A stretch of DNA of 64,000 nt from positions 1-64,000 of the forward strand of contig JAJEKV010000082.1 of NCBI GenBank assembly GCA_021234155.1, given 5' to 3'. A model generated the notes under the pieces. It ran no database searches. It saw only the letters and a program-made list of their open reading frames with translations, and had not been told where the DNA came from. This document shows, in pieces, positions 1-64,000 of the stretch (positions within the stretch are counted from its first letter, which is position 1; the number at the start of each line of letters is the position of its first letter). This DNA is from Isoetes taiwanensis (Eukaryota > Streptophyta > Lycopodiopsida > Isoetales > Isoetaceae). A program made the position numbers and the translations under genes.

Positions 1-470
1 TATAGTGAATCTTGATGGAATCTTGTAGATTCTAGGGGAATCTTCATAGAATCTAAGGGAATGTAGGGGAATCTACATAAAAACTTGGGGAATCTAGAGG
101 AATCTTAAGATAATATTTGAGAATCTAGGGGAATCTCAAGGAATACTAGGGAATCTATGGAATCCGAAGAAACTTTTTGGGAATCAAGGGGAATCTTCAA
201 GAAATCTTTGAGAATCTAGAGGAATCTTGATGGAATCTTGAAGAATTTATGGAATTTTCCTAAAATCTAAGAGAATTTAGGGGAATCTTTCACACTTAGT
301 GTATTTTGCAGGGGAATTTTCATAAAATATTGGGCAATCTAAGGGAATGTTTAGGAATCATCAAGGGGTCTTGGGGAATATAAGGGAACATTGATGGAAT
401 CTCAATGAAGCTTGGGGAATCTTTTCAGAGTCTTGGAGACTCTAAGAGAATCTTTATAGAATCTTCATCG
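1..470. repeat. GAATCT-rich minisatellite, left copy
   Basis: Degenerate tandem repeats of about 10-16 bp built on GGGGAATCT, AGAGGAATCT and GATGGAATCT fill this stretch. The same repeat, in long matching runs, is found at 12990-13860 inside intron 1 of the metalloprotease gene. This copy therefore probably lies in the matching intron of the left paralogue, whose exon 1 is at 1843-2365. No coding signal is visible. Confidence 0.85.
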
Positions 471-1330
471 GATGGCTATGCATTTGGATTCTATTCGGCT
501 TTGTACAGTCCCTCATAATACAAAAACTTGTATTATATATACAAGAAATTTATTGCAATGGCCTTGGCACTGCGAGCATTTCTTTTGTTCAACTCGATAC
601 GAAAGAGGTTTTGTATTAAATTGAAAGGATCTTAGTTTTGTTATGGACATGCAAAAAATGAAACAATGTCTGAGTTTGGAGAATTCTAACCTCTGTACTT
701 GCCAATATATATATGGAAAACGGTTATCCTAAAAGCATATGGAGTAACTTCACACAATTCCTTTTTATCATTTTTAAGCGCATAAAAGGGAAGGTTAATA
801 CTATGATTTCAATTTGTATATGCATGCTGAATCATATTTTGCTGATGCTAGCATGTGCAATGCAGGCAAGAGTTTTTTTTGTGTATTTTTTTTTTTTATT
901 ATTTCTATGGTCATGGGATTTGGGACTACCTCTTAGCCACCAGGAAGAGGCACGCTAGGAAAACATTCTTATTTAGGATTTGTAGATAAGGAAGAATCTG
1001 GAAGTAGTTGTGATAGCAGGGTTTTGGCTGCAGAACATGGTTTGAAAATAGGGGGTTTAGCCCCAAAAAATGCGGCCATCCTTAAAAACTCGGATGAGTT
1101 AAAAAACAATTGGCAAATTTTTAGAGTTTTTGCAAAACAATTTGGAAAATAGGCTTAAAAAAATGGTTGAACTGACCTTTTTCCTAGTAACATCAAATGG
1201 AGGGGGACATTTTTCCTAGTTGGGTGGGCTAGTAAAATTGAGTCGTGCTGCAAAAATATTTGCTGTTGGATTTCGATTTCCTTGTTGAGTAGGCCAGGGC
1301 TGTGGTGAGGCCGACATGGCCTGGTTCTTC
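471..1330. other. Intronic/intergenic stretch without a recognised gene
   Basis: AT-rich sequence with short T-runs. Open frames are short and resemble nothing I know. By comparison with the complete paralogue it should be part of intron 1 of the left metalloprotease copy, but no close counterpart for 520-1330 is seen in the right copy, so it may be an insertion. Confidence 0.4.
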
Positions 1331-1842
1331 AAATCCTTCAGCCCTTTTTTGATTTGAGAGGTGCCGATGAAGCAAGGTAAGAAGTATCCTTACTTAAGAA
1401 TAGGCAGGACTTCTAATTACGTGGAAGAAGCATTCGGTCCCGTGGAATTTGGCAAGCATCCTACATATTTAAGGTTTTTTGTATTGCTCTGCCGACTGGA
1501 ATTGCCATCCCAGCGCATTTTTACGCTGGGGCGAGCTCTTTCTCTATAGAATTGCTCTTTCAATTCTCTATACATTTGCATCCCTGGCCACAAACTTTGC
1601 TTCAAAGCAAAGCTTTTGCTTTTCGCGTGAGTGTCGAAAGATGGCATGGAAAAATACTATTGTTGGGTGAATCCCCATAATAATACATGTATAATAATAC
1701 ATGTCGGGTATGGGATTTTATGGCGAAAAAGAAAAAACACAAGAGGGAGGGGGGATATGATGAAAAATTTGAAACTGAATTATATAGGTTTAGATTAGCA
1801 GTAATAATATAAATAAGTAGATTAGGAAAGGGGAAAACTGAC

Positions 1843-2365
1843 CTGAAGCAACGTAGTGGGCAAAGCTTGAATCGACTCCAACTTCAGCAACAACAAGGAC
1901 AGAATCGGAGGAAGAAGGAGGAACTGTGGTGGTAGGCCATTGAGGAGTCCATTTGGAGAGGCCGGCGGTGGAGAAGGAAGAGTTAGTGCTGCTCCATTCG
2001 GCACCATTTTCGAAGCTGATCCGGCAGAGCAGAGTTCCGTCGGCCGTGATGAGGCCGGATGCCATGGCCCCGGGCTGCCCCTTAACGCTGCCCAGGTATG
2101 TCCGCCCCGCCGGAACATCCGTTGCCTTGAAGCTGCCATCTGCCTGCTCAACCAACACGCCAAAGTTGGGGCTTCGGATCGGAAACAGCTTAAACTCCAC
2201 CTCCACAATGTCGTCCCCTTTGCCTATGATTTGGATGAAGCTCTCTGGCTGAAAGCATCCCCCCTCAACCTCAATCTTACCCACGCAAATTAAGAGAAGC
2301 AAAACCCTCACGCCCAATCCCATGACAAATGCTCTCTGCATTTTGAAGCCCTGCTTGTGTCCCAT
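1843..2365 (-). CDS. Exon 1 of a tandem paralogue of the secreted metalloprotease (partial gene)
   Basis: The frame encodes a signal peptide (hydrophobic core VRVLLLLICVG) and the start of a propeptide with the RTYLGSVKGQPGAMASG block seen in the complete gene at 9310-14873. It is 523 nt long, the same as exon 1 there, and ends at the same donor, CTTCAG|GTCAGT, in phase 1. The frame is undamaged. Transcription runs leftwards, so exons 2 and 3 should lie left of position 1. The start used here is the first ATG (2365-2363). An in-frame ATG at 2341 is better placed relative to the TATA box. Whether this copy is functional cannot be judged from the window; a lone exon fragment is the alternative. 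Confidence 0.6.
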
Positions 2366-2374
2366 CCTCTGTCG

Positions 2375-2383
2375 TATTTTATA
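2375..2383 (-). promoter_or_regulatory. TATA box of the left metalloprotease paralogue
   Basis: TATAAAATA on the minus strand, 18 nt upstream of the first ATG. The same element is kept in the right paralogue (14883-14891). The normal TATA-to-start spacing of about 30 nt would put transcription initiation inside or after the first ATG, which favours the ATG at 2341. Confidence 0.5.
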
Positions 2384-2610
2384 GTCTGTTTTTACTGAGC
2401 TGATAAGAACAGACGATGCAGTTGATCTTAGCCAAATCTTACTTAGCCTATCCCCACGTTCTACTATCCAAATGTGCTTTTGTAATTTAACTTTTTTACA
2501 GTTTCTTAAACGTACGATGCAGAAGAAATAAGAGTTTGCAGCGTAGAGAGAAGTTTCCACAGATACGTTAAATCAGAGAACTATTTTGAAGCGAGGCAGG
2601 AATTGTTTAT

Positions 2611-4742
2611 GTGTTCGGGTCTTTGGAGTGTGAGATAGCACGAAAAAGTCTGCCACAAAACTGCATCAGCAAACCTGCATGGTACAGGAAGTTGTTGAGA
2701 AATAAGAAACGCTTGTTTTACAAGCAAAGACAGTTGGATCTAGCTGAACACTTCAAGAAAACGCCCAGGTCATTTTGGAGCATCCTAAAAGGTAAATCAG
2801 AACAGGCTATTGTGGATATAGATGGCCTACAAAATTTAGTGAAAGATATTTATGAGAAAAAAGGTGCTGATAGCATGCCAATCATGGCCTCAAACATGGA
2901 TCTATTTCTAGAGGATGAGGTTAAAGATATCCTGGCAAACAACAAAGCGCATGATTCTGATGGCATTTGCGTGGAACTCTTAAAATGGGGCGGCGGACAT
3001 AGAACAATCTCCATCCTCACAAGAATATTGAATATGTGTCTCAGGCAAGGGATGCCAGACAATTGGAGGATAAACCGAGTCCAGTCTGGAGACAAGAAAG
3101 TGGCTACCAATTATAGAACTATCTTAATTGGCATCACTTTTGCAAAGATACTAGGCAGTTTGTTGGAAAGCAGATTAAGCACTTGGGCAGAAGAGGAAGG
3201 TAAACGCTCTGCATACCAGGCAGGTTTCAGAAGAGACCATAACACACTAGACCATGCGCTAACACTGCGGGTGCTTGTAGAAAAAGCCAAATCTCCCAAT
3301 ACTGCACTATACATTGCCTTTATTGATTTTCCAAAAGCATTCGATACGATTCCGAGGAGAAAACTGAGTGAAAGGATGGCTCAGCTTGGTTTCCAATGGA
3401 AATCAGGGAGGCAATCTCCCAATTATATGCAGAAGTGCTGATCAAGCTGTCATGTAAAGTTAACACAGTCATAAAAAGCACCATTGGAGTGCGCCAGGGA
3501 TGCCCGCTGTCCCCTACGCTATTTGGCATCTTTATAGATGAGCTGGAAGACTGGCTGAAGGAGCGGTCCCTGTCTGGATCGAGAATAGGTACACATATTG
3601 TGCAATTACTTCGATACGCAGATGATGTGGTGTTAGTGGCAAACAAAGAGCACATCCTACAAAAGCATTTGCAATGCCTGGAGTCCTTTTGCATGGAAAA
3701 ACAGATGACAGTTAATGTGTCTAAGTCAAAGATAATGGTATTTGGCACCAGAGACAGGCCGATTTTCAAATACAATGGGATGGAGTTAGAGACAGTTGAA
3801 TGCTTTAAATACCTGGGGATTGATTTCTCATCCAAATACAATTGGAAAGAGTGCATCAAACGCAGGGTCACAGGAAGCAAGGCGGCGTTGTACATCATGC
3901 TTTCAAAATGCAGCAGAGCTTCTCTCACGAATTGGGGACTCAAAAAGGTACTCTTTAAAACTTTAGTCCAGACCGTCCTGCTGCATGGTGCGCCCATATG
4001 GGGGCCAGGCATATCTTCTAAGTTATGGCAGCAGGTCGAATCCATTCAGAAGACCTTTCTCCGCGAGGAATTAGGTATAAAGCCTCAGATCCCTTATGCA
4101 ATCATGCTGGCCGAGGCTGGCCTTTTTCCAATGGAATTGGAAGCACTCTTTCAGGCAATCAACTTTGTCAACAGGGTACAGGGGCAGCCAACAGATTGGG
4201 TATCCTATCAGGCCATGTTGAGCTCAGAAACGTCTGGATGGATGAAAGACATCAGGGAATGGGCAAGCAGATGGGGTGTGACGGATGCCAATTGGCCGAA
4301 TAATAAGTCAGACGCGAGAGAATTGCTGGAGAAACTTGCAGTAGAACACTTATGGGAAGCTCTAGGAAAAAAGATGATGTATCACAGGGCCAATGTGAAC
4401 CAACAATTTGAATATGGGAGCCAAGCCTATTTGAATGCAGACATTCCGAGAGGATATAAACAGATTGTTGCCAGGTACAGAACAGGCTCACACAGACTAG
4501 CAATTGAGACTGGTCGGTGGTCTAAAATCCCTGTTGAGGATCGTATTTGCAAGGTATGCGAAGAAAGCCAAATTGAGGATGAGTACCATACGTTTATACA
4601 TTGCACTGCATATCACCATATCAGGGAGCAGTTCAACATTCAAGTGGCTGATTTTCATTCACTATTAGCGCTATCACCTATGCGCTTCAGTTTATACATG
4701 AGAGCGGTGGATGCACATCGTTCTCTACTGTTGAAGTTATAA
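2611..4742 (+). pseudogene. LINE reverse transcriptase, one frameshift
   Basis: Two overlapping frames (2611-3441 and 3396-4742) together give the RT. Motifs in order are NYRTILIGITFAKIL, YQAGFRRDHNTLDHA, AFIDFPKAFDTIPR, GVRQGCPLSPTLFGIFIDEL and the catalytic YADD at 3615-3626. A C-terminal CKVC...H...C knuckle lies near 4548-4600. The switch between frames falls at about 3390-3396, between AQLGF and MEIREAI, and is explained by a single missing base. The catalytic residues are intact, so the copy is young, but the missing endonuclease makes it non-autonomous. Confidence 0.85.
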
Positions 4743-4791
4743 AAATTTTCAGGCTCCATGGTCTCTCGAGGCCCTACGTGAGCTAGACACA

Positions 4792-4828
<37 letters not shown>

Positions 4829-4830
4829 TA
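4792..4830. repeat. (ATT)n microsatellite, LINE 3' tail
   Basis: About 13 uninterrupted ATT/TAT units directly follow the LINE 3' region, about 50 bp after the stop codon of the RT frame. Confidence 0.9.
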
Positions 4831-6300
4831 GGCGATAAGCTAGATCTGAAACACTTCCGTACGGCCGTGTCCCAACAGCTTTTGCACAGCAATTCCATTG
4901 CCAGTTGCTACCAGGGCAGTCTGTTGTCCGCTTCTTCTTCTGCCTTGTTCAAAACAAGTTTTCGCAACTCTAAGTTACCACAGATTTGCTTTTTGGGTTG
5001 TGCCAAGGGCAAACCTTAGGGGTGGATGTGGTGCACAAGGGATATGCTCCGTATATTCTATCTGAAAGGCTAAGATCATAGGAGAGGTCCAATTTGAAGG
5101 TTGAGATCACATTAAAGCTAAATTCAACTTGAATGTTGTGAACACCGCAAAATTTTCATTTAGAGTGGCTGTCTTGAACTACAGTGGAGTCGTAGCTGTA
5201 GTTGCATCTCGGGCCACGGATTCAAATGTGAAATTTAAAAATTAAACCCAATAGATGTTATGGAGCTAGACATAAGATTCTGGTTATGTCAGTTCTTTAT
5301 TGTCCATAAAGCTAGAGGTAAGAAACTCAAATTGGACTTTGTATTTGTTGTCGATTCCTTCTTGTATTGGACGTTAAAAAACCTATTCTATTATATTCTA
5401 TTCATCTTGTACGAAAAGAAATTCCCCAAGAGGTCAAGGTTTTACTTGTGCTGCTACAAAAAAATCCCTTCATTACGCAAACAATAACCAGGGGTGGCTG
5501 GGCATTTGGAAAGCTCGCGAAATGAGAGCTCTTCCGTACGCATAAAGGATTTCAAATCGATGCTTGCATGCAACATCAGCTAGTATACGATATGCTCAAA
5601 TTTCACTTCTTGTCCACGTCTGAATAAAAAAAATTAAACCAGGTAGGTGTTATGGAGCTAGATGTACTATTTTGGTTTATATATTTCATGTCAGTTCCTT
5701 ATTGTTCATAATGATGGATGTAAGAAACTCAAATTAGACTTTGTATTTCTTGTCAACTCCTTCTTATATTAATCTTGTTAAGAAAGGAAATTTCATACAA
5801 GTTAACAAATCTGCTTCACTGCTTATAAACGTCTTTTTTTTCGTGAAAAATCCTTCAAGCAACTCTGTTTTCTATATAGACTCCATATACATGACGCTTT
5901 AATAAACTTGCCCAAGCTTGAATAATATCTTTGTAATAGTATCTTCTTATCGAAATTCTTATATAATTCATAGGATTTGAAATGCTTACTAGACTGCAGT
6001 AGACATTCTAGATGGATCGCTCTCGAGTTCTTGAATTATGGGCGCTCGGGGAAATTTAAATTAGAAGATTGATTAGGGTAACTGTATTTACGAGGTATAA
6101 AGTAATCAAGGAAATAACTCGGCGAATGTGTTTTTCAAAACTGTATCTTCGTCATTATTATTGCCTTTCAAGAATATTTTGAAACCTTTAATTATTGGGT
6201 TGAGTTAAAATCCAAAACTTTTGTTCAAGTCGATCGCTATTTCTTGGCAGCTCTTTTTGTTCAGCAATTCAAGCGACCTTCCAGCTCGGTAACTTCATGA
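4831..6300. other. Non-coding stretch with a dispersed direct duplication
   Basis: No gene is recognised. Two diverged direct copies of a segment of about 180-210 bp lie at roughly 5225-5440 and 5625-5800, each starting with AAAATTAAACC and sharing GTTATGGAGCTAGA, GTCAGTTC and AAGAAACTCAAATT. They may be two copies of a small non-autonomous element or a local tandem duplication. Confidence 0.5.
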
Positions 6301-6307
6301 TTCGGCC

Positions 6308-7396
6308 ATGTCTACGAAAACAAGGAAGTGGACGAGGCGGACGGAGTCGGGGACGCGGCGGACGAGGAAATCCAAAACCCAGCTCATCTCAACTAGCAGA
6401 AGATGTGGAACAGACCCTAATACATAAGGTATTTAGTCTGACTTTTTGTTATAGATTGTAGATTGTATGAGAGTATCTCTCTTCTGCATGACCCGGATGT
6501 GACACCTTATGATGTTACTATAGATGATGAAGGGCCTATTCTTATACAACCATTGATCCCTTGTGTCCCGAAGAAGAAATAAATGAGGGTGCTGAGTGGT
6601 ATATTGATGTTTCTAAGGCAAATAGCAAGGTGGACTTAATACTCTTCTCTAGGAAGAAAGAATTGGATAAGATGACCAAACAAGGAATCATACTCTCATG
6701 TGAGGAAGAAGACGACACCAATTGTAAATTTCTCTTGGAGATTGCACATAAGCAGAAGAAAGATCTGCTCAAATTTACTCATTATATGGCAGTTACACCA
6801 TTATCTATTTGCATCGCGGTTACCGCTGTGCGTAGATCCACATTCAATAAACCTACTCCAAGTTACTACATGCAGCAAACTAGAGAATTACATGACTTAA
6901 AAGCTTCCAAGAGGGTCCTGAATTTGAAAAAAGATATTCAAACTGCAGTTGTCAAGGGCATAGAGCCTGGAGTATTTGAGAATGAGCAGGAAACGGTGCG
7001 CAGCTGGAGGCCATGAACAAACTAAACTACTCCGATCATTATCCATGTGGTCTTAGGACAACTTTTCAGATCCATGTGAAGTGCTTCATCCGTTCAGCAA
7101 GCTCCATTTACGTTAGTAGACGATATAATCCAACACATGCTATGGAGATTGCACAAAGCATGATTAGTAATCTAGGTCAAATGCCTATGCCAGCAGATGT
7201 GTTACCTTAGGATCCGACCATGAACAATCCTACAGAGCGGTCGAATGCGGAGAAGGTATTGAAAAATGATGCTGTTAAATTTATCATTATTGACAGGCAA
7301 CATTCGGTTGAGGCACAGAAGGCCATGATTAGGCAGGCCAAACAAACATGTCAAACAATGTTCTCTAATCACTACGCATATAGAAGGTATCGATCT
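6308..7396 (+). pseudogene. Decayed gene of unknown family
   Basis: A coding-looking stretch is spread over several frames. A start at 6308 opens a basic Arg/Lys-rich N-terminus ending near a possible donor, AAG|GTATTT. One frame then covers 6460-6580 (acidic, DPDVTPYDVTIDDEGP), the next 6561-7016 (151 codons, charged) and the next 7013-7210. The last frame continues past a single TAG at 7208 through IIIDRQHSVEAQKAMI to 7396. The IIxDxQHxxEA motif recalls the DGQH motif of ParB/DGQHR-type domains, but this is only a hint. I do not recognise the family. The shifts and in-frame stop argue for a pseudogene, or for an intron-bearing gene I cannot resolve. Confidence 0.35.
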
Positions 7397-7499
7397 TGAA
7401 CGCCAATACTTTATTGGCAGATGCCGCCGAGATTAGTGCCACCTCAAACAAAATGGGAAAGATTTTTCTATACATACAGTAGTACCATGAGATGTTGTA

Positions 7500-7880
7500 T
7501 GTTTAGGATTTCAAGCCAAGCATGAATTCAGTTGTGCTGAATCAGATGTTAATTATCTCCATCTAATTACATAGTAAAGCATGCTTAGTGCGAATTCACT
7601 TACATTGAATTGGATATGTATACTAAATATACAGTTCTTACGACTGAATTCACTCCAGGCATGCTTTTTAAATCAGCTTAAAGCACATCAAGCATGAATG
7701 CAAGCGATTTAAAAGCACGCTTGGCATGAATTCACTTGTGTTGAATTGGATATACTAAATACCCATTCAATAGGACTGAATCTACACCAGGCATGCATTT
7801 AAATCAGCTTAAAGCACACTGGCGTGAATTCAGTTGATTTAAAGCATGCTTGGCGTGAATTTAGTTGTCTTGAATTGGCA
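7500..7880. repeat. Imperfect tandem repeats with GCATGCTTGGCGTGAATTCA core
   Basis: At least three diverged units repeat the blocks AAGCATGCTTRG, GTGAATTCA, TTGAATTGG and TTTAAATCAGCTTAAAGCACA. Unit length is roughly 120-170 bp. No coding frame is visible. It lies upstream of the Helitron 3' end at 9005 and may be internal to that element. Confidence 0.5.
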
Positions 7881-8970
7881 CAACACGTATTATTATGTAT
7901 TTACATTAAAGGCATCATACATCTGTAAGATGAATACATGCCATGCTATCATCTTACTAGCATCATCTAATCAAGCTTGGTGTGATTTAAGAAAAATGTA
8001 CTAAGATAGATTTCCAATATTCCTCTTAACTGATTTTCGTTTCTGTACTATTATAGTCTTTATTTGAAGCAATTGCACCATGCTCGTCAACAATAGATGG
8101 AATATGCCAACCACATCTTAGGACTTCATTTCACACTTACACCAAGCAGTGCTATCCACATTGCCACCTTCCATGTAGTAAATTAAACAAGCACTTCTTT
8201 TGGTATTTATGCATCCCTCTATATAACATATTGTGGCTAAAGCCCGGCAAATATAACATGTCACAGTCAAAGCCATACATTGCTACACATCATTTGCGTA
8301 TGGTTAATTTTCTCCATTCTACAGTCTAAAATTCCTTATCTAATATTATTTTCATTTTTCTAATTACATAGATGAACAAGGCACTTATGATAAGAAGTTC
8401 CTACCTGAATTCATCTAACATGTAACACTATTCTAAGTCTCATCTCAAACAATTCTTACGTAATAATTATAATCTAGAAAAACGAAATGCACATATGTAT
8501 AGCCACTAATAGACTCATTCACTACTAATCTCAGACATTTATCACAACTACATTCATCGGTTCCATCCATGCTTTTAATTCATCATGCTTTAGGTTCATA
8601 GATAAACTGGTCATATAATATCCCCAACTAGGCACAAAAGCATACTCTCGACTCCAATACATTGGTGTACAACTTCCACCCATGGGCTTATATGAACAAT
8701 GACATCTAATATAAAGGTGGACACGACCATCATGGTGCAGGTACATTTTAACAAGACATGGGACAACCATCACAGTGTAACAACACATGGGGTATTCAAA
8801 TTTATTAACAAGGCCTTCAGTACCCCAAAGTTAATGCATTGACATTTCTATTGCACAGCAAATCAACACAAAATATACCACTGACACCCCCACAAATACC
8901 ATTCATCAAATACAAAAATCGCCACAATCTTTGCAGTAGCCAACAAACAAACAACCACTATTTCAAATTG
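7881..8970. other. AT-rich stretch without a recognised gene
   Basis: No coding, RNA or repeat signal I can support. It lies immediately 5' of a Helitron terminus and is probably the body of a non-autonomous Helitron, though no 5' TC end could be fixed. Confidence 0.35.
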
Positions 8971-8977
8971 TAGTAAA

Positions 8978-9005
8978 GCCCGGCAACGCCGGGCACCATA
9001 ACTAG
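8978..9005 (+). mobile_element. Helitron 3' terminus (hairpin plus CTAG)
   Basis: The hairpin GCCCGGC-AAC-GCCGGGC (8978-8994) is followed after seven bases by CTAG (9002-9005) and then T. A short GC hairpin about 10-12 nt before a terminal CTRR, inserted between A and T, is the hallmark of Helitron 3' ends. A related hairpin, CCCAGC-AAC-GCTGGG, is at 22472. The 5' end was not located. Confidence 0.65.
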
Positions 9006-9309
9006 TCATTATTAAGATCTAATCTTAACCAATCAACAACTTCAACATTGAAATGGCATTTCCCTTTAGTTAATAAGGGTTTATTTAAATGTTATTCTTA
9101 AACACAACATAGAGTAGCATTGTCTAACTCGATGTTTGCAATGTGAATCTCAGTTTTTGAACCCCATTTTGAGATGCTCAAAATAACACTATTTTCTTCA
9201 ATATGAAGGCAAAGCATCATGGTTTGAGATGAGAATTATTTTCACACCAGTTTCAACTTGACATAAACTCCCCTATAGGCCGCCGCGATAAATTTCTTGT
9301 ATGCATGAT

Positions 9310-12300
9310 TCAAACTACTGCCAACTCCAAGGTGTTGCCTTCATTGGGCAAAACCAACTGATTATATACCTTCACATCTTTTAGAGAACCTGTGAAAAAG
9401 GATGTTTTATCTCGTGCATCATAACCCATGAACACTGGTATATTTCCATCTAGGTTCCTGATTGTTGTGCCATTGACAGATGCTGAAAGAATGCCATCGA
9501 TGTAGATGAAACCCTCCCCACCGTCACGTGCACCCACAATATGATGCCATTGAGTGTCATTGATTGTTATAGATGCAAGCAAGTTAAATTGGTAATTACC
9601 ATCTCCAAACACCACAAAATTTGGTTTTCCATTGACGAGAGCAAGCCAATATTCACCATTGTACCCATTAGTTGTGCTATCTGGTGGGCTTCTTTGGCTG
9701 ATAATAAAAGCTAATGGACTAGTAGTTTTAGGGATCTTCACCCATGCATGAATGGAAAAGGAAGTCTTACCACTGATAGATAGTTTTGTCCCAAAGGAGA
9801 CTTTTCCTGCACCTTCAAAATTAAGCCCACCACCTTGCTCCCAACTTATTGATCCTGTAATACTTCCTATTGCTCTATTTCCAGAAGAATCATTTATAGT
9901 AGCACCACTTGTCTCATCCATTTTCCACCATCCAATAAGAGCCTCTGGACGTGTGCTTAGATAGTTGATCTCATTAGAGTTCAAAGTGCGATTGTATAGC
10001 CTCATTCCCATCAAGGACCCCACAAAGAAGGAAACATTGTCTCTAGCATCAGAACCCATGAAAACTGGGATGTTTCCATCTAAATTTCTAACAACGCCAT
10101 TTGCATAAGCTGCTAATTTACCATCGAAGTAGATGCGACCTTCATTGTTGTCACGCACTGCCACAACCTGTAAACCTTCTAGGTTAAATTACACTTTTTA
10201 ACCCTTTTCTCTAGAAAATTAGATTCTATCATATTTGTAAGATTTAAAGTACTGAGTTCCTGATATTGAAAAAAAAAAAAAAAGAGGGGGGAAAGGGGGG
10301 GTGTCAAATTGAGTAAAGAAGACTAACATGATGCCATTTATAGTCGTTGAGAGCAACATCAGCGGATAATGAAAATTGGTACTCATTGTCTCCGTAAACG
10401 AAGAATTCGAGCCTTCCACCATCTATGGATAATTGGTATTCGCCAACATAACCATTGGTTTTGTTTGAACTTGGACTTCTTTGTTGGATAATGACTCCTC
10501 TGGAGGTAGCAGTTGCAGGCACCCGCACCCATGCAGAAATAGTAAAAGAAATTGTACCATTCAAAGATGGTTTTGTGCCAAATGAAACCATGCCTGCACC
10601 TCCAAATATAAGTGCCCCATTTCCCACGTCCCATGTTGTTGATCCTGAGATGCTTCCAGATGCACCTCTTCCAGATGAGTCTTCTACAGTCAGATCACCC
10701 ATCTTCCACCAACCTATTAAAGAATTAGGGCGTATGATAATATATCCAGTAGAAGTGGCACTCTGATTGTTTCGTATTCGATAGCTGAAATAATCAACTG
10801 ACAACAAAGCTGCTAAGGATGGTGTATAAAGGACCTGATTGTCTGAGATTTGAATGATGCTATTTGTAGGTGCAAGGTTTTGAGTAGAGATGATTTGCAA
10901 TCCTTTTACATTTGCATCCAAATCATTGGCTAGAGCATTAGCAACGACAGAGCGTGGAAAGCTTTCAGCAACATCCATGTTTGCACGAGGGGGCCGAGGA
11001 TAAGAAGTAATTGGAAGTGAGAGTTTGGATTTATAAAGCAGAATCTTGGCTAGTTCGGAAGATGAAAATCGAGAGAGTTGGTTATCAGACATTATGGTAG
11101 GTCCTTCTGGTCTTCCTCCTCCTTCATAGTGATTAGAACCCCAATTATGGCCCGCTTCATGGCGCCAAATGATAGAGAAGTCGCCATTATTGTCGGCCCC
11201 ATTTGAAGAATATGCAGATGAAGTGCCTACTGTTCCAACCCAAGCGAGACCACCTCCTGCCCCAGGATTAACTACAAGTGCTAGATCATGAGTCTTACCC
11301 ACAATTGCGGCAATATCGGTATTCCACTGCTTTCTCACCGTATCGAGTAGGACACCAGTATCAGTACTTGAATAAGGATCCCTTGATTGGTTAGCTCGTA
11401 TCACAACCTTGCCTATTTTGTGAAGGATAGAAGCATCACGAATGAAGGGGATATTTGCAGCCATAATTGAGAACTCCACCATGTCGAGGGTTCCGAGGAT
11501 GTTTGAACCTAGTAACATTTTATAGAGTTAAAAAGTTGATAAAAAATTTGCATAACAAAATGTGCATTAATTCCATCTATACCCCATGTACATTGGCATT
11601 TGTTCCAAGTTATAAAACTAGTATTTATAAAATTGAGTGAAATGAAAAGTATGTGGGCTTTAGTCACTTTCAATCTTGACCAATAATGTTGAAGTTTTTG
11701 TGCAGCCTTGATGTATATGTAATGTTCGGTTTATAAGAATGACGTATTTAGCTAGCCACATTATATGGATGACCTCAAGAATCTCCACACTACCAGGTTT
11801 AGCTATTGTATTCCAATATCAGTATGGCCAGCATCTAGAAGAGAATATGAGCATGTTTAGCACCCCTAGAGAATAAGGAAAGCTATTATGTTTCGGATAA
11901 CTGAAGGTTATGTTGGCCTATTTCAGGCCTATATTATATTTGATAATGGCCTCTTCCCTTCTCCTAAACTCAAGAAGTTTGCATGCTTGCCACATCCCAT
12001 ATGTCAAAAATTCGGTTAAAGTACAGATAAAGAGCGCCATTTTTTGCTGACAAAATCTAGACTTGAAGTTTGTGTGCGATTCACAGGTACAACTAAGAAT
12101 GACATTATAGTCCCTTTCAGCTACTTAAAAACAAGAAGAGAAGAGAATAGAATAGAACAGAGTAAAATAAGATTTGTTAATGTGCACGTAAACCATAGCG
12201 CATGTTACCTTAAAGAAGAGTAGTATATATGGTAAAGAAAACCAATAAGGCATGGTATTGAAAGGAAGAGCATATCTCTTTCTCTTATCTCTTATCTCTT

Positions 12301-14873
12301 GTCTCTTATCTCTTATATATATACAATTATATAAGCACCCCCGTTGTATCCAGTGTTCCAATATTTTGAGGTGGCGTCGTCTGGACCGTCCAGATTTGAG
12401 ATCGATGGCCCGAATTGAACCACCAACTTTTGTTTGGGCCATCCAGATCTGAGATCGACAGTTGAGACAGTGCCACGTCGATCCACCCCAAGCAGCCCCC
12501 TTGTGGGTGGATATTGAGGTGTCGCCGCATGGGCTGTTGCACGTGCGAGATTGACGGTGTACATGTAGCCACCTTGTGATGCCTCAAGCAGCCCCCTTAT
12601 TTGGGGCTTTTGATCCAGGCCGTCGGATTGGGAATTTGATCTTAGTCGTTGATAAAAAGGTGGATTTGGTGTAGCAAGTTTTAGCCATTAGATAAAAAGG
12701 GGGAGGAGAAATTCTAGCCAATTATTATTTTTAATTAAATTGCATTTTTTTTTTTATATTAAAGGAGGTGAGGTGGCACCATTTAATAAAAAGGTATTGA
12801 GGTGGCAAAGCATTTATAGTTGACTTTCCTAGGAAGCTTCCTTTGCTATGCTGTTGTCAGATGGTTATAACTTGCAGTAGAGGGGTCGACTGAAGGTGGG
12901 ATCCATGCCTTTGGATTCCTCTCGTCGAGAGCTTTCCAATGAGTGGTGTCTTGGTATCTTTTGTCGCAGTTGGAGCCAATGCGATGAATTCCAAGAATCT
13001 TCTTGGAATCTTAGAATTTCATGGAATCTATGGTAATTTAAGATAATCTAAGGAAATCTTCAAATCTAAAGAGGACCTTTCGTAATCTATGGGCATCTAA
13101 AGGGATCTTCACAAAATCTTCGAGACTTTAGAGGAATCTTGATGGAATCTTAGAGAATTTTGTGGAATCTTTGTAGAACATAGGAGAATCTACATAGAAT
13201 CTTGAGGAATCTAGAGAAATCTTGGAATAATCTTTAGAAATCTATAGAAATCTTTATAGAACCTTAAGAATCTAGAGAACCTTTGTAGGGGAATTTAAGT
13301 GAATCTTTCGCACTGGGTGTGTTTTGCGGATCTAAGGGAATGTTTATAGAATCTTAGAGAATTTAAGGGAACATTGATGGAATCTCAAAGCAGCTGGGGG
13401 TATCTTTTTAGAGTCTTGAAAAACCTAGAAGAATCTTTATAGAATCTTCATTTGACGTAGATTTGGCGTCTAGTCAAATTTGTATAGTCCCTCTTGAGAA
13501 TCTAGTGAATCTTGATGGAATCTTGTAGAATCTAGGGGAAAATTCATAGAATCTAAGGGAATGTAGGAGAATCTACATAAAAACTTGGGGAATCTAGAGG
13601 AATCTTAAGATAATATTTGAGAATCTAGGAGAATCTCAAAAGAATACTAGGGAATCAAAGGGAATTAAAGGGAATCTTCAAGAAATATTTGAGAATCTAG
13701 AGGAATCTTGATGGAATCTTGGAGAATTTAGGGAATTTTCCTAAAATCTAAGAGAATTTAGGGGAATCTACATGGAAACCTAGGGGAATCTTTGTATAAC
13801 CTTAAGAACTTAGGGAATCTTTTTGGAATCTTAATGGAATCTTTCAAATCCTTCAGCCCTTTTTTGATTTTAGAGGTGTGTCGATGAAGCAAGGTAAGAA
13901 GTATCCTTACTTAAGAATAGGCAAGACTTCTAATTATGTGGAAGAGGCATTCGGTCCCGTGGAATTTGGCAGGCATCCTACATATTTAAGGTTTTTGTAT
14001 TGCTCTGCCGACCGGAATTGCCATCCCAGCGCATTTTTACGCTGGGATGAATCTGGCGAGCTTTTTCTCGATAGAATTGCTATAGAATCGCATCCCTGGC
14101 CAGAAACTTTGCTTCAAAGCAAAGCTTTTGCTTTTCGCGTTGAGTGTCAACAGCTGGCATGGAAAAATACTATTGTTGGGTGCAAAGCAATCCCCATAAT
14201 AATACATGTCGGGTATGGGATTTTATGGCGAAAAAGAAAAAGCACAAAGGAAGGAAGGGAGGGGAGGCAGGATGAAAATTTTGAAACTGAACTATACAGG
14301 TTTAGATAGCAGTAATATAAATAAGAAGATTAGGAAAGGGGAAAACTGACCTGAAGCAACGTAGTGGGCAAAGCTTGAATCGACTCCAACTTCAGCAACA
14401 ACGAGGACAGAATTGGAGGAAGAAGGAGGAACTGTGGTGGTAGGCCATTGAGGAGTCCATTTGGAGAGGCCTCTGGTGGAGAAGGAAGAGTTAGTGCTGC
14501 TCCATTCGGCACCATTTTCGAAGCTGATCCGGCAGAGCAGAGTTCCGTCGGCCCTGATGAGGCCGGATGCCATGGCCCCGGGCTGCCCCTTAACGCTGCC
14601 CAGGTATGTCCGCTCAGCGGGAACGTCTGCTGCCTTGAAGCTGCCATCTGCTTGCTGAACTAACAAGCCGAAGTTGGGGCTTCGGATCGGAAACAGCTTA
14701 AAATCCACCTCCACAATGTCGTCCCCTTTGCCTATGCTTTGGCTGAACCTCTCTGGCTGAGCCCATACCCCCTCAAGCTCAATCTTACCCACACAAATTA
14801 AGAGAAGCAAAACCCTCACGCCCAATCCCATGAGAAATGCTCTCTGCATTTTGAAGCCCTGCTTGTGTCCCAT
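9310..14873 (-). CDS. Secreted zinc metalloprotease (metzincin) with cadherin-like and two LamG domains
   Basis: Three exons, read right to left, are 14873-14351, 11508-10328 and 10167-9310. They join in frame (phase 1, then phase 0) at GT-AG sites to 853 codons. Residues 1-35 look like a signal peptide. Residues 40-165 are propeptide-like (RTYLGSVKGQPGAMASG). The metzincin zinc site HEAGHNWGSNH is at residues 291-301 with a Met-turn, TIMSDN, shortly after. Residues 345-436 resemble bacterial cadherin-like/Big repeats (ANDLDAN, DYFSYRIRNN). Two LamG (concanavalin-like) domains begin at 437 and 645 (LIGWWKM; WHHVVAVRDNN and WHHIVGARDGG). By family it should be a secreted zymogen protease that binds glycans or matrix. 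The domain order is bacterial in style, although the gene has introns and a TATA promoter. The true start may be the ATG at 14849. All key residues are present and no stops interrupt the exons. Confidence 0.82.
11509..14350 (-). other. Intron 1 of the metalloprotease gene and its contents
   Basis: The intron is bounded by donor CAG|GTCAGT (14350-14349) and acceptor TTACTAG (11510-11509). It holds a TCTCTTA simple repeat at about 12272-12318, a GC-richer block at 12340-12640 with two diverged copies of CAGATYTGAGATCGA and AAGCAGCCCCCTT, and the GAATCT minisatellite from 12990. An antisense open frame at 13878-14309 overlaps exon 1. Intron 2 (10168-10327) is only 160 bp and contains a 14-base homopolymer run. 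Confidence 0.65.
12990..13860. repeat. GAATCT-rich minisatellite, intronic copy
   Basis: Degenerate GGGGAATCT/GGAATCTTGATGGAATCTT repeats. From about 13495 the order and sequence follow positions 1-300 closely, which ties both arrays to the same segmental duplication. Confidence 0.85.
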
Positions 14874-14882
14874 CCTCTGTCG

Positions 14883-14891
14883 TATTTTATA
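14883..14891 (-). promoter_or_regulatory. TATA box of the metalloprotease gene
   Basis: TATAAAATA lies 18 nt upstream of the first ATG (14873) and 42 nt upstream of the in-frame ATG at 14849. Normal TATA spacing predicts initiation near 14860, so translation probably starts at 14849, which would remove eight residues and leave the signal peptide intact. Confidence 0.5.
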
Positions 14892-14995
14892 GTCTGTTTT
14901 TACTAAGCCGATAAGAACAGATGATACAGTTTATCTTAGCCAAATCTTCCTTCTTAGCTTATTCCCACGTTCTAGTATCCAAATGTACAGTTGCC

Positions 14996-15001
14996 CACGT
15001 G
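14996..15001. promoter_or_regulatory. G-box CACGTG, proximal copy
   Basis: Palindromic CACGTG about 125 bp upstream of the first ATG, the classical plant bZIP/bHLH binding core. The left paralogue has lost about 12 bases here and has no G-box. Confidence 0.4.
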
Positions 15002-15173
15002 CTTTTGTAAACTTTTTTACACTCCCCTTTGCCTATTGGCTGAAGCTCTCTGGCTGAACCAACACAAATGATTTTGTAGCCTTTTTTTACTAAGCTAACA
15101 GATTATACCGTTTATCTTAGCCAAATCTTACTTCGCCTATCCCCACGTTCTGCTATCCAAATGTACGGTTGCC

Positions 15174-15179
15174 CACGTG
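15174..15179. promoter_or_regulatory. G-box CACGTG, distal copy
   Basis: Second G-box produced by the 181-bp promoter duplication, about 300 bp upstream of the first ATG, in the same local context (TTGCCCACGTGCTTTTG). Confidence 0.4.
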
Positions 15180-15418
15180 CTTTTGTAATTTAACCTTTTT
15201 ACAGATCCTTAAACCTATGATGCAGACCCAAGAGTTCCTGTCTTGTACTTATAGTCCCCTGGCCGCCCAACAGATCTACTGTTGCCACACGTTCTGCTAC
15301 CCTCCAAATCTACAATTGTTGTGCTTTCATTTATCTTTTCTTACCATTTCTTAAGCTTCTTAAGTAACACTAGAACTATTTTGAAGGAACGAATGTTTTT
15401 CGGAATGGTTTAAGTATA

Positions 15419-15523
15419 CAGGAATGTCAATTTACTTGACATTCCTGAGATGGAAACAGGGCGACGCGCGGAGCGCGGAGCCCTGTTGACATCTCAGGAA
15501 TGTCAAGTAAATTGACATTACTG
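15419..15523. mobile_element. 105-bp TA-flanked palindromic MITE
   Basis: The inverted repeat starts CAGGAATGTCAATTTACTTG and its partner starts CAGTAATGTCAATTTACTTG. The arms pair over about 42 bp with three mismatches and leave a small GC-rich loop. TA lies on both sides (15417-15418 and 15524-15525). A TA target duplication plus CAG-initial termini points to a Tc1/mariner-type non-autonomous element. Each arm is itself a smaller palindrome (AATGTCAA...TTGACATT). Confidence 0.7.
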
Positions 15524-15560
15524 TAACGTGGAAGACAATTAGATTCAATTCCGTCGCCAA

Positions 15561-15614
15561 GAATGTCGAGTAAAAGGCCTGAATGTCGGGTAAAAAATCA
15601 GAATGTCGGGTAAA
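15561..15614 (+). repeat. Three 20-bp-spaced copies of GAATGTCGRGTAAA
   Basis: The 14-bp motif starts at 15561, 15581 and 15601, an exact 20-bp period. The adjacent MITE holds two further copies with AA in the middle (15498-15511 forward, 15431-15444 reversed). It may be a degraded neighbouring copy of the MITE end, or a set of binding sites upstream of the metalloprotease gene. Confidence 0.6.
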
Positions 15615-15714
15615 CGCACAGGACTAAATTTTATTAACATTCCTTATAAGAAAAGCGCCACGTGGCAAGGCGCTACTGGTGGACGCGGCGGAATTGAATC
15701 TAACTGTTTTTTAC

Positions 15715-15805
15715 GTATTTATTATTGTTTAAGCATGTATTATTGTTTTTCGGAATGGTTTAAGTATTTATTATTGTTTAAGCATGTATTATTGTTTTTG
15801 GGCCC
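15715..15805. repeat. 49-bp tandem duplication
   Basis: GTATTTATTATTGTTTAAGC starts at 15715 and again at 15764. The linking sequence TTTTTCGGAATGGTTTAAGTA also occurs at 15396-15416 immediately before the MITE, so the MITE inserted into a related repeat. Confidence 0.7.
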
Positions 15806-15984
15806 TTGGATCGTGGCACATTTGGTAGGATATTCCCCCTCCACAGATCCTGTTCGCCCATCTAGGGTCTTTCTCGAGTGAAACTGGCCCTTGTTGACCC
15901 GATTTTAAAGGGGGCACTTTGAAACCATCAACTATTGGTTAAAATAGTATTCTGGCATTTATACAATACAGTGTCACAATAATG

Positions 15985-16905
15985 CAGTCCAATCTAGGCC
16001 TATACCAACTCACCACATATCCGTTGGGCAAAACTTTAGCCATACATGCACACTTTGTAGGCAGGATAGAATCCCGCCTTAGGAAGTCGGGGAATTTTTA
16101 GGCAACAACCAGTAAACCAGCCACAGTAATCTGAAAGCCAATTTTTACTGGTTCATACCACACTAATCTTGTACAGATTAGTTGGCTTATCCTACCGCCT
16201 TACGGCAGCCAAAGTGGAGGACACGTATAGGCACAAGTTCTACTACGTCGGGGATCATCATCGTATAACCCCAGTAACCAACTTCCAAAGATAAACATAC
16301 ACTGGCCAGGTTTGAACCCCTGACCAAGTGCACATTTATTTTGGCATTACTAGGCCTATACCAACTCACCACACATCCGTTGGGCAAAACTTTAGCCATA
16401 CATGCACACTTTGTAGGCAGGATAGAATCCCGCCTTAGGAAGTCGGGGAATTTTTAGGCAACAACCAGTAAACCAGCCATACATGCACACTTTGTGGTTG
16501 GATAGAATTTAGCAATTTTTACAGGAAGTCGGGGAATTTTTAGGCAACAACCAAGAAACCAGCCACGATGTCCAAAGCCAATTTTTACTGGTTCATACCA
16601 CACTAATCTTGTACAGATTAGTTGGCTTATCCTACCGCCTTACGGCAGCCAAAGTGGAGGACACGTATAGGCACAAGTTCTACCACGTCGGGGATCATCA
16701 TCGTATAACCCCAGTAACCAACTTCCAAAGATAAACATACACTGGCCAGGTTTGAACCCCTGACCAAGTGCACATTTATTTTTGACATTATTAGGCCTAT
16801 ACCAACTCATCACACATCCGTTGGGCAAAACTTTAGCCATACATGCACACTTTGTAGGCAGGATAGAATCCCGCCTTAGGAAGTCGGGGAATTTTTAGGC
16901 TTGGT
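15985..16905 (-). repeat. Tandemly duplicated tRNA-derived SINE-like block
   Basis: CCGTTGGGCAAAACTTTAGCC starts at 16021, 16377 and 16818, and TTTTTACTGGTTCATACCAC near 16142 and 16582, so a unit of about 440 bp is repeated. On the minus strand each unit has a B-box-like GGGGTTCAAACC (16309-16320 and 16749-16760) and, about 40 bp upstream, an A-box-like TGAGTTGGTATAGG. This suggests a Pol III SINE head. Frames inside the unit are by-products of the repeat. Confidence 0.55.
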
Positions 16906-16937
16906 TTGAACTCAAGTTTATACTCAAACTAGCTCAT

Positions 16938-17489
16938 ATGAAAAGAACAAAGGACCGTTTGTTTCAATTTGCTTCTAGATTTATTGACGATTTGACCATC
17001 TTGAATGGTGGAGATTTGAGGGAATTCTTTTCTGAAGATTCTGACATCACCATTTACAACATGGCTCATCTTGGAATAAAAAATGAAACTGTCTACAGAA
17101 ATAATGCCAATTTGGGATACAAGATCAATTTCTTAAATATTACAGTACAGATAATGGATCCCAAAATTGGCTTGTACCAATTTTACAGGTTTGACAAAAG
17201 AAGGAAACTAAACTTCAAGACCAACAAATTCATCAAGGCCAGTGGTTGTAGACCTTATGGGCAAGCTTGCAAAGTTATCATTTCTCAGGTTTTCCCATAT
17301 GTTTATGCACATTCCAACATTGAAAAAGCTGCTGAAGACCTGACTGAGTTAATTTCTTCCTTCAGTAACAATGGTTTCCTCAGAAAGGATGTAATTAGAA
17401 ATGTCTTCAACACATTGAAGTGTAATAGCTTCCCTGGCTTACCTTTTGACATCGATGACCTTGCAAGGGCACTTAGATCTATGCTGTAA
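16938..17489 (+). pseudogene. Reverse-transcriptase C-terminal fragment, Penelope-like candidate
   Basis: A 183-codon open frame has FASRFIDDLTILNGG near its start; RFIDDL fits the catalytic YxDD-type motif of Penelope-like RTs. A conserved-looking FLNITVQ segment, a YRFDKRRKLNFKTNKF block and an ISQVFPYVYAH segment follow, in the order found in Penelope-related RTs. Everything upstream of the catalytic motif is missing and no GIY-YIG endonuclease follows. This is a 5'-truncated fragment; assignment to Penelope rather than another RT class is inference. Confidence 0.5.
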
Positions 17490-17640
17490 GTACTTTATGC
17501 TTTATCAGAGTAGATATATACGGGATGAGTAGGGCTCCTGTGTTACAACAGGGCTCTACTCTCCCTGTTGTAATCGTTTATCATTTTGCGTGATGAACAT
17601 ATTTACAGGTTCTCACTCTACCGCGGAAGGTGGAAGGGTT

Positions 17641-17672
17641 TTTTTATATATATAATGATAATGATAATATTT
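17641..17672. repeat. (TAATGA)n-like simple repeat
   Basis: TATATATATAATGATAATGATAATA lies about 150 bp after the RT fragment. It may be the 3' tail of that retroelement, matching the microsatellite tails of the two LINEs in the window. Confidence 0.45.
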
Positions 17673-17971
17673 GGTTGTTTACAGTAACCAAATCCTAGGT
17701 TTAGACTTGAAAGTGCTGGCCAAGTTTTTTACAGCCTGTGAAGCCCACACAATGTAACGTAGCTCTTTAAAGGTTCCTAAACCTTGTAGACATTGAATGT
17801 TGGGCTAGCATTCACAATAATCATACCTTGCTTATGGTTTAAAATTATAGAAAATGAAGGCATTCATGTTATATTGGATAATATTTAAATTATTTGTGGA
17901 CTTAACACTAAAAGAAATGAAAAAAAAAAAAAAAAGAAAAAATGTGCTACGGACTAACAGTTTAGGGTTTT

Positions 17972-19180
17972 ATGGCGGCTGCAATCCGGCCTGAGGGAGC
18001 AAGTTGGCAGACCAATCGATGGTAAGACCAACCAATCGATTCACATTCACTGGTCCTCTATGAAAATCGGCTCTGTACGGATGTCTGTTTGTGTACTGCA
18101 CTTGCTTATGGAAGAATCGTGTGGTTCTACGTATTGATGGGCAGGAAGAAAGGGGGACGCAATAAGGCCACATTGATCAAGATGGAACTGGAAAAAAGCC
18201 AGGCAGACAAAAGGAAAAGTCTTTATGATTTTCATAAACCAACCAGGAAGATCGCCAAAAACGATGAAGAAGATTGTAGCCCTGCTCTAGTTTTGCCCTG
18301 TAAAGCTGGAATAGCTGGAAGCCATGTGGTTTCACCATGCATTGATGTTGTCATTATAGAGTGAGGACTCCAGAAGCTAATGATATAAGCATCACGGATC
18401 GTGCAACTGCGGATATAGCTGGCAACACCATTAACCAGGTTTTTATAGTTCATAGGACTTCTCATAATCTCTTGCTGTCTACTATCCACTGATCTGATTT
18501 TAAGATTTAAAATTGTAGCATTCTTTAACTTCATATTTAATGGCTTATACACTATCCAGTAATTGCATAATACAGGCTGTTCATCAGAGGTCCATGCTCA
18601 TGGGGGGATCCAGTCATGGCTAACATATTCTTAAAAAGCACAACTGAGCTTGTTGTTACATGCAGTAAATCTACAGGGCATCTGTCTATAAATTCCACTA
18701 TGGCTGTATAATACAGGCTGTGCCTAACTAGTTCTACTCTATGGAGAGATCCAGACCTAGCCAACACATTGCACAGAAATACAACTAACTCGGTAGCTTA
18801 GTGTACTCGTTTATGACCTTATATATGATTGATCTATTTCTTCTGATTTCTCAAGGTTTTGTAATAATGTATTTGCTGTTCATATGAAACAACTGACTCA
18901 AATTGCTGTTGGTCTAGCTATAGCTCTTAATAATTTACTATGATTTGATATTTAATTGGTATTTATGATCTACATTCTCATCTAGGCTTTGTGGTGATGG
19001 GCCATAAGCCGATTAAGTTCATTGCTTACCTGCTGGTGGCTTTTGCTTGTGCTAACTAGCATCTGGTTTCACTGCAGGTAACCGAACTTAATCCTCCATG
19101 TTTGCTTTTTGACGTTCAAGCTTGGGCAACTGATGTTGTACAAGCAAAATGCGATACGTATTTGGTGACAGTTTTTTAAC
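17972..19180 (+). CDS. Weak candidate multi-exon host gene, unknown product
   Basis: TTTAGGGTTTTATGGCGGC resembles the 5' end of a plant gene. An ATG at 17972 opens MAAAIRPEGASWQTNR and runs to a consensus donor, ATG|GTAAGA, at 18021. A basic segment (MGRKKGGRNKATLIKMELEK, from 18138) follows, then an open stretch ending CAG|GTTTTT at 18438 in a different frame. A possible last exon starts after CTGCAG at 19079 and ends at a TAA near 19180. The frames do not join cleanly, so either an exon boundary is missed or the gene is broken. I do not recognise the product. Confidence 0.22.
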
Positions 19181-19955
19181 ATTGGATAAACTCATGTCAA
19201 ATGTTTACTGCTTTATCTCTTTACTCTGAAATATTTGTTATGTCTCATATACATTGATGACCAATTAGCTGATACTCTTTTAGCTTCTGATCATATTTAA
19301 ATTCTGTTTATTGGTCTTAAAATTTATGCTTAAACTGATAATCACTAGAGTGGGGCTGAACATGACTCAAAAACATTTTTGAAATACATGATCTTGGTCT
19401 TCATATTCCAAATTATGCTATTAATTCTTTCCTGTTGGTTGTCTACCTGATTGTTATTCCATTATGAAGCATGAGTTTATCAATAATAGTTATTATTATA
19501 GGCTTAGAGATGTACATTCGGCCGTCTTAAACCAACATTCATTTTAGCTTTTCTTTCATTAAGAGGTTCTCCATTGTGTAACTGTCCAATGCAAAGTTCA
19601 CTATTTTTCCTATATGCTTTTTCCATATATCTTAATAATGAGAATAATCAGAAGCCTTTATATCTGCTTTGTTCCTATTTTATTAAGAAGACTAGTATAC
19701 CCCGTATGTATCTTAGCTAGGATGTATTGATGATTTTCCATAAGCCTTACTTATACTGTTTTATTTTGGTTTGTTGACTATTATGTTGTTATTTTCTTGG
19801 TTGCTTAAGTACATTGCCAAACGTTCTTCTGCATATCTTATAGATTCTGTAGTTTTTTTGCTCAAATCAGGGCTTATATTAGATTGACACCTAATCTAAT
19901 GTAAGATTGCATCTAAATAGCTTTCAGGCTAAGGTCTGTTTTCTTAACGGACTAA
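19181..19955. other. AT-rich stretch without a recognised gene
   Basis: Many stops in all frames and no repeat structure beyond short A/T runs. It could be intronic if the candidate gene before it is real. Confidence 0.4.
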
Positions 19956-19957
19956 GA

Positions 19958-19977
19958 GGTTTTTTTTTTTTTAATCC

Positions 19978-20012
<35 letters not shown>

Positions 20013-20300
20013 ATTTCACGTACGCGAATTCTTCTGTATCGCGTACGCGATACTTTCGCGTACGCAGTACAGAAGGTTTCGCGTAATTTTTTTTTTTTTG
20101 GCGTCAGCAGACGCGGTTTTTCACTTTTTTTCGTCTGCGAAAAAATTTCAGCAGACGCTTTCCGCGTTGTTTTCGGCGACGCGAAAATCTTCCGACGCCG
20201 GAATTTTTTTTGCCGTATTGTTTGTGTTTTATACGACAAATATGTGCCGTATCATACAATTCATACGTATTCCGTATAAAACGTACAGCGTATTGAACCT
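19958..20300. repeat. Homopolymer-bounded CpG-rich palindromic tract
   Basis: A T14 run and an A-run of about 28 are followed by about 300 bp full of CGCGTACGCG, GCGTACGC, GCAGACGC, GCGACGCG and TACGTATTCCGTAT-type palindromes, separated by further T-runs. CpG density is far above the flanking DNA. No coding frame is supported. Its origin is unclear. Confidence 0.5.
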
Positions 20301-22046
20301 ATCCCTGAATAGTACTAGAAACTCATCTGTTGAGTAATCTTGTGGAGTATAAGTTGGTGGATTTAGAGCCTGACCTTGATTATAAAAGCACTTAAGAGCA
20401 TCATCCTATATTATAAAGTTATTGGGTATGTCGTCAACCAAACCCTAACCCTATTTTCACATTTAGGGTTCTCATATGTCTGTTTTCATGTAGCTCCGCT
20501 TCAACTTCGAGGGATCGATCTGTTGTGTTCCATGAAAGACCTCCCACAAAGCACCGGTAATCGACATCTGAAGCTGCCATTTTTGTTTAGAACAAAAAGT
20601 TTTAGACAAAAAAAATAGATCAACAGGGTCGATCCTGCCGAACAGATGCAGATGCAGGCGAACAGATGCAGATGCTGATGCTAGACAGAGAAGGTAGCCT
20701 TATGTTGTGTTTTACTGCACGTTGTTGTGGTTTGTGAGCTAGAAATGGTTGTTTGCTAGGTTTTAACCGGAAAATGGCAGATCAGATTTGCGGGTCGAAA
20801 ATAGTTGTTTGCCGGGAAGAGCAATAGTAGTCTCAGACCGAAATGCCATCTCTGGGCCATGTTTTGGCTTCATACATATCCTGTTCGGGTAGATGAAGGA
20901 GGAGCGCTCCAATGAACTATATATTGCGCTCCAACAAAGCGAATTTGGCAGTCTGAAACTGCAATTTTTGTGGCCTCAACTTATTTTGTGACAATCGAAG
21001 CACTTGCATAATGCATCTTTATCTTCTTCAAGACCAACAGGGCATGGGTTTGCAGTAGAGTTTCAAGATGGCAGAGCTTCAAGATGCAACTAACATGTGT
21101 TGCAAATGGCTTTAGTTGGAGTATTAATGCTCAGGTAACGCTTCTCCTTTATAATCGCTTTTGCGCTTATGGCTCAAATGAAATATGTAGCTTAGGTTTT
21201 TGCAAATGATCTTGATAGAAGTGTAACAAATATTTAACTTCTTTTTTTTTTGCCAGACTATTGCTGGATGCTATTTTCTGATATTTGTTTCTTCAGGAGT
21301 TGTTTTGGATTCTTTGCTAGAGCACATTGGATTGATTAAAAGCAGGTATCCATTGGCAGTTCTCTATTTGTCCCCTAACATGTTTCGAATTGAAGCATCC
21401 ATTTTCAAACTCCTATCTTGGATTATGTTAAACAACTCCAACAACCTTTCATTTTGTGCATGTTTCCTACAAGAGGCTCTCTTCATTTAGTGCAGAAGTT
21501 ATTCAGTATATGAAAAATTAGGAGGTTTCAACATCTATTCCGGCTTTACTTCTGTAGTATATGAAAAATAGGAGGAGAAGATATTAAGAGTTGTTTCGTA
21601 TTGACATTGCAATATGATAATCTGAGGATTATGTTTCATAATTATATTTTATTGATATTGTACTCTTGCTGTACAACCACATAAAATGCCCACCACTGCA
21701 CAATGTTGGCAACATGTTGATAAAGGTCCTAGCCGTATTGCCAATGATCCCTTCGAGAGACACACGAAAGATTTTAATCGTATTAGAGTGCCCTCAGACA
21801 AAATGGGCCACCATGTACAAATGGGTCGTAAAGCATAAAATGAAAAAGATAGAGATGCCAATAAAAGCCATGCGAATGTATGAAACAAGCGTTACCTCTT
21901 CAAATTATGGGAGGTCTCACAAGAAAAAGGGGGAAGGGGGGAGGTGAGGGGAGGAGAAAGAAATCATGAATGTTTTGAGCCATAGGATAAATTTTCACTA
22001 AGTCAACGGTGTAATCCATACCACACATGTGGCAATACGCCACATT
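20301..22046. other. Stretch without a supported gene; telo-box at about 20438
   Basis: AAACCCTAACCCT (about 20438-20450) followed by TTTAGGGTT resembles the telo-box pairs of plant promoters, but no convincing ORF follows. A 93-codon frame at 21666-21947 is basic and matches nothing I know. Confidence 0.35.
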
Positions 22047-22048
22047 TA

Positions 22049-22082
22049 AAGAATAGAATAGAATAGAATAGAATAGAAAAGA
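22049..22082. repeat. (AGAAT)n microsatellite
   Basis: Six consecutive GAATA/AGAAT units followed by AGAAAAGAA. Confidence 0.8.
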
Positions 22083-22471
22083 ATTATTTTTATCGTCCAC
22101 GGAGACCAATCGGCCTATGGGACCCAATACAAAAAGCGCAGCAGTCAAAGGAGATAGATAAAAGAACACTCAACCATTGAGATCCAAGAGAGGATAAAAA
22201 AGGTAAATGAAAGAACACTCAACCATTGAGATCGGGGAAAGGATTAAATTGCCACATTGCATGTGGCAAGCATCCTCAAATAGCAAAATACAGGGATCGA
22301 ACCTCCAAATATCCCACACTCCACAAAACAAAAATCGAAAAACATGCAAAACTCGATAAAAAAGGCATTGAGCTCTTGAAACCTTCAAGATTATAAGCAT
22401 AAGCATAAATGATTTTGTGAAGCAATTCTAAACCAAAATAACATCATTTACATGTTTCTTTCTAACTTATA

Positions 22472-22486
22472 CCCAGCAACGCTGGG
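22472..22486 (+). mobile_element. Helitron-like terminal hairpin, degenerate end
   Basis: CCCAGC-AAC-GCTGGG then CACTGTAAG. The hairpin and the following CAC[CT][AG]TAA match the Helitron 3' end at 8978-9005, but the terminal CTAG is replaced by GATT. It is probably a decayed copy of the same or a related Helitron family. Confidence 0.4.
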
Positions 22487-22499
22487 CACTGTAAGATTG

Positions 22500-23100
22500 A
22501 GTGCTCATACTAAAATGCACAAGCTGATTCTGTCATATGTATGAAATTAAAACGCTTGCATGCTAGACCATTCATTCAATATTGCAAAACTATAAGGCCT
22601 GCAGACCAGAGCATTCAGGAATTTAAAAAACACTGTATTCTTTACATGGATGGGATATTCTTTAAAAAACCTGCATTCTTTACATTGTTTTAATTACATC
22701 TATGTGTTATTCATCCGTGTGTTATTCCTCAGTAGTCTCAAATGCTGGCACAATAGTCTCAAATGCTGTTGAAAAAAGATAAACTGGCATATAAGATTCT
22801 GGCAAATAAGATGGTGCAGCTATTGGAATATTACCCAAAATGGCTTCGAGGTCTGCAACTCTAATTATCAGCTTAGCATTCTCCATTTCAAGCCCCTCCA
22901 GAGCACGACACTACTCATTGAATAAGCTTATGCTTTGCCTATATGCCGGGGGTGAGGAACTTTAGTTGAATACGCGCCAGGTGTATGTTCAATTGAATAC
23001 GCGCCAGGCGCGAATTCATAAATCTGTAAGTTAGAGAGAAAAAACAAATTAGTGATTTCGCGCCATGAGCTAATACCATTCACTTGTAATTTAAATGCCA
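22500..23100. other. Stretch without a recognised gene
   Basis: AT-rich. Two copies of GAATACGCGCCAGG lie at about 22965-23010. No coding or RNA signal is supported. Confidence 0.4.
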
Positions 23101-23129
23101 TGCGTGTATCCTGTATTGTACTTTAAAGC

Positions 23130-23422
23130 AATACTGTAATTTCTTCAGAAGCTGTACTGTAATTTTTAAATTTGAGAGAGCTGAAGTGGAAATAATGAAA
23201 ATATGTTTGTGTGCAAAATGTTTACATTGTGCGAGGTCCAATACATGCCTGGCGTGAAGGCGCATAAAGCTAATTATCAGATGCAATTCACCCCAAGCGT
23301 ATTGGACCCGGGCTTGACAATTTAAACATTTTGCACACAAACATATTTCTCGGCCGCGTGATCTCACTTCAACTCTCTCAAAATTAAGAATGAAAGAGCT
23401 AGAATTCAAAACAGCTTCTGAA
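23130..23422. mobile_element. Foldback element, interrupted by the 12-kb transposon
   Basis: Two arms of about 120 bp pair with each other. Left-arm blocks TTCAGAAGCTGT, TTTGAGAGAG, GTTTGTGTGCAAAATGTTTA and GGTCCAATAC reappear as reverse complements GTATTGGACC, TAAACATTTTGCACACAAAC, CTCTCTCAAA and ACAGCTTCTGAA. The right arm is cut after CAGCTTCTGAA at 23422 and resumes at 35551 (TGAAGAAATTATAGT), which pairs with ACTGTAATTTCTTC at about 23134. The centre of the palindrome is near 23280. Confidence 0.75.
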
Positions 23423-23447
23423 AAGTCGTATTTAATTAAAGTGGGAC
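23423..23447 (+). repeat. Left terminal inverted repeat
   Basis: 25 bp beginning AAGTCGTATTTAATTAAAGT and ending GGGAC; its exact reverse complement is at 35526-35550. TGAA precedes it. Confidence 0.9.
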
Positions 23448-23655
23448 AAATCTTGAATTTTGGGACTCGGACTGAAAATGGGACTCACACACCATAAAAG
23501 AAATTCTGAATTGATTGCTTGAATAGAATTACACATGACACACATAGAATTGGGTTACTTGTTTTCCTCATAAATTTTACAAACCACTAGTTGAGATAGT
23601 TTTCAAACTTCTCAATATTATGTGCCCTCATACAATGATATAGCATGGAGGTTGC

Positions 23656-26480
23656 TCATGGCCTTGTCCATCTCCCTTCTTGGGATCTTGTGTGTGTTGT
23701 CCTTTGCAACGGAGAACTTGGATATGACCATACCACACACTCCACCAATTCCCTCCTTTGAGGGTCAAGATAATTTGCCCTCCACTTCTTCTCCCAGCCG
23801 CTGTATTGCTCCTTCAAGTTGCCCTTCTTGTGTCTCCCAATGGGCTCCCAATATTGAATTTGGAATCGGGGACTTAACTCCTCTCCATCAGGCATAGTGG
23901 TGGTTACATCAGAGAGTGCCACCCCTAACCATATTGGACAGGCCCCCTCATCATCGCCTTACTAGCACAAAGTATCCTTCCTTGATGTCCTCAAAGGGAT
24001 CCCACTGTGAAGATCAAACCACTTCTCGGGCTTTGAGGCCTTATTTCCCACAAACCACTTGGAACCCTTTTTGGGACCCAAGTGAGCATTCTTAGACGTG
24101 CTTGCACCTTGAGAACCCTCCCATCTTGACTCTGGCAAGAACCCGTCTCTTAGCTCCCTCCCACATGGCTGTTCAGTTTCCAAGCATGTCACAACTTTCT
24201 CCCAGTACTTGATTAGGGAGTCCATTTGATTTTTCTTAAGAGTGGAGGTGTGCTTTCCATTTCGAACATCATCCCAAAGGTGTTATGTAATCCTTGATGC
24301 CCTTCACCAGCTTGGCTAGAGTCTTTGACCTGCCTTGAAGGGAGGTAGTGGTTTTGGTTGCCCTTTAGGAATGAGAACTTCACCAAGAAGACCCCTTTGC
24401 CACAACTCGATACCTTGCTGTGCATCCACAACTTGTCACCTGGTCTCCATTTATATTGCATGATTGGTATTCCATCCCTAACCCAAAACTTGAACTGAAG
24501 TGGCTTTGTGTGTCCTGTCAACTGGTCCTTACCATCTAGCAAGTATCCTTCTACAAATGATTTCCAATCTGCAACCTCATCCATCAAGAAAGCCATTGGG
24601 TTGGGGTCAATGCAGCTCTCAAACACATCCATTAGTTCAGGGAGAGTGGTCACGTTTTCTCTCTTGAGCTTGGTAGAGAAAGTTCCAAAGAATCCATCTA
24701 TATCATCATGTATGCCCAACCATCATGAATCCCACTTTCACAACTTTGAATACTCCCACCGCTCCAAGTATGACATTGCCCCAAACATCCATCTATTCTT
24801 GTTTTTTTCCAACAGCTTGTCCAACCGAACACATAGCTCCTCAGTGCGCTGATTTCTCAAGTAAGGGGAAATCATCCCAAGTCCTCCTTGATTCACTAGA
24901 CACCTTGGATGTGAGCTTTTTATCCGCTTTGGTAACAAAGCTGTTGATCATCCATCAAAGCCTCAAAATGGGTGTCAAGGGGAATACCTCCTCCCTTCTA
25001 TCGATCCTTTTCTAGTGTTCTCGTGCACTTGAAAATAGAGCTCACATGGAAGTTTGGATCATCTCTCCATAGATCAAGCACAAAATGACCATATGTTCCA
25101 GTTCCATGACCATGTGTTAATACACCCTTGACTTACTTTTATCCAAAAAGCGCTTTTGACAACGCTTTGGGTAAAGGATCTAGCTTTGGCAAGAAAGTCT
25201 TGTGTTGGTCCATCTTATCATGAATTATACACAAAAATTTGTCCGGCCGCATCTCTAAAATGTTCTCCATCGCCAATACAACTGCCTACATGATATTTGG
25301 TCCCTTTGGTGATCTACAAATTGCTCCCCTAATTGCCATTCTTTCTTTCTCTATTGCAGCTTGATGCAAGTGTATCCTTGAGTTGAATGCAAGTGTTGCA
25401 CTTTGAGAATGGCATGTGTTGTAGGACACTCACGCCCCAGAAGTGAGTGCTCCATAACTTACATGAAATGTGATTGAGAAAGAGGCCTACCTCCAGTAGT
25501 TTCTAGGATGGAGTTGACCTCCTTAAGGCACTCCTTCCGATATAGTGTTGTGGCAACATTCTTTGCACCACTCGCACACCGCGCTCTCGCTCACCTTCGA
25601 CTTGTGAGGCATAGATTGAGACATGTATCTCACAAAGCTCTCAAGACCCAGAATGGCCTTTAGAGTATTTGCTCTAGTTTTCAAAGTGAGTGCATTACCA
25701 TGTTGGAACAAAGTGTGCCCTTTTCTAACCTGCGCCCCAAAGATTCAGAAAATGAAGACTTGCTCACCCCAAGAATCCATCTCAATGCTCTCATACATAC
25801 CTTCATGCCCCTCAATTGATATAGTAGCCATCTGTGTTTTCATCATAGCTGGAATTCCTACACAAGGAGTAAATGAAATTAATCCTATCTTTTTGAAGTC
25901 TGTCCAATGTATTGGGACCTTATCTCGCACGAGGTCATCCACATTGTAATCGACCGGCAATCTAGGTTGCAACACTCTTGTCCCCTAATTGCCTCCAGAT
26001 TTTCTTTGGTTGGTGCCATACTTTCCATCCTTTCTAAATATTTGTCACTTCTAGGCCTCTTGGGCACCTTTGGTCGCCTTTTATGAAAGACATAGCGCCT
26101 CTTCCTTGTGATCAAAGGATGCTCATCGACCACCAAATCTTCCACATGGCCTTGGGTGGGCCTTGGGGTGTGTAGTTCAAGAGGGCAATCTAGAGTATCA
26201 CCATTCTTGTGTGTAATATATCTAATTGGCCATCTCAACTGAGCTTGGGACTCCAAAGAGCCCCGAAAGCACACAATGCAATCACTAGAGCTTCCCGGGA
26301 CATGATTGTATCAACTTCGATAAGAAGCTTCACAATGCCAACTCCAAGATGTTCATCTCCCAGCCTCTCATCATTCACACTATCAAATGGATCAACCGCA
26401 GCTTATTATACCCTCTCAAGAAATACCGCCTGCTGCAAGGGTGCAACAAAAAGGCAACCCCTTCCTCCATCCACAAATTT
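23656..26480 (-). pseudogene. Decayed DUF7869-type (DDE-like) ORF, putative transposase
   Basis: Read right to left, fragments in shifting frames line up with the open copy at 37069-39830. They are a VDPFDSVNDERLGDEHLGVG block (about 26340-26400), PCVGIPAMMKTQM (25850s), an ESFVRYMSQSMPHKS block (25600s), CIIHDKMDQ (about 25196-25231; HDKMD at 25208-25222), LLEKNKNRWMFG (24800s), HDDIDGFFGTFS (24690s), DGFLPESRW (24100s) and the C-terminal W-rich block (23700s). The N-to-C order is preserved but frameshifts and stops are frequent. The motif set HDKMD...LDN/ENKNR...HTHEDVD is what I associate with the DUF7869 family and resembles a DDE-type acidic triad. The 3' end lies about 200 bp from the left TIR, as expected for a transposase gene. 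Confidence 0.7.
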
Positions 26481-27740
26481 TATGACCATATGAAAACTCA
26501 CATTAAAACCATACAAACAACAAATATGACCATATGAAATATAAAACCATACAAACATATTAAATATAATCATATTATATCATACAACCATATTAACTAA
26601 AATCATACAACCATATTAACTAAAATCATATAACCATATTAAAGCATACAACCACACTCATTCTAAACCATATGTAAACATTGTAAACATATATAACCAT
26701 TGAAACTATTCAACCATTGAAACCTTATTAAATACATAAAATAACATATATAAACATATAACCTACCCTTTCATATCTTGTCATGTCCACGCATGCTTCT
26801 TCTTGAGGTCGAACCGCGGGCCATGTCAAGAATCCAAGACCGCCACGCCATGGAGGGCATGGCCCACACGCGGACAATGGTTTTATTATTGCACTTTTAC
26901 GAGGTTCGAGGGTGCACCTGTAATTAATCGCACCCTCTTCCTCTCTCCCCCCACCATTCTTCCTCCCCTGTTTTCTCTGATCACTCATCCTCCCCTGTTT
27001 CCTTAGGGCGCCCGCTTTACCGATCAGGCGATCGATCGAACCGAGCGATTCCAAGGCCATCTTATGACAGCAGCTTGGTCGACGGATCAGGACGCTTCCA
27101 GCACCGAAGTTCTCGCGCAGATTCATTGTTCGAGCTGCGCATCACCGAGAAGAAAGTGAGGCCCTTTTTAGTGCTGCTTTTTAGTTTTCTGTAAGTCCTT
27201 TAGTGCATTTTTACTTATATTCTGTTGTTAGAGGCTCTTATTGATCCCTGATACAATTTACAGCCCGAGAAATCCTTATTCACGCTTTGCCAACGACTAT
27301 ACCCACATGGAAGCTTAACCTCGAAGCCTCCCTCCTCATCCAAAGAAATCTTCCGTGTATGTTTTTGTAATATCATACCCTTTTTAATCTCATTTCTCCA
27401 GATCGTTTCTCCAACGTTTCTCCGTGACTTTTCTCCATTGACTTTTCTCTGTTTTCTCATTGATCTCACTAATCTCATCAAGTATCCGCTTTTCCCTTTG
27501 CATTGTTTTCTCGCTTTTGTTATCTTTTTCTTGCTTGTGGTTGAATTGAATACATTGTACGTGCACAAGTGAGAATAGTGGTTAGAGTAGTAGCAAGCAA
27601 ACCGAGATAGAAATCATCGAGACCGGTGTTAGGAACTAAGATATTGCGAGCATTAACAGTAACATAACTAGGAATGTCTTTCTCCCAAAGAAGAACTAAG
27701 AATAGGAATTGCTTCACGTAATCTCCATTTCTAACTCACA
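26481..27740. other. AT-rich repeats and unassigned sequence inside the transposon
   Basis: ACCATATTAACTAAAATCAT is repeated two to three times at about 26585-26650 within an ACCATATnAA-rich stretch. A GC-richer segment follows at 26790-27130, with a 132-codon minus-strand frame (26728-27126) I do not recognise. It may hold the 5' end of the DUF7869-type gene. Confidence 0.4.
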
Positions 27741-27749
27741 AAGAAATCC

Positions 27750-29280
27750 ATCGCAGAGAGACATGCGTAAGGGAGTGGCGAAGTTGGGAATACTTCCAGC
27801 TTGCCAACAGTCCAGAAGTACAGTTTTTTCTTCACTCGAAGTCGAGAACTTCCCGACCGGGCGAGGGCAGAAGAGGGAGTGTACACTCCGGACTGCTGGC
27901 CGGGTTGAGGGATTCTCGACTCACGATTCGGGATTGCACAGCCTACCCAATGTCTTCACATTCTTTAGAACCCCGCTGCAGCCTCTCGACTCGCGGAGTC
28001 GAGAATGTGATACCCCGCCAATGGTTTCTTGTGCAAGCCAGCGTGCCTCCACCCGCCCGAGCCACTCCTTCAAACCATGCTCATCTAATATTGGCGAAGA
28101 GGACCGGCTCCGGACCGGGTGGGAGGCTCCTCGGCCGACCAACCATAGTTGTTGGTCGCCGACTCGCGAGTCGAGAAAAACGCAGTGCACTCCCACTTGT
28201 AGCTGGGCTCCAGACAGCTTAACCACTCTCCTTCTATCTTCCGCCGACACGAAGGGAAGTGGTTTTCACCGCGAGCAGCCAACTCTTAGCAACCCAATTC
28301 TCTCAGGTGTGGTCGCAAGGGCCTCTACCCAATCAAAGACCGCCTCCTTCGAACCATCTTCGCATTAATATTGGCGGGGATGGGCTCTGATTGGGTGGAG
28401 GCCTCGGGCGACCAATCATTGAGGTGCTGGCCGCCACTCGTGAGTCGAGAAAACGGCCAGCTCCATGCACTCTAGAGCCGGGCTCGCAGACGCCTCTTAA
28501 CAACTCTCCTTCTATCTTCCTGACATTGGGCGTAAGGGAAGTTGTTTTGACCGGTTCAGCAGGCCAACTCTTAGCAACCCACAGGAAACCACACGAAGCT
28601 TCATGCATTCTCGCTCAATGAGTGGGAATGCCTTACCCAACCGGCACTCCATGTGTACCATCCGAGTTCTCGATGGTTAAGGCATTCTCGACGGCGCGAG
28701 TCGAGAATATAGACACGGGCCAACTCTAGCAACCCACGTGGAAACCATAGAGCTTGTTTGGAAACCATAGATTCGCCAAGAAGTCGGGAATGCCTTTAAC
28801 CAACAGGCACTCGCGGTGTACTAACCGAGTTTCGATGGTTAAGGCATTCTCGACTTATGAAGTCGAGAATGTAGACAGTACCAACAAGCCGCGATTCCCT
28901 CTGCAAGTCGAGAATCCCTTAGCAGCCAATTCTCCCGTATGGTAGCAAAGGGCCTCACTCCAGCCGAGTCACTCTCCTTCGAACCATCTTCGCCGAGTAT
29001 TGGCAAGGGAGGGGCTCTGACCGGGTGGAGGCCTCTACAACCAACCACGTGGAAACCACAGAGAGGAAGCCAAGGCTTGCATTCTCTACAAGTACCGAGA
29101 CTTTCTATTCTCCCCTGCTTTTAGTCCCAAGTGCATCTAGCCTGCCCTGAGCCACTCCTCCTTCGAACCATCTTCCTAATATTGCTAAGAGGAGTGGTTC
29201 TGGACAGGTGGAGGCCCCTCCGACTAACTACAAGAGGATGCATTTGAACCGCATCTCCCGGCCTTAGTCCTAGCCTGATC
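27750..29280. repeat. Palindrome-rich tandem repeat zone of the transposon
   Basis: A block of about 70 bp starting TCCTTCRAACCATSYTC, with ATATTGGCRARGA and GGTGGAGGCC, recurs at about 28069, 28346, 28976 and 29160. A second block (AACTCTCCTTCTATCTTCC ... CCAACTCTTAGCAACCCA) recurs at about 28216 and 28500. A third (TCGATGGTTAAGGCATTCTCGAC) recurs at 28670 and 28832. Between them lie palindromes of the TTCTCGACTCGCGAGTCGAGAA type (27985-28003, 28161-28174, 28684-28708, 28845-28870). No convincing coding frame is present. Confidence 0.7.
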
Positions 29281-30900
29281 TATGTACAACATTCCAAGTA
29301 AAAAACCCATGAAAAAAAACACACCTAAACGGAATCGTTTTTTACCCCCGATCCATTGTTTCCTTTGCCGAAAGCATCTCTCAACCCGTAGAGTAAATCA
29401 TCTCTCAAGCTGAAAAATGCCGGACAAGGAAACGATGAACTGGCCGAGCTTATCAGCCAGTTCCATTATTTAAACACATACGCATGTTCTACGTTTAAAT
29501 AACATAGGCATCTCTCAAACTCACCTCTTCACGCAGAATTCCTTGGGCCATCAGACACGGATCCCGCAGCCTCACCTAGAGTCTTTGCTTTTTCTCGTCG
29601 GTCTCTTCAAGAGTGTATTAAGATCTAATACTTGTATCATCGCGATTCTCAAGCAGATCCCCTCGCTCCATGGCGCCAAGCAGTTGTAGAGTTCCCGTGA
29701 ACCGGCAGCCTCTCTCCGCTTCCTACCTTAGCTCGTGCTCATCGATCAAATCAACCGCTGCAATAGGACGCGCGGTCGTGAAAAACACATATGCAAGGCG
29801 CTTGTTAGTAGTGTTCTTTACCGCGCCGCAAGGGCGCCATTCCGAAGTCGCTAACGGCCGATGCTCCTCCCAACTCGAGGTCCCCAATGCCGCAGTGGAA
29901 GATAAACTACGCCCGGCCACTTAGTCCCTTGATGTGATTAAATTTCGAAATAGTGTTTGGGCGGGTTAAAGCCGATCCGGCTGCACCTTTAGCCCGCTTT
30001 TTTTTCATAAATGATTGCATGTCCTTAACTTCAAATTAAAGAACACCATTTACCATCTTTTTACATGCAGTCCTAAAACTCACAACGCTACGGAGGAGAC
30101 TTAATTTACGAGGGGTCCAAGAGGATGAGAGGGCATAAAGACATGACTCCGCCCAAGAAGCTTAGGCCGGAGGGGATGCTTCTACGGCGGGCAAAAGAAG
30201 AAGAAGAAGACAAACACCCTGTGAGAGCTCGAGGTTTTTCTTTTGTCGGAATACCTTAATCGATCCATCCTTTCTTCTTGCAAAGATTCACCTCTGACTC
30301 ACCGGTGATCACCGGTCAACTCCATTCTTCGGCCATCGAGGGATCGGAGACGAGCTTCTTGAAACAAAGCAGCAGATTCTTGGTGGTATGTCGAGGTATC
30401 GACAAGTGGGAAGGAGAAAGATCTGCTTTCTACACCAAAGGGACAAGAAGAGCTCCCGAGACAAGTACAAGAAAATCGGTGTTGTGCTCTCCGCCTCTCG
30501 CCAGATTCAAAGCATTTAACACTACATGTCGAGGACCGCCGTAAGAGTAAGTTCTATCACACCAAAAATTAGCAGCTTCAAATTATTCTCACTCTTCCAT
30601 GAGCAAGGCTAAGGGCACCAAAAAAGGCCGGGCGCTTTTAAATTGTCGTAACCTTGGGTGGAAGGATCCGAAGGGATGAAGGAGGCCGAACCCTAACATC
30701 CGTGGAGCTTGGTATGGAGATTTCGTGAGTCGTGGAAAAACTGCTCAATACGGGAGCTTCACTTCTACCGCGGGTGAAGACTCTACAACACTCTACAGTT
30801 GGGGAATGAAGTTGTGGTTCATACACAAAAAGTCCACCAAAAACAAAGATGGGGATGATGACACCACACCGGGAGGAATCAGATGACTAAGGAGACGTAA
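29281..30900. other. Transposon cargo, unassigned
   Basis: Short open frames only. One at 29670-29924 (84 codons, MAPSSCRVPVNRQPLSASYL...) could be a transit-peptide-like first exon. Adjacent hairpins GAACTGGC...GCCAGTTC and TTATTTAAAC...GTTTAAATAA lie at about 29428-29505. The stretch 30150-30240 is charged in one frame (KEEEEDKHPVRARGFSF). I cannot assign a function. Confidence 0.3.
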
Positions 30901-30903
30901 GAT

Positions 30904-33360
30904 ATGGTCGAGTCCCCATTAATGGATCCGCATGATCGATCGATTTCACAGAGAGGGGCACGTAAAATGGAGCTACTAGCTCAAGATATCCGCTGGGAAT
31001 ATCACACAAGCCGCCAGCCGGACATTAGACTACCGGAAGGTTTGCACGGGAGATGCCGCCTTGTTCAACCATTGTGGAATTTAATCCAAAGACACATGCC
31101 GGAGATTCTGAACCGGGATGGTGCTTACATCCCGCTGCAGATCCAATGCCCATGGATGTCATACCTTTTAGCAGATCGACTCAAGAGTTGTTCAATTGGA
31201 AGTCCGAGGAAGATCCAAGGAAAAGGACATCCGGTGACCCGGGTTGTAGACGGCCGCCGATTCGCTTAGGGCGGCGCAAGTATTGCGACGGAGAAGGAGG
31301 TGCCGCAGCGATCAAGGATAGATATGCCAAGCGTGAGTGCAGAAGTTCTTCTACGGAGACGCCAAAGAACCGAACCGCCAAAGATTAGCCACCGCTGTAA
31401 CACAATAGCAAATGAAAGCGAAGCTACGAAGGTAAATAACTCTCTCAATCCTAACATTTGCCGACATCATCGGGGTTTCGACTCAGCGAAAGTCCGAAAG
31501 CCAGGGTAACACGTAAAATCAAAGGATGTAGTTTTTTCGACTCAGCGAGTCGAGAAAACCCGCAGAAGTAAAAAGAAAATTAGACATTCAGGATTTTTCG
31601 ACTCGCGAAGTCGAGAAAGCCCTACCATCTTGACGCTTTTCCCGATTATCATCGGGGTTTCGACCGCGAGTCGAGAAAGCCGTGGTAAACACGTAAAATC
31701 AAAGGATGCAGAGCTTTCGACTCGCGAAGTCGAGAAAAACCCAAATAAGTAAAAGAAGGGGTTTGTAGATACTATCATGCTCGACATTGGTACATTGATC
31801 GCATGCAGCCCTTTATCCCCGACCAGATCATACACGCCAGGCAACAAAGTGGAAAGCATTGGGTTGTCCTCGGCCCTAAAGGAAACGTGGCTCCCCTGAT
31901 AAGTGGAAGACCTTTGAGAAACTATGCAGATATGTTCTCACTGGAGGGCCAGGAAGATGATGAGGGAGAGGATGAAGAGGAGAAGAAGAAGAGAACACCA
32001 AGGAAAGGCAGTGGAGTCTCTCTCGCACTCAATATGACCTCATTCTTAGCAATCGAGGCGCCCTGGGAGAAATGGACCGAGATATGGGCTCAATGGACAA
32101 GAGGCAAGTGAAGGACAGCAATGGAGAATTTCCATCTAGGCCGGACCCCAAGTTGTTTGACAAGCAGCTCATGAAGAGGATACTGTGGCCTCACGGACAA
32201 AGAAACGCTTGACCTGCAAGGCGTAATCTTGGATGGAACAATCCCCGCTAAGGAAGACTAGAGTCCTAAAATGCAAGACGCTAAAGGATTATGCCACGCC
32301 CCTAAAGTTTACAAAGTAAGTTAGGGAAGAAGGCATCACTTGAAGTTCGCGCAATGTTGCATCTAATGAATACCATGACTTTGATTATTACAAGGAAAGG
32401 CTGCCCCTTGATGAGGAAGACATGAAGGAATTGAACCGCCTATGTCAACCCTACATCAACACCAAGCTGAAGTTTAACGCCAAAACCCTTCCTTTCCCGA
32501 ACGCTATGGCAATTCTCAAGAGGAAGCTTGGATTCTGGGTGGTCCCATTTAAGGCCCGGCGATAGCTCCCCCATTTCTCGTAACTTTGGGACACAAGGGA
32601 TTTGGTGGTCCGAATCGCACCGGACCCGCGGGCACTATTTGTCATCAATATGATCAAGACCCCACCCTTTTTTATGACAAAGCCGACATAGAGCGTTGGT
32701 ACAAGACGGTCCGACATGACCGACTCGGATACTTTCGGTTTCTTTGTCTTTTTGCATGCCCGCAATCGATTAAACCGCTGCCTCCCAATGGGCAACCGAT
32801 ATTAACTTCACCAACAAGATCATGTACTCCATATACCTAACTTGATCATGAGTGTAGACTTGGCTTGCCAAGGCACCAAGCTTTGCCAACATAGTTTTGG
32901 TTTTGATTTCAAGATCGGTCAGACCCGATAAGTGGTGGTCTAGCGAAAGCATCATTATCTCGATGTGTTCATGATCTCTCAAGAGCAGATGGAACCCTGG
33001 AAGGGGGGCAGATTTATGGAGGATGTTCCATCGATGGACAAGGTCAGCAAAGATGGTGCGACAGGTCCTATACATAGAATTCCTATCCGGCCAAGAGTTA
33101 TCAAGTACTTCATAACCAGCTTGGTCGAGGAAGATCAAATTGTATGCGAGTGGTACATGAATGGCCTGTTCTCTCAGGGGGCTATGCTGTTTGGAATGAA
33201 ACCTATATCCGTGGTTGGAAATAAGGACATGGTTGAAACCATTCGGTCATACCTGGATCTGCTTCATGAGCATTTCAAGGGGAGGAAGACAAATGGAAGC
33301 AGTAAAGACGACGAGGACGAGGGAGACCGCGGACGTGAGACGGAATGTCCTAAGGTTTAG
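30904..33360 (+). pseudogene. Fragmented multi-exon cargo gene of unknown function
   Basis: Several plus-strand stretches look coding. They are 30904-31269, an overlapping frame to 31388 (LFNWKSEEDPRKRTSGDPG), 31803-32111 (PFIPDQIIHARQQSGKHW, then an acidic EGQEDDEGEDEEEKKK run), about 32120-32190 (GEFPSRPDPKLFDKQLMKRI), about 32385-32560 (DYYKERLPLDEEDMKELNRL and FPNAMAILKRKLGFWVVPFK) and 32965-33360 (CEWYMNGLFSQGAMLFGMKP, acidic tail). A donor, AAG|GTAAAT, near 31429 and an acceptor, GCATGCAG, near 31809 would bracket an intron full of GTCGAG palindromes. Stops and frame changes between the pieces indicate decay or unresolved introns. I do not recognise the family. Confidence 0.35.
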
Positions 33361-33607
33361 ACAAGGATACGCCAACGTATTCTTGAGAATCTGAGATTGA
33401 GGTGAGTTTACTTTGCTCTATCGGTGTTTCTCGACTCGTGAGTCGAAAAACTCGCTTCCTTTCAATACCTTTTTTTTTTCATTCTCGACTCAGCGAGTCG
33501 AAAACTCGCTTCTTTCTCGGACAGATGTCATCATTTCGTGGAATTCCGTGTCAACGAGTCCGGATCATTGTCATTGGGCAGCGGTTCACGCCGCGAGGAG
33601 GAGAATG

Positions 33608-34200
33608 AAAAGGACAAAGACAATCCAGAAAGCAAGACACCGCCACGCCTTGAAAGGACCTGAAATGATAATGATCCCCGATTTGGATCCCGATGAACCG
33701 GATATATGGTCGAGCCAAACTCCAACGGGATCCACTGGTCCCGCCAAGCTTGTAATATTTGACGCCAATGGAGTATTAGCTGCAGATACCACGATAAAGA
33801 CGCCCCCAGATTAACACCTCGCAGATCCCACCCGAAACGGAGCAGCAAAAATAGTGTATCCGAGGCCTAGAGCTAAGGAAATTATTGAATGGTGCATTGA
33901 ACGGGATTCGGCGGGCATATGGTCTTGTATGGCAAAGAAAAAAATATTGTCAATGTTCTTGGTGTTCTCGCATTTCAGTTTTGAAGTTCAAGTTCGCTTG
34001 GGGAAGTTTTAAAGGGTCGAAAGCATGTGTCGGACCTCGATCCAGCCATCACAAAGGGGAAGCCTATAATGGTGAAAAGGTGGACAGGGTTTATGAGCAA
34101 TTCCGTGACTATGGCAAACACAACACGCCGATCATAGACGACTCGCCTACAAGTGCTATCATAACGCCGCAAAAATACAATCATTGCTAAGCCATATCGA
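33608..34200 (+). pseudogene. FCP1-like (NIF/HAD) phosphatase remnant
   Basis: From an ATG at 33608 the frame reaches LVIFDANGVLAAD at about 33748, which fits the first HAD motif of atypical plant FCP1-homology proteins. After an in-frame TAA (33812) the same frame continues with YPRPRAKEIIEWCIERDSAG and IWSCMAKKK, matching the RPxxxEFLxWC and VWSSMxKKN region. An A-run at about 33938-33946 shifts the frame. Then come GKPIMVK, KVDRVYEQFRDYGKHNTPII and DDSPTSAI, matching the KDL..V...F...YN..NTLLLDDSPYKA end of the domain. Known members are Ser/Thr phosphatases or inactive relatives. At least three disruptions make this a pseudogene copy carried inside the transposon. Confidence 0.55.
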
Positions 34201-35525
34201 CCAAGAATATGAGACGGATAGGTGGTTGTCCTTGAACCGTGGTCCCCGCCTTGGCAGAATCCCGCTTTGCCATTCTTGTCGCCGATGTGCTTCTCAACTA
34301 TCCGAGCCTCACCTGAACCCGATCCAGAGAGCAAGGCGATCATGAAAGCTATGGACGCACAAATATTTTGGTGAACAAGAAGAGTGACCCTCGCCGATAG
34401 TCAAATTGTGTGAATATTGTAAACAAACGTGAAATGTATTGAACATTTTGTAATGAATATACTTGTATATTGAGTTTTGATGCCTTTCTCGACTCACGAA
34501 GTCGAGAAAGGCATGCTTGTCCTATTGATGAGACCATTTGTATGTTTGATTGTGTGACCGATGCGCCCACAATGTATTATGATGATGCTTCTACGCTGCA
34601 TTTGGCCTTTCGACTCGCGAAGTCGAGAAAAGACACTACTTCCCACGCCATTGGATGCAGCTTGTATGGAATGAATGTTCTCCATTGTAATTTGATTTCA
34701 ACATTCTTTTCTTCGTTTTGACTAATGGCACCGTGAATTGTTAATCATACTCTCCTTGCTCCGTGGTTCGTGCATGATCCGACACCAGCCATTGCATCCC
34801 GCCAGCATCACAGTAGACCGCCCAGCGGCATGAGATCCCGCCAAGGCGAAGAAATACCGCTCAAGTAATGCATCCCCGGCCACGCTACACTCTTGCCCGG
34901 CCTTTGGGATAAGGTTGCTCGGGAATTCGTGAGGTTGCTCGCTACACCCGGGATAAAGAACAGCTAAGAACAAAGAGAAAGTCCAGGAAGTTCAAAGCAT
35001 CTTGCAAGCATTGCATAACATCCACGGAGGTTGGGGAAGGAGCATATTCGATGGAAGGTCAGCGGGAGGCGAGTGGAGAAGCTCGGGTGGATGTGTCGGC
35101 CGGGTAGCTCCGTGAGGCACCTCCACGGAGGCATTCCACACCCTTCAGGTTGCCCCCAAGGCTTACAAATGGGCGTGAAGAAGCGCCGCTTAGTTAATCC
35201 CCTAAGGTGGACCACCTACGAAGATGATGTAATCAGAAGTGACAAAGAAGACCACCATGGTCTCAAGGCCCCATGTAAAATACATTGTACTGCTCAATTT
35301 ATTAATAAAAATTTTTTTCAACTAGATCTTTGGTTTCAAACTTTAATGAATTTCCTTTGTTTCAGCTTGCATTGTTCTTGTTCTCACTCGCTAACTGTGA
35401 GAAAACTGCAGCAAAGCTTGAATGCGAAGTTTTATTCAAAAATTGAATTAAGGATAGTTTTCGGCTCGGGGTGCTCCTTTTTGTGTAAATTAACAGGGTT
35501 CCGGAAAAAAGTGGGAATGGAATGA
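34201..35525. other. Right part of transposon, unassigned
   Basis: Two strong palindromes (34487-34508 and 34607-34628) follow the FCP1-like remnant. A plus-strand frame of 164 codons (35031-35525) starts Arg/Gly-rich and runs into the TIR, so it is probably not a gene. The last 250 bp is AT-rich subterminal sequence. Confidence 0.35.
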
Positions 35526-35550
35526 GTCCCACTTTAATTAAATACGACTT
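35526..35550 (-). repeat. Right terminal inverted repeat
   Basis: Exact reverse complement of 23423-23447, followed directly by the TGAA duplication at 35551-35554. Confidence 0.9.
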
Positions 35551-35554
35551 TGAA

Positions 35555-35830
35555 GAAATTATAGTTATGCTTTCAAGTTAGAGTTGACACTAAAGAAACA
35601 TATTGCAGTCATTAAATCCTTGTATTGCCATTGAAAATTTTTACATAGGGCCTTTTATTAGAGTTGCGGGAATTCAAAACACCTTCTCAGTAAATTATAG
35701 TTCTGCTTTCAAGTTAGAGTAGAAACTAAAGAAACATATTACAGTCAGTAAATCCTTGTATTGCCATTGAAAAATTTTACATAAGGCCTTTTATTAGAGT
35801 TGCCCAGCTCTGTGTTACAAAATTACAGAA
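35555..35830. repeat. 136-bp tandem duplication flanking the transposon
   Basis: TTTCAAGTTAGAGT starts at 35571 and 35707, followed by AAACTAAAGAAACATATT, AATCCTTGTATTGCCATTGA and GGCCTTTTATTAGAGTTG in both units. The second unit preserves the uninterrupted version of the transposon target site. Confidence 0.85.
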
Positions 35831-35944
35831 GTTCTAGGCAGTTTAAGAAGACATTCATAATCCTCATTTGAGGCCTTTTTTGGAGATGCCCATTTTTTCT
35901 TCTGAACCAAAAACTAAATAACAAAAACAAAAAAAAAAATTCAG

Positions 35945-36379
35945 CCCTCTACCTCCTCCCTCTTCTTCCTCATCCTCTTCTTTCTCCGAAGCTTTCATCG
36001 CCATCTTCATCGGGATGTCTTCGCAGCATCTTCGCTCTTGAGGAGGAGAGGGCGCCCATAATCACCGCTTTTTTTTCTTCGTCTACCTGCTTCCTCCATT
36101 TCTTCTTCTTTTTCAATCTCGTTCTCCATCTCCTCATCTGAATCAAGGGGATTATGGGGACCGAGGCTGCTCGCTTTGGTGCTCGATAATCTTTTCCCTT
36201 AAGCTTGCCCCTGCAGAATAACTCCTCGAATTATCCTGGACCGGTGGTGCGGAAGGCAGCCACAAATGCATCCTCAATGGAGGGGGAATGGATTTCTTTA
36301 TCAATTTTTTATCGCCTCTTCGCCTCCTGAGGCAGTCCCGGGGATGGAGCGGACGAGGCCAGGCAGCATGGCTCACCAT
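35945..36379 (-). other. Acidic/basic low-complexity coding-like stretch, minus strand
   Basis: A 75-codon frame (36379-36152) is followed, in other frames, by segments such as LDSDEEMENEIEKEEEMEEA and HPDEDGDESFGEREEDEEEE. This looks like a charged tail of a nuclear protein or a degraded TE accessory protein, with frame breaks. No family is recognised. Confidence 0.25.
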
Positions 36380-37060
36380 GGTAGAAGGTGCTAGAAATCA
36401 ATGAAGGCGCTAGAAGGAAGAAAGGATTGGCGGTTGAAAGAATGGAGGGTTTCATGCAAGATATAGAGTAGTTGCATGCAAGGTTTCTTATAGGCGCGGT
36501 TGTAATTATGATTCCATCACATCATACAAGATTTATATCATATACGAATTACCTATCATTACTTCTATTGAATTAATTACTCTAGGTTATCATTAATTCT
36601 CTATAGAATTACCCACATGTCAGCTATACTTAAAACCTATGTTTTCATTAATTTTGTATAATTACCTAGACCCCAGCTATACTTACAACCAACTTTGGCC
36701 CATCTAGATTTACGACCTATACTTACCTCATTAGTACTACTAGCATACACCCTATGTTACCATTAATTTTGCAATAATTGCCTACACCTAAGCTATACTT
36801 ACAACCTATTTTTGGCTGCACTTACAACATATATTTGTCCATTTAATGGTTTTTTTGGTATTTCTTAAAGTTCCCTTTAATCGGTTCTCAAAATTACTTT
36901 GTCCTTTTTTCGAACTATATTAAGACATTTCACTTTATATAGGTGAAGCGTGTGGATCCTAAAAAGGGTAAAAATGTAATACCTATCCCCCCAACATGTT
37001 TCAACATTGTTACATGTTCTTATCACATTGTTACCCCATTGTAAACATTGTTCTTGTAGG
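36380..37060. other. AT-rich stretch upstream of the second DUF7869-type element
   Basis: Repeated CTACACC/CTATACTTACAACCTA phrases occur at 36620-36830. No gene is supported. Confidence 0.4.
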
Positions 37061-37068
37061 TCAATGCT

Positions 37069-37335
37069 GTGGACCACCCAAAGGGTGTTGAGGCTGAGAC
37101 TACTAAGCAAATTATCCTCTATAGTAGGTTGGATTGGATGAATAAGAAGGTGAAACTGAAGCACCAATGCAATAAGAAGCTAGTAGGTGAAGGAACTATC
37201 ATACTAGCTGATCCTATCCAGGCTGTCAATGTTGAAAGGTTAGGAGAGGATAAAGTGGGTGTGGCCATAACAAGTTTAGAGGAAAAATGGAAGGAAAAAG
37301 GATCAAATCACCGGGATTGCAATCGCTTGTATTAA
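37069..37335 (+). CDS. Upstream ORF of the DUF7869-type element (probable 5' exon)
   Basis: An 88-codon frame contains EGTIILADPIQAVNVERLGE and KVGVAI. The corresponding position in the decayed copy encodes VDPFDSVNDERLGDEHLGVG, so this segment is conserved between two element copies and probably belongs to the element's coding capacity. It ends at a TAA before the large frame at 37594. An intron between them (acceptor near TTCTAAG at 37604) is plausible. A separate small protein is the alternative. Confidence 0.4.
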   Translation: MDHPKGVEAETTKQIILYSRLDWMNKKVKLKHQCNKKLVGEGTIILADPIQAVNVERLGEDKVGVAITSLEEKWKEKGSNHRDCNRLY

Positions 37336-37593
37336 ACAATTGAGGTTCCATGCATCATGCCATGGCCTATAGCCCTGCATTGAGTTAATAGGAGAATTCC
37401 TTTTACCAGAGCCGAGGTTGTGGATGACACGATTTTCTTAATGCACCTCCAATAGTTTGCCGGGACCACATTTTCGTGAGAAGAGGGCACACTCAAGGTG
37501 GTGAAACATTATCCTAGCAAGAGGTCCAAGTCAAGTAGTGATTGTTCACGTGAAGCTCACTCAAGGTAAGGGAATGGAATGTTGTTGGGATAA

Positions 37594-39582
37594 TTGTGTT
37601 CTAAGTTTGAAATTGATGAATTAGTGGAAGCAAGAGCCACCTTCCAAGAGTATACTTGTGATGAGAGGAGGACTTACATGTACTCCATTCATGAGCTTGC
37701 ACTTCAAGATGAAAATTTTCCAAAAAAAAAAAATACCCACCTGCTAGGGACATGGATATGTAAAGTTGCATGGATACATATTCATGGTATTCCAATTTCA
37801 TCTTGGCAAAATTGGCAAGCAAGTCATGCAAAGGGGAGTAAAATTGCATTACATGGAAATAATGGCATGTTGAGGCCAACTTCTAGGATCCTGGCTGCTA
37901 GGGAGGTTTTTGAAAAATATGTTGAATTCAATGCTGAGAATATACCACATAAAAGTAGGAAAGATCAACAGGAAAAAATAGTTGTCGAGAAGAGATTGCC
38001 ATCCCATTGTACCCAGAAGAGCATATTGGAGGAAGTGAATGCTTTGCTTCGAGAACTACAGTACCGCAATATCTCAACCCGCCTTAAAGAGAGACTATGG
38101 AGCAAGCACTTCAAGCATGTCACTATAGACACTTCGAACAACTTTGCAAAGTGCAACTTGTGTGCTAAGTTGAAAGAGATTCTTGATAAGACCAAGCAAC
38201 CAAGCCAAAGGGCTAAGATAAGGGAGCAAATGAAAGATCACATGACAGACCAACTATCATGTAGATCCACTTATTGGATGTGGAGAACATTATCATGTTT
38301 GGAACCCAATAACTATGTTTGTATTATACATGACAAGATGGATCAATCAAAGACTTGTTTGCCACAGTATAGTTACATACCCAAGCAAATCAATAGAGCT
38401 TATCCTTTGCAAGTCTCTCTGACAGGTGCAATAGTGCATGGCTCAGTGCCAATTTATTATGGCCATTTTAGTTTGCAATTGTGGAGTGATGATCCTGATT
38501 TTCATATTGGAAGTGTGATGAGGTGCTTGAGGAACTATGAGAGTAGTTATTCTGGTGACCTCCACAACCCTGGAGGTGGTAGCCAACCACTCTTCAGTGC
38601 ATTGTTGGATAGAAAGCCTAATAATTTAGAGAAGTTTACTAAGGCAAGGTTTAGGAAGTCAGGTGCTTCTGAACACGTTGGAGCCTCAAGTTCACGTCCC
38701 CAACCTCGAGATCTACCACCAAGGTTCCTCCTCCAACTTGATAATTGTCTTTGGGCCGAGAATAAAAACAGGTATATGTTCTCATTCCTATCTTATTTAA
38801 CAGTCGTGGGTGTCTTTGAAAGAGTGAATTTAGGGTTCTTAATGCCTGGACATACTCATGAGGATGTGGATGCATTGTTTGGGAAGTATAGTGCGCAGTT
38901 GAAATTTCAATCTGTGACCAATCTTCCTAGACTAATGGAAGTGCTTAGTGAATGCATTTCACCTTCTCCTATAGGGTTGATCATACAAGAGGTGCCTAAT
39001 TGGAAGAATTTTATCGAAGGTTATGCTCTTGATATGGAAGGTCAATCTAGACCTCTTCAGTACACTTTCTGGGTCATGGGAAATAAGCCAATCATGCAAT
39101 GGAAGATGAGACCTTCAGATGATAAATGGAGGCCAGATGAGGGAGTACCTATATGGCACGAAGATGAAAATGGTAAACCTAAGATTCCAAGGGGTCAACC
39201 AAAAGCTCTTACGCCTTTTCCAGAGGTGGATTCATTGCAAAGCACATTGGACGGCATTTCTGAATACATCAAGTATTGGAAAAATAACCCCGATGATACC
39301 AACCTTGCATTGATAGATTATTGGACACGGGTACATGGATTATTGGGACAAGTAGACACATCCTCTGATGAACTCAAAGATGGATGGCTACCTAAGACTA
39401 GGTGGAGAGACTTGATAACACCTGAGGAAGCTGATGATGTGGTTAGTAGTATTCTTGAAGTCCATGGCTCCTCCACTTTGAAAAACACTATGTTGGTCCT
39501 AGGAAAGGAAGGCCTAAATATCTCGGGCTGGAGGATTATGATCCCAAAGATGACTTGCTTTGCCATCAATTTGCACTTATAG
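37594..39582 (+). CDS. DUF7869-type protein, putative DDE-like transposase, long open frame
   Basis: 662 codons are open, beginning just after a TAA. The first in-frame ATG is at 37678, but similarity to the decayed copy starts earlier, so an upstream exon is likely. In order: a CNLC knuckle at residues 187-190, YVCIIHDKMDQ (HDKMD 246-250), a GSVPIYYGHFSL strand (283-294), FLLQLDNCLWAENKNRYMF (LDN 382-384, ENK 389-391) and GHTHEDVDALFGKY (419-432). This motif set is what I know as DUF7869; the spaced Asp residues suggest an RNase H-like DDE core, which is inference. After 39582 the similarity continues in another frame to about 39830 (EEERYKDYWTKRWKRNP). The C-terminus is therefore frameshifted, and a run of 12 A at 37722-37733 is a second possible slip. 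No TIRs were found around this copy. Confidence 0.7.
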   Translation: MCSKFEIDELVEARATFQEYTCDERRTYMYSIHELALQDENFPKKKNTHLLGTWICKVAWIHIHGIPISSWQNWQASHAKGSKIALHGNNGMLRPTSRILAAREVFEKYVEFNAENIPHKSRKDQQEKIVVEKRLPSHCTQKSILEEVNALLRELQYRNISTRLKERLWSKHFKHVTIDTSNNFAKCNLCAKLKEILDKTKQPSQRAKIREQMKDHMTDQLSCRSTYWMWRTLSCLEPNNYVCIIHDKMDQSKTCLPQYSYIPKQINRAYPLQVSLTGAIVHGSVPIYYGHFSLQLWSDDPDFHIGSVMRCLRNYESSYSGDLHNPGGGSQPLFSALLDRKPNNLEKFTKARFRKSGASEHVGASSSRPQPRDLPPRFLLQLDNCLWAENKNRYMFSFLSYLTVVGVFERVNLGFLMPGHTHEDVDALFGKYSAQLKFQSVTNLPRLMEVLSECISPSPIGLIIQEVPNWKNFIEGYALDMEGQSRPLQYTFWVMGNKPIMQWKMRPSDDKWRPDEGVPIWHEDENGKPKIPRGQPKALTPFPEVDSLQSTLDGISEYIKYWKNNPDDTNLALIDYWTRVHGLLGQVDTSSDELKDGWLPKTRWRDLITPEEADDVVSSILEVHGSSTLKNTMLVLGKEGLNISGWRIMIPKMTCFAINLHL

Positions 39583-40103
39583 TACCCGAGCGCACAGAGA
39601 TATATACCTGGGTGGATGGGTTACACCATCTCGCAGGTTTGCAAAGAAGTAGGTGACCGCTTAATGTGAACAAAGTTCGTGTGGAGTGGTGGTGTCCAAA
39701 GGCACCGGCTTAAATGCAAAGGGGAGAGGAAGAAAGGTATAAAGACTATTGGACAAAGAGATGGAAGAGAAACCCTATTGAAGGGGATGATTGGGTTGAG
39801 TTAGATACTATTTTGTTTTCATGGACCCCAAAGGTCATCCTGTGCAAGGCGCTAGGGTTACAATACGTGGAAGTGAGGAAGAAAGCTATGATACATCTAG
39901 GGTCACCGAGAAGTAATTGGCAATATGTAACTTCGACATGCATATGTGAAATATTTTTAATTTTTAATGCAATCATGTTGTCTTTGCCAAAAAAAAAAAG
40001 TCACATTCTCGATGCAAATTTACTAACCCGGGAAAAAGTTGCAGTGCCAAAATGGTCCAAAATCCTGACATAAATCCAATTTAAATGAATGATGGTTCCT
40101 ACA

Positions 40104-40530
40104 CTTTTTTTTTTTTTTTTTTTTTTGTTCCCGCCACCGCGCGATAGAAGGATGCTAACCATAACGACTATAGGATGCCGCCGCGAACGTTTCTCTTCCC
40201 GATCTTGTCCATTTTAAGCTAGAACCTGCAGGAATTGAACCTGCATTTCTTCACCAATGCGTCAAATACCGCATGATAGAAGGTTGCTGATCATAACGAC
40301 TATAAGATTCCCAATGCAAAGTGTTATATATTTTTCTTTCAAACATGTCATGCAATGATAGCCAGTGGGGTTTGAACCTTGGCAGGGAAGACCCATATCC
40401 AGTGGTCTGACCACTAGGCCATCATCGCCATGAATATAGAACATTTACGGCCACCCAATAGTAGCTAGTGGGATTTGAGCTGGGGCGGAGGACACCCGTT
40501 TCCAATAGCCTAACCACCAGACTGCTATTG
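40104..40530 (-). repeat. Cluster of tRNA-derived SINE heads
   Basis: On the minus strand there are three tRNA-like modules. The first has GCAGGTTCAATTCCTGC as a perfect T-arm (40228-40244). The second has A-box TAGTGGTCAGACC (40404-40416) and B-box GGTTCAAACCCC (40367-40378). The third has A-box-like CTGGTGGTTAGG (about 40510-40521) and B-box-like GCTCAAATCCC (about 40470-40480). A further head fragment (TCGTTATGGTTAGCATCC, near 40160) is followed by an A-tail on the minus strand (40104-40126). The acceptor stems do not pair, so these are SINEs and not tRNA genes. Confidence 0.6.
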
Positions 40531-41056
40531 CTAGTGGAACAATCCCAGTAGATAAAAGACGTTCTCAGCTAGTGCCCTTGTTGCGAGGATCTCAGCTAGT
40601 GGGTGTAAATATGGTAATGCTACCCAAAAAAATGTGAAAGCACATAGCACCTAAAGCACCTATGACTAAGAAACAATGTGTCATAACTTGACCTCCACAA
40701 TTTGTACGCTCCTCTACGGGATCTATATCATCGCTCCTTGCCTTCCTACATCATATATATTGTCCCCGATTTCCAATATGTCTAACCACCAGACTGCTAT
40801 TGCTAGTGGAACAATCCCAGTAGATAAAAGACGTTCTCAGCTAGTGCCCTTGTTGCGAGGATCTCAGCTAGTGGGTGTAAATATGGTAATGCTACCCAAA
40901 AAAATGTGAAAGCACATAGCACCTAAAGCACCTATGACTAAGAAACAATGTGTCATAACTTGACCTCCACAATTTTTATGCGGCCCTCTACGGGATCTAT
41001 ATCATCGCCCTTGCCTTCCTACATCATATATATTGTTTTTAAGTATATAAAACATC
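40511..41056. repeat. Recent 272-bp tandem duplication
   Basis: TAACCACCAGACTGCTATTG starts at 40511 and 40783. The units are nearly identical for about 270 bp, differing mainly in a small indel near TTTRTRCGSNCCTCTACGGG. A reversed piece of the unit (GGGTAGCATTACCATATTTA) is at about 41130. Confidence 0.9.
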
Positions 41057-43260
41057 AACTCTAAGGTCGTTGAAGAGAAATGTCTTCAAGCAAAGCACCT
41101 AAAGCACTTGTCCGGATGGTGCTTTTTGGGTAGCATTACCATATTTACACCCTAGTGCCCTTGCTGCGAGGAAGTTGAAACTTTGACTGGGAAAGGAAAG
41201 ATGAAAATTTTGAAATTTTTGATTTTCCTAGGGAACACAAATCCAATTGGTTGTTCTTGCAAATTTCAATGAGTATGGTAATTGGATGGGTTAAATTGAA
41301 TTGACTTATTTCTCTTTGCCTAATAATTAATCACCATTCCAAATGTTGCGTAATAATTAATGACCATTCCAAACGTGCAAAGTACAACAATATAGATACA
41401 ATTGTCTGGAACTAGCTTTCCTTTAGCATTATATAAAACAATCAGAAGCTCTCTCAGATCATTGTAAACATCAAATTAAAGATCCGGATCACAAAAGAAA
41501 TTAATTCTTCTTCAGACATGGGAGGGAAGAACCTGTGTTATTAGTATTTAATTTGAGGGGATTTATGCGTCTGGCTCCTATGGTGTATGAATTGTTTGAA
41601 AAGGAAACCATTTATCGCAAATCTGAATTAGAGATCCAAGTTTCCAGAATGGCAATGATGGAATGTGTAGAACTGGGAGGATCAAGGGACAACGTATTAA
41701 AAGTCTACATAGAGAACAGGATTTAGCCAGGCAAAGCATCTTGAGATAATTATGACAGTTAGTAATCAACTTGCATTGTTTCTTGAACAACTTGGCAGTC
41801 TCCTCGATGTTAGTGGATGTTAAATCACCAATTAAGATGGGTGGAACTGTGTGATCTATAGTGTAGTGTGTTCTTGTTCCGCCAATACCAAAGACTAACA
41901 ATTATGAAATAGGCATTGGCACCAATCTTCTTCCTCTTATTCTTACAAAAGACATAAAGCTTCTCTCAACGCAATGAATCATGAAAGGGCCAGCATCAAC
42001 ATTTAAATATTTCCAAATGAAGGATAATCGTAAAGGCTCTCCACGCGGTACAATCATAAGAAAGGAACTTAGAACAATATAATCACATGACAATCACATG
42101 ACATGCTTTTGTGAGCTAATCAGAAGGCAATAAGTAGAGAAATATTTCTTCGAATTTGTGTATAATGAAGATCAAACTGAAGGAAGTGAATAATGCTTGA
42201 TGTAATATCTAGTAATGCATAAACATTTTTAATAAGAGGAAGCTTGCTTACCATGGAGCAAAGCTGCACCCCTTTTCTGCTTACCAGATATGACATCATT
42301 GCAAGAAAAAGAGGGACAATGCAAAACCTGTTGAATTTGAGCAAATGCAATGGCTTAAACTCTGTGTCTTCCAGAGCCAACTAATCCATCCATAAAGCAT
42401 GGCTAACACATTACCCAGAAGGCAAATATTGCAGATCGCTTATTTATATGGTGTGGTTATACACTCTGCCTTAGAAGGCAGATATTGCAGCAACTATCTG
42501 CTAGCTGGCCATGGGGAAACATATTCTCAATGGGTAAAGGCCAGGTTCAGAAGGTTTTTTAAACAAGGATTTGAAAAAAGCGTACCTCTGGAAACATACC
42601 TCTGGAACTACCCTAGATGCTACAACACAAACCGGCTATGGTGGACGCATGAGCAGTTGGGTATGGCGGACCCAATGGTTGCGCCCTTGCAGCCGATTGT
42701 AGAGGCCGCACAGGAATCCCTGTGATTGTAGAGCCAATTCTAGAGGTTGTCTTGTGGCAGAGGAACTCCAAAATACTCAATGGCTGGGCAATATCCTACT
42801 CAAACTCCTGAAGCAAGCAACATGTTCGCCCCCAAAGCTTCTTCTGCCGCCATACTCAAAACAGAGAATAAAGACCTTAAACAGAAAAATATCCAACCGC
42901 TCAAGGGTTGATTCACTGTGGTTCAAATTTTATCGCCTTTCATCTCCTTTCTGTGATTTCTAGAGTACCATGCATCAATCTGGGTGTTCAAAATCAGGAT
43001 GGCACCTGAGCTTTCTACAACAGGCAGAGATTGTGCCGAAATTCTCACGACTATGGCTATGGCGGCCGACGGTGAAGGGGCATCATTTTTTTCTTTTCTT
43101 TTCTTGTTGCAAACCGGAACTGAGCAGGGCAGGATTGCTTGCTCTGCAGGGCCGGATTGCTTGTAGGGCAAGAAAGGGACGTCACTCCTTTTTTTTTCAT
43201 TTTTTTTAAAGACACGTGTCTCTCTCAGGTTTTTTTTTGCATCAAACAAAATAGAATAGG
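41057..43260. other. Stretch without a recognised gene
   Basis: The best frame is 42399-42725 (108 codons; RFRRFFKQGFEKSVPLETYL, WWTHEQLGMADP). It has a coding-like composition but matches no family I know. The rest is AT-rich with stops in all frames. Confidence 0.3.
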
Positions 43261-43390
43261 AACATGCTTTATATATGGATTGAACACATGAACATGATTC
43301 CACCATGACATGAGCCTGGGGAATCGAACCCCAGTTCCAATCCAATTCTCAAGGCTTACCTGAAGCTTAAGTATGGGCAGACCAAACAAC
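43261..43390 (-). repeat. tRNA-derived SINE fragment
   Basis: CTGGGG-TTCGATT-CCCCAG (43316-43334, minus strand) is a perfect T-arm with a six-base-pair stem and seven-base loop and contains the B-box. No convincing acceptor stem surrounds it. Confidence 0.45.
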
Positions 43391-44395
43391 ATAGAAAAAC
43401 ACATAATATCATACAGTAGGACCAAAGAGGTTTTTCAAAATTTGTACTCTTTCATGGTGCAATAGGGTAATTGAACCGTATATGCCATGTATGTTATGTA
43501 TTTTCATATGCAACAATAAAATCTAAAACGTTAAGTACATGTTAAACTTGGAGGGCTTAACTGCTTACACATCTTTTAGAGGTAGCAAGTTAATATCAAT
43601 ACCTGAGCACATGAACATAAAGGTTTTCTGTAATATACAAACACGTTTTAACCAACATAATACATCATGGAAGATAAAATATATCATAGATGTTGGGTGT
43701 TGCTTGGCTTCTACAAATACTTGTCATGTTGTTGCGTGCTCAAGGAGAAAATATTTTATGCTCACTATGGAAAGGAACTGGAAATGGAAATATTTTCCCT
43801 CTCAAGAACATTCTTTTTTAAGTAGAAGTAGAGCTGGCATAGGTTGCTTGCAGCTGAATATATCTTAATATGCCTGCATGTCCAATATGAAATAACTTGT
43901 TCAAACTGAATGCTTTTATTTCTTTAATAGATCTTCATCTCTACATTGGCCTTAAAGTTTCCCACAGTCAGTGCCATCTTCATCATCTACTGCTACTCAG
44001 CATCATGAAATCTATACTTCATCCTAATCAATCATCTGAGAACACTATCCATCTTTCACAATACCCAAGAACCTGCATTTCAAAGCCCAAGGCATTATTC
44101 TGCTCGATATCAACATGTTCCCTATTTATCAATAATCAGACACCAAAATTTACAGTGAAAGGGGATTCTTACCAAAAATATCTTTATTAATTGGAAATAA
44201 TACATGAGCCTTTTCTTTAACATAGGTGCTATTAATTCCAACTTACATGCACTTCCAATGAAACATATTGTAACTCTAGCAATAAACAACAAACATTAAA
44301 AACTATAAGAATAGGAAGAGATCCTGCTTGAAAATGAACATGATTCAGGCTATATATAAGTGGCTAAAGTTTTGGAGAAAGTAGTAGTTGTGAGC
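43391..44395. other. AT-rich stretch without a recognised gene
   Basis: Short frames only (for example 43539-43868 and 43897-44190), none recognisable. Confidence 0.4.
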
Positions 44396-44426
44396 ATAAA
44401 TATGGCCATATGCCCGCCTGGCCGGC

Positions 44427-45155
44427 ATGGCAGTGGAGATGGAGTCCTCGGCAACCCATGTGCTCAGAAGGCAACTAGTGGTCGAGAAGAACCACACCAC
44501 ATGCATGGAGACCCGCACACAACACATGCTTGGCCTAGCACACTTCGAACGGCAACAGGCCAGACAAGAGCTCACTGACATGCGGGCCCGTCTAGACTCT
44601 GTGTTCACCACTCTGGACACCATGACACAGGAGAGGGAGCGGGCAATGCACGAGACAATGGTCACCGTGTCTCGGCTTCAGTCAGAGGTTGAGGAAGCCA
44701 CCACCATGGCGCAGGGGCGCATGCGCTCTCTTCCGCGGCCTGACCGGTCTGACCGGGTTCTTGAGGAACGGTCGGGCAGCAAGCCCGACTCACGGGGCGC
44801 GTGTCTGGGGGGCTCGAGCACCGCTACTCAAAGCACGAAGCTCCGGGGTTGCGGGCAGCCATCCATAAACGGGGCGGGGTTTCCCTCACCGAAGGTTCAT
44901 AGTCACCGCTGCGGCGGTCTGCAGGCGGGGAGATGGCCAAGCAACGCGGTAGGCCTCGCAAGAGCCGAGCTCCCGACTTCCGCGGGGCGAGGGCGTGGCT
45001 CGGACCGCTACCAAGCAACCCCCACGGCATGCACGCGGCCTGCACGGCGTGACGGGACCACGCACCTGCTACCCGCACTCAAGCCACCCCACGCCATCCC
45101 AGCCACCACCACCACCACCACCCCGGCCAAAGGTCAGGCCCTCGCCCACCTTTGA
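44427..45155 (+). CDS. LINE ORF1-like protein (coiled coil)
   Basis: 242 codons are open. The first half is helical and Gln/Glu/Arg-rich with heptad-like spacing (QARQELTDMRARLDSVFTTL; SEVEEATTMAQ), as expected for the RNA-binding, trimerising ORF1 protein of non-LTR elements. The second half is Gly/Ser/Pro/Arg-rich and may be a shifted frame. No CCHC knuckle is seen. Confidence 0.4.
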   Translation: MAVEMESSATHVLRRQLVVEKNHTTCMETRTQHMLGLAHFERQQARQELTDMRARLDSVFTTLDTMTQERERAMHETMVTVSRLQSEVEEATTMAQGRMRSLPRPDRSDRVLEERSGSKPDSRGACLGGSSTATQSTKLRGCGQPSINGAGFPSPKVHSHRCGGLQAGRWPSNAVGLARAELPTSAGRGRGSDRYQATPTACTRPARRDGTTHLLPALKPPHAIPATTTTTTPAKGQALAHL

Positions 45156-45273
45156 CCCGCGGGCCGCGAGCGGAGAGACCACAATCGGTAGTCCGAGGCA
45201 TGCCGAAGAGGAGGGGAGAGACCACAACATCCGAACACACATTCTCGATCGGATGACATTGGGCCAACCGGCA

Positions 45274-45577
45274 AAAGCATGTTAGGGTGTACCACTTTTG
45301 GAACTGCAAAAGTACATACACTAGGTATCGAACTGGGTACTTTCTCATTTTTCTTTTCATTAAAACTAATACAAAAATCCAAAATAAAAGTCAAGGACAT
45401 GGTAATATTCAAAGTTAAGATAAAGATAATGCTATGGAGATCAATATATATATAAAAGTTCTAAAACATACCTTATATTGAGATATTATGTGTACCCAGT
45501 ACCAAATCCCGGCTACCTTTTTTAGGTACCTTTTTAGTCACTAAATAATACTTTTTAAGGGACACCTAACATGCTTT
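45274..45577. mobile_element. 304-bp inverted-repeat element inserted in the LINE
   Basis: AAAGCATGTTAGGGTGTACC at the left end and the reverse complement of GGGACACCTAACATGCTTT at the right end form termini of about 19 bp. The interior is AT-rich, unlike the GC-rich LINE around it. No target-site duplication could be fixed, so the class is open. Confidence 0.5.
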
Positions 45578-45999
45578 ACCCACATTTCGGAAACGACTGC
45601 CATGGGGCTCGGCGTTCTGATTTCGCGGTTCGCGGGAGCGGTGCGTGATGCCATATTGCGCCCGGGCAAGATCTTTGAAGGGGCGATCCTGTGCGTGGGC
45701 CGGGACCTCACACCCCCAACGGGGAGCTTGTTAGGGTGAGAGACATCCGTCACCAAGGGGTGCGCGGGGATTGGTTGAGGCGGGGATGCACATTTTTCGC
45801 CCGGCCCGCTCTTTGCTGCGGACTCCACGGCCCCAATCGCTTGGTGAAGCGTGGCCCTGGCACGCTTCTCTTACCACAGTCCGCCCTTCTCCTACTCCTA
45901 CTCCTGCTTCCTCACGACCCATGCCCTCTCAGCCACATGCTGCCTCCGCTCCATCTACTTCTCACTCAACCTTTGCTTCCCGGAGTCCTCCCCGCTGAC

Positions 46000-48900
46000 T
46001 TAGAGGCTGCGCATACCCGCTAACTGGCGGCAAATAGAAATTGTGCCTCCGGGTGGTCTCATGGAATTGTCGAGGCTTCCCTTGGTAGAAGGGGGACAGT
46101 CTCAACTCCGTGGCAGCCGATATGGATCTCATCTTTCTCATGGGGACATGGGAGCATGCCTGGTTCTGAGCTACGATCTGTAGGGTTACCAACATTTCTC
46201 CGTCTTCAATGACTGTACAGGACAGAGGGGTCATGGTGGGGTTGCTTGCTACTACTGGACAACCTTGGCACATTCGGTCGCCTTCCAGAAGACAAACAGA
46301 CACAACCGGTACTTGTGGATTTGTGTGCATAATGCCAGTGGCAACCCTCTTTTTCTGGCCGCCTGTTATTTCCCTCACGCAGAGAGCACCTTCTATCGCA
46401 GCCACTCCGATGCGGATAGGATGGACCCTTATGTCGATCTATATGATGACATACAGTAGCACAAGCAGTTGGGTAGGGTCGTCCTTCTTGGGGATTTCAA
46501 TGCACGGACAGGAGTAGAGTAGCCCATGAGACTTGACCTCCTCGCCGGCGATGTCGCTCACTACTGGCAGAGGCAACCCGGGTCGCGAGGATGGGATGAC
46601 GCCCGTGTCCTATCGCGGTATTTTTGACTTGATAATTTGCAATGGCTGTCCACGGTGGCCTTCCGCTTCTCACAAGTGCACCTGCAGACAGGACAATCAG
46701 GGGGGAGGGTCTAGTGTGGTGGACTATGTGCTCAGAATGCGCAAGATATGCATCTCATCGCTTCCAAGGGTGGGCGACCGGTGACGGGATGAGGAGGTCG
46801 ACTTCGAGATCACCTCCCACTTTATTTGGACATGGCTTGGCAAGCCGCCGGAACCCCCACTATGCCGCCCCTCGCCATCCTCGATTCGCGCATCGGATTA
46901 TGAGCGGAGGACTTCTACGCCGAGATGCTCATGGACCACGCCGGCAATTCTGCGGACCCCCACACTAGAGCAAGAGATGGACCGGTTGGATCGAAGCTAT
47001 TACGGGATGCGGCCGGGCCGGGGTGTTTTAAGGCCCCCCCCCCCTCCCGCCCCGCTTCGTGGGGACAGCAACCTTTTCGTGTAACGGGTGGTTTGATGCG
47101 AGTGTAAAAACGCATAGCGCCCGGCTCCATCAATTACGGATCCGGTATCCGTTTGCGAGCCACCACGCGAGTACGGCGTCCATCGCGAAGGAGACAAAGG
47201 CGCGGTACCTTGCCGGGCACCGGGGAGATGTTCGCCCCTTGGACACTCATTGTCGAACCTTTTGGCTAGAGAAAGCTCAAGGCCAGCCCAGCCCCTACAA
47301 AGGGACATCACACCCGGGCGATGGGAAGCGTACTTGCAAAGCAGCTCTATGACCCACCGAGGGGCGGCGTCGCCCATACCCCCACGGGATGGCCCCCCAT
47401 TGGTTCTCGCGATGGTTGGCTAATGGGAAGGCGGTGACCTCGATGGTATGCGGGCCGAGTTACTCAAATGGGCGGGGCAGCGGCCGGTGCCGATCCTCAC
47501 TACCACCGTTCAGCGAGCATTGCGGAAGAAGTTTCCCCGACAATGGACCACAAGCGGGGTTGTTCCCATTCACAAGGCGGGCGACCCACCCGTCAGGCCA
47601 ATTACCGGACGATCATGGTCGATTCGATTATTTGCCAAACCTGTTGGCGGCATTCTCGGCGGCAATTGACCCGGGCGGCGGCGCTAGATGTCGCGAGCCC
47701 TCACACAAGCGGGCTTTTTAGACCCGCCACTCAGCGATTGACCATATATTTACACGGGCGATTGAACAAGTCCGAAACCATCGGCAAGACTTGTATTGTC
47801 GCTTTGTAGACCGCGAAGGCTTTTCGTCACGGTCCCGGGAAAAGCTATGGGCTAGACTTGGGGCTGCGGCACCGTGCGGAATGCCATATCTGGCTGTATA
47901 AGAGTTGTTTTGGCGAGGATGATGCAGACCGGCGGGCCAAGCATTCATCGATGAGTATCAAAGATCCGGCGGGGCTGCCCCTCTCACCAACACTTTTGGC
48001 CTCTACATTGACCGGTTAGAGCCTTGGCTACTTGAGCATGGGGGGGGGATAGCATCTGACTTACCGGGTCATCCGCCCGGCTCATCTATGCGGGCGATGT
48101 TGACCTTCTCGCCCACACCCGAAGCTATGCGGTCTCATCACGGATGCCCTAGTCACATTACCCCGCCGGGCTACAGGACATGCGTGAATCGGCCAAGACC
48201 GGTGGTTCTCATATCCTCTTCCGCCACCCCGCCTCCCGCACTCACATATCGAGGGGCTGACTGTGGAGGTCATGCCCACCTACAAGTACCTAGGGGTGGA
48301 GTTCCCCTCCGCATTTCGGTTGGGAGGCGTCCATCCGCTTGCGAGTGCGTGGCCGAGTTGGAAGGCGCTTTTATGCCATGCAGAACAACTTGATCACCGT
48401 GCGAGCTCTATGATTAGGGCCATCGGTCACATCTGTTACCGGTCGAGCCTGTCCTTACGTATGGGGTCGAGGTTTGGGGCGGTCGTCTCTTTGGCGACTG
48501 GAATGACTTGGAGGCAGTCGCGAAGGCATTTTTGGCACGGGCACTTGGGGTGAAACCGCCGGTCCCCTATCGGATTCTGCTGCAAGCGGATTCTTGCCGC
48601 TTCGTGGCAGCCCTTGATAGACACATTGTCTATTTTAGAAAGTGGTTAATATGGGTGATGCTCGCTCCCGGCTCCGGCTTTTACTGCTGTGGCAATGGGC
48701 CCGTAGCGGCTCGGGAACTGTTGAGGGGTAAGAGAGATCGGTGGTTCGCCGGATGGAGCGTGCGGAGAAGCAATGCGTCGCGGTGGGTACGCTGAGGCCG
48801 ATCGTGGCGGCAATGGGAATACCTGGACGCTTGCTTCCTTGGCAAGCTCTGGGACCCCGGCGCTTTAGAGCAGGTCAAAATGGTCCATTACAAGGAGCAC

Positions 48901-49164
48901 ATCAACCCCACGTTGGCTCGGGGCCCACAGCTCTACCTGCGTTCCCAGCTGCCCCTGAAAAAGCGCAGGCTCGTTGCCTTCATTCGCACAGGTGCCCACC
49001 ATCTCCGCATTGAGATGGGCATGTGGATTGGGGGGCCGCGCCAGCACAGGCTTTGTCAGTGCTGTCAGACGGGTGCCATTGAGAATGAGTCTCACACTTT
49101 CCAGAGTTGCCCAGCATTCAGTCAGATCCGGGCCAGATACGTTCCCTTAGTACGTGGACGATAA
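46000..49164 (+). pseudogene. LINE endonuclease-reverse transcriptase, heavily mutated
   Basis: Endonuclease blocks LFLAACYFPHAESTFYR (about 46350) and VVLLGDFNARTG (about 46480-46515) precede RT blocks, found in changing frames. These are FPRQWTTSGVVPIHKAGDPP (about 47530-47590), NYRTIMVDSI, TNTFGLYIDRLEPWL (about 47985-48030), the active site LIYAGDVDLLA (48081-48113) and TYKYLGVEF (about 48279-48305). The C-terminal part is RRLVAFIRTGAHHLRIEMG and LCQCC...H...C (48880-49164). In the active site the first Asp of YADD is Gly. With many frameshifts and stops, this copy is inactive. Confidence 0.8.
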
Positions 49165-49192
49165 AAATACCTTCCTTCCTTCCTTCCTTCCT
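49165..49192. repeat. (CCTT)n microsatellite, LINE 3' tail
   Basis: ATAAAAATA is followed by five CCTT units and CCTA directly after the last LINE frame. Confidence 0.85.
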
Positions 49193-52100
49193 ATAAGCCT
49201 TATAAATTTCTGGAGAACACAATACAATTATACCCCAAAAACATCAAGAAACTGAAATAGCAGATGATGAGAATGCAACTCGTAGCAGAAGTTGAACTGC
49301 TCCAACATTCAACAAGCATATCCATATAGAATTGGCACTTGCTGATGCCATTCCCCACCAATTCATTGCAAAAATTGCAGGTCATTTTGATAAGAGCAAA
49401 TAACCAGCATAAAATTTCAAAGAAAGATTTGTTCCAATAACTTTTGTTCCAATAACTCACATTTTGTATTGCCTTTGTATGATTGCCAATGCATCAGCAG
49501 CCCCAAGAGTTGTGAGTGCTGGCAAACTCATGGTTGATTGGACTCTCTTGCACCAGTCTAGGTCCCATGATGCCGTCAATTGCACGCCACGGTGAGCAAT
49601 CGCATTGCCATTCCAAATGTTTTAGGCAATTGCATTGCCATTTCCATAAGCGACTCCTGGCCACAACACCTGAATTAATAATCTAAGCAACACAAAAACA
49701 GAGTCAAATAAAGAAGACGTTACCTTGTGCCACTGTGCTAGCAAGATTGCCCACCATCATAGAGCCAGGCTGCGCTGGTTCTAGAGGAGGTGTGAAGATG
49801 GAAGTCAGCAGCGATAAGGAGAATGTTATAATTGCTAAATCTTAGATTTTATCTTTAACATGAAAGCTAAGGAAATTGGATAAAGACATGCTTAGTGCAA
49901 ACAAAAGACAATTATTTCTATAAAAGGAAAAAAAGTCTAGCGTGGAACTTTGTCCTTGGTAACTGGAGCACCAAAGTGGATAAAAACAACAAACAACATG
50001 TTCTGCGTGTTACAAAAACAATTTATTTATAGAGGTCTAGAGGTGCTGACATGCACATCTGCAAGCAAAAGCAACAATATTATATATAATTTGCTCTAAT
50101 TGAGACTTGAGACCTAGGATCAAAGGATAATAAACTGCACAAAACAATACCTACTTGCTTTCAAATGCATATTGGGCTCCAGTATTTAAAAGGCCAAACA
50201 TCGTGTCAACAAAGCAATCTTTATCATTTGACGACTTGCCTTTATTGAATTATGCTGGATCATGAATATGTATTCTTGCTTTCTTGAATTCTTTTGGGAT
50301 CATCAACGTGTCTTAAAGCAAAATAAAATGAAGAGTGCACGAACATCTTACCAATCCTAGAGAAGGTATCAAAGTTAAGGACAACATATGATAGAGCTGC
50401 AATCTAAGGAAGAGTTCGAGCTACCTAACAGATCTACTGCCCATAATATGAACCATAGCCCTGCTCAATGCCTGAATATGTTGCATGAAAAAATAGACCC
50501 ACTGGTGAGTATGTTCCCAATGGCCACAAAACATGAAGTTTTAATCTACAAATCCAGCAATTAAATCGACCAAATCTAAAGTATTAATTCAAACGAAAGA
50601 ATCAACCCACACTATTTTAATACATACCCAATAACACAACCACCAAATTCGAGAATTTGATGACGGACTTAAGCTCACAAATCTAAAAATAGAAGGAAAA
50701 TATCTCGGCAAATTGCACAAAGCTGCAACTATTGTTTTAATAATTGAGAAACAAAACTCTTGGAAGGTGGAAAAGCATTTGTAAGATTTGACTAAACAAT
50801 GATGTTTGGAATGAGAGAAGGTTGATTCACTGGTTGCACAATGTGGATCCAAATAAATTTTTCAAAGGAGCTGCCTCTATTTCTTGTAACTCTAGAAGAA
50901 GAAATGGATCTTAAGAAATCTACCTAATGTAGTATTGGCCCGTAGTTCATGCATATCAGGCCATGATTTGCATGATTCCAATTGCCACTTGCTCCTATTG
51001 TAGGGTGGCACCATTTAGGAATGGAACATGGAAAGAGCACACAAAAATTCAAATTGATTCAAAAACTTGCAGGGATATTGGATTCAAATATCTAGAGTCT
51101 TCAACATGATTAATAGAGACATCTAAAGTGATGGTCTATGTCTATTAAGTTTGAAAAAAATGGATTGAGAATGCAAAAGCAAAGGTACCTGGAAAATAAG
51201 TTGCCAATAAAGCAACGGGGTGTGAATCCTCCTGCCTTCATAGTTTATGACCAAATAATCTGTAACAAAAAGTCTATGTTCAACATTTACAAGCACAACA
51301 ATACTAAACTCCAAATCTTAGATTTTTTCAAGATAAAATTTTGAAGTTGCAGCCATTCGGAATGCCTAATTTTTGAGACTTAATGGTGAAATTGTTCGCT
51401 TACACATAAATGCAACTCTCCTAATGAAGCTTTCCCAATCACCAATAGACACAGAGTTTCACGGGATCCAGAGGACTCAACATTTCAGCAAATTTGGATT
51501 GGGAAGGTTATTTTCGGCAACTAAGAGAAAGGAAAATTGTATCCATCACAGAAATAAACCTTCAAAACTGCTTCAACGCTTGTTGCAACCAATGTCAAAG
51601 CCCTAACCTAGACTATTACTACTTAGACAAAATCCGTTCCTTACCTTGTTGATGAATGGCTTAAAGTAATCATCTTTGCTCCAAGAGGTATGGCAGATTT
51701 AATCTAGCAAGAGTTGCCACTGTGATCGCCTAGCTTTGTGTTCCAGAGCAATAGCAGAGGTCCAATACCTCAATACACAGGGAGGCCAGAAAATTATCTT
51801 CCACAGACAAATCCCAACCTAACGTGGAGCCAACGAAAAAAGGAATGCAATCCCAGAAATTCCAATCATAACGATCGTGGCAAACATGCGAAGGATGATC
51901 CAGGATAAGAAATCCATGAAACCTGCAGAGGGATAACCAAGCCATGAAAGCCGAAAATGTCAAATAATAGGAGATAATTTTCTGTGATTTTTAGAAATCG
52001 GATTTTTTTTTCCGGCATCTAAGAAACCCAAAACCTTAGGGAAATAACTTAAAAAGAATTCCAAAAAGGTTTTCTCCAAACCGGAAAAACCGAATTTAAA

Positions 52101-53820
52101 CAAGAGATTAGCAACGTCTCATAAATGCCTTGTCATAAAAGCCTTAAGATGTATAATCTACCGTAGACTACAAATTGATTAAAATTTGCAGCTTTTTTTT
52201 ATTTTTTATTTTTTTGGCACGTTTGCATAAACATGCATTGAGACTTTAAAGAAATTTTAGAGTTTCCACATCATTGCCAACTAGGATTTTTGTACACTTG
52301 GATCACCTACAAGCATCGGATATGATCTACCGCGGTGAAAATTCAAGAAAATTCTAAATGGGTTGGGTTGTCGGTTACGTCGGCCACAGCTAAGGTTTCC
52401 GCTGATGAGAGGAATGCTTGTTTATTTATTTTTTGAAAACTTCTCAAGAAGAGTGAGAGCATGGAGCTCCTTAGAAGAAGATGGTTCATGCTATGGCGTT
52501 CAAATTCAAAGCGGCTAAAACGCGAGAGAAGTAAAATTGCCTCGGGCCACTAGAGTTAAGAATAAGACATCGCTTGTTGCATTTTGCTTGCATTTTTCGC
52601 GATTTTTCTCGCATGTTGTTCATATTGAGAATATGGATATTTGAGTCTTTGAAGTTACCTTGGTGGATTTGCATTCCATTGTGGATTTGAAGGATTCCAC
52701 CACATTTTAGAGCTTCCTCATGCGGTTTTTATTTAAGGCTTGAATTTTTCTTATTTCTTTTGGCTTTCTCGAGTTGGGCATTTGAAGCGATCGTTCCTAG
52801 AATTTCGAAGGCTCATTTTGGTGAATTTTGAGGCGACATGAGGAGGTGAGTAAGGAAATCAAGAAACCCTACGGGTCAATGGTCAATCTTGGTCACCGGA
52901 CGATATCATCGGTCCCCTCGGCTTCGGATCTTGAAACCATGCATACGGAGCCATATGATGTGAGAGTATCATGTACGGTTCTCTGAGAAGGAAAGAAGAA
53001 AAAGATAGATCTAGCAATCTTTATGTTGTAACAACCAATAATAAGGTGCTGCATTAAGGCTTATGTAAGTTTTTAGTGGCATATATGTTTTCTTAGCCAT
53101 TGTCGGTTTTAGTCGAGATCATGCCTACTTCAATGCTTGCTCTCGGTTCTTAGGATCTATGTCTCTGGACTCCAAGGCCATCATGGATGACTCACAGGTG
53201 TGCATTCCAAGGCTGCCATAACAGGCTGGGCGCCTTCCATTTGCATTTAAGTAAGAGGTTGTTTGAGGACATCTCTTCCACCTCGACCAATCTGTAATAT
53301 GCTTTTATGATTCTTCTCTAGGCCTTTTTTCCACCCAGGATAGCTTACAACTGAGATAGTTTATATTTGCCCATGTTTTCTACAGATTAAAGTGGAGAGG
53401 TCCTCGGTTTGCTGCTGGAATAGCCAACATAGTGTCAAAGGGAACCCATGAAGTTTTCTGGCAAAGGCTAAATAGGTATTTTTCACCTACCTATATGTTA
53501 CAGCAGAAGAACAGACGAAAGCATAGAGTTTGCGCTTGTGTTTTTTTGTTGTTTTGTTAATGATCCAGATCATCCATTTGCCTTTTCTTCCTAGACATTA
53601 TCTGGTTCTAAAATCTGGTGACATTTGTTTGAAGCTCAGTTGCAACAACTGAGCATGCAACATGGATTAAGCCGATAAACAGTAAAGTGGTGATGGATCT
53701 GCCTATTGTAACAAGAATACTGCAGTCAGATAACACAAATTTCTACTTTGGCCATGGTTCTCATGAATATAGATATATTTCCCAGAGCAGAGTAAGCTCG
53801 AGACATGGCTAAAACTTGTT
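49193..53820. other. Long stretch without a recognised gene
   Basis: AT-rich throughout. Open frames are at most about 87 codons and resemble nothing known. No terminal repeats, hairpins or RNA genes that I can support. A somewhat less AT-rich patch at 52780-53000 has no open frame of note. Confidence 0.4.
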
Positions 53821-53829
53821 GTTGCTGAG

Positions 53830-54290
53830 TGTAAGGTACACCTGCTCCTTCTAGATCTGCAATCACATTGTCAAAGTTCTGAAAAACTCATTAAGGTACA
53901 GCTGCTCCTTCTAGATCTAAAATCACATTGTCAAAGTTCTGCAAAAACTCATTCACATCATCATTTTCATGAAATTTTAGTCTCCTTAACTCGTTTTCCA
54001 ACACATCAATCTGTGAGGATGTCTTTTCCTCATAGTTAATCAGCATGTAATTCCACATTTGCTTGGGGGGATACCCCTCAATTTAAGCACAATGCTGGAA
54101 CTTACTTTACTCATGATAATTCCTTGAGCTTTCCTTATTCTGGCCTTATCTCCAGATCCTTCTCTTGCTGATGTTTCACTTACTTCTTCAACTTGCACTT
54201 CTACATCTCTTCAGTATTTGAACTGCCCTTAGCAGCAACTCTTCCAAACTACAGAACTGACAGAGGAATCCACATCCACATTAAATTGGG
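53830..54290 (-). pseudogene. Copia-type retrotransposon gag fragment
   Basis: On the minus strand, GDKARIRKAQGIIMSKVSSS (about 54160) is followed, in another frame, by KQMWNYMLINYEEKTSSQID and then LRRLKFHENDDVNEFLQNF (about 53950-54060). This is the order of the UBN2/DUF4219 gag region of Ty1/Copia elements (KAxxIIxxxLSD ... W..L...YE ... L..LKM.E...V..F). A 64-bp duplication (about 53833-53957) lies over its end. No LTR, protease or RT is seen. Confidence 0.55.
53833..53957. repeat. 64-bp tandem duplication
   Basis: TAAGGTACASCTGCTCCTTC, TAGATCT and AATCACATTGTCAAAGTTCT appear twice in direct order, with a few differences. Confidence 0.85.
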
Positions 54291-54640
54291 ACGAGGTGGA
54301 GCAATACCTTGACATGAGATATGTCTCTGCAGCTAAAGCCACGTGGAGGCGGGTTCAAGCTGCATGGCAACTCCCACACAGTACACATGCTACTTGTTCA
54401 CCTGCCAAACAACCAAGCTGTTTATTATCAGGAAGGCCACGAAAGAGAAGCCATCGAGTGACAGATGCAAAAAAGAACAATGCTGACTGCATGGTTTGAG
54501 CTCAACAAGGACGACCCAGCCGCACGTGAATACACTTATCCAGAAATTCCCCAGCACACGCCAGACATCATGGAAAAAGTGGGAGGGGAAGTTCAAGCTC
54601 ATCACATGGATGTACAATGTGAGCCCTAAGGAGCGTGACT
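54287..54640 (+). pseudogene. Helitron Rep/helicase fragment (pre-helicase region)
   Basis: DEVEQYLDMRYVSAAKATWR (about 54287) is followed, after a frame change, by LVHLPNNQAVYYQEGHERE (about 54390-54450), then TMLTAWFELNKDDPAAREYT and YPEIPQH (about 54478-54560), and in another frame WKKWEGKFKLITWMYNVSPK (about 54571-54630). This series is typical of the region before the PIF1-like helicase in plant Helitrons. The fragment stops where the long-TIR element at 54641 begins. Confidence 0.65.
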
Positions 54641-57335
54641 GGGTCTAAGTTAGATATTGGGGTACAAAAGCACCCGTCCGGACGCTCGCTTTTGTGGCCG
54701 GATCTCGCTTTTGGGGTGCTTTCGAGCGGGAAAGCCATTTTTGTTTTAGCAAATTGGTGCCGAATCGATGACATGGACATCCGTAATTTCAAATTCAAGC
54801 AGGCCAAAATGACCTAGAGATAATTTGGCGGCATTTTTAAGCGCGGGAGGATTTTTCTTGGATCCGCCATGGCGGACCATTTAGGCCTATTTAATTTTGG
54901 GAATTTAATTTTCGCCGTTTTGTCGTAACATTATAAACTTCAGCCAGCAGAAAGAGCTCGCTAATCGTGACCGGATCGCACCTCCATTTCATTTGATATG
55001 CGGTGCGGTTTGGTAATTTTTCAACGTTCCGCCGAGGATGATGCATATGATTAATCAAAAGAGGAGGCGATGATTGAGTTTTTCCCAAGATAATGCACAT
55101 TTGAGATTATGCAAGGTTTTAGGAAGAAACAAATAGCTTAGACTTCACTTGCTTAAGAAAGTAAACGACATAAACTTGACAATTTATCCATGTTGGAGTA
55201 GGTGATAATGAATACACTATGACTATGGTACAAGCTGGTTGGTGACGGTTGAGAGTTTGGATTGCAAACAATAGATCTTTGAGTAGATACCAACCTCCTC
55301 AATTTATAATGTTTGATTATTTACCTTCGAGGGTGCAAGTGCACCCGGTTTGATAATGGGCATGCTATACATGAAGGACCCTTTGGCGGATAGGTGTTGA
55401 TAGCTCAATGATACAAAGAAGCAAGTTTATCCTCTGATTGATTCCCATTCTCTCCTTCTAGCACTAAAAGAGGTATTTCCATTTTCACTTGTGTGAACCG
55501 TAACTTGCTTTTACGTAAGTCATCATAGCCATGGAGAATGTGTACTTGCACATTCTTAAAGTTTTGAGATACTTTTCCTTGTTCGATCCAGTTGTGTTTT
55601 CTCGTAACCCATTACACGGATGCCAAGCATTGCTATATGGAGAGGGAAGTGAAGAAGACACGGGCCTCCCAAGTCCAAATTGTGAGTTGCTATCTTCGCC
55701 CACGCACATGGTAATGAACTTGATTGTAAAGCCCTGCAGTAAAGGCCATCAAAGCGGTGCATTTATCCGATAGTGAACTTGCTTTGACATAAGAATATTA
55801 TGATGAAGTTTGTAATGAACTAGTAGGTTTTAAAGTGATCATAAATGTAGGGACCCTTAAAAATGTCGAAGGTAGATTTGTAGTGCAACAATTGTTGTGC
55901 TTAAGGCCGTGTCCCTAACTAGTCGCGTTGAGATCCGAATCGAATTTAAAATAAGCTACTAAGCCCCCGGATATTTAGATTAACACATCATGCAAAGATC
56001 ACGCGTCTTTGTTTTGTCGAGAACATTGCATTTGTTTATACTGCGTTTCCACTAGTTGGAAAACGGGCTCCTTGCGCAGACATTGTAAAGCCCCGCTAGA
56101 GAAACGGGGAAGCACCTCCATTGGCTAGGTGGAAAAAAGATGCAAAGTTGCAAGTAGAAGAGGATGAGGAATTGGGCACCAAATACCGTAATGGAATGTT
56201 TGGAAGACAAGGTGAAGATGAAGTAGTGGATGAGGAGGAAGACGAGCAAGATTCAATTTGCGCAATTTGTGATGACGGGGGAGATATTTTTGTGGTACGT
56301 CTTTTCTGCATGATGAACTTGCAATTACTTGGTGGAACACCGTGACTTGATGTTTTGGTTGGCGCCGCGATGGCCCATGTATGTTTCATTTCATGCAACA
56401 AAACTTGCTGATCAAAATCTACATCTCAGCAGCATTCACTTGGTTTACGCCACTCGAGGTTGAGGTTAGTACGTTTTTTAGTAGCCTGCAGATAATGTTT
56501 TCGGTAACTCCTCTAAAGGTCCTACAAGATCATTAGCCCTAGGAAGCTTTATTAGATGCGTGAGCTAATTAGTTTTTGTTTCTTCTCTTCCCATTCTTCA
56601 GCTATTGGATCAGCCCACTTTCCAAAGCTTTAGTACATATTCAAACATTCCGCAGAGTGTCCGAGGAATTATACAGATCTGTGACCTTGTTGCAAGCTAA
56701 AATTTCAGTTCTATCAGTTAAGCTCATTGCCTCTTGGTAGGAGGCGTCTTATTGACTGTTCATCCTTATGGAACAAGAAGAAAAGCCAATTATTTTATCG
56801 TCTTCACTATCTGGCAATTTTGACATAATTTTACTTTTTATTACGGGAGATGGCAGAATTCTACTGCTTGAATCAGAATACAATCAGCATCAATGCTTTG
56901 CATGTGTGAAACTTGGAATTTCTGAAGGCAAATTAAAGGAGGTGATGATAGGATTATAATTACGAAAACCTATTTATATGGAGTGCAATCAGATGCCTTC
57001 TCTTGGGGGATCAACAGAAAACCTTTTTCATCTACACATAAACTAGGATTGGCCATATCCTTGTAGTTGTGCTACGGCAAACAGCGAAAATTAAATTCCC
57101 AAAATTAAATAGGCCTAAATGGTCCCGCCATGGCCAGATCCAAGAAAATCCTCCCGCGCACTTAAAATCTGCCCGCCAAATTATCTCTAGGTCATTTGCC
57201 ACACTGAATTTGAAATTACGGATGTCCATGTCATCGATCGGCACCAATTTGCTAAGAGCAAAATTCCCGGCCGTAAAGCACCCCCTTTAAAAGCGGATGT
57301 CCATGCTTTTGTACCCCAATATCTAACTTAGACCC
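54641..57335. mobile_element. 2.7-kb element with about 270-290-bp terminal inverted repeats
   Basis: The left arm 54641-54929 (GGGTCTAAGTTAGATATTGG ...) and the right arm 57070-57335 (its reverse complement, with several indels) include shared blocks GGCCTATTTAATTTTGGGAA, GATGACATGGACATCCG and ACCTAGAGATAATTTGG. Long TIRs with a gene fragment inside recall Pack-MULEs, but no 9-bp target duplication is visible (flanks GAGCGTGACT and CATGAGACA). No transposase is seen inside, so the element is non-autonomous. Confidence 0.65.
56098..56294 (+). pseudogene. Captured PHD-finger exon (EDM2-like candidate)
   Basis: The frame runs from an acceptor-like CGCTAG to the donor GTG|GTACGT. It encodes ARWKKDAKLQVEEDEELG, an acidic linker (EDEVVDEEEDEQ) and DSICAICDDGGDIFV. 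The last segment matches the start of a PHD zinc finger and is closest, from memory, to the first PHD of the chromatin regulator EDM2 (DSVCAICDNGGEIL). The rest of the finger is missing after the donor. It lies inside the long-TIR element, so gene-fragment capture is the likeliest origin. Confidence 0.45.
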
Positions 57336-58290
57336 CATGAGACATGACCATAGATTTAGGAAAAGATTTTAAATATCTTTTGTCACAGGGACATATAGGC
57401 ATTAAACATAGAGCCGTATATAGTGAAGATGCAAAATGACTTAGCATGTATCTGCATCTCAAATTTTTGAAGCATGCTTTGAAAGGGCCAAAGCAAGCCA
57501 CATCCAATGGTTGCAGCATATATCATGTGTGTGGAGATAACTTCAGAATATGTAAACCCATCTCTTTATCATGTTGAATGGCTTTCAAAGAGATGTGTGA
57601 ACCATAGCCATCACATATTAATACATAAAGTGCACCAACTATGAAACAACTCATCAGTTATCCAGACCTTCTTTTGGTAGGACATATAAACACTGTGCTC
57701 ACAACCGACCATTAGATTTCTATATCTAAGTCTCTTACATTTAAAAACATATAAATTTGGAATTATAGGACCCGGCCATGATTGAACAATAAGCCATTCC
57801 CTATCCTTAGAATGGTTTGATTCATGTTACCCTACCCCCTTTTAGCCACAACTCTTACACGGATCTACTTCCAAAACTTAGATTTTCATTTCATCACAAT
57901 TCCATATAGTATTAGCTTGAAAATGAAAAAATTAGTATATAAAGTTTCAAGAGAAGAGAAGAAAGCATTCGGATTAGTAGAAGTCATAGCTTTACCCTTT
58001 GAACCTCCACACAGTTGATCTCAAAGATATTTAGGGTATCTAGCTTTAAAATTCCTCCACCATTTTTTTCCCAGGCAAACCATCTTTAAAATATGTATCT
58101 CTACTAATACATATTTTTGTTACCCTCTCTCTCAATAATTCTAGTGTCACTCCTCTACCTTCATCAACCATTTGCAGGCACCATTTCACTAAAGTTTCCT
58201 CTTCTTCAACTGTCAAACCCATAGCTTTGATCCTAATTTCACCTCAATTATCCCACCTAGCCATCTTCTAAGAGTGCTTTTGGATATGGC
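57330..58290 (-). pseudogene. Pogo/Tigger-type DDE transposase remnant
   Basis: On the minus strand, CDGYGSHTSLKAIQHDKEMG (about 57550-57610, in a changing frame) is followed by ISTHMIYAATIG or, in the next frame, MLQPLDVACFGPFKACFKNL (57519-57460). CDGYGSH...LQPLDVxxFGPFK is the second half of the DDE_1 catalytic domain of pogo-like transposases. Upstream, SYQKKVWITDELFHSW is consistent. There are multiple frameshifts and no TIRs were identified. Confidence 0.55.
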
Positions 58291-58787
58291 ATAATGTGGA
58301 GTAGCTTTACCAATCCTTAACAAACCATCCTTAATTGCTTCTATGGCTTCATGCATTTGCTCCAAGAGCCCCTGACCATGGATCTTACCCTCTTTTCTCC
58401 CAAGGAATTCTTCTGTAACTAGGAATATATTGTGGCGGAATTGGATTTGGACTTGCTTCTATGGGCTTTAGGATGACCAAAAATTGGTTCTGGTTCTATG
58501 GATGAAATTGGTTCTGGTTCTGCTTTTGAAACTTTCTTTGCATCACTTGCAAACCACGACATGCAACCAAACTGGCTGAGCTCCCAAAAATCGCTTCAAT
58601 AAAGAAAAAGCCACTGCCTTTGTAACCACAGAATCGCTAGAAGACATGATCAGCGCATTTTTGAACTCAAGATTTAGCAAGCAAACTGGAGCGGCTAAGA
58701 ATCAAAAGCAAACCGCCAAAGCAACAACCTAAGCGCCATCGCTGAAGAAAAACAGAGCAAAAAATGCTCCCCAATTTCTATATTGTA
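58291..58787. other. Stretch without a recognised gene
   Basis: It includes a short repeat (AAATTGGTTCTGGTTCT twice near 58480-58515). It may contain the degraded N-terminus of the pogo-like transposase, but no motif is readable. Confidence 0.35.
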
Positions 58788-58900
58788 GGGGAAAGGACAA
58801 GGGTCCTGCTTTGGCAGCCTGCGGTGACCCGGTCTGGCTACACTGCACGGTCGCGGAGCCCCACCGGCTGCACTGGAAAGCAGTCCCTTTTCCTTTCCCC
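58788..58900. mobile_element. 113-bp TA-flanked foldback MITE
   Basis: GGGGAAAGGACAAGGG at the left pairs with CCCTTTTCCTTTCCCC at the right, and TGCTTTGGCAGCC with GGCTGCACTGGAAAGCA. TA flanks both ends (58786-58787 and 58901-58902). This fits a Tc1/mariner-type MITE different in sequence from the one at 15419. Confidence 0.6.
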
Positions 58901-59225
58901 TATACATTTTTAAGATAAAAGGTGAAAATGTAGTAACCATTGCAGACTGTTTGGGTTTTCCGGCAAATTGTTGGTTTTCCTTCATTCCCGCACAGTTTAC
59001 TTTTTTCTCCGGTTTTTGAGTTTCCGGCATGTTTCTGGCAGGGGGTCCCCCCTCTACGACACTGCAAAATGGTTTGCAACTCCAGAACGTATCAGGAAAT
59101 CAAAACCGAACACCTTTTGGTTGCAAGGGCGTGGTTTTTCATGTGATATGTCAGTTTTTCGCCAATAAAAAGAGGATGAATTGCTTGATATTTTTCTACG
59201 TCTGTTTTATTTTGAAATTTTTGAA

Positions 59226-59763
59226 ATGGCAGCAACTGCCATTCCAGAATGGTTGAAAACCTTGGTGCAGCTGCATTACGAGCCAGGTGGTGGGGAGAAG
59301 AGGAATTGGTTTTGCATGCAATGCAATGTGCCTGAATTGATGAGTGAGAGGGAGTTGACGGCTGGTGGCCAAACATTTCCGTGTCAAATTTTGGAGACAT
59401 TCCAAAGAAGAAGACTGTGTTTACTGCAGTGAGTTGAAGGCATTTCCTATTCCTTTTCCTCAGATCGAGTATGTGGACAAGAAATTAATGCAGGGTGACT
59501 TGGTTTACTATGTCCATACAAGAATCGGACGAAAAAAGATCAAAACCAATTTATCCAGATGCGCTACATGTGGTTTTTTGTGCCCAGATAACATCTACTG
59601 CAGTTTGGAATGTCTAGTAGCAGCAGGGGGGGCTGTGCCACAAACCAGATCACAGCAGCATTTAATGCGAATTTGGAATGTCTAGTAGCAGCAGAGAGCG
59701 CACAAGCTGAAGGACAGACTGCAGCACTGGAAGAAGCAAATGAGCAGGAATCCCAATCCTAAA
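59226..59763 (+). pseudogene. PLATZ-type zinc-binding protein gene, frameshifted and intronless
   Basis: ATG at 59226 (context GAAATGGC) opens AATAIPEWLKTLVQL and NWFCMQCN, matching the PxWLxxLL...FCLDC start of plant PLATZ proteins. A +1 shift at about 59360 leads to EDCVYCSELKAFPIPF, VYYVHTRIGRKKIKTNLSRC and ATCGFLCPDNIYCSLECLVA, matching the C-terminal CxxC...FCSLxCK part. The first Cys-x2-His pair of the domain is not obvious. A 66-bp direct duplication (GGAATGTCTAGTAGCAGCAG at about 59607 and 59673) adds a stop; without it the frame would end EEANEQESQS at about 59760. Plant PLATZ genes normally have introns, so this may be a retrocopy. Confidence 0.5.
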
Positions 59764-60014
59764 TAAAAGAGGAACCATTACTTTTCTGCTCTATTTTAAT
59801 TTACGCTATGTTTTTCCTTGCTTTTATTGTAGCAGAAGTGCAGTTTTTTAAATTTATCTGTTCTCTTATTACACTGGTTTATCTCTGCCAATTTATATGT
59901 GCGTTTTGTTTTTCCATTTTGGGTTATGGGTTTTTACTGGATACCTGGAATACATTCAACGAACTGATTCTGATTTGATGATGCATATAACTGGTTTGAT
60001 TTGATGGATTTTGA

Positions 60015-60175
60015 TGCACATCACTGGTCTGATTGTGCTCTGATGCTTCTGAAAAAATACAAGAGTCTAGATTTCCTATATTATCTCATTTTCTTCTCTG
60101 CAACACAGTCTGGTGCTTCTGAAAAGACACAACACAAGAGTTTGGATTCCTAAAATGTCTCATTTTCTTCTCTAT
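60015..60175. repeat. About 80-bp diverged tandem duplication
   Basis: TCTGRTGCTTCTGAAAARAYAC, CAAGAGTYTRGATTYC and TCTCATTTTCTTCTCT occur twice in order. Confidence 0.75.
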
Positions 60176-62040
60176 AATGTGATAGAACGATTCTTTATTT
60201 GTTTTTGTTCTTTGTTCTTGTCTGTAATGTCTGTCAGAACTATTTTACCAAAAAAGAACATTGGAATGAGAGGCAACAAGTTCTTCTCTCTTGGGAAGTT
60301 TGCTCTGACTGACTACTGGATAAGCCTAAACTGGAAAATCTTGTAAATGTTGTAAATTAATAATCTTGTAATTTGTAATCTAGTGGAAGCTCTGTAGATC
60401 GGAAGACTATAATTCGAAGCTCTGGGATCTGGGCTTGTCCATATATTGAAAGAGGACTGACAGTTGCACTGGGCGCCATTCTTACCCTTTATATAGAACA
60501 AAGAAATTTCAGAAATATAGAACTCAAAAGAATTGAATGGCTAGATTTAGAGCCACATAGATGATCATTGAGGCAAGCCCAAATCGATGGCTGCCATAGA
60601 GACAACTGGAAGCTCAAAACCCTGCATGCTCTGTAACCCTAAACCTCTTCCTACATTGAGCCAACCTGGTTACAACCCCTAAATCAGTCAAATTGGACCA
60701 TGTGGACCATTAGGGGCACCACCTACCTTAGCTCATGTGCAAAAATATTGCGCCATCTTAGGGCACCTGGGCCATGGATGGGCACCCCCCTTTATTTTCA
60801 ATTGCATGTAAACATAACAGTAACGGGCTTTGACAGAAATAATTCTTAATGTTTAAGCACACATATGTGCTGACATCGCAGCCTATGTATTTACATAGGA
60901 CCATGGTTTATAGTTTAGCATATATTTAAGTTCATGTATGCCCCCTAGGTAGGTTAGGTGTCAACGTGCTGTGTTCTACACGTCACATATGTGACCATCT
61001 TCTGCAGCACCGAAGAAAAACAATCCAATCCATCATATTCCTTTTTTCTGAGTTTTCACTCCGTCTCTTCTCTCTCTTGTTTTCTTGTTGTTTGATTCTA
61101 GCCTAGATCACAAGTTTTGTCACACCACCCTTTTGAAATTGCACAAAAATCACCGCTGATTTTTGCTTCATGTGAACTGCACATAATATGTAAAACGTTT
61201 TAATACTAATTCAGCAATTTAAACGTTGTGATTTACTTATGCACATAGTAGAAGCCATCTAGGTTCTCATGTTACCAGGAAGGCCGACTCTACTTTATAT
61301 CAGGTAGATCAAATAACAAATGGGAGTTCTACAAACAAAAAGACACTCAGTTTGATTGCACGTTTATCAGATGTAATGGTCTCACGTGGGAGGTAACTGA
61401 TATACCATTTCATAACAATCAGACACAATTTGAGTCTTTCCAAAGCAAAGCAAGCAGCACATTTAAAGCTTATGCAAGACATGTTCATCATATCTATTCC
61501 ATCCCATAAAACATATAGAGCTTTGGGATATAATATTCAACGAATACCGTCCTCAATGTGGTAGTGCAAGCACTAGCAATTGTATTAGATGTAGTCTAAA
61601 CTGGAGTGATTCTGAAGCAAATGATTTGACCTTCAAATAAAATGCTAGTTATAACTCAAACACAAACTAACGAATTTTGCTATATGACACCCAAAGTTAG
61701 GTCTATTGGAACATATTAGGTTGCTTGTGTTTCTAGCTTTAAAATTATATACGAGAAAATGTGGATTAATTAGAAACTAGTTATCATAATATGATACTCA
61801 AAGCCAAAGTTAGGTTTATTGGAACAGATTAGATTGCAAATGTTTCTAGCTTGAGTATGATACTCAGAAATGGGGATTAATAAAACAAGGTGCTGTGCAC
61901 AGAGGGTTGCCCTCCATGGTCGGAGGGTGAAGTGGCTTAAATCATGAGCTTAGGCTTAAAGTGGGGGGCAGTATGCCATGTGATAAGATGATTAGACATG
62001 GACAAGTGTCTTGTGAAGAATGTTAAGGTCGTGATTGAAT
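60176..62040. other. Stretch without a recognised gene
   Basis: AT-rich. There are two related phrases (AAAGTTAGGTYTATTGGAACA and GTTTCTAGCTT) at about 61695-61735 and 61805-61850. No gene or RNA is supported. Confidence 0.4.
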
Positions 62041-62076
62041 CGATGCATGCGAAGTTTGTAATGGTAAGACTCTTGG

Positions 62077-62379
62077 GTGATTCAAGGAAACACATATCCG
62101 ATTTCTAGAACAAATTTCTTCTATCAATCAGAACATCGTCCATGGACTATTCATAGACAGCAGCCACCACTCTGCCTATCGTATTCGACCACCTTTAACA
62201 GCTGTCAGGGCTTAACATTAGATCGAGTTGTCATTGATCTATGCACGAATGTCTTTGCACATGGTCAATTGTATACGGCCTTTACTTGTGTATGGAATAG
62301 GCAAGATGTCTTGATACTCCTCTCCCGAGAGAACACTGCAAGAAGTATAGTGAACGTCGTCTATAAGCAATTATTGTGA
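62077..62379 (+). pseudogene. Helitron PIF1-like helicase, C-terminal fragment
   Basis: The frame encodes QQPPLCLSYSTTFNSCQGLT, LDRVVIDLCTNVFAHGQLYT and AFTCVWNRQDVLILL. This matches helicase motifs V and VI of plant Helitrons (LSYAMTFNKCQGLTLDRV ... FxHGQLYTALSRVR). The arginine-finger segment ALSRVR has become AFTCVW, so the copy is inactive. The TGA at 62379 is at the normal end of the protein. No Helitron 3' hairpin was found in the following 300 bp. Confidence 0.7.
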
Positions 62380-63585
62380 CATTAAGGTACGTTCTCTCCA
62401 GCTCTTTCGTCAAATAAATCCATCTATCATTTATGCAAACAAGCCTTTAGCCTTTCTTAACATGTATAAATCCCAAGGGCAAGATGCTTTAGGCATATTC
62501 GGAGTTGATGCTTGCTCCTAAATTCGCCATGTATTTCCGGGGGGAAAAATAGGGAAAGATAAAAAAAAAACCACGAAAATAGGTTCGGAAGAAGATGCCT
62601 TTGAATCTAAAGGTTTGCAGGTCTCCGGTGCTCAGCTGAAACCGCCCTCTTTGGAGCATCAGACCCATTTGTCTTACAGTTTGAATTCAATCTTGCTTCT
62701 TACAATTCATTCTTGGGCTTCCGGTACCTTTTGTTTTGCTGCCTTAGGTCGGTATGGCAGAGGTGAAGGCGATGGCTTGGTCTTTGTGAAAGGGGCTAAG
62801 ATATCCCTCTGACTCCAAAGCCTAATATTGCTTTAGTTTGTTATTAGTCATATTAGAGCTCTAGGTTATAACTATGGCCGCCAATTCTCATGGCAAAAAT
62901 GGGCAGACCTTCTGTAGTCTTCAAAGGAACCGTCCTCTTCAACAACGATGTGAGCTCTTTTATTATTGTATTTTGTCTTTTGTTTGCTTGCTCCATAGTC
63001 CAAACATCAAATCCCTCAGCAATGGTAAATGGTGAGCTAACAAAGTTCGTTATGTGCTCAAGGTAATTCCGGCAGATTGTCGTGGTGAGGTAGATGGTCA
63101 TGATGCTAAGTTTCTAGGCTAGACATCCGACAACTAATAGGCAATGTTAAGCAGGCTCAAGGACAATTCATACAATATGTGGAAGTCGCGTGATGAGTTG
63201 TAGATGGCAACCACCTACGAAAGAAGATCATTGTACCAATTGTAGAGACAACTTGATAAGTTTGCATTGTTTTAAAATTTTATATCTTTTCTAGCTTCAA
63301 ATGCAGTGTTTTATGTCTTGGTAATGCGAATCATCTGATATCATATAATCAGCTTTGTCAAATGGCAAATGGAGAACACCAAGATATATTTGTGTAAGAA
63401 TCTGCCCTCAACGTTTTCTAGCAGAATGGGACGTTTTTGCCCATGCTCTTACACATCAAAAACGATGCCCATATCCTCCTTAAAATCCCCCATAAAAAAC
63501 CCCTTAAAATCCTCCTTTTCGTGGAATGGACATGATTTTCAGAAACGGGGTATTTGGCCACAATCCTCCGTTGTGATTTTGTAGA
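62380..63585. other. Stretch without a recognised gene
   Basis: An 82-codon minus-strand frame (62853-63101) and a 65-codon plus-strand frame (62615-62812) show no known motif. From 63420 the sequence grades into CCCCTTAAAATCC-type repeats. Confidence 0.35.
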
Positions 63586-64000
63586 TTAATATCCCCTTAT
63601 TTGAATTTTTTTTATATCCCACGTTGCCATATGCAATGGTCATACCCCTTTTCTCACAAATAATGTTCATACCCCTTTCTAGGAACAATCCCCCTTTGTG
63701 ATTTTGTAGTTTAATATACCCTTATTCCGTTCATACCCTTTATTCCATTCATACCCCTCTTCTCAACCATCCCCCTTTTATGTTTAATATCCCCTTATGT
63801 TTAATATCCCCTTATTCCGTTCATACCCCTTTTATATTTATACTCCTTTTCCGTTCATACTCCTTTTATATTTAATATCCCCTTATTCTGTTCATACCCC
63901 ATACTGTTAATACCCTTTTCTTAAAAATCCCCCCTTCCTTCCTGATTTTGTGTTTAATATTCCCTTATTCCGTTCATACCCCTCTTCTCACCCATCCCCC
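63586..64000. repeat. Minisatellite TTTAATATCCCCTTATTCCG-TTCATACCCCTT
   Basis: At least eight degenerate units of about 20-45 bp built from TTTAATATCCCCTTATTCCG and TTCATACCCCTTTT reach the right edge of the window. Non-coding. Confidence 0.85.

What the first reader, a model, noticed from the sequence alone, without database searches (positions are those of the whole stretch)
23419..35554. 12.1-kb TIR transposon with a TGAA target duplication and a readable empty site
25-bp perfect inverted repeats sit 12.1 kb apart with TGAA on each outer side. The pre-insertion sequence can be checked twice inside the window: against the second unit of the flanking 136-bp repeat, and against the opposite arm of the foldback element it landed in. 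Both give the same junction without gaps. A plant element of this size with a non-standard ORF family is not one I can name.
Basis: seen in the sequence. Interest (0 to 1): 0.85.

Follow-up and report, generated by a model that had tools for sequence, protein, structure and literature searches.

The report
Large quillwort transposon with accessory genes
The 12-kb stretch is a real jumping gene, one of a large family in what is almost certainly the quillwort Isoetes taiwanensis; it resembles the poorly known Sola group of transposons but carries extra genes, including a phosphatase-like one.

Summary
Perfect 25-bp inverted ends (23423-23447, 35526-35550) are flanked by TGAA, and the empty site reads gaplessly at the junction in the second 136-bp unit, in the foldback arm and in one of three other fetched copies of the host repeat. 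The genome, almost certainly Isoetes taiwanensis, holds 1,661+1,709 such ends, reversed-pattern control 0. I read all 34 facing neighbour pairs among the first 100 listed ends: 28 of 30 left-right pairs have a perfect 4-bp duplication, without a fixed motif; 0 of 4 like-end pairs do. Two sizes dominate, about 4 kb and about 12 kb. The 12-kb class codes leftward for a ~985-aa DUF7869 protein with conserved Asp motifs, and rightward for a conserved ~530-aa ORF, a NIF-phosphatase-like ORF and others, with family-specific palindromes mostly in the gaps. The anatomy is Sola-like; kinship to Sola sequences could not be tested. The insertion lies in a copy of another DUF7869 family. The accessory genes and lineage-specific palindromes appear undescribed in the papers searched. 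Frame breaks in this copy may be assembly indels. New variant of a known kind.

The parts
23419..23422 (.). left copy of target-site duplication TGAA
23423..23447 (+). left 25-bp terminal inverted repeat (start of a ~65-bp end shared with 6 of the 8 fetched ~4-kb copies; the other 2 share ~43 bp)
23631..26459 (-). DUF7869 transposase coding region; about 985 codons with one in-frame stop in copy L021; frame broken in this copy
   Evidence: tblastn of the L021 protein; PF25273, 50.7 bits on 24213-24722; 149.9 bits on L021
27826..28877 (.). first cluster of the family-specific ~23-bp palindrome TTCTCGACT-CGCGA-AGTCGAGAA, between the two divergent coding halves
30319..30981 (+). coding block 2A (226-aa open stretch in copy L037), function unknown
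31534..31738 (.). second palindrome cluster, between blocks 2A and 2B
31769..33402 (+). coding block 2B, 532-551-aa open in copies L037, L038, L041; no family match
33482..33504 (.). palindrome between blocks 2B and NIF
33653..34384 (+). NIF (PF03031) phosphatase-like coding block, within open stretches of 311-384 aa in four other copies
   Evidence: (34.4, 36.5, 40.6 and 41.6 bits against a cut-off of 21.8)
34486..34631 (.). two palindromes between NIF block and last block
34691..35275 (+). Arg/Ser-rich ~190-aa coding block
35367..35550 (+). right subterminal stretch shared (155-249 aligned bases) with the eight fetched ~4-kb copies, ending in the TIR
35526..35550 (-). right 25-bp terminal inverted repeat
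35551..35554 (.). right copy of target-site duplication TGAA
22525..40097 (+). part of the host of the insertion: a copy of another DUF7869 family (interrupted by the 12-kb element), right end near 40097; left end not found
37594..39582 (+). 662-aa open DUF7869 transposase ORF of that host family

Best explanation
It is a 12.1-kb DNA (class II) transposon that moves by cut and paste. A ~985-codon transposase of the DUF7869 family, coded on the minus strand in the left half, is inferred to bind the 25-bp inverted ends, cut with a DDD-like triad (candidate motifs HDKMDQ, QLDN, GHTHDxxD) and join the element to a target cut with a 4-bp stagger, which gives the 4-bp duplications. About 4-kb copies that keep only the ends are inferred to be moved in trans. 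A rightward module (2A, 2B, a NIF-phosphatase-like protein, an Arg/Ser-rich protein) travels with the 12-kb class; 2B looks as constrained as the transposase, NIF and the last block less so. Its job is unknown, most likely regulation of or help for transposition. Shown: ends, duplications, empty site, size classes, recurrent gene order, low Ka/Ks in selected open copies. Inferred: catalysis, binding of the ends, roles of accessory proteins and palindromes.
For: TSD census of all 34 facing pairs among the first 100 ends, with like-end pairs as internal control; 1,661+1,709 ends against control 0; empty site; DUF7869 at 8.4e-44 on the L021 ORF, which ends about 145 bp from a slightly mutated end of this family; Asp in all rows that reach the motif positions, 15 or 16 of the 20 rows of A1; Ka/Ks 0.09-0.51 in 15 of 15 transposase pairs and 0.19-0.36 in 6 of 6 pairs of 2B; in the top-150 lists 28 of 28 transposase-NIF pairs within 15 kb are divergent, 24 of them 8.4-9.9 kb apart, and 53 of 53 2B-NIF pairs within 3 kb are on one strand with starts 561-724 bases apart; NIF above its curated cut-off in 4 of 4 longer ORFs scanned.
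Against: No copy with every gene intact was read; this copy's frames are broken and L021 has an in-frame stop. The RNase H-like fold was not tested (structure prediction off); a PDB profile search gave only one unrelated hit at E 0.43. In the window's second DUF7869 ORF the motif reads GHTHEDVD, so the first of the two candidate Asp there is Glu in that family. One pair has a 5-bp and one an imperfect duplication. The ~4-kb copies share only short ends with the 12-kb class, so mobilisation in trans is inferred. Ka/Ks was computed on copies picked for long open frames, after dropping low-identity stretches, without a test.
Confidence: 0.88

Rival explanations
1. It belongs to the Sola superfamily proper (Sola1, Sola2 or Sola3), simply a new family of it.
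For: 4-bp mostly AT-rich TSDs, short TIRs, ~0.9-1.0-kaa transposase with candidate DDD motifs. PMC10741241 (passages seen) gives DDD transposase, 4-bp TSDs, TIRs of 11 to 1124 bp, mostly 2-9 kb but some over 15 kb, and presence in the moss Physcomitrella; PMC3627910 (passages seen) gives an 888-aa Sola2 transposase, 12-21-bp TIRs, AT-rich 4-bp TSDs and Fanzor1 genes carried by Sola2 elements; PMC9033089 Table 1 (passages seen) lists Physcomitrella Sola1.
Against: No Sola reference protein could be compared: the founding paper is not held and no repeat library is on hand. The link DUF7869 = Sola rests on anatomy and my recollection.
Confidence: 0.7
2. DUF7869 elements are a separate 4-bp-TSD superfamily, not Sola.
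For: No paper found under the Pfam name or under five spellings of its GHTH motif; NIF and 2B modules are not in the Sola passages I read.
Against: The anatomy tested falls inside the published Sola range.
Confidence: 0.22
3. The accessory genes are recent captures of host genes (as in Pack-MULEs), without a role for the element.
For: NIF domains are ordinary eukaryotic domains (recalled); Ka/Ks of NIF is 0.32-0.67 (10 pairs) and of the last block 0.16-0.76 (6 pairs), weaker than for the transposase.
Against: The same gene order recurs wherever listed hits pair up, with one exception on C1019, 2B is about as constrained as the transposase, and listed NIF hits range from 64 to 92% identity to the query, many with open frames around 320 aa, which is not what one recent capture gives.
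Confidence: 0.15
4. The inverted repeats are a coincidence or an assembly artefact.
For: Indels between copies are far too frequent for natural divergence (51-85 gap events per ~3.05 kb beside 1.6-3.8 substitutions per 100, 21 pairs), so the assembly probably has errors.
Against: Indel errors cannot create 28 of 30 matching 4-bp duplications; reversed-pattern control 0.
Confidence: 0.01

Closest known systems
Sola superfamily (Sola1/2/3; Bao et al. 2009, not held and not read; described in PMC10741241, PMC3627910, PMC9033089, passages only)
   Same: 4-bp AT-rich TSDs, TIRs of tens of bp, large transposase with candidate DDD motifs, presence in a non-flowering plant, extra genes in some Sola2 elements
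   Different: 12 kb is larger than the usual 2-9 kb; carries NIF-phosphatase-like and 2B genes where the Sola2 examples read carry Fanzor; carries family-specific palindromes; sequence kinship untested
CACTA/EnSpm elements (features recalled)
   Same: large size, internal repeats that may bind element proteins, shortened derivatives
   Different: TIR does not begin CACTA; TSD is 4 bp, not 3 bp
Pack-MULE and other gene-carrying transposons (recalled)
   Same: carries sequence with similarity to a cellular protein domain
   Different: accessory genes recur in constant order in the copies seen, not different in each copy

Membership tests
Sola superfamily | 4-bp target-site duplication | tested here: met
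   28 of 30 left-right pairs perfect, 0 of 4 like-end pairs
Sola superfamily | terminal inverted repeats of 11 to 1124 bp | tested here: met
   25 bp; range from PMC10741241
Sola superfamily | DDD-type transposase | tested here: inconclusive
   Asp at residues 460, 463, 594 in 16 of 16 and at 633, 636 in 15 of 15 rows that reach the position, of 20 rows in A1; residue 633 is Glu in the window's second DUF7869 ORF (by eye); fold and catalysis untested
Sola superfamily | sequence similarity to Sola1, Sola2 or Sola3 transposase | not testable with these tools
   no reference sequence or repeat library held
DUF7869 (PF25273) | match above curated cut-off of 26 bits | tested here: met
   window fragment 50.7 bits, L021 149.9 bits
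CACTA/EnSpm | CACTA ends and 3-bp TSD (recalled) | tested here: not met
   ends AAGTCG..., 4-bp TSD
PIF/Harbinger, hAT, Mutator, Tc1/Mariner | TSD of 3 bp, 8 bp, about 9 bp or TA (recalled, TA) | tested here: not met
   4-bp TSD; no other transposase family in the Pfam scans
Ginger | gypsy-integrase-like transposase (rve; Pfam name recalled) | tested here: not met
   no rve match at E up to 1 on the L021 transposase ORF
NIF phosphatase (PF03031) | match above curated cut-off of 21.8 bits | tested here: met
   34.4, 36.5, 40.6 and 41.6 bits in four copies; two shorter pieces fell below it (14.2 and 17.3 bits)
NIF phosphatase (PF03031) | DxDx(T/V) catalytic motif (recalled) | tested here: not met
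   motif reads DVNG, DING or DANG in the copies seen, so activity is doubtful
beta-class N6/N4 DNA methyltransferase (considered for block 2B) | profile similarity to known members | tested here: not met
   hhalign A2 against A3: best block falls on motif I but E 0.26, probability 0.23% (A2 has low diversity); no methyltransferase family among Pfam, NCBIfam or PHROG matches

The most novel reading that the evidence does not exclude
DUF7869 transposons form several abundant lineages in this lycophyte genome, each with its own long palindrome (this family TTCTCGACTCGCGAAGTCGAGAA, others AAAGTGTATTCCGGAATACACTTT, CGGTATAAATTTATACCG and CCTATGCGCGCATAGG) that co-evolved with the DNA-binding part of its transposase or of an accessory protein; in this family the palindromes sit in the gaps between coding blocks and work with a transposon-borne phosphatase-like/2B module as a regulatory system that controls or protects the element's own expression.
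Probability: 0.25. Interest if true: 0.75.

Novelty: new variant of a known kind. Interest (0 to 1): 0.55.

Why it matters
Sola-type transposons are described as not common in flowering plants (PMC10741241). A family with an estimated 1,700 copies, clear ends, two size classes, a readable transposase and a recurrent accessory module gives a concrete system in which the mechanism of this kind of element could be tested. It also puts a transposon setting to a Pfam domain of unknown function, DUF7869. The lineage-specific palindromes predict specific protein-DNA pairs that can be tested directly.

Tried and rejected
A phmmer search of the NIF-like ORF gave only two chance-level hits outside the NIF domain (E 0.73 and 1.2) and one of 2B none.

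Block 2B looked by eye like a degenerate beta-class DNA methyltransferase (region HRIPIRPRV...MKPISVVGNK). I fetched E. coli YhdJ and eight phage methyltransferases, aligned them and compared profiles: E 0.26, not significant; the comparison of 2B with the unrelated A1 gave E 0.48. I do not claim it.

Decay of this copy was considered and left open: single-base indels between copies are about as frequent as substitutions, as in poorly polished nanopore repeats, so broken frames do not show age.

First-type palindromes come in two clusters 2.1-2.7 kb apart in four fetched loci, but similarity runs past both sides, so I could not find those elements' ends. The left end of the host element was not found, and its right end shows no convincing inverted repeat in the first 3 kb of the three copies.

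Papers: searches for DUF7869 and for five spellings of its GHTH motif gave 0 papers, and one on Sola1 0. Others listed only part of their hits: 20 of 24, 17 of 17, 15 of 31, 10 of 2,255, 10 of 412. None of the listed titles or abstract starts describes this family. For Isoetes only passages of PMC8566536 were seen, not its repeat supplement; of PMC4455052 passages.
Full report
WHERE IT IS. The genome behind the window has 1,658,258,908 bases in 1,110 contigs. The published Isoetes taiwanensis assembly has 1,658.30 Mb in 204 scaffolds plus 909 contigs and was made from nanopore and Illumina reads (PMC8566536, passages seen). I take the species to be this quillwort, by inference from size, contig number and error type only; no marker gene was tested.

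THE OBSERVATION. The ends are 25/25 inverted repeats, 23423-23447 and 35526-35550, with TGAA on each outer side; the element is 12,128 bp. Joining the flanks with one TGAA gives a gapless junction match to the second 136-bp unit and, over 36 bp, to the reverse complement of the neighbouring foldback arm. Three further copies of the flanking repeat were fetched: L097 matches gaplessly over 120 bp through the site (115 matches); L095 and L096 lack the 12-kb element but have single-base gaps and mismatches near the site.

THE FAMILY. The 25-bp end occurs 1,661 + 1,709 times with up to two mismatches; the reversed pattern 0 times. Halving gives roughly 1,700 elements, an estimate. Of the first 100 exact places listed, 34 neighbouring pairs face each other: 12 of 3,466-5,798 bp, 12 of 10,989-12,723 bp and 10 of 14.6-324 kb. 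I read the junctions of all 34. The two ends differ just inside the TIR, so pairs can be typed: 30 have one left and one right end, and 28 of these carry a perfect 4-bp duplication (C16 5 bp, C6 3 of 4). That includes pairs 14.8, 23.5, 24.8, 26.4, 26.7 and 55.7 kb apart, which suggests nested insertions. The 4 pairs with two ends of one type have none. The duplicated tetramers vary (for example TGAA in the window, TAAA, GTAT, ACAG, GCCA) and are mostly AT-rich. Two C128 pairs share their flanks, so 27 of 29 is the count of distinct sites.

THE TWO CLASSES. Six 12-kb copies align with the window copy over most of their length; blastn identity in the leftmost 3.1 kb is 92.9-94.3%. The eight fetched ~4-kb copies share with the window copy only the left end (about 65 bp in 6, about 43 bp in 2) and 155-249 aligned bases at the right end. 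Four of the eight were examined further: their left parts hold G-rich repeats and their longest open stretch is 172 aa. Between 12-kb copies there are 51-85 gap events, mostly of one base, beside 1.6-3.8 substitutions per 100 in the left 3.1 kb, over 21 pairs, an odd ratio best explained by unpolished nanopore repeats. So broken frames in this copy do not prove decay.

THE TRANSPOSASE. The left 3.1 kb codes on the minus strand for a protein that hits DUF7869. A better copy, L021, has 830 open codons and, after one in-frame stop, 155 more, ending about 145 bp from a slightly mutated end of this family; the 830-aa part scores 149.9 bits to DUF7869. In an alignment of 20 ORF pieces from this and other DUF7869 lineages (A1) the motifs HDKMDQ, QLDN and GHTHDxxD keep Asp in every row that reaches them, 15 or 16 of 20. 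The window's second DUF7869 ORF, not in A1, reads GHTHEDVD there. Ka/Ks is 0.09-0.51 in 15 of 15 pairs; the copies were picked for long open frames and low-identity stretches were dropped, so this leans low. DUF7869 gives 9,907 first-look candidates in the genome; the 150 scored are all above cut-off, and 0 of 14 control genomes ring.

THE RIGHTWARD MODULE. On the plus strand lie four coding blocks: 2A, 2B (532-551 aa open in L037, L038, L041; split in L040), a NIF-phosphatase-like ORF (PF03031 at 34.4-41.6 bits, cut-off 21.8, in four copies) and an Arg/Ser-rich ORF of ~190 aa. In the top-150 lists, 28 of 28 transposase-NIF pairs within 15 kb are divergent, 24 of them at 8.4-9.9 kb; 24 of 25 transposase-2B pairs are divergent (the exception is on C1019); 53 of 53 2B-NIF pairs within 3 kb are on one strand in that order. 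Only 150 hits of each were listed, of 9,425, 4,624 and 2,240 candidates, so most copies were not seen and most listed hits have no listed partner. Ka/Ks is 0.19-0.36 for 2B (6 pairs), 0.32-0.67 for NIF (10) and 0.16-0.76 for the last block (6). The NIF motif I reads DVNG, DING or DANG, not the usual DxD (recalled), so it may not be an active phosphatase. Whether the blocks are exons of one gene or several genes is open.

PALINDROMES. A ~23-bp palindrome, TTCTCGACT-CGCGA-AGTCGAGAA, recurs inside the element and nowhere else in the window at up to 4 mismatches. In the seven 12-kb copies 40 of 44 sites (up to 5 mismatches) lie outside the coding blocks, which take up 54% of the length (binomial p 3e-10, but copies are related so sites are not independent; the 4 exceptions are all in the stretch counted with NIF). 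Six of 8 ~4-kb copies have one to three sites at up to 6 mismatches on the one strand scanned, C1 and C95 none. Genome-wide there are 943 + 891 matches at up to 2 mismatches, control 0. Of 7 exact sites on contigs C1-C162, 5 lie between paired ends listed (C112:1170811) lies 0.9 kb inside a single end, and 1 (C47) lies near none. Of the 100 listed sites 16 lie within 10 kb of a hand-picked set of 74 gene hits, against 0 and 0 after shifts of 200 and 500 kb; the pick makes this illustrative only. Other DUF7869 lineages carry their own palindromes beside the transposase: AAAGTGTATTCCGGAATACACTTT or variants in L027, L028, L029, L031, L034; CGGTATAAATTTATACCG or variants in L030, L032, L035, L036; CCTATGCGCGCATAGG in L033. 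The first has 3,557 sites at up to 1 mismatch, control 0. Against too easy a reading: palindrome counts per locus are small (3-10 against 0.1-0.7 expected), the window's own left flank 1-23000, outside the element, also has more than expected (13 against 2.9), and the right flank 6 against 3.7. The evidence is that one sequence recurs within a lineage, not density.

THE HOST OF THE INSERTION. Two kb to the right, 37594-39582 is a 662-aa open DUF7869 ORF (127.9 bits), about 40% identical to this element's transposase over 600 aa, with 39 other places at 93-97% identity among the 40 of 2,572 candidates scored. Three fetched copies match the window on both sides of the insertion and all three matches stop at 40097. 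So the 12-kb element is nested in another DUF7869 family, and the foldback and 136-bp repeats belong to that host sequence.

HOW IT WORKS AND WHAT IT IS. Ends, duplications and empty site show cut-and-paste-type insertion with a 4-bp stagger. That the DUF7869 protein does it is inferred from its position just inside the ends, its constraint and its Asp motifs. The anatomy is that of Sola elements as described in PMC10741241 and PMC3627910 (passages seen), but kinship to Sola sequences could not be tested, so I say Sola-like. CACTA, PIF/Harbinger, hAT, Mutator, Tc1/Mariner and Ginger each fail a tested feature. The accessory module and the lineage-specific palindromes are not described in the titles and abstract starts listed by the paper searches, several of which showed only part of their hits.

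Noticed in passing
window 37594-39582: A 662-aa open DUF7869 ORF of another, multicopy family (39 other places at 93-97% identity among those scored); it belongs to the host of the 12-kb insertion.
   Followed up: partly
L027, L028, L029, L031, L034; L030, L032, L035, L036; L033: DUF7869 lineages carry their own long palindromes beside the transposase gene; the first type has 3,557 sites genome-wide.
   Followed up: partly
L051-L054: Clusters of the first-type palindrome, sites about 42 bp apart, come in pairs of clusters 2.1-2.7 kb apart in a larger repeat whose ends were not found.
   Followed up: partly
window 54641-57335: Inverted repeat of 199 bp (89%) plus a perfect 32-bp one at about 2.7 kb distance, perhaps another inverted-repeat element.
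   Followed up: no
window 40601-41152: A 30-bp sequence GGGTGTAAATATGGTAATGCTACCCAAAAA occurs twice direct and once inverted.
   Followed up: no
window 7-289 and 12994-13774: Degenerate tandem arrays of GAATCT-type units.
   Followed up: no
G000:C128:91575-106371 and 130592-141805: Two elements with identical 12-base outer flanks, 24 kb between them, so a duplicated segment or an assembly duplication.
   Followed up: no
G000:C112, C22, C148, C113 and C35 pairs of 23.5-55.7 kb: Left-right pairs at these distances still have perfect 4-bp duplications, so they are either elements with nested insertions or larger elements; their insides were not read.
   Followed up: no
G000 repeat copies: Single-base indels between transposon copies are about as frequent as substitutions, a warning for any reading-frame claim from this assembly.
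   Followed up: yes
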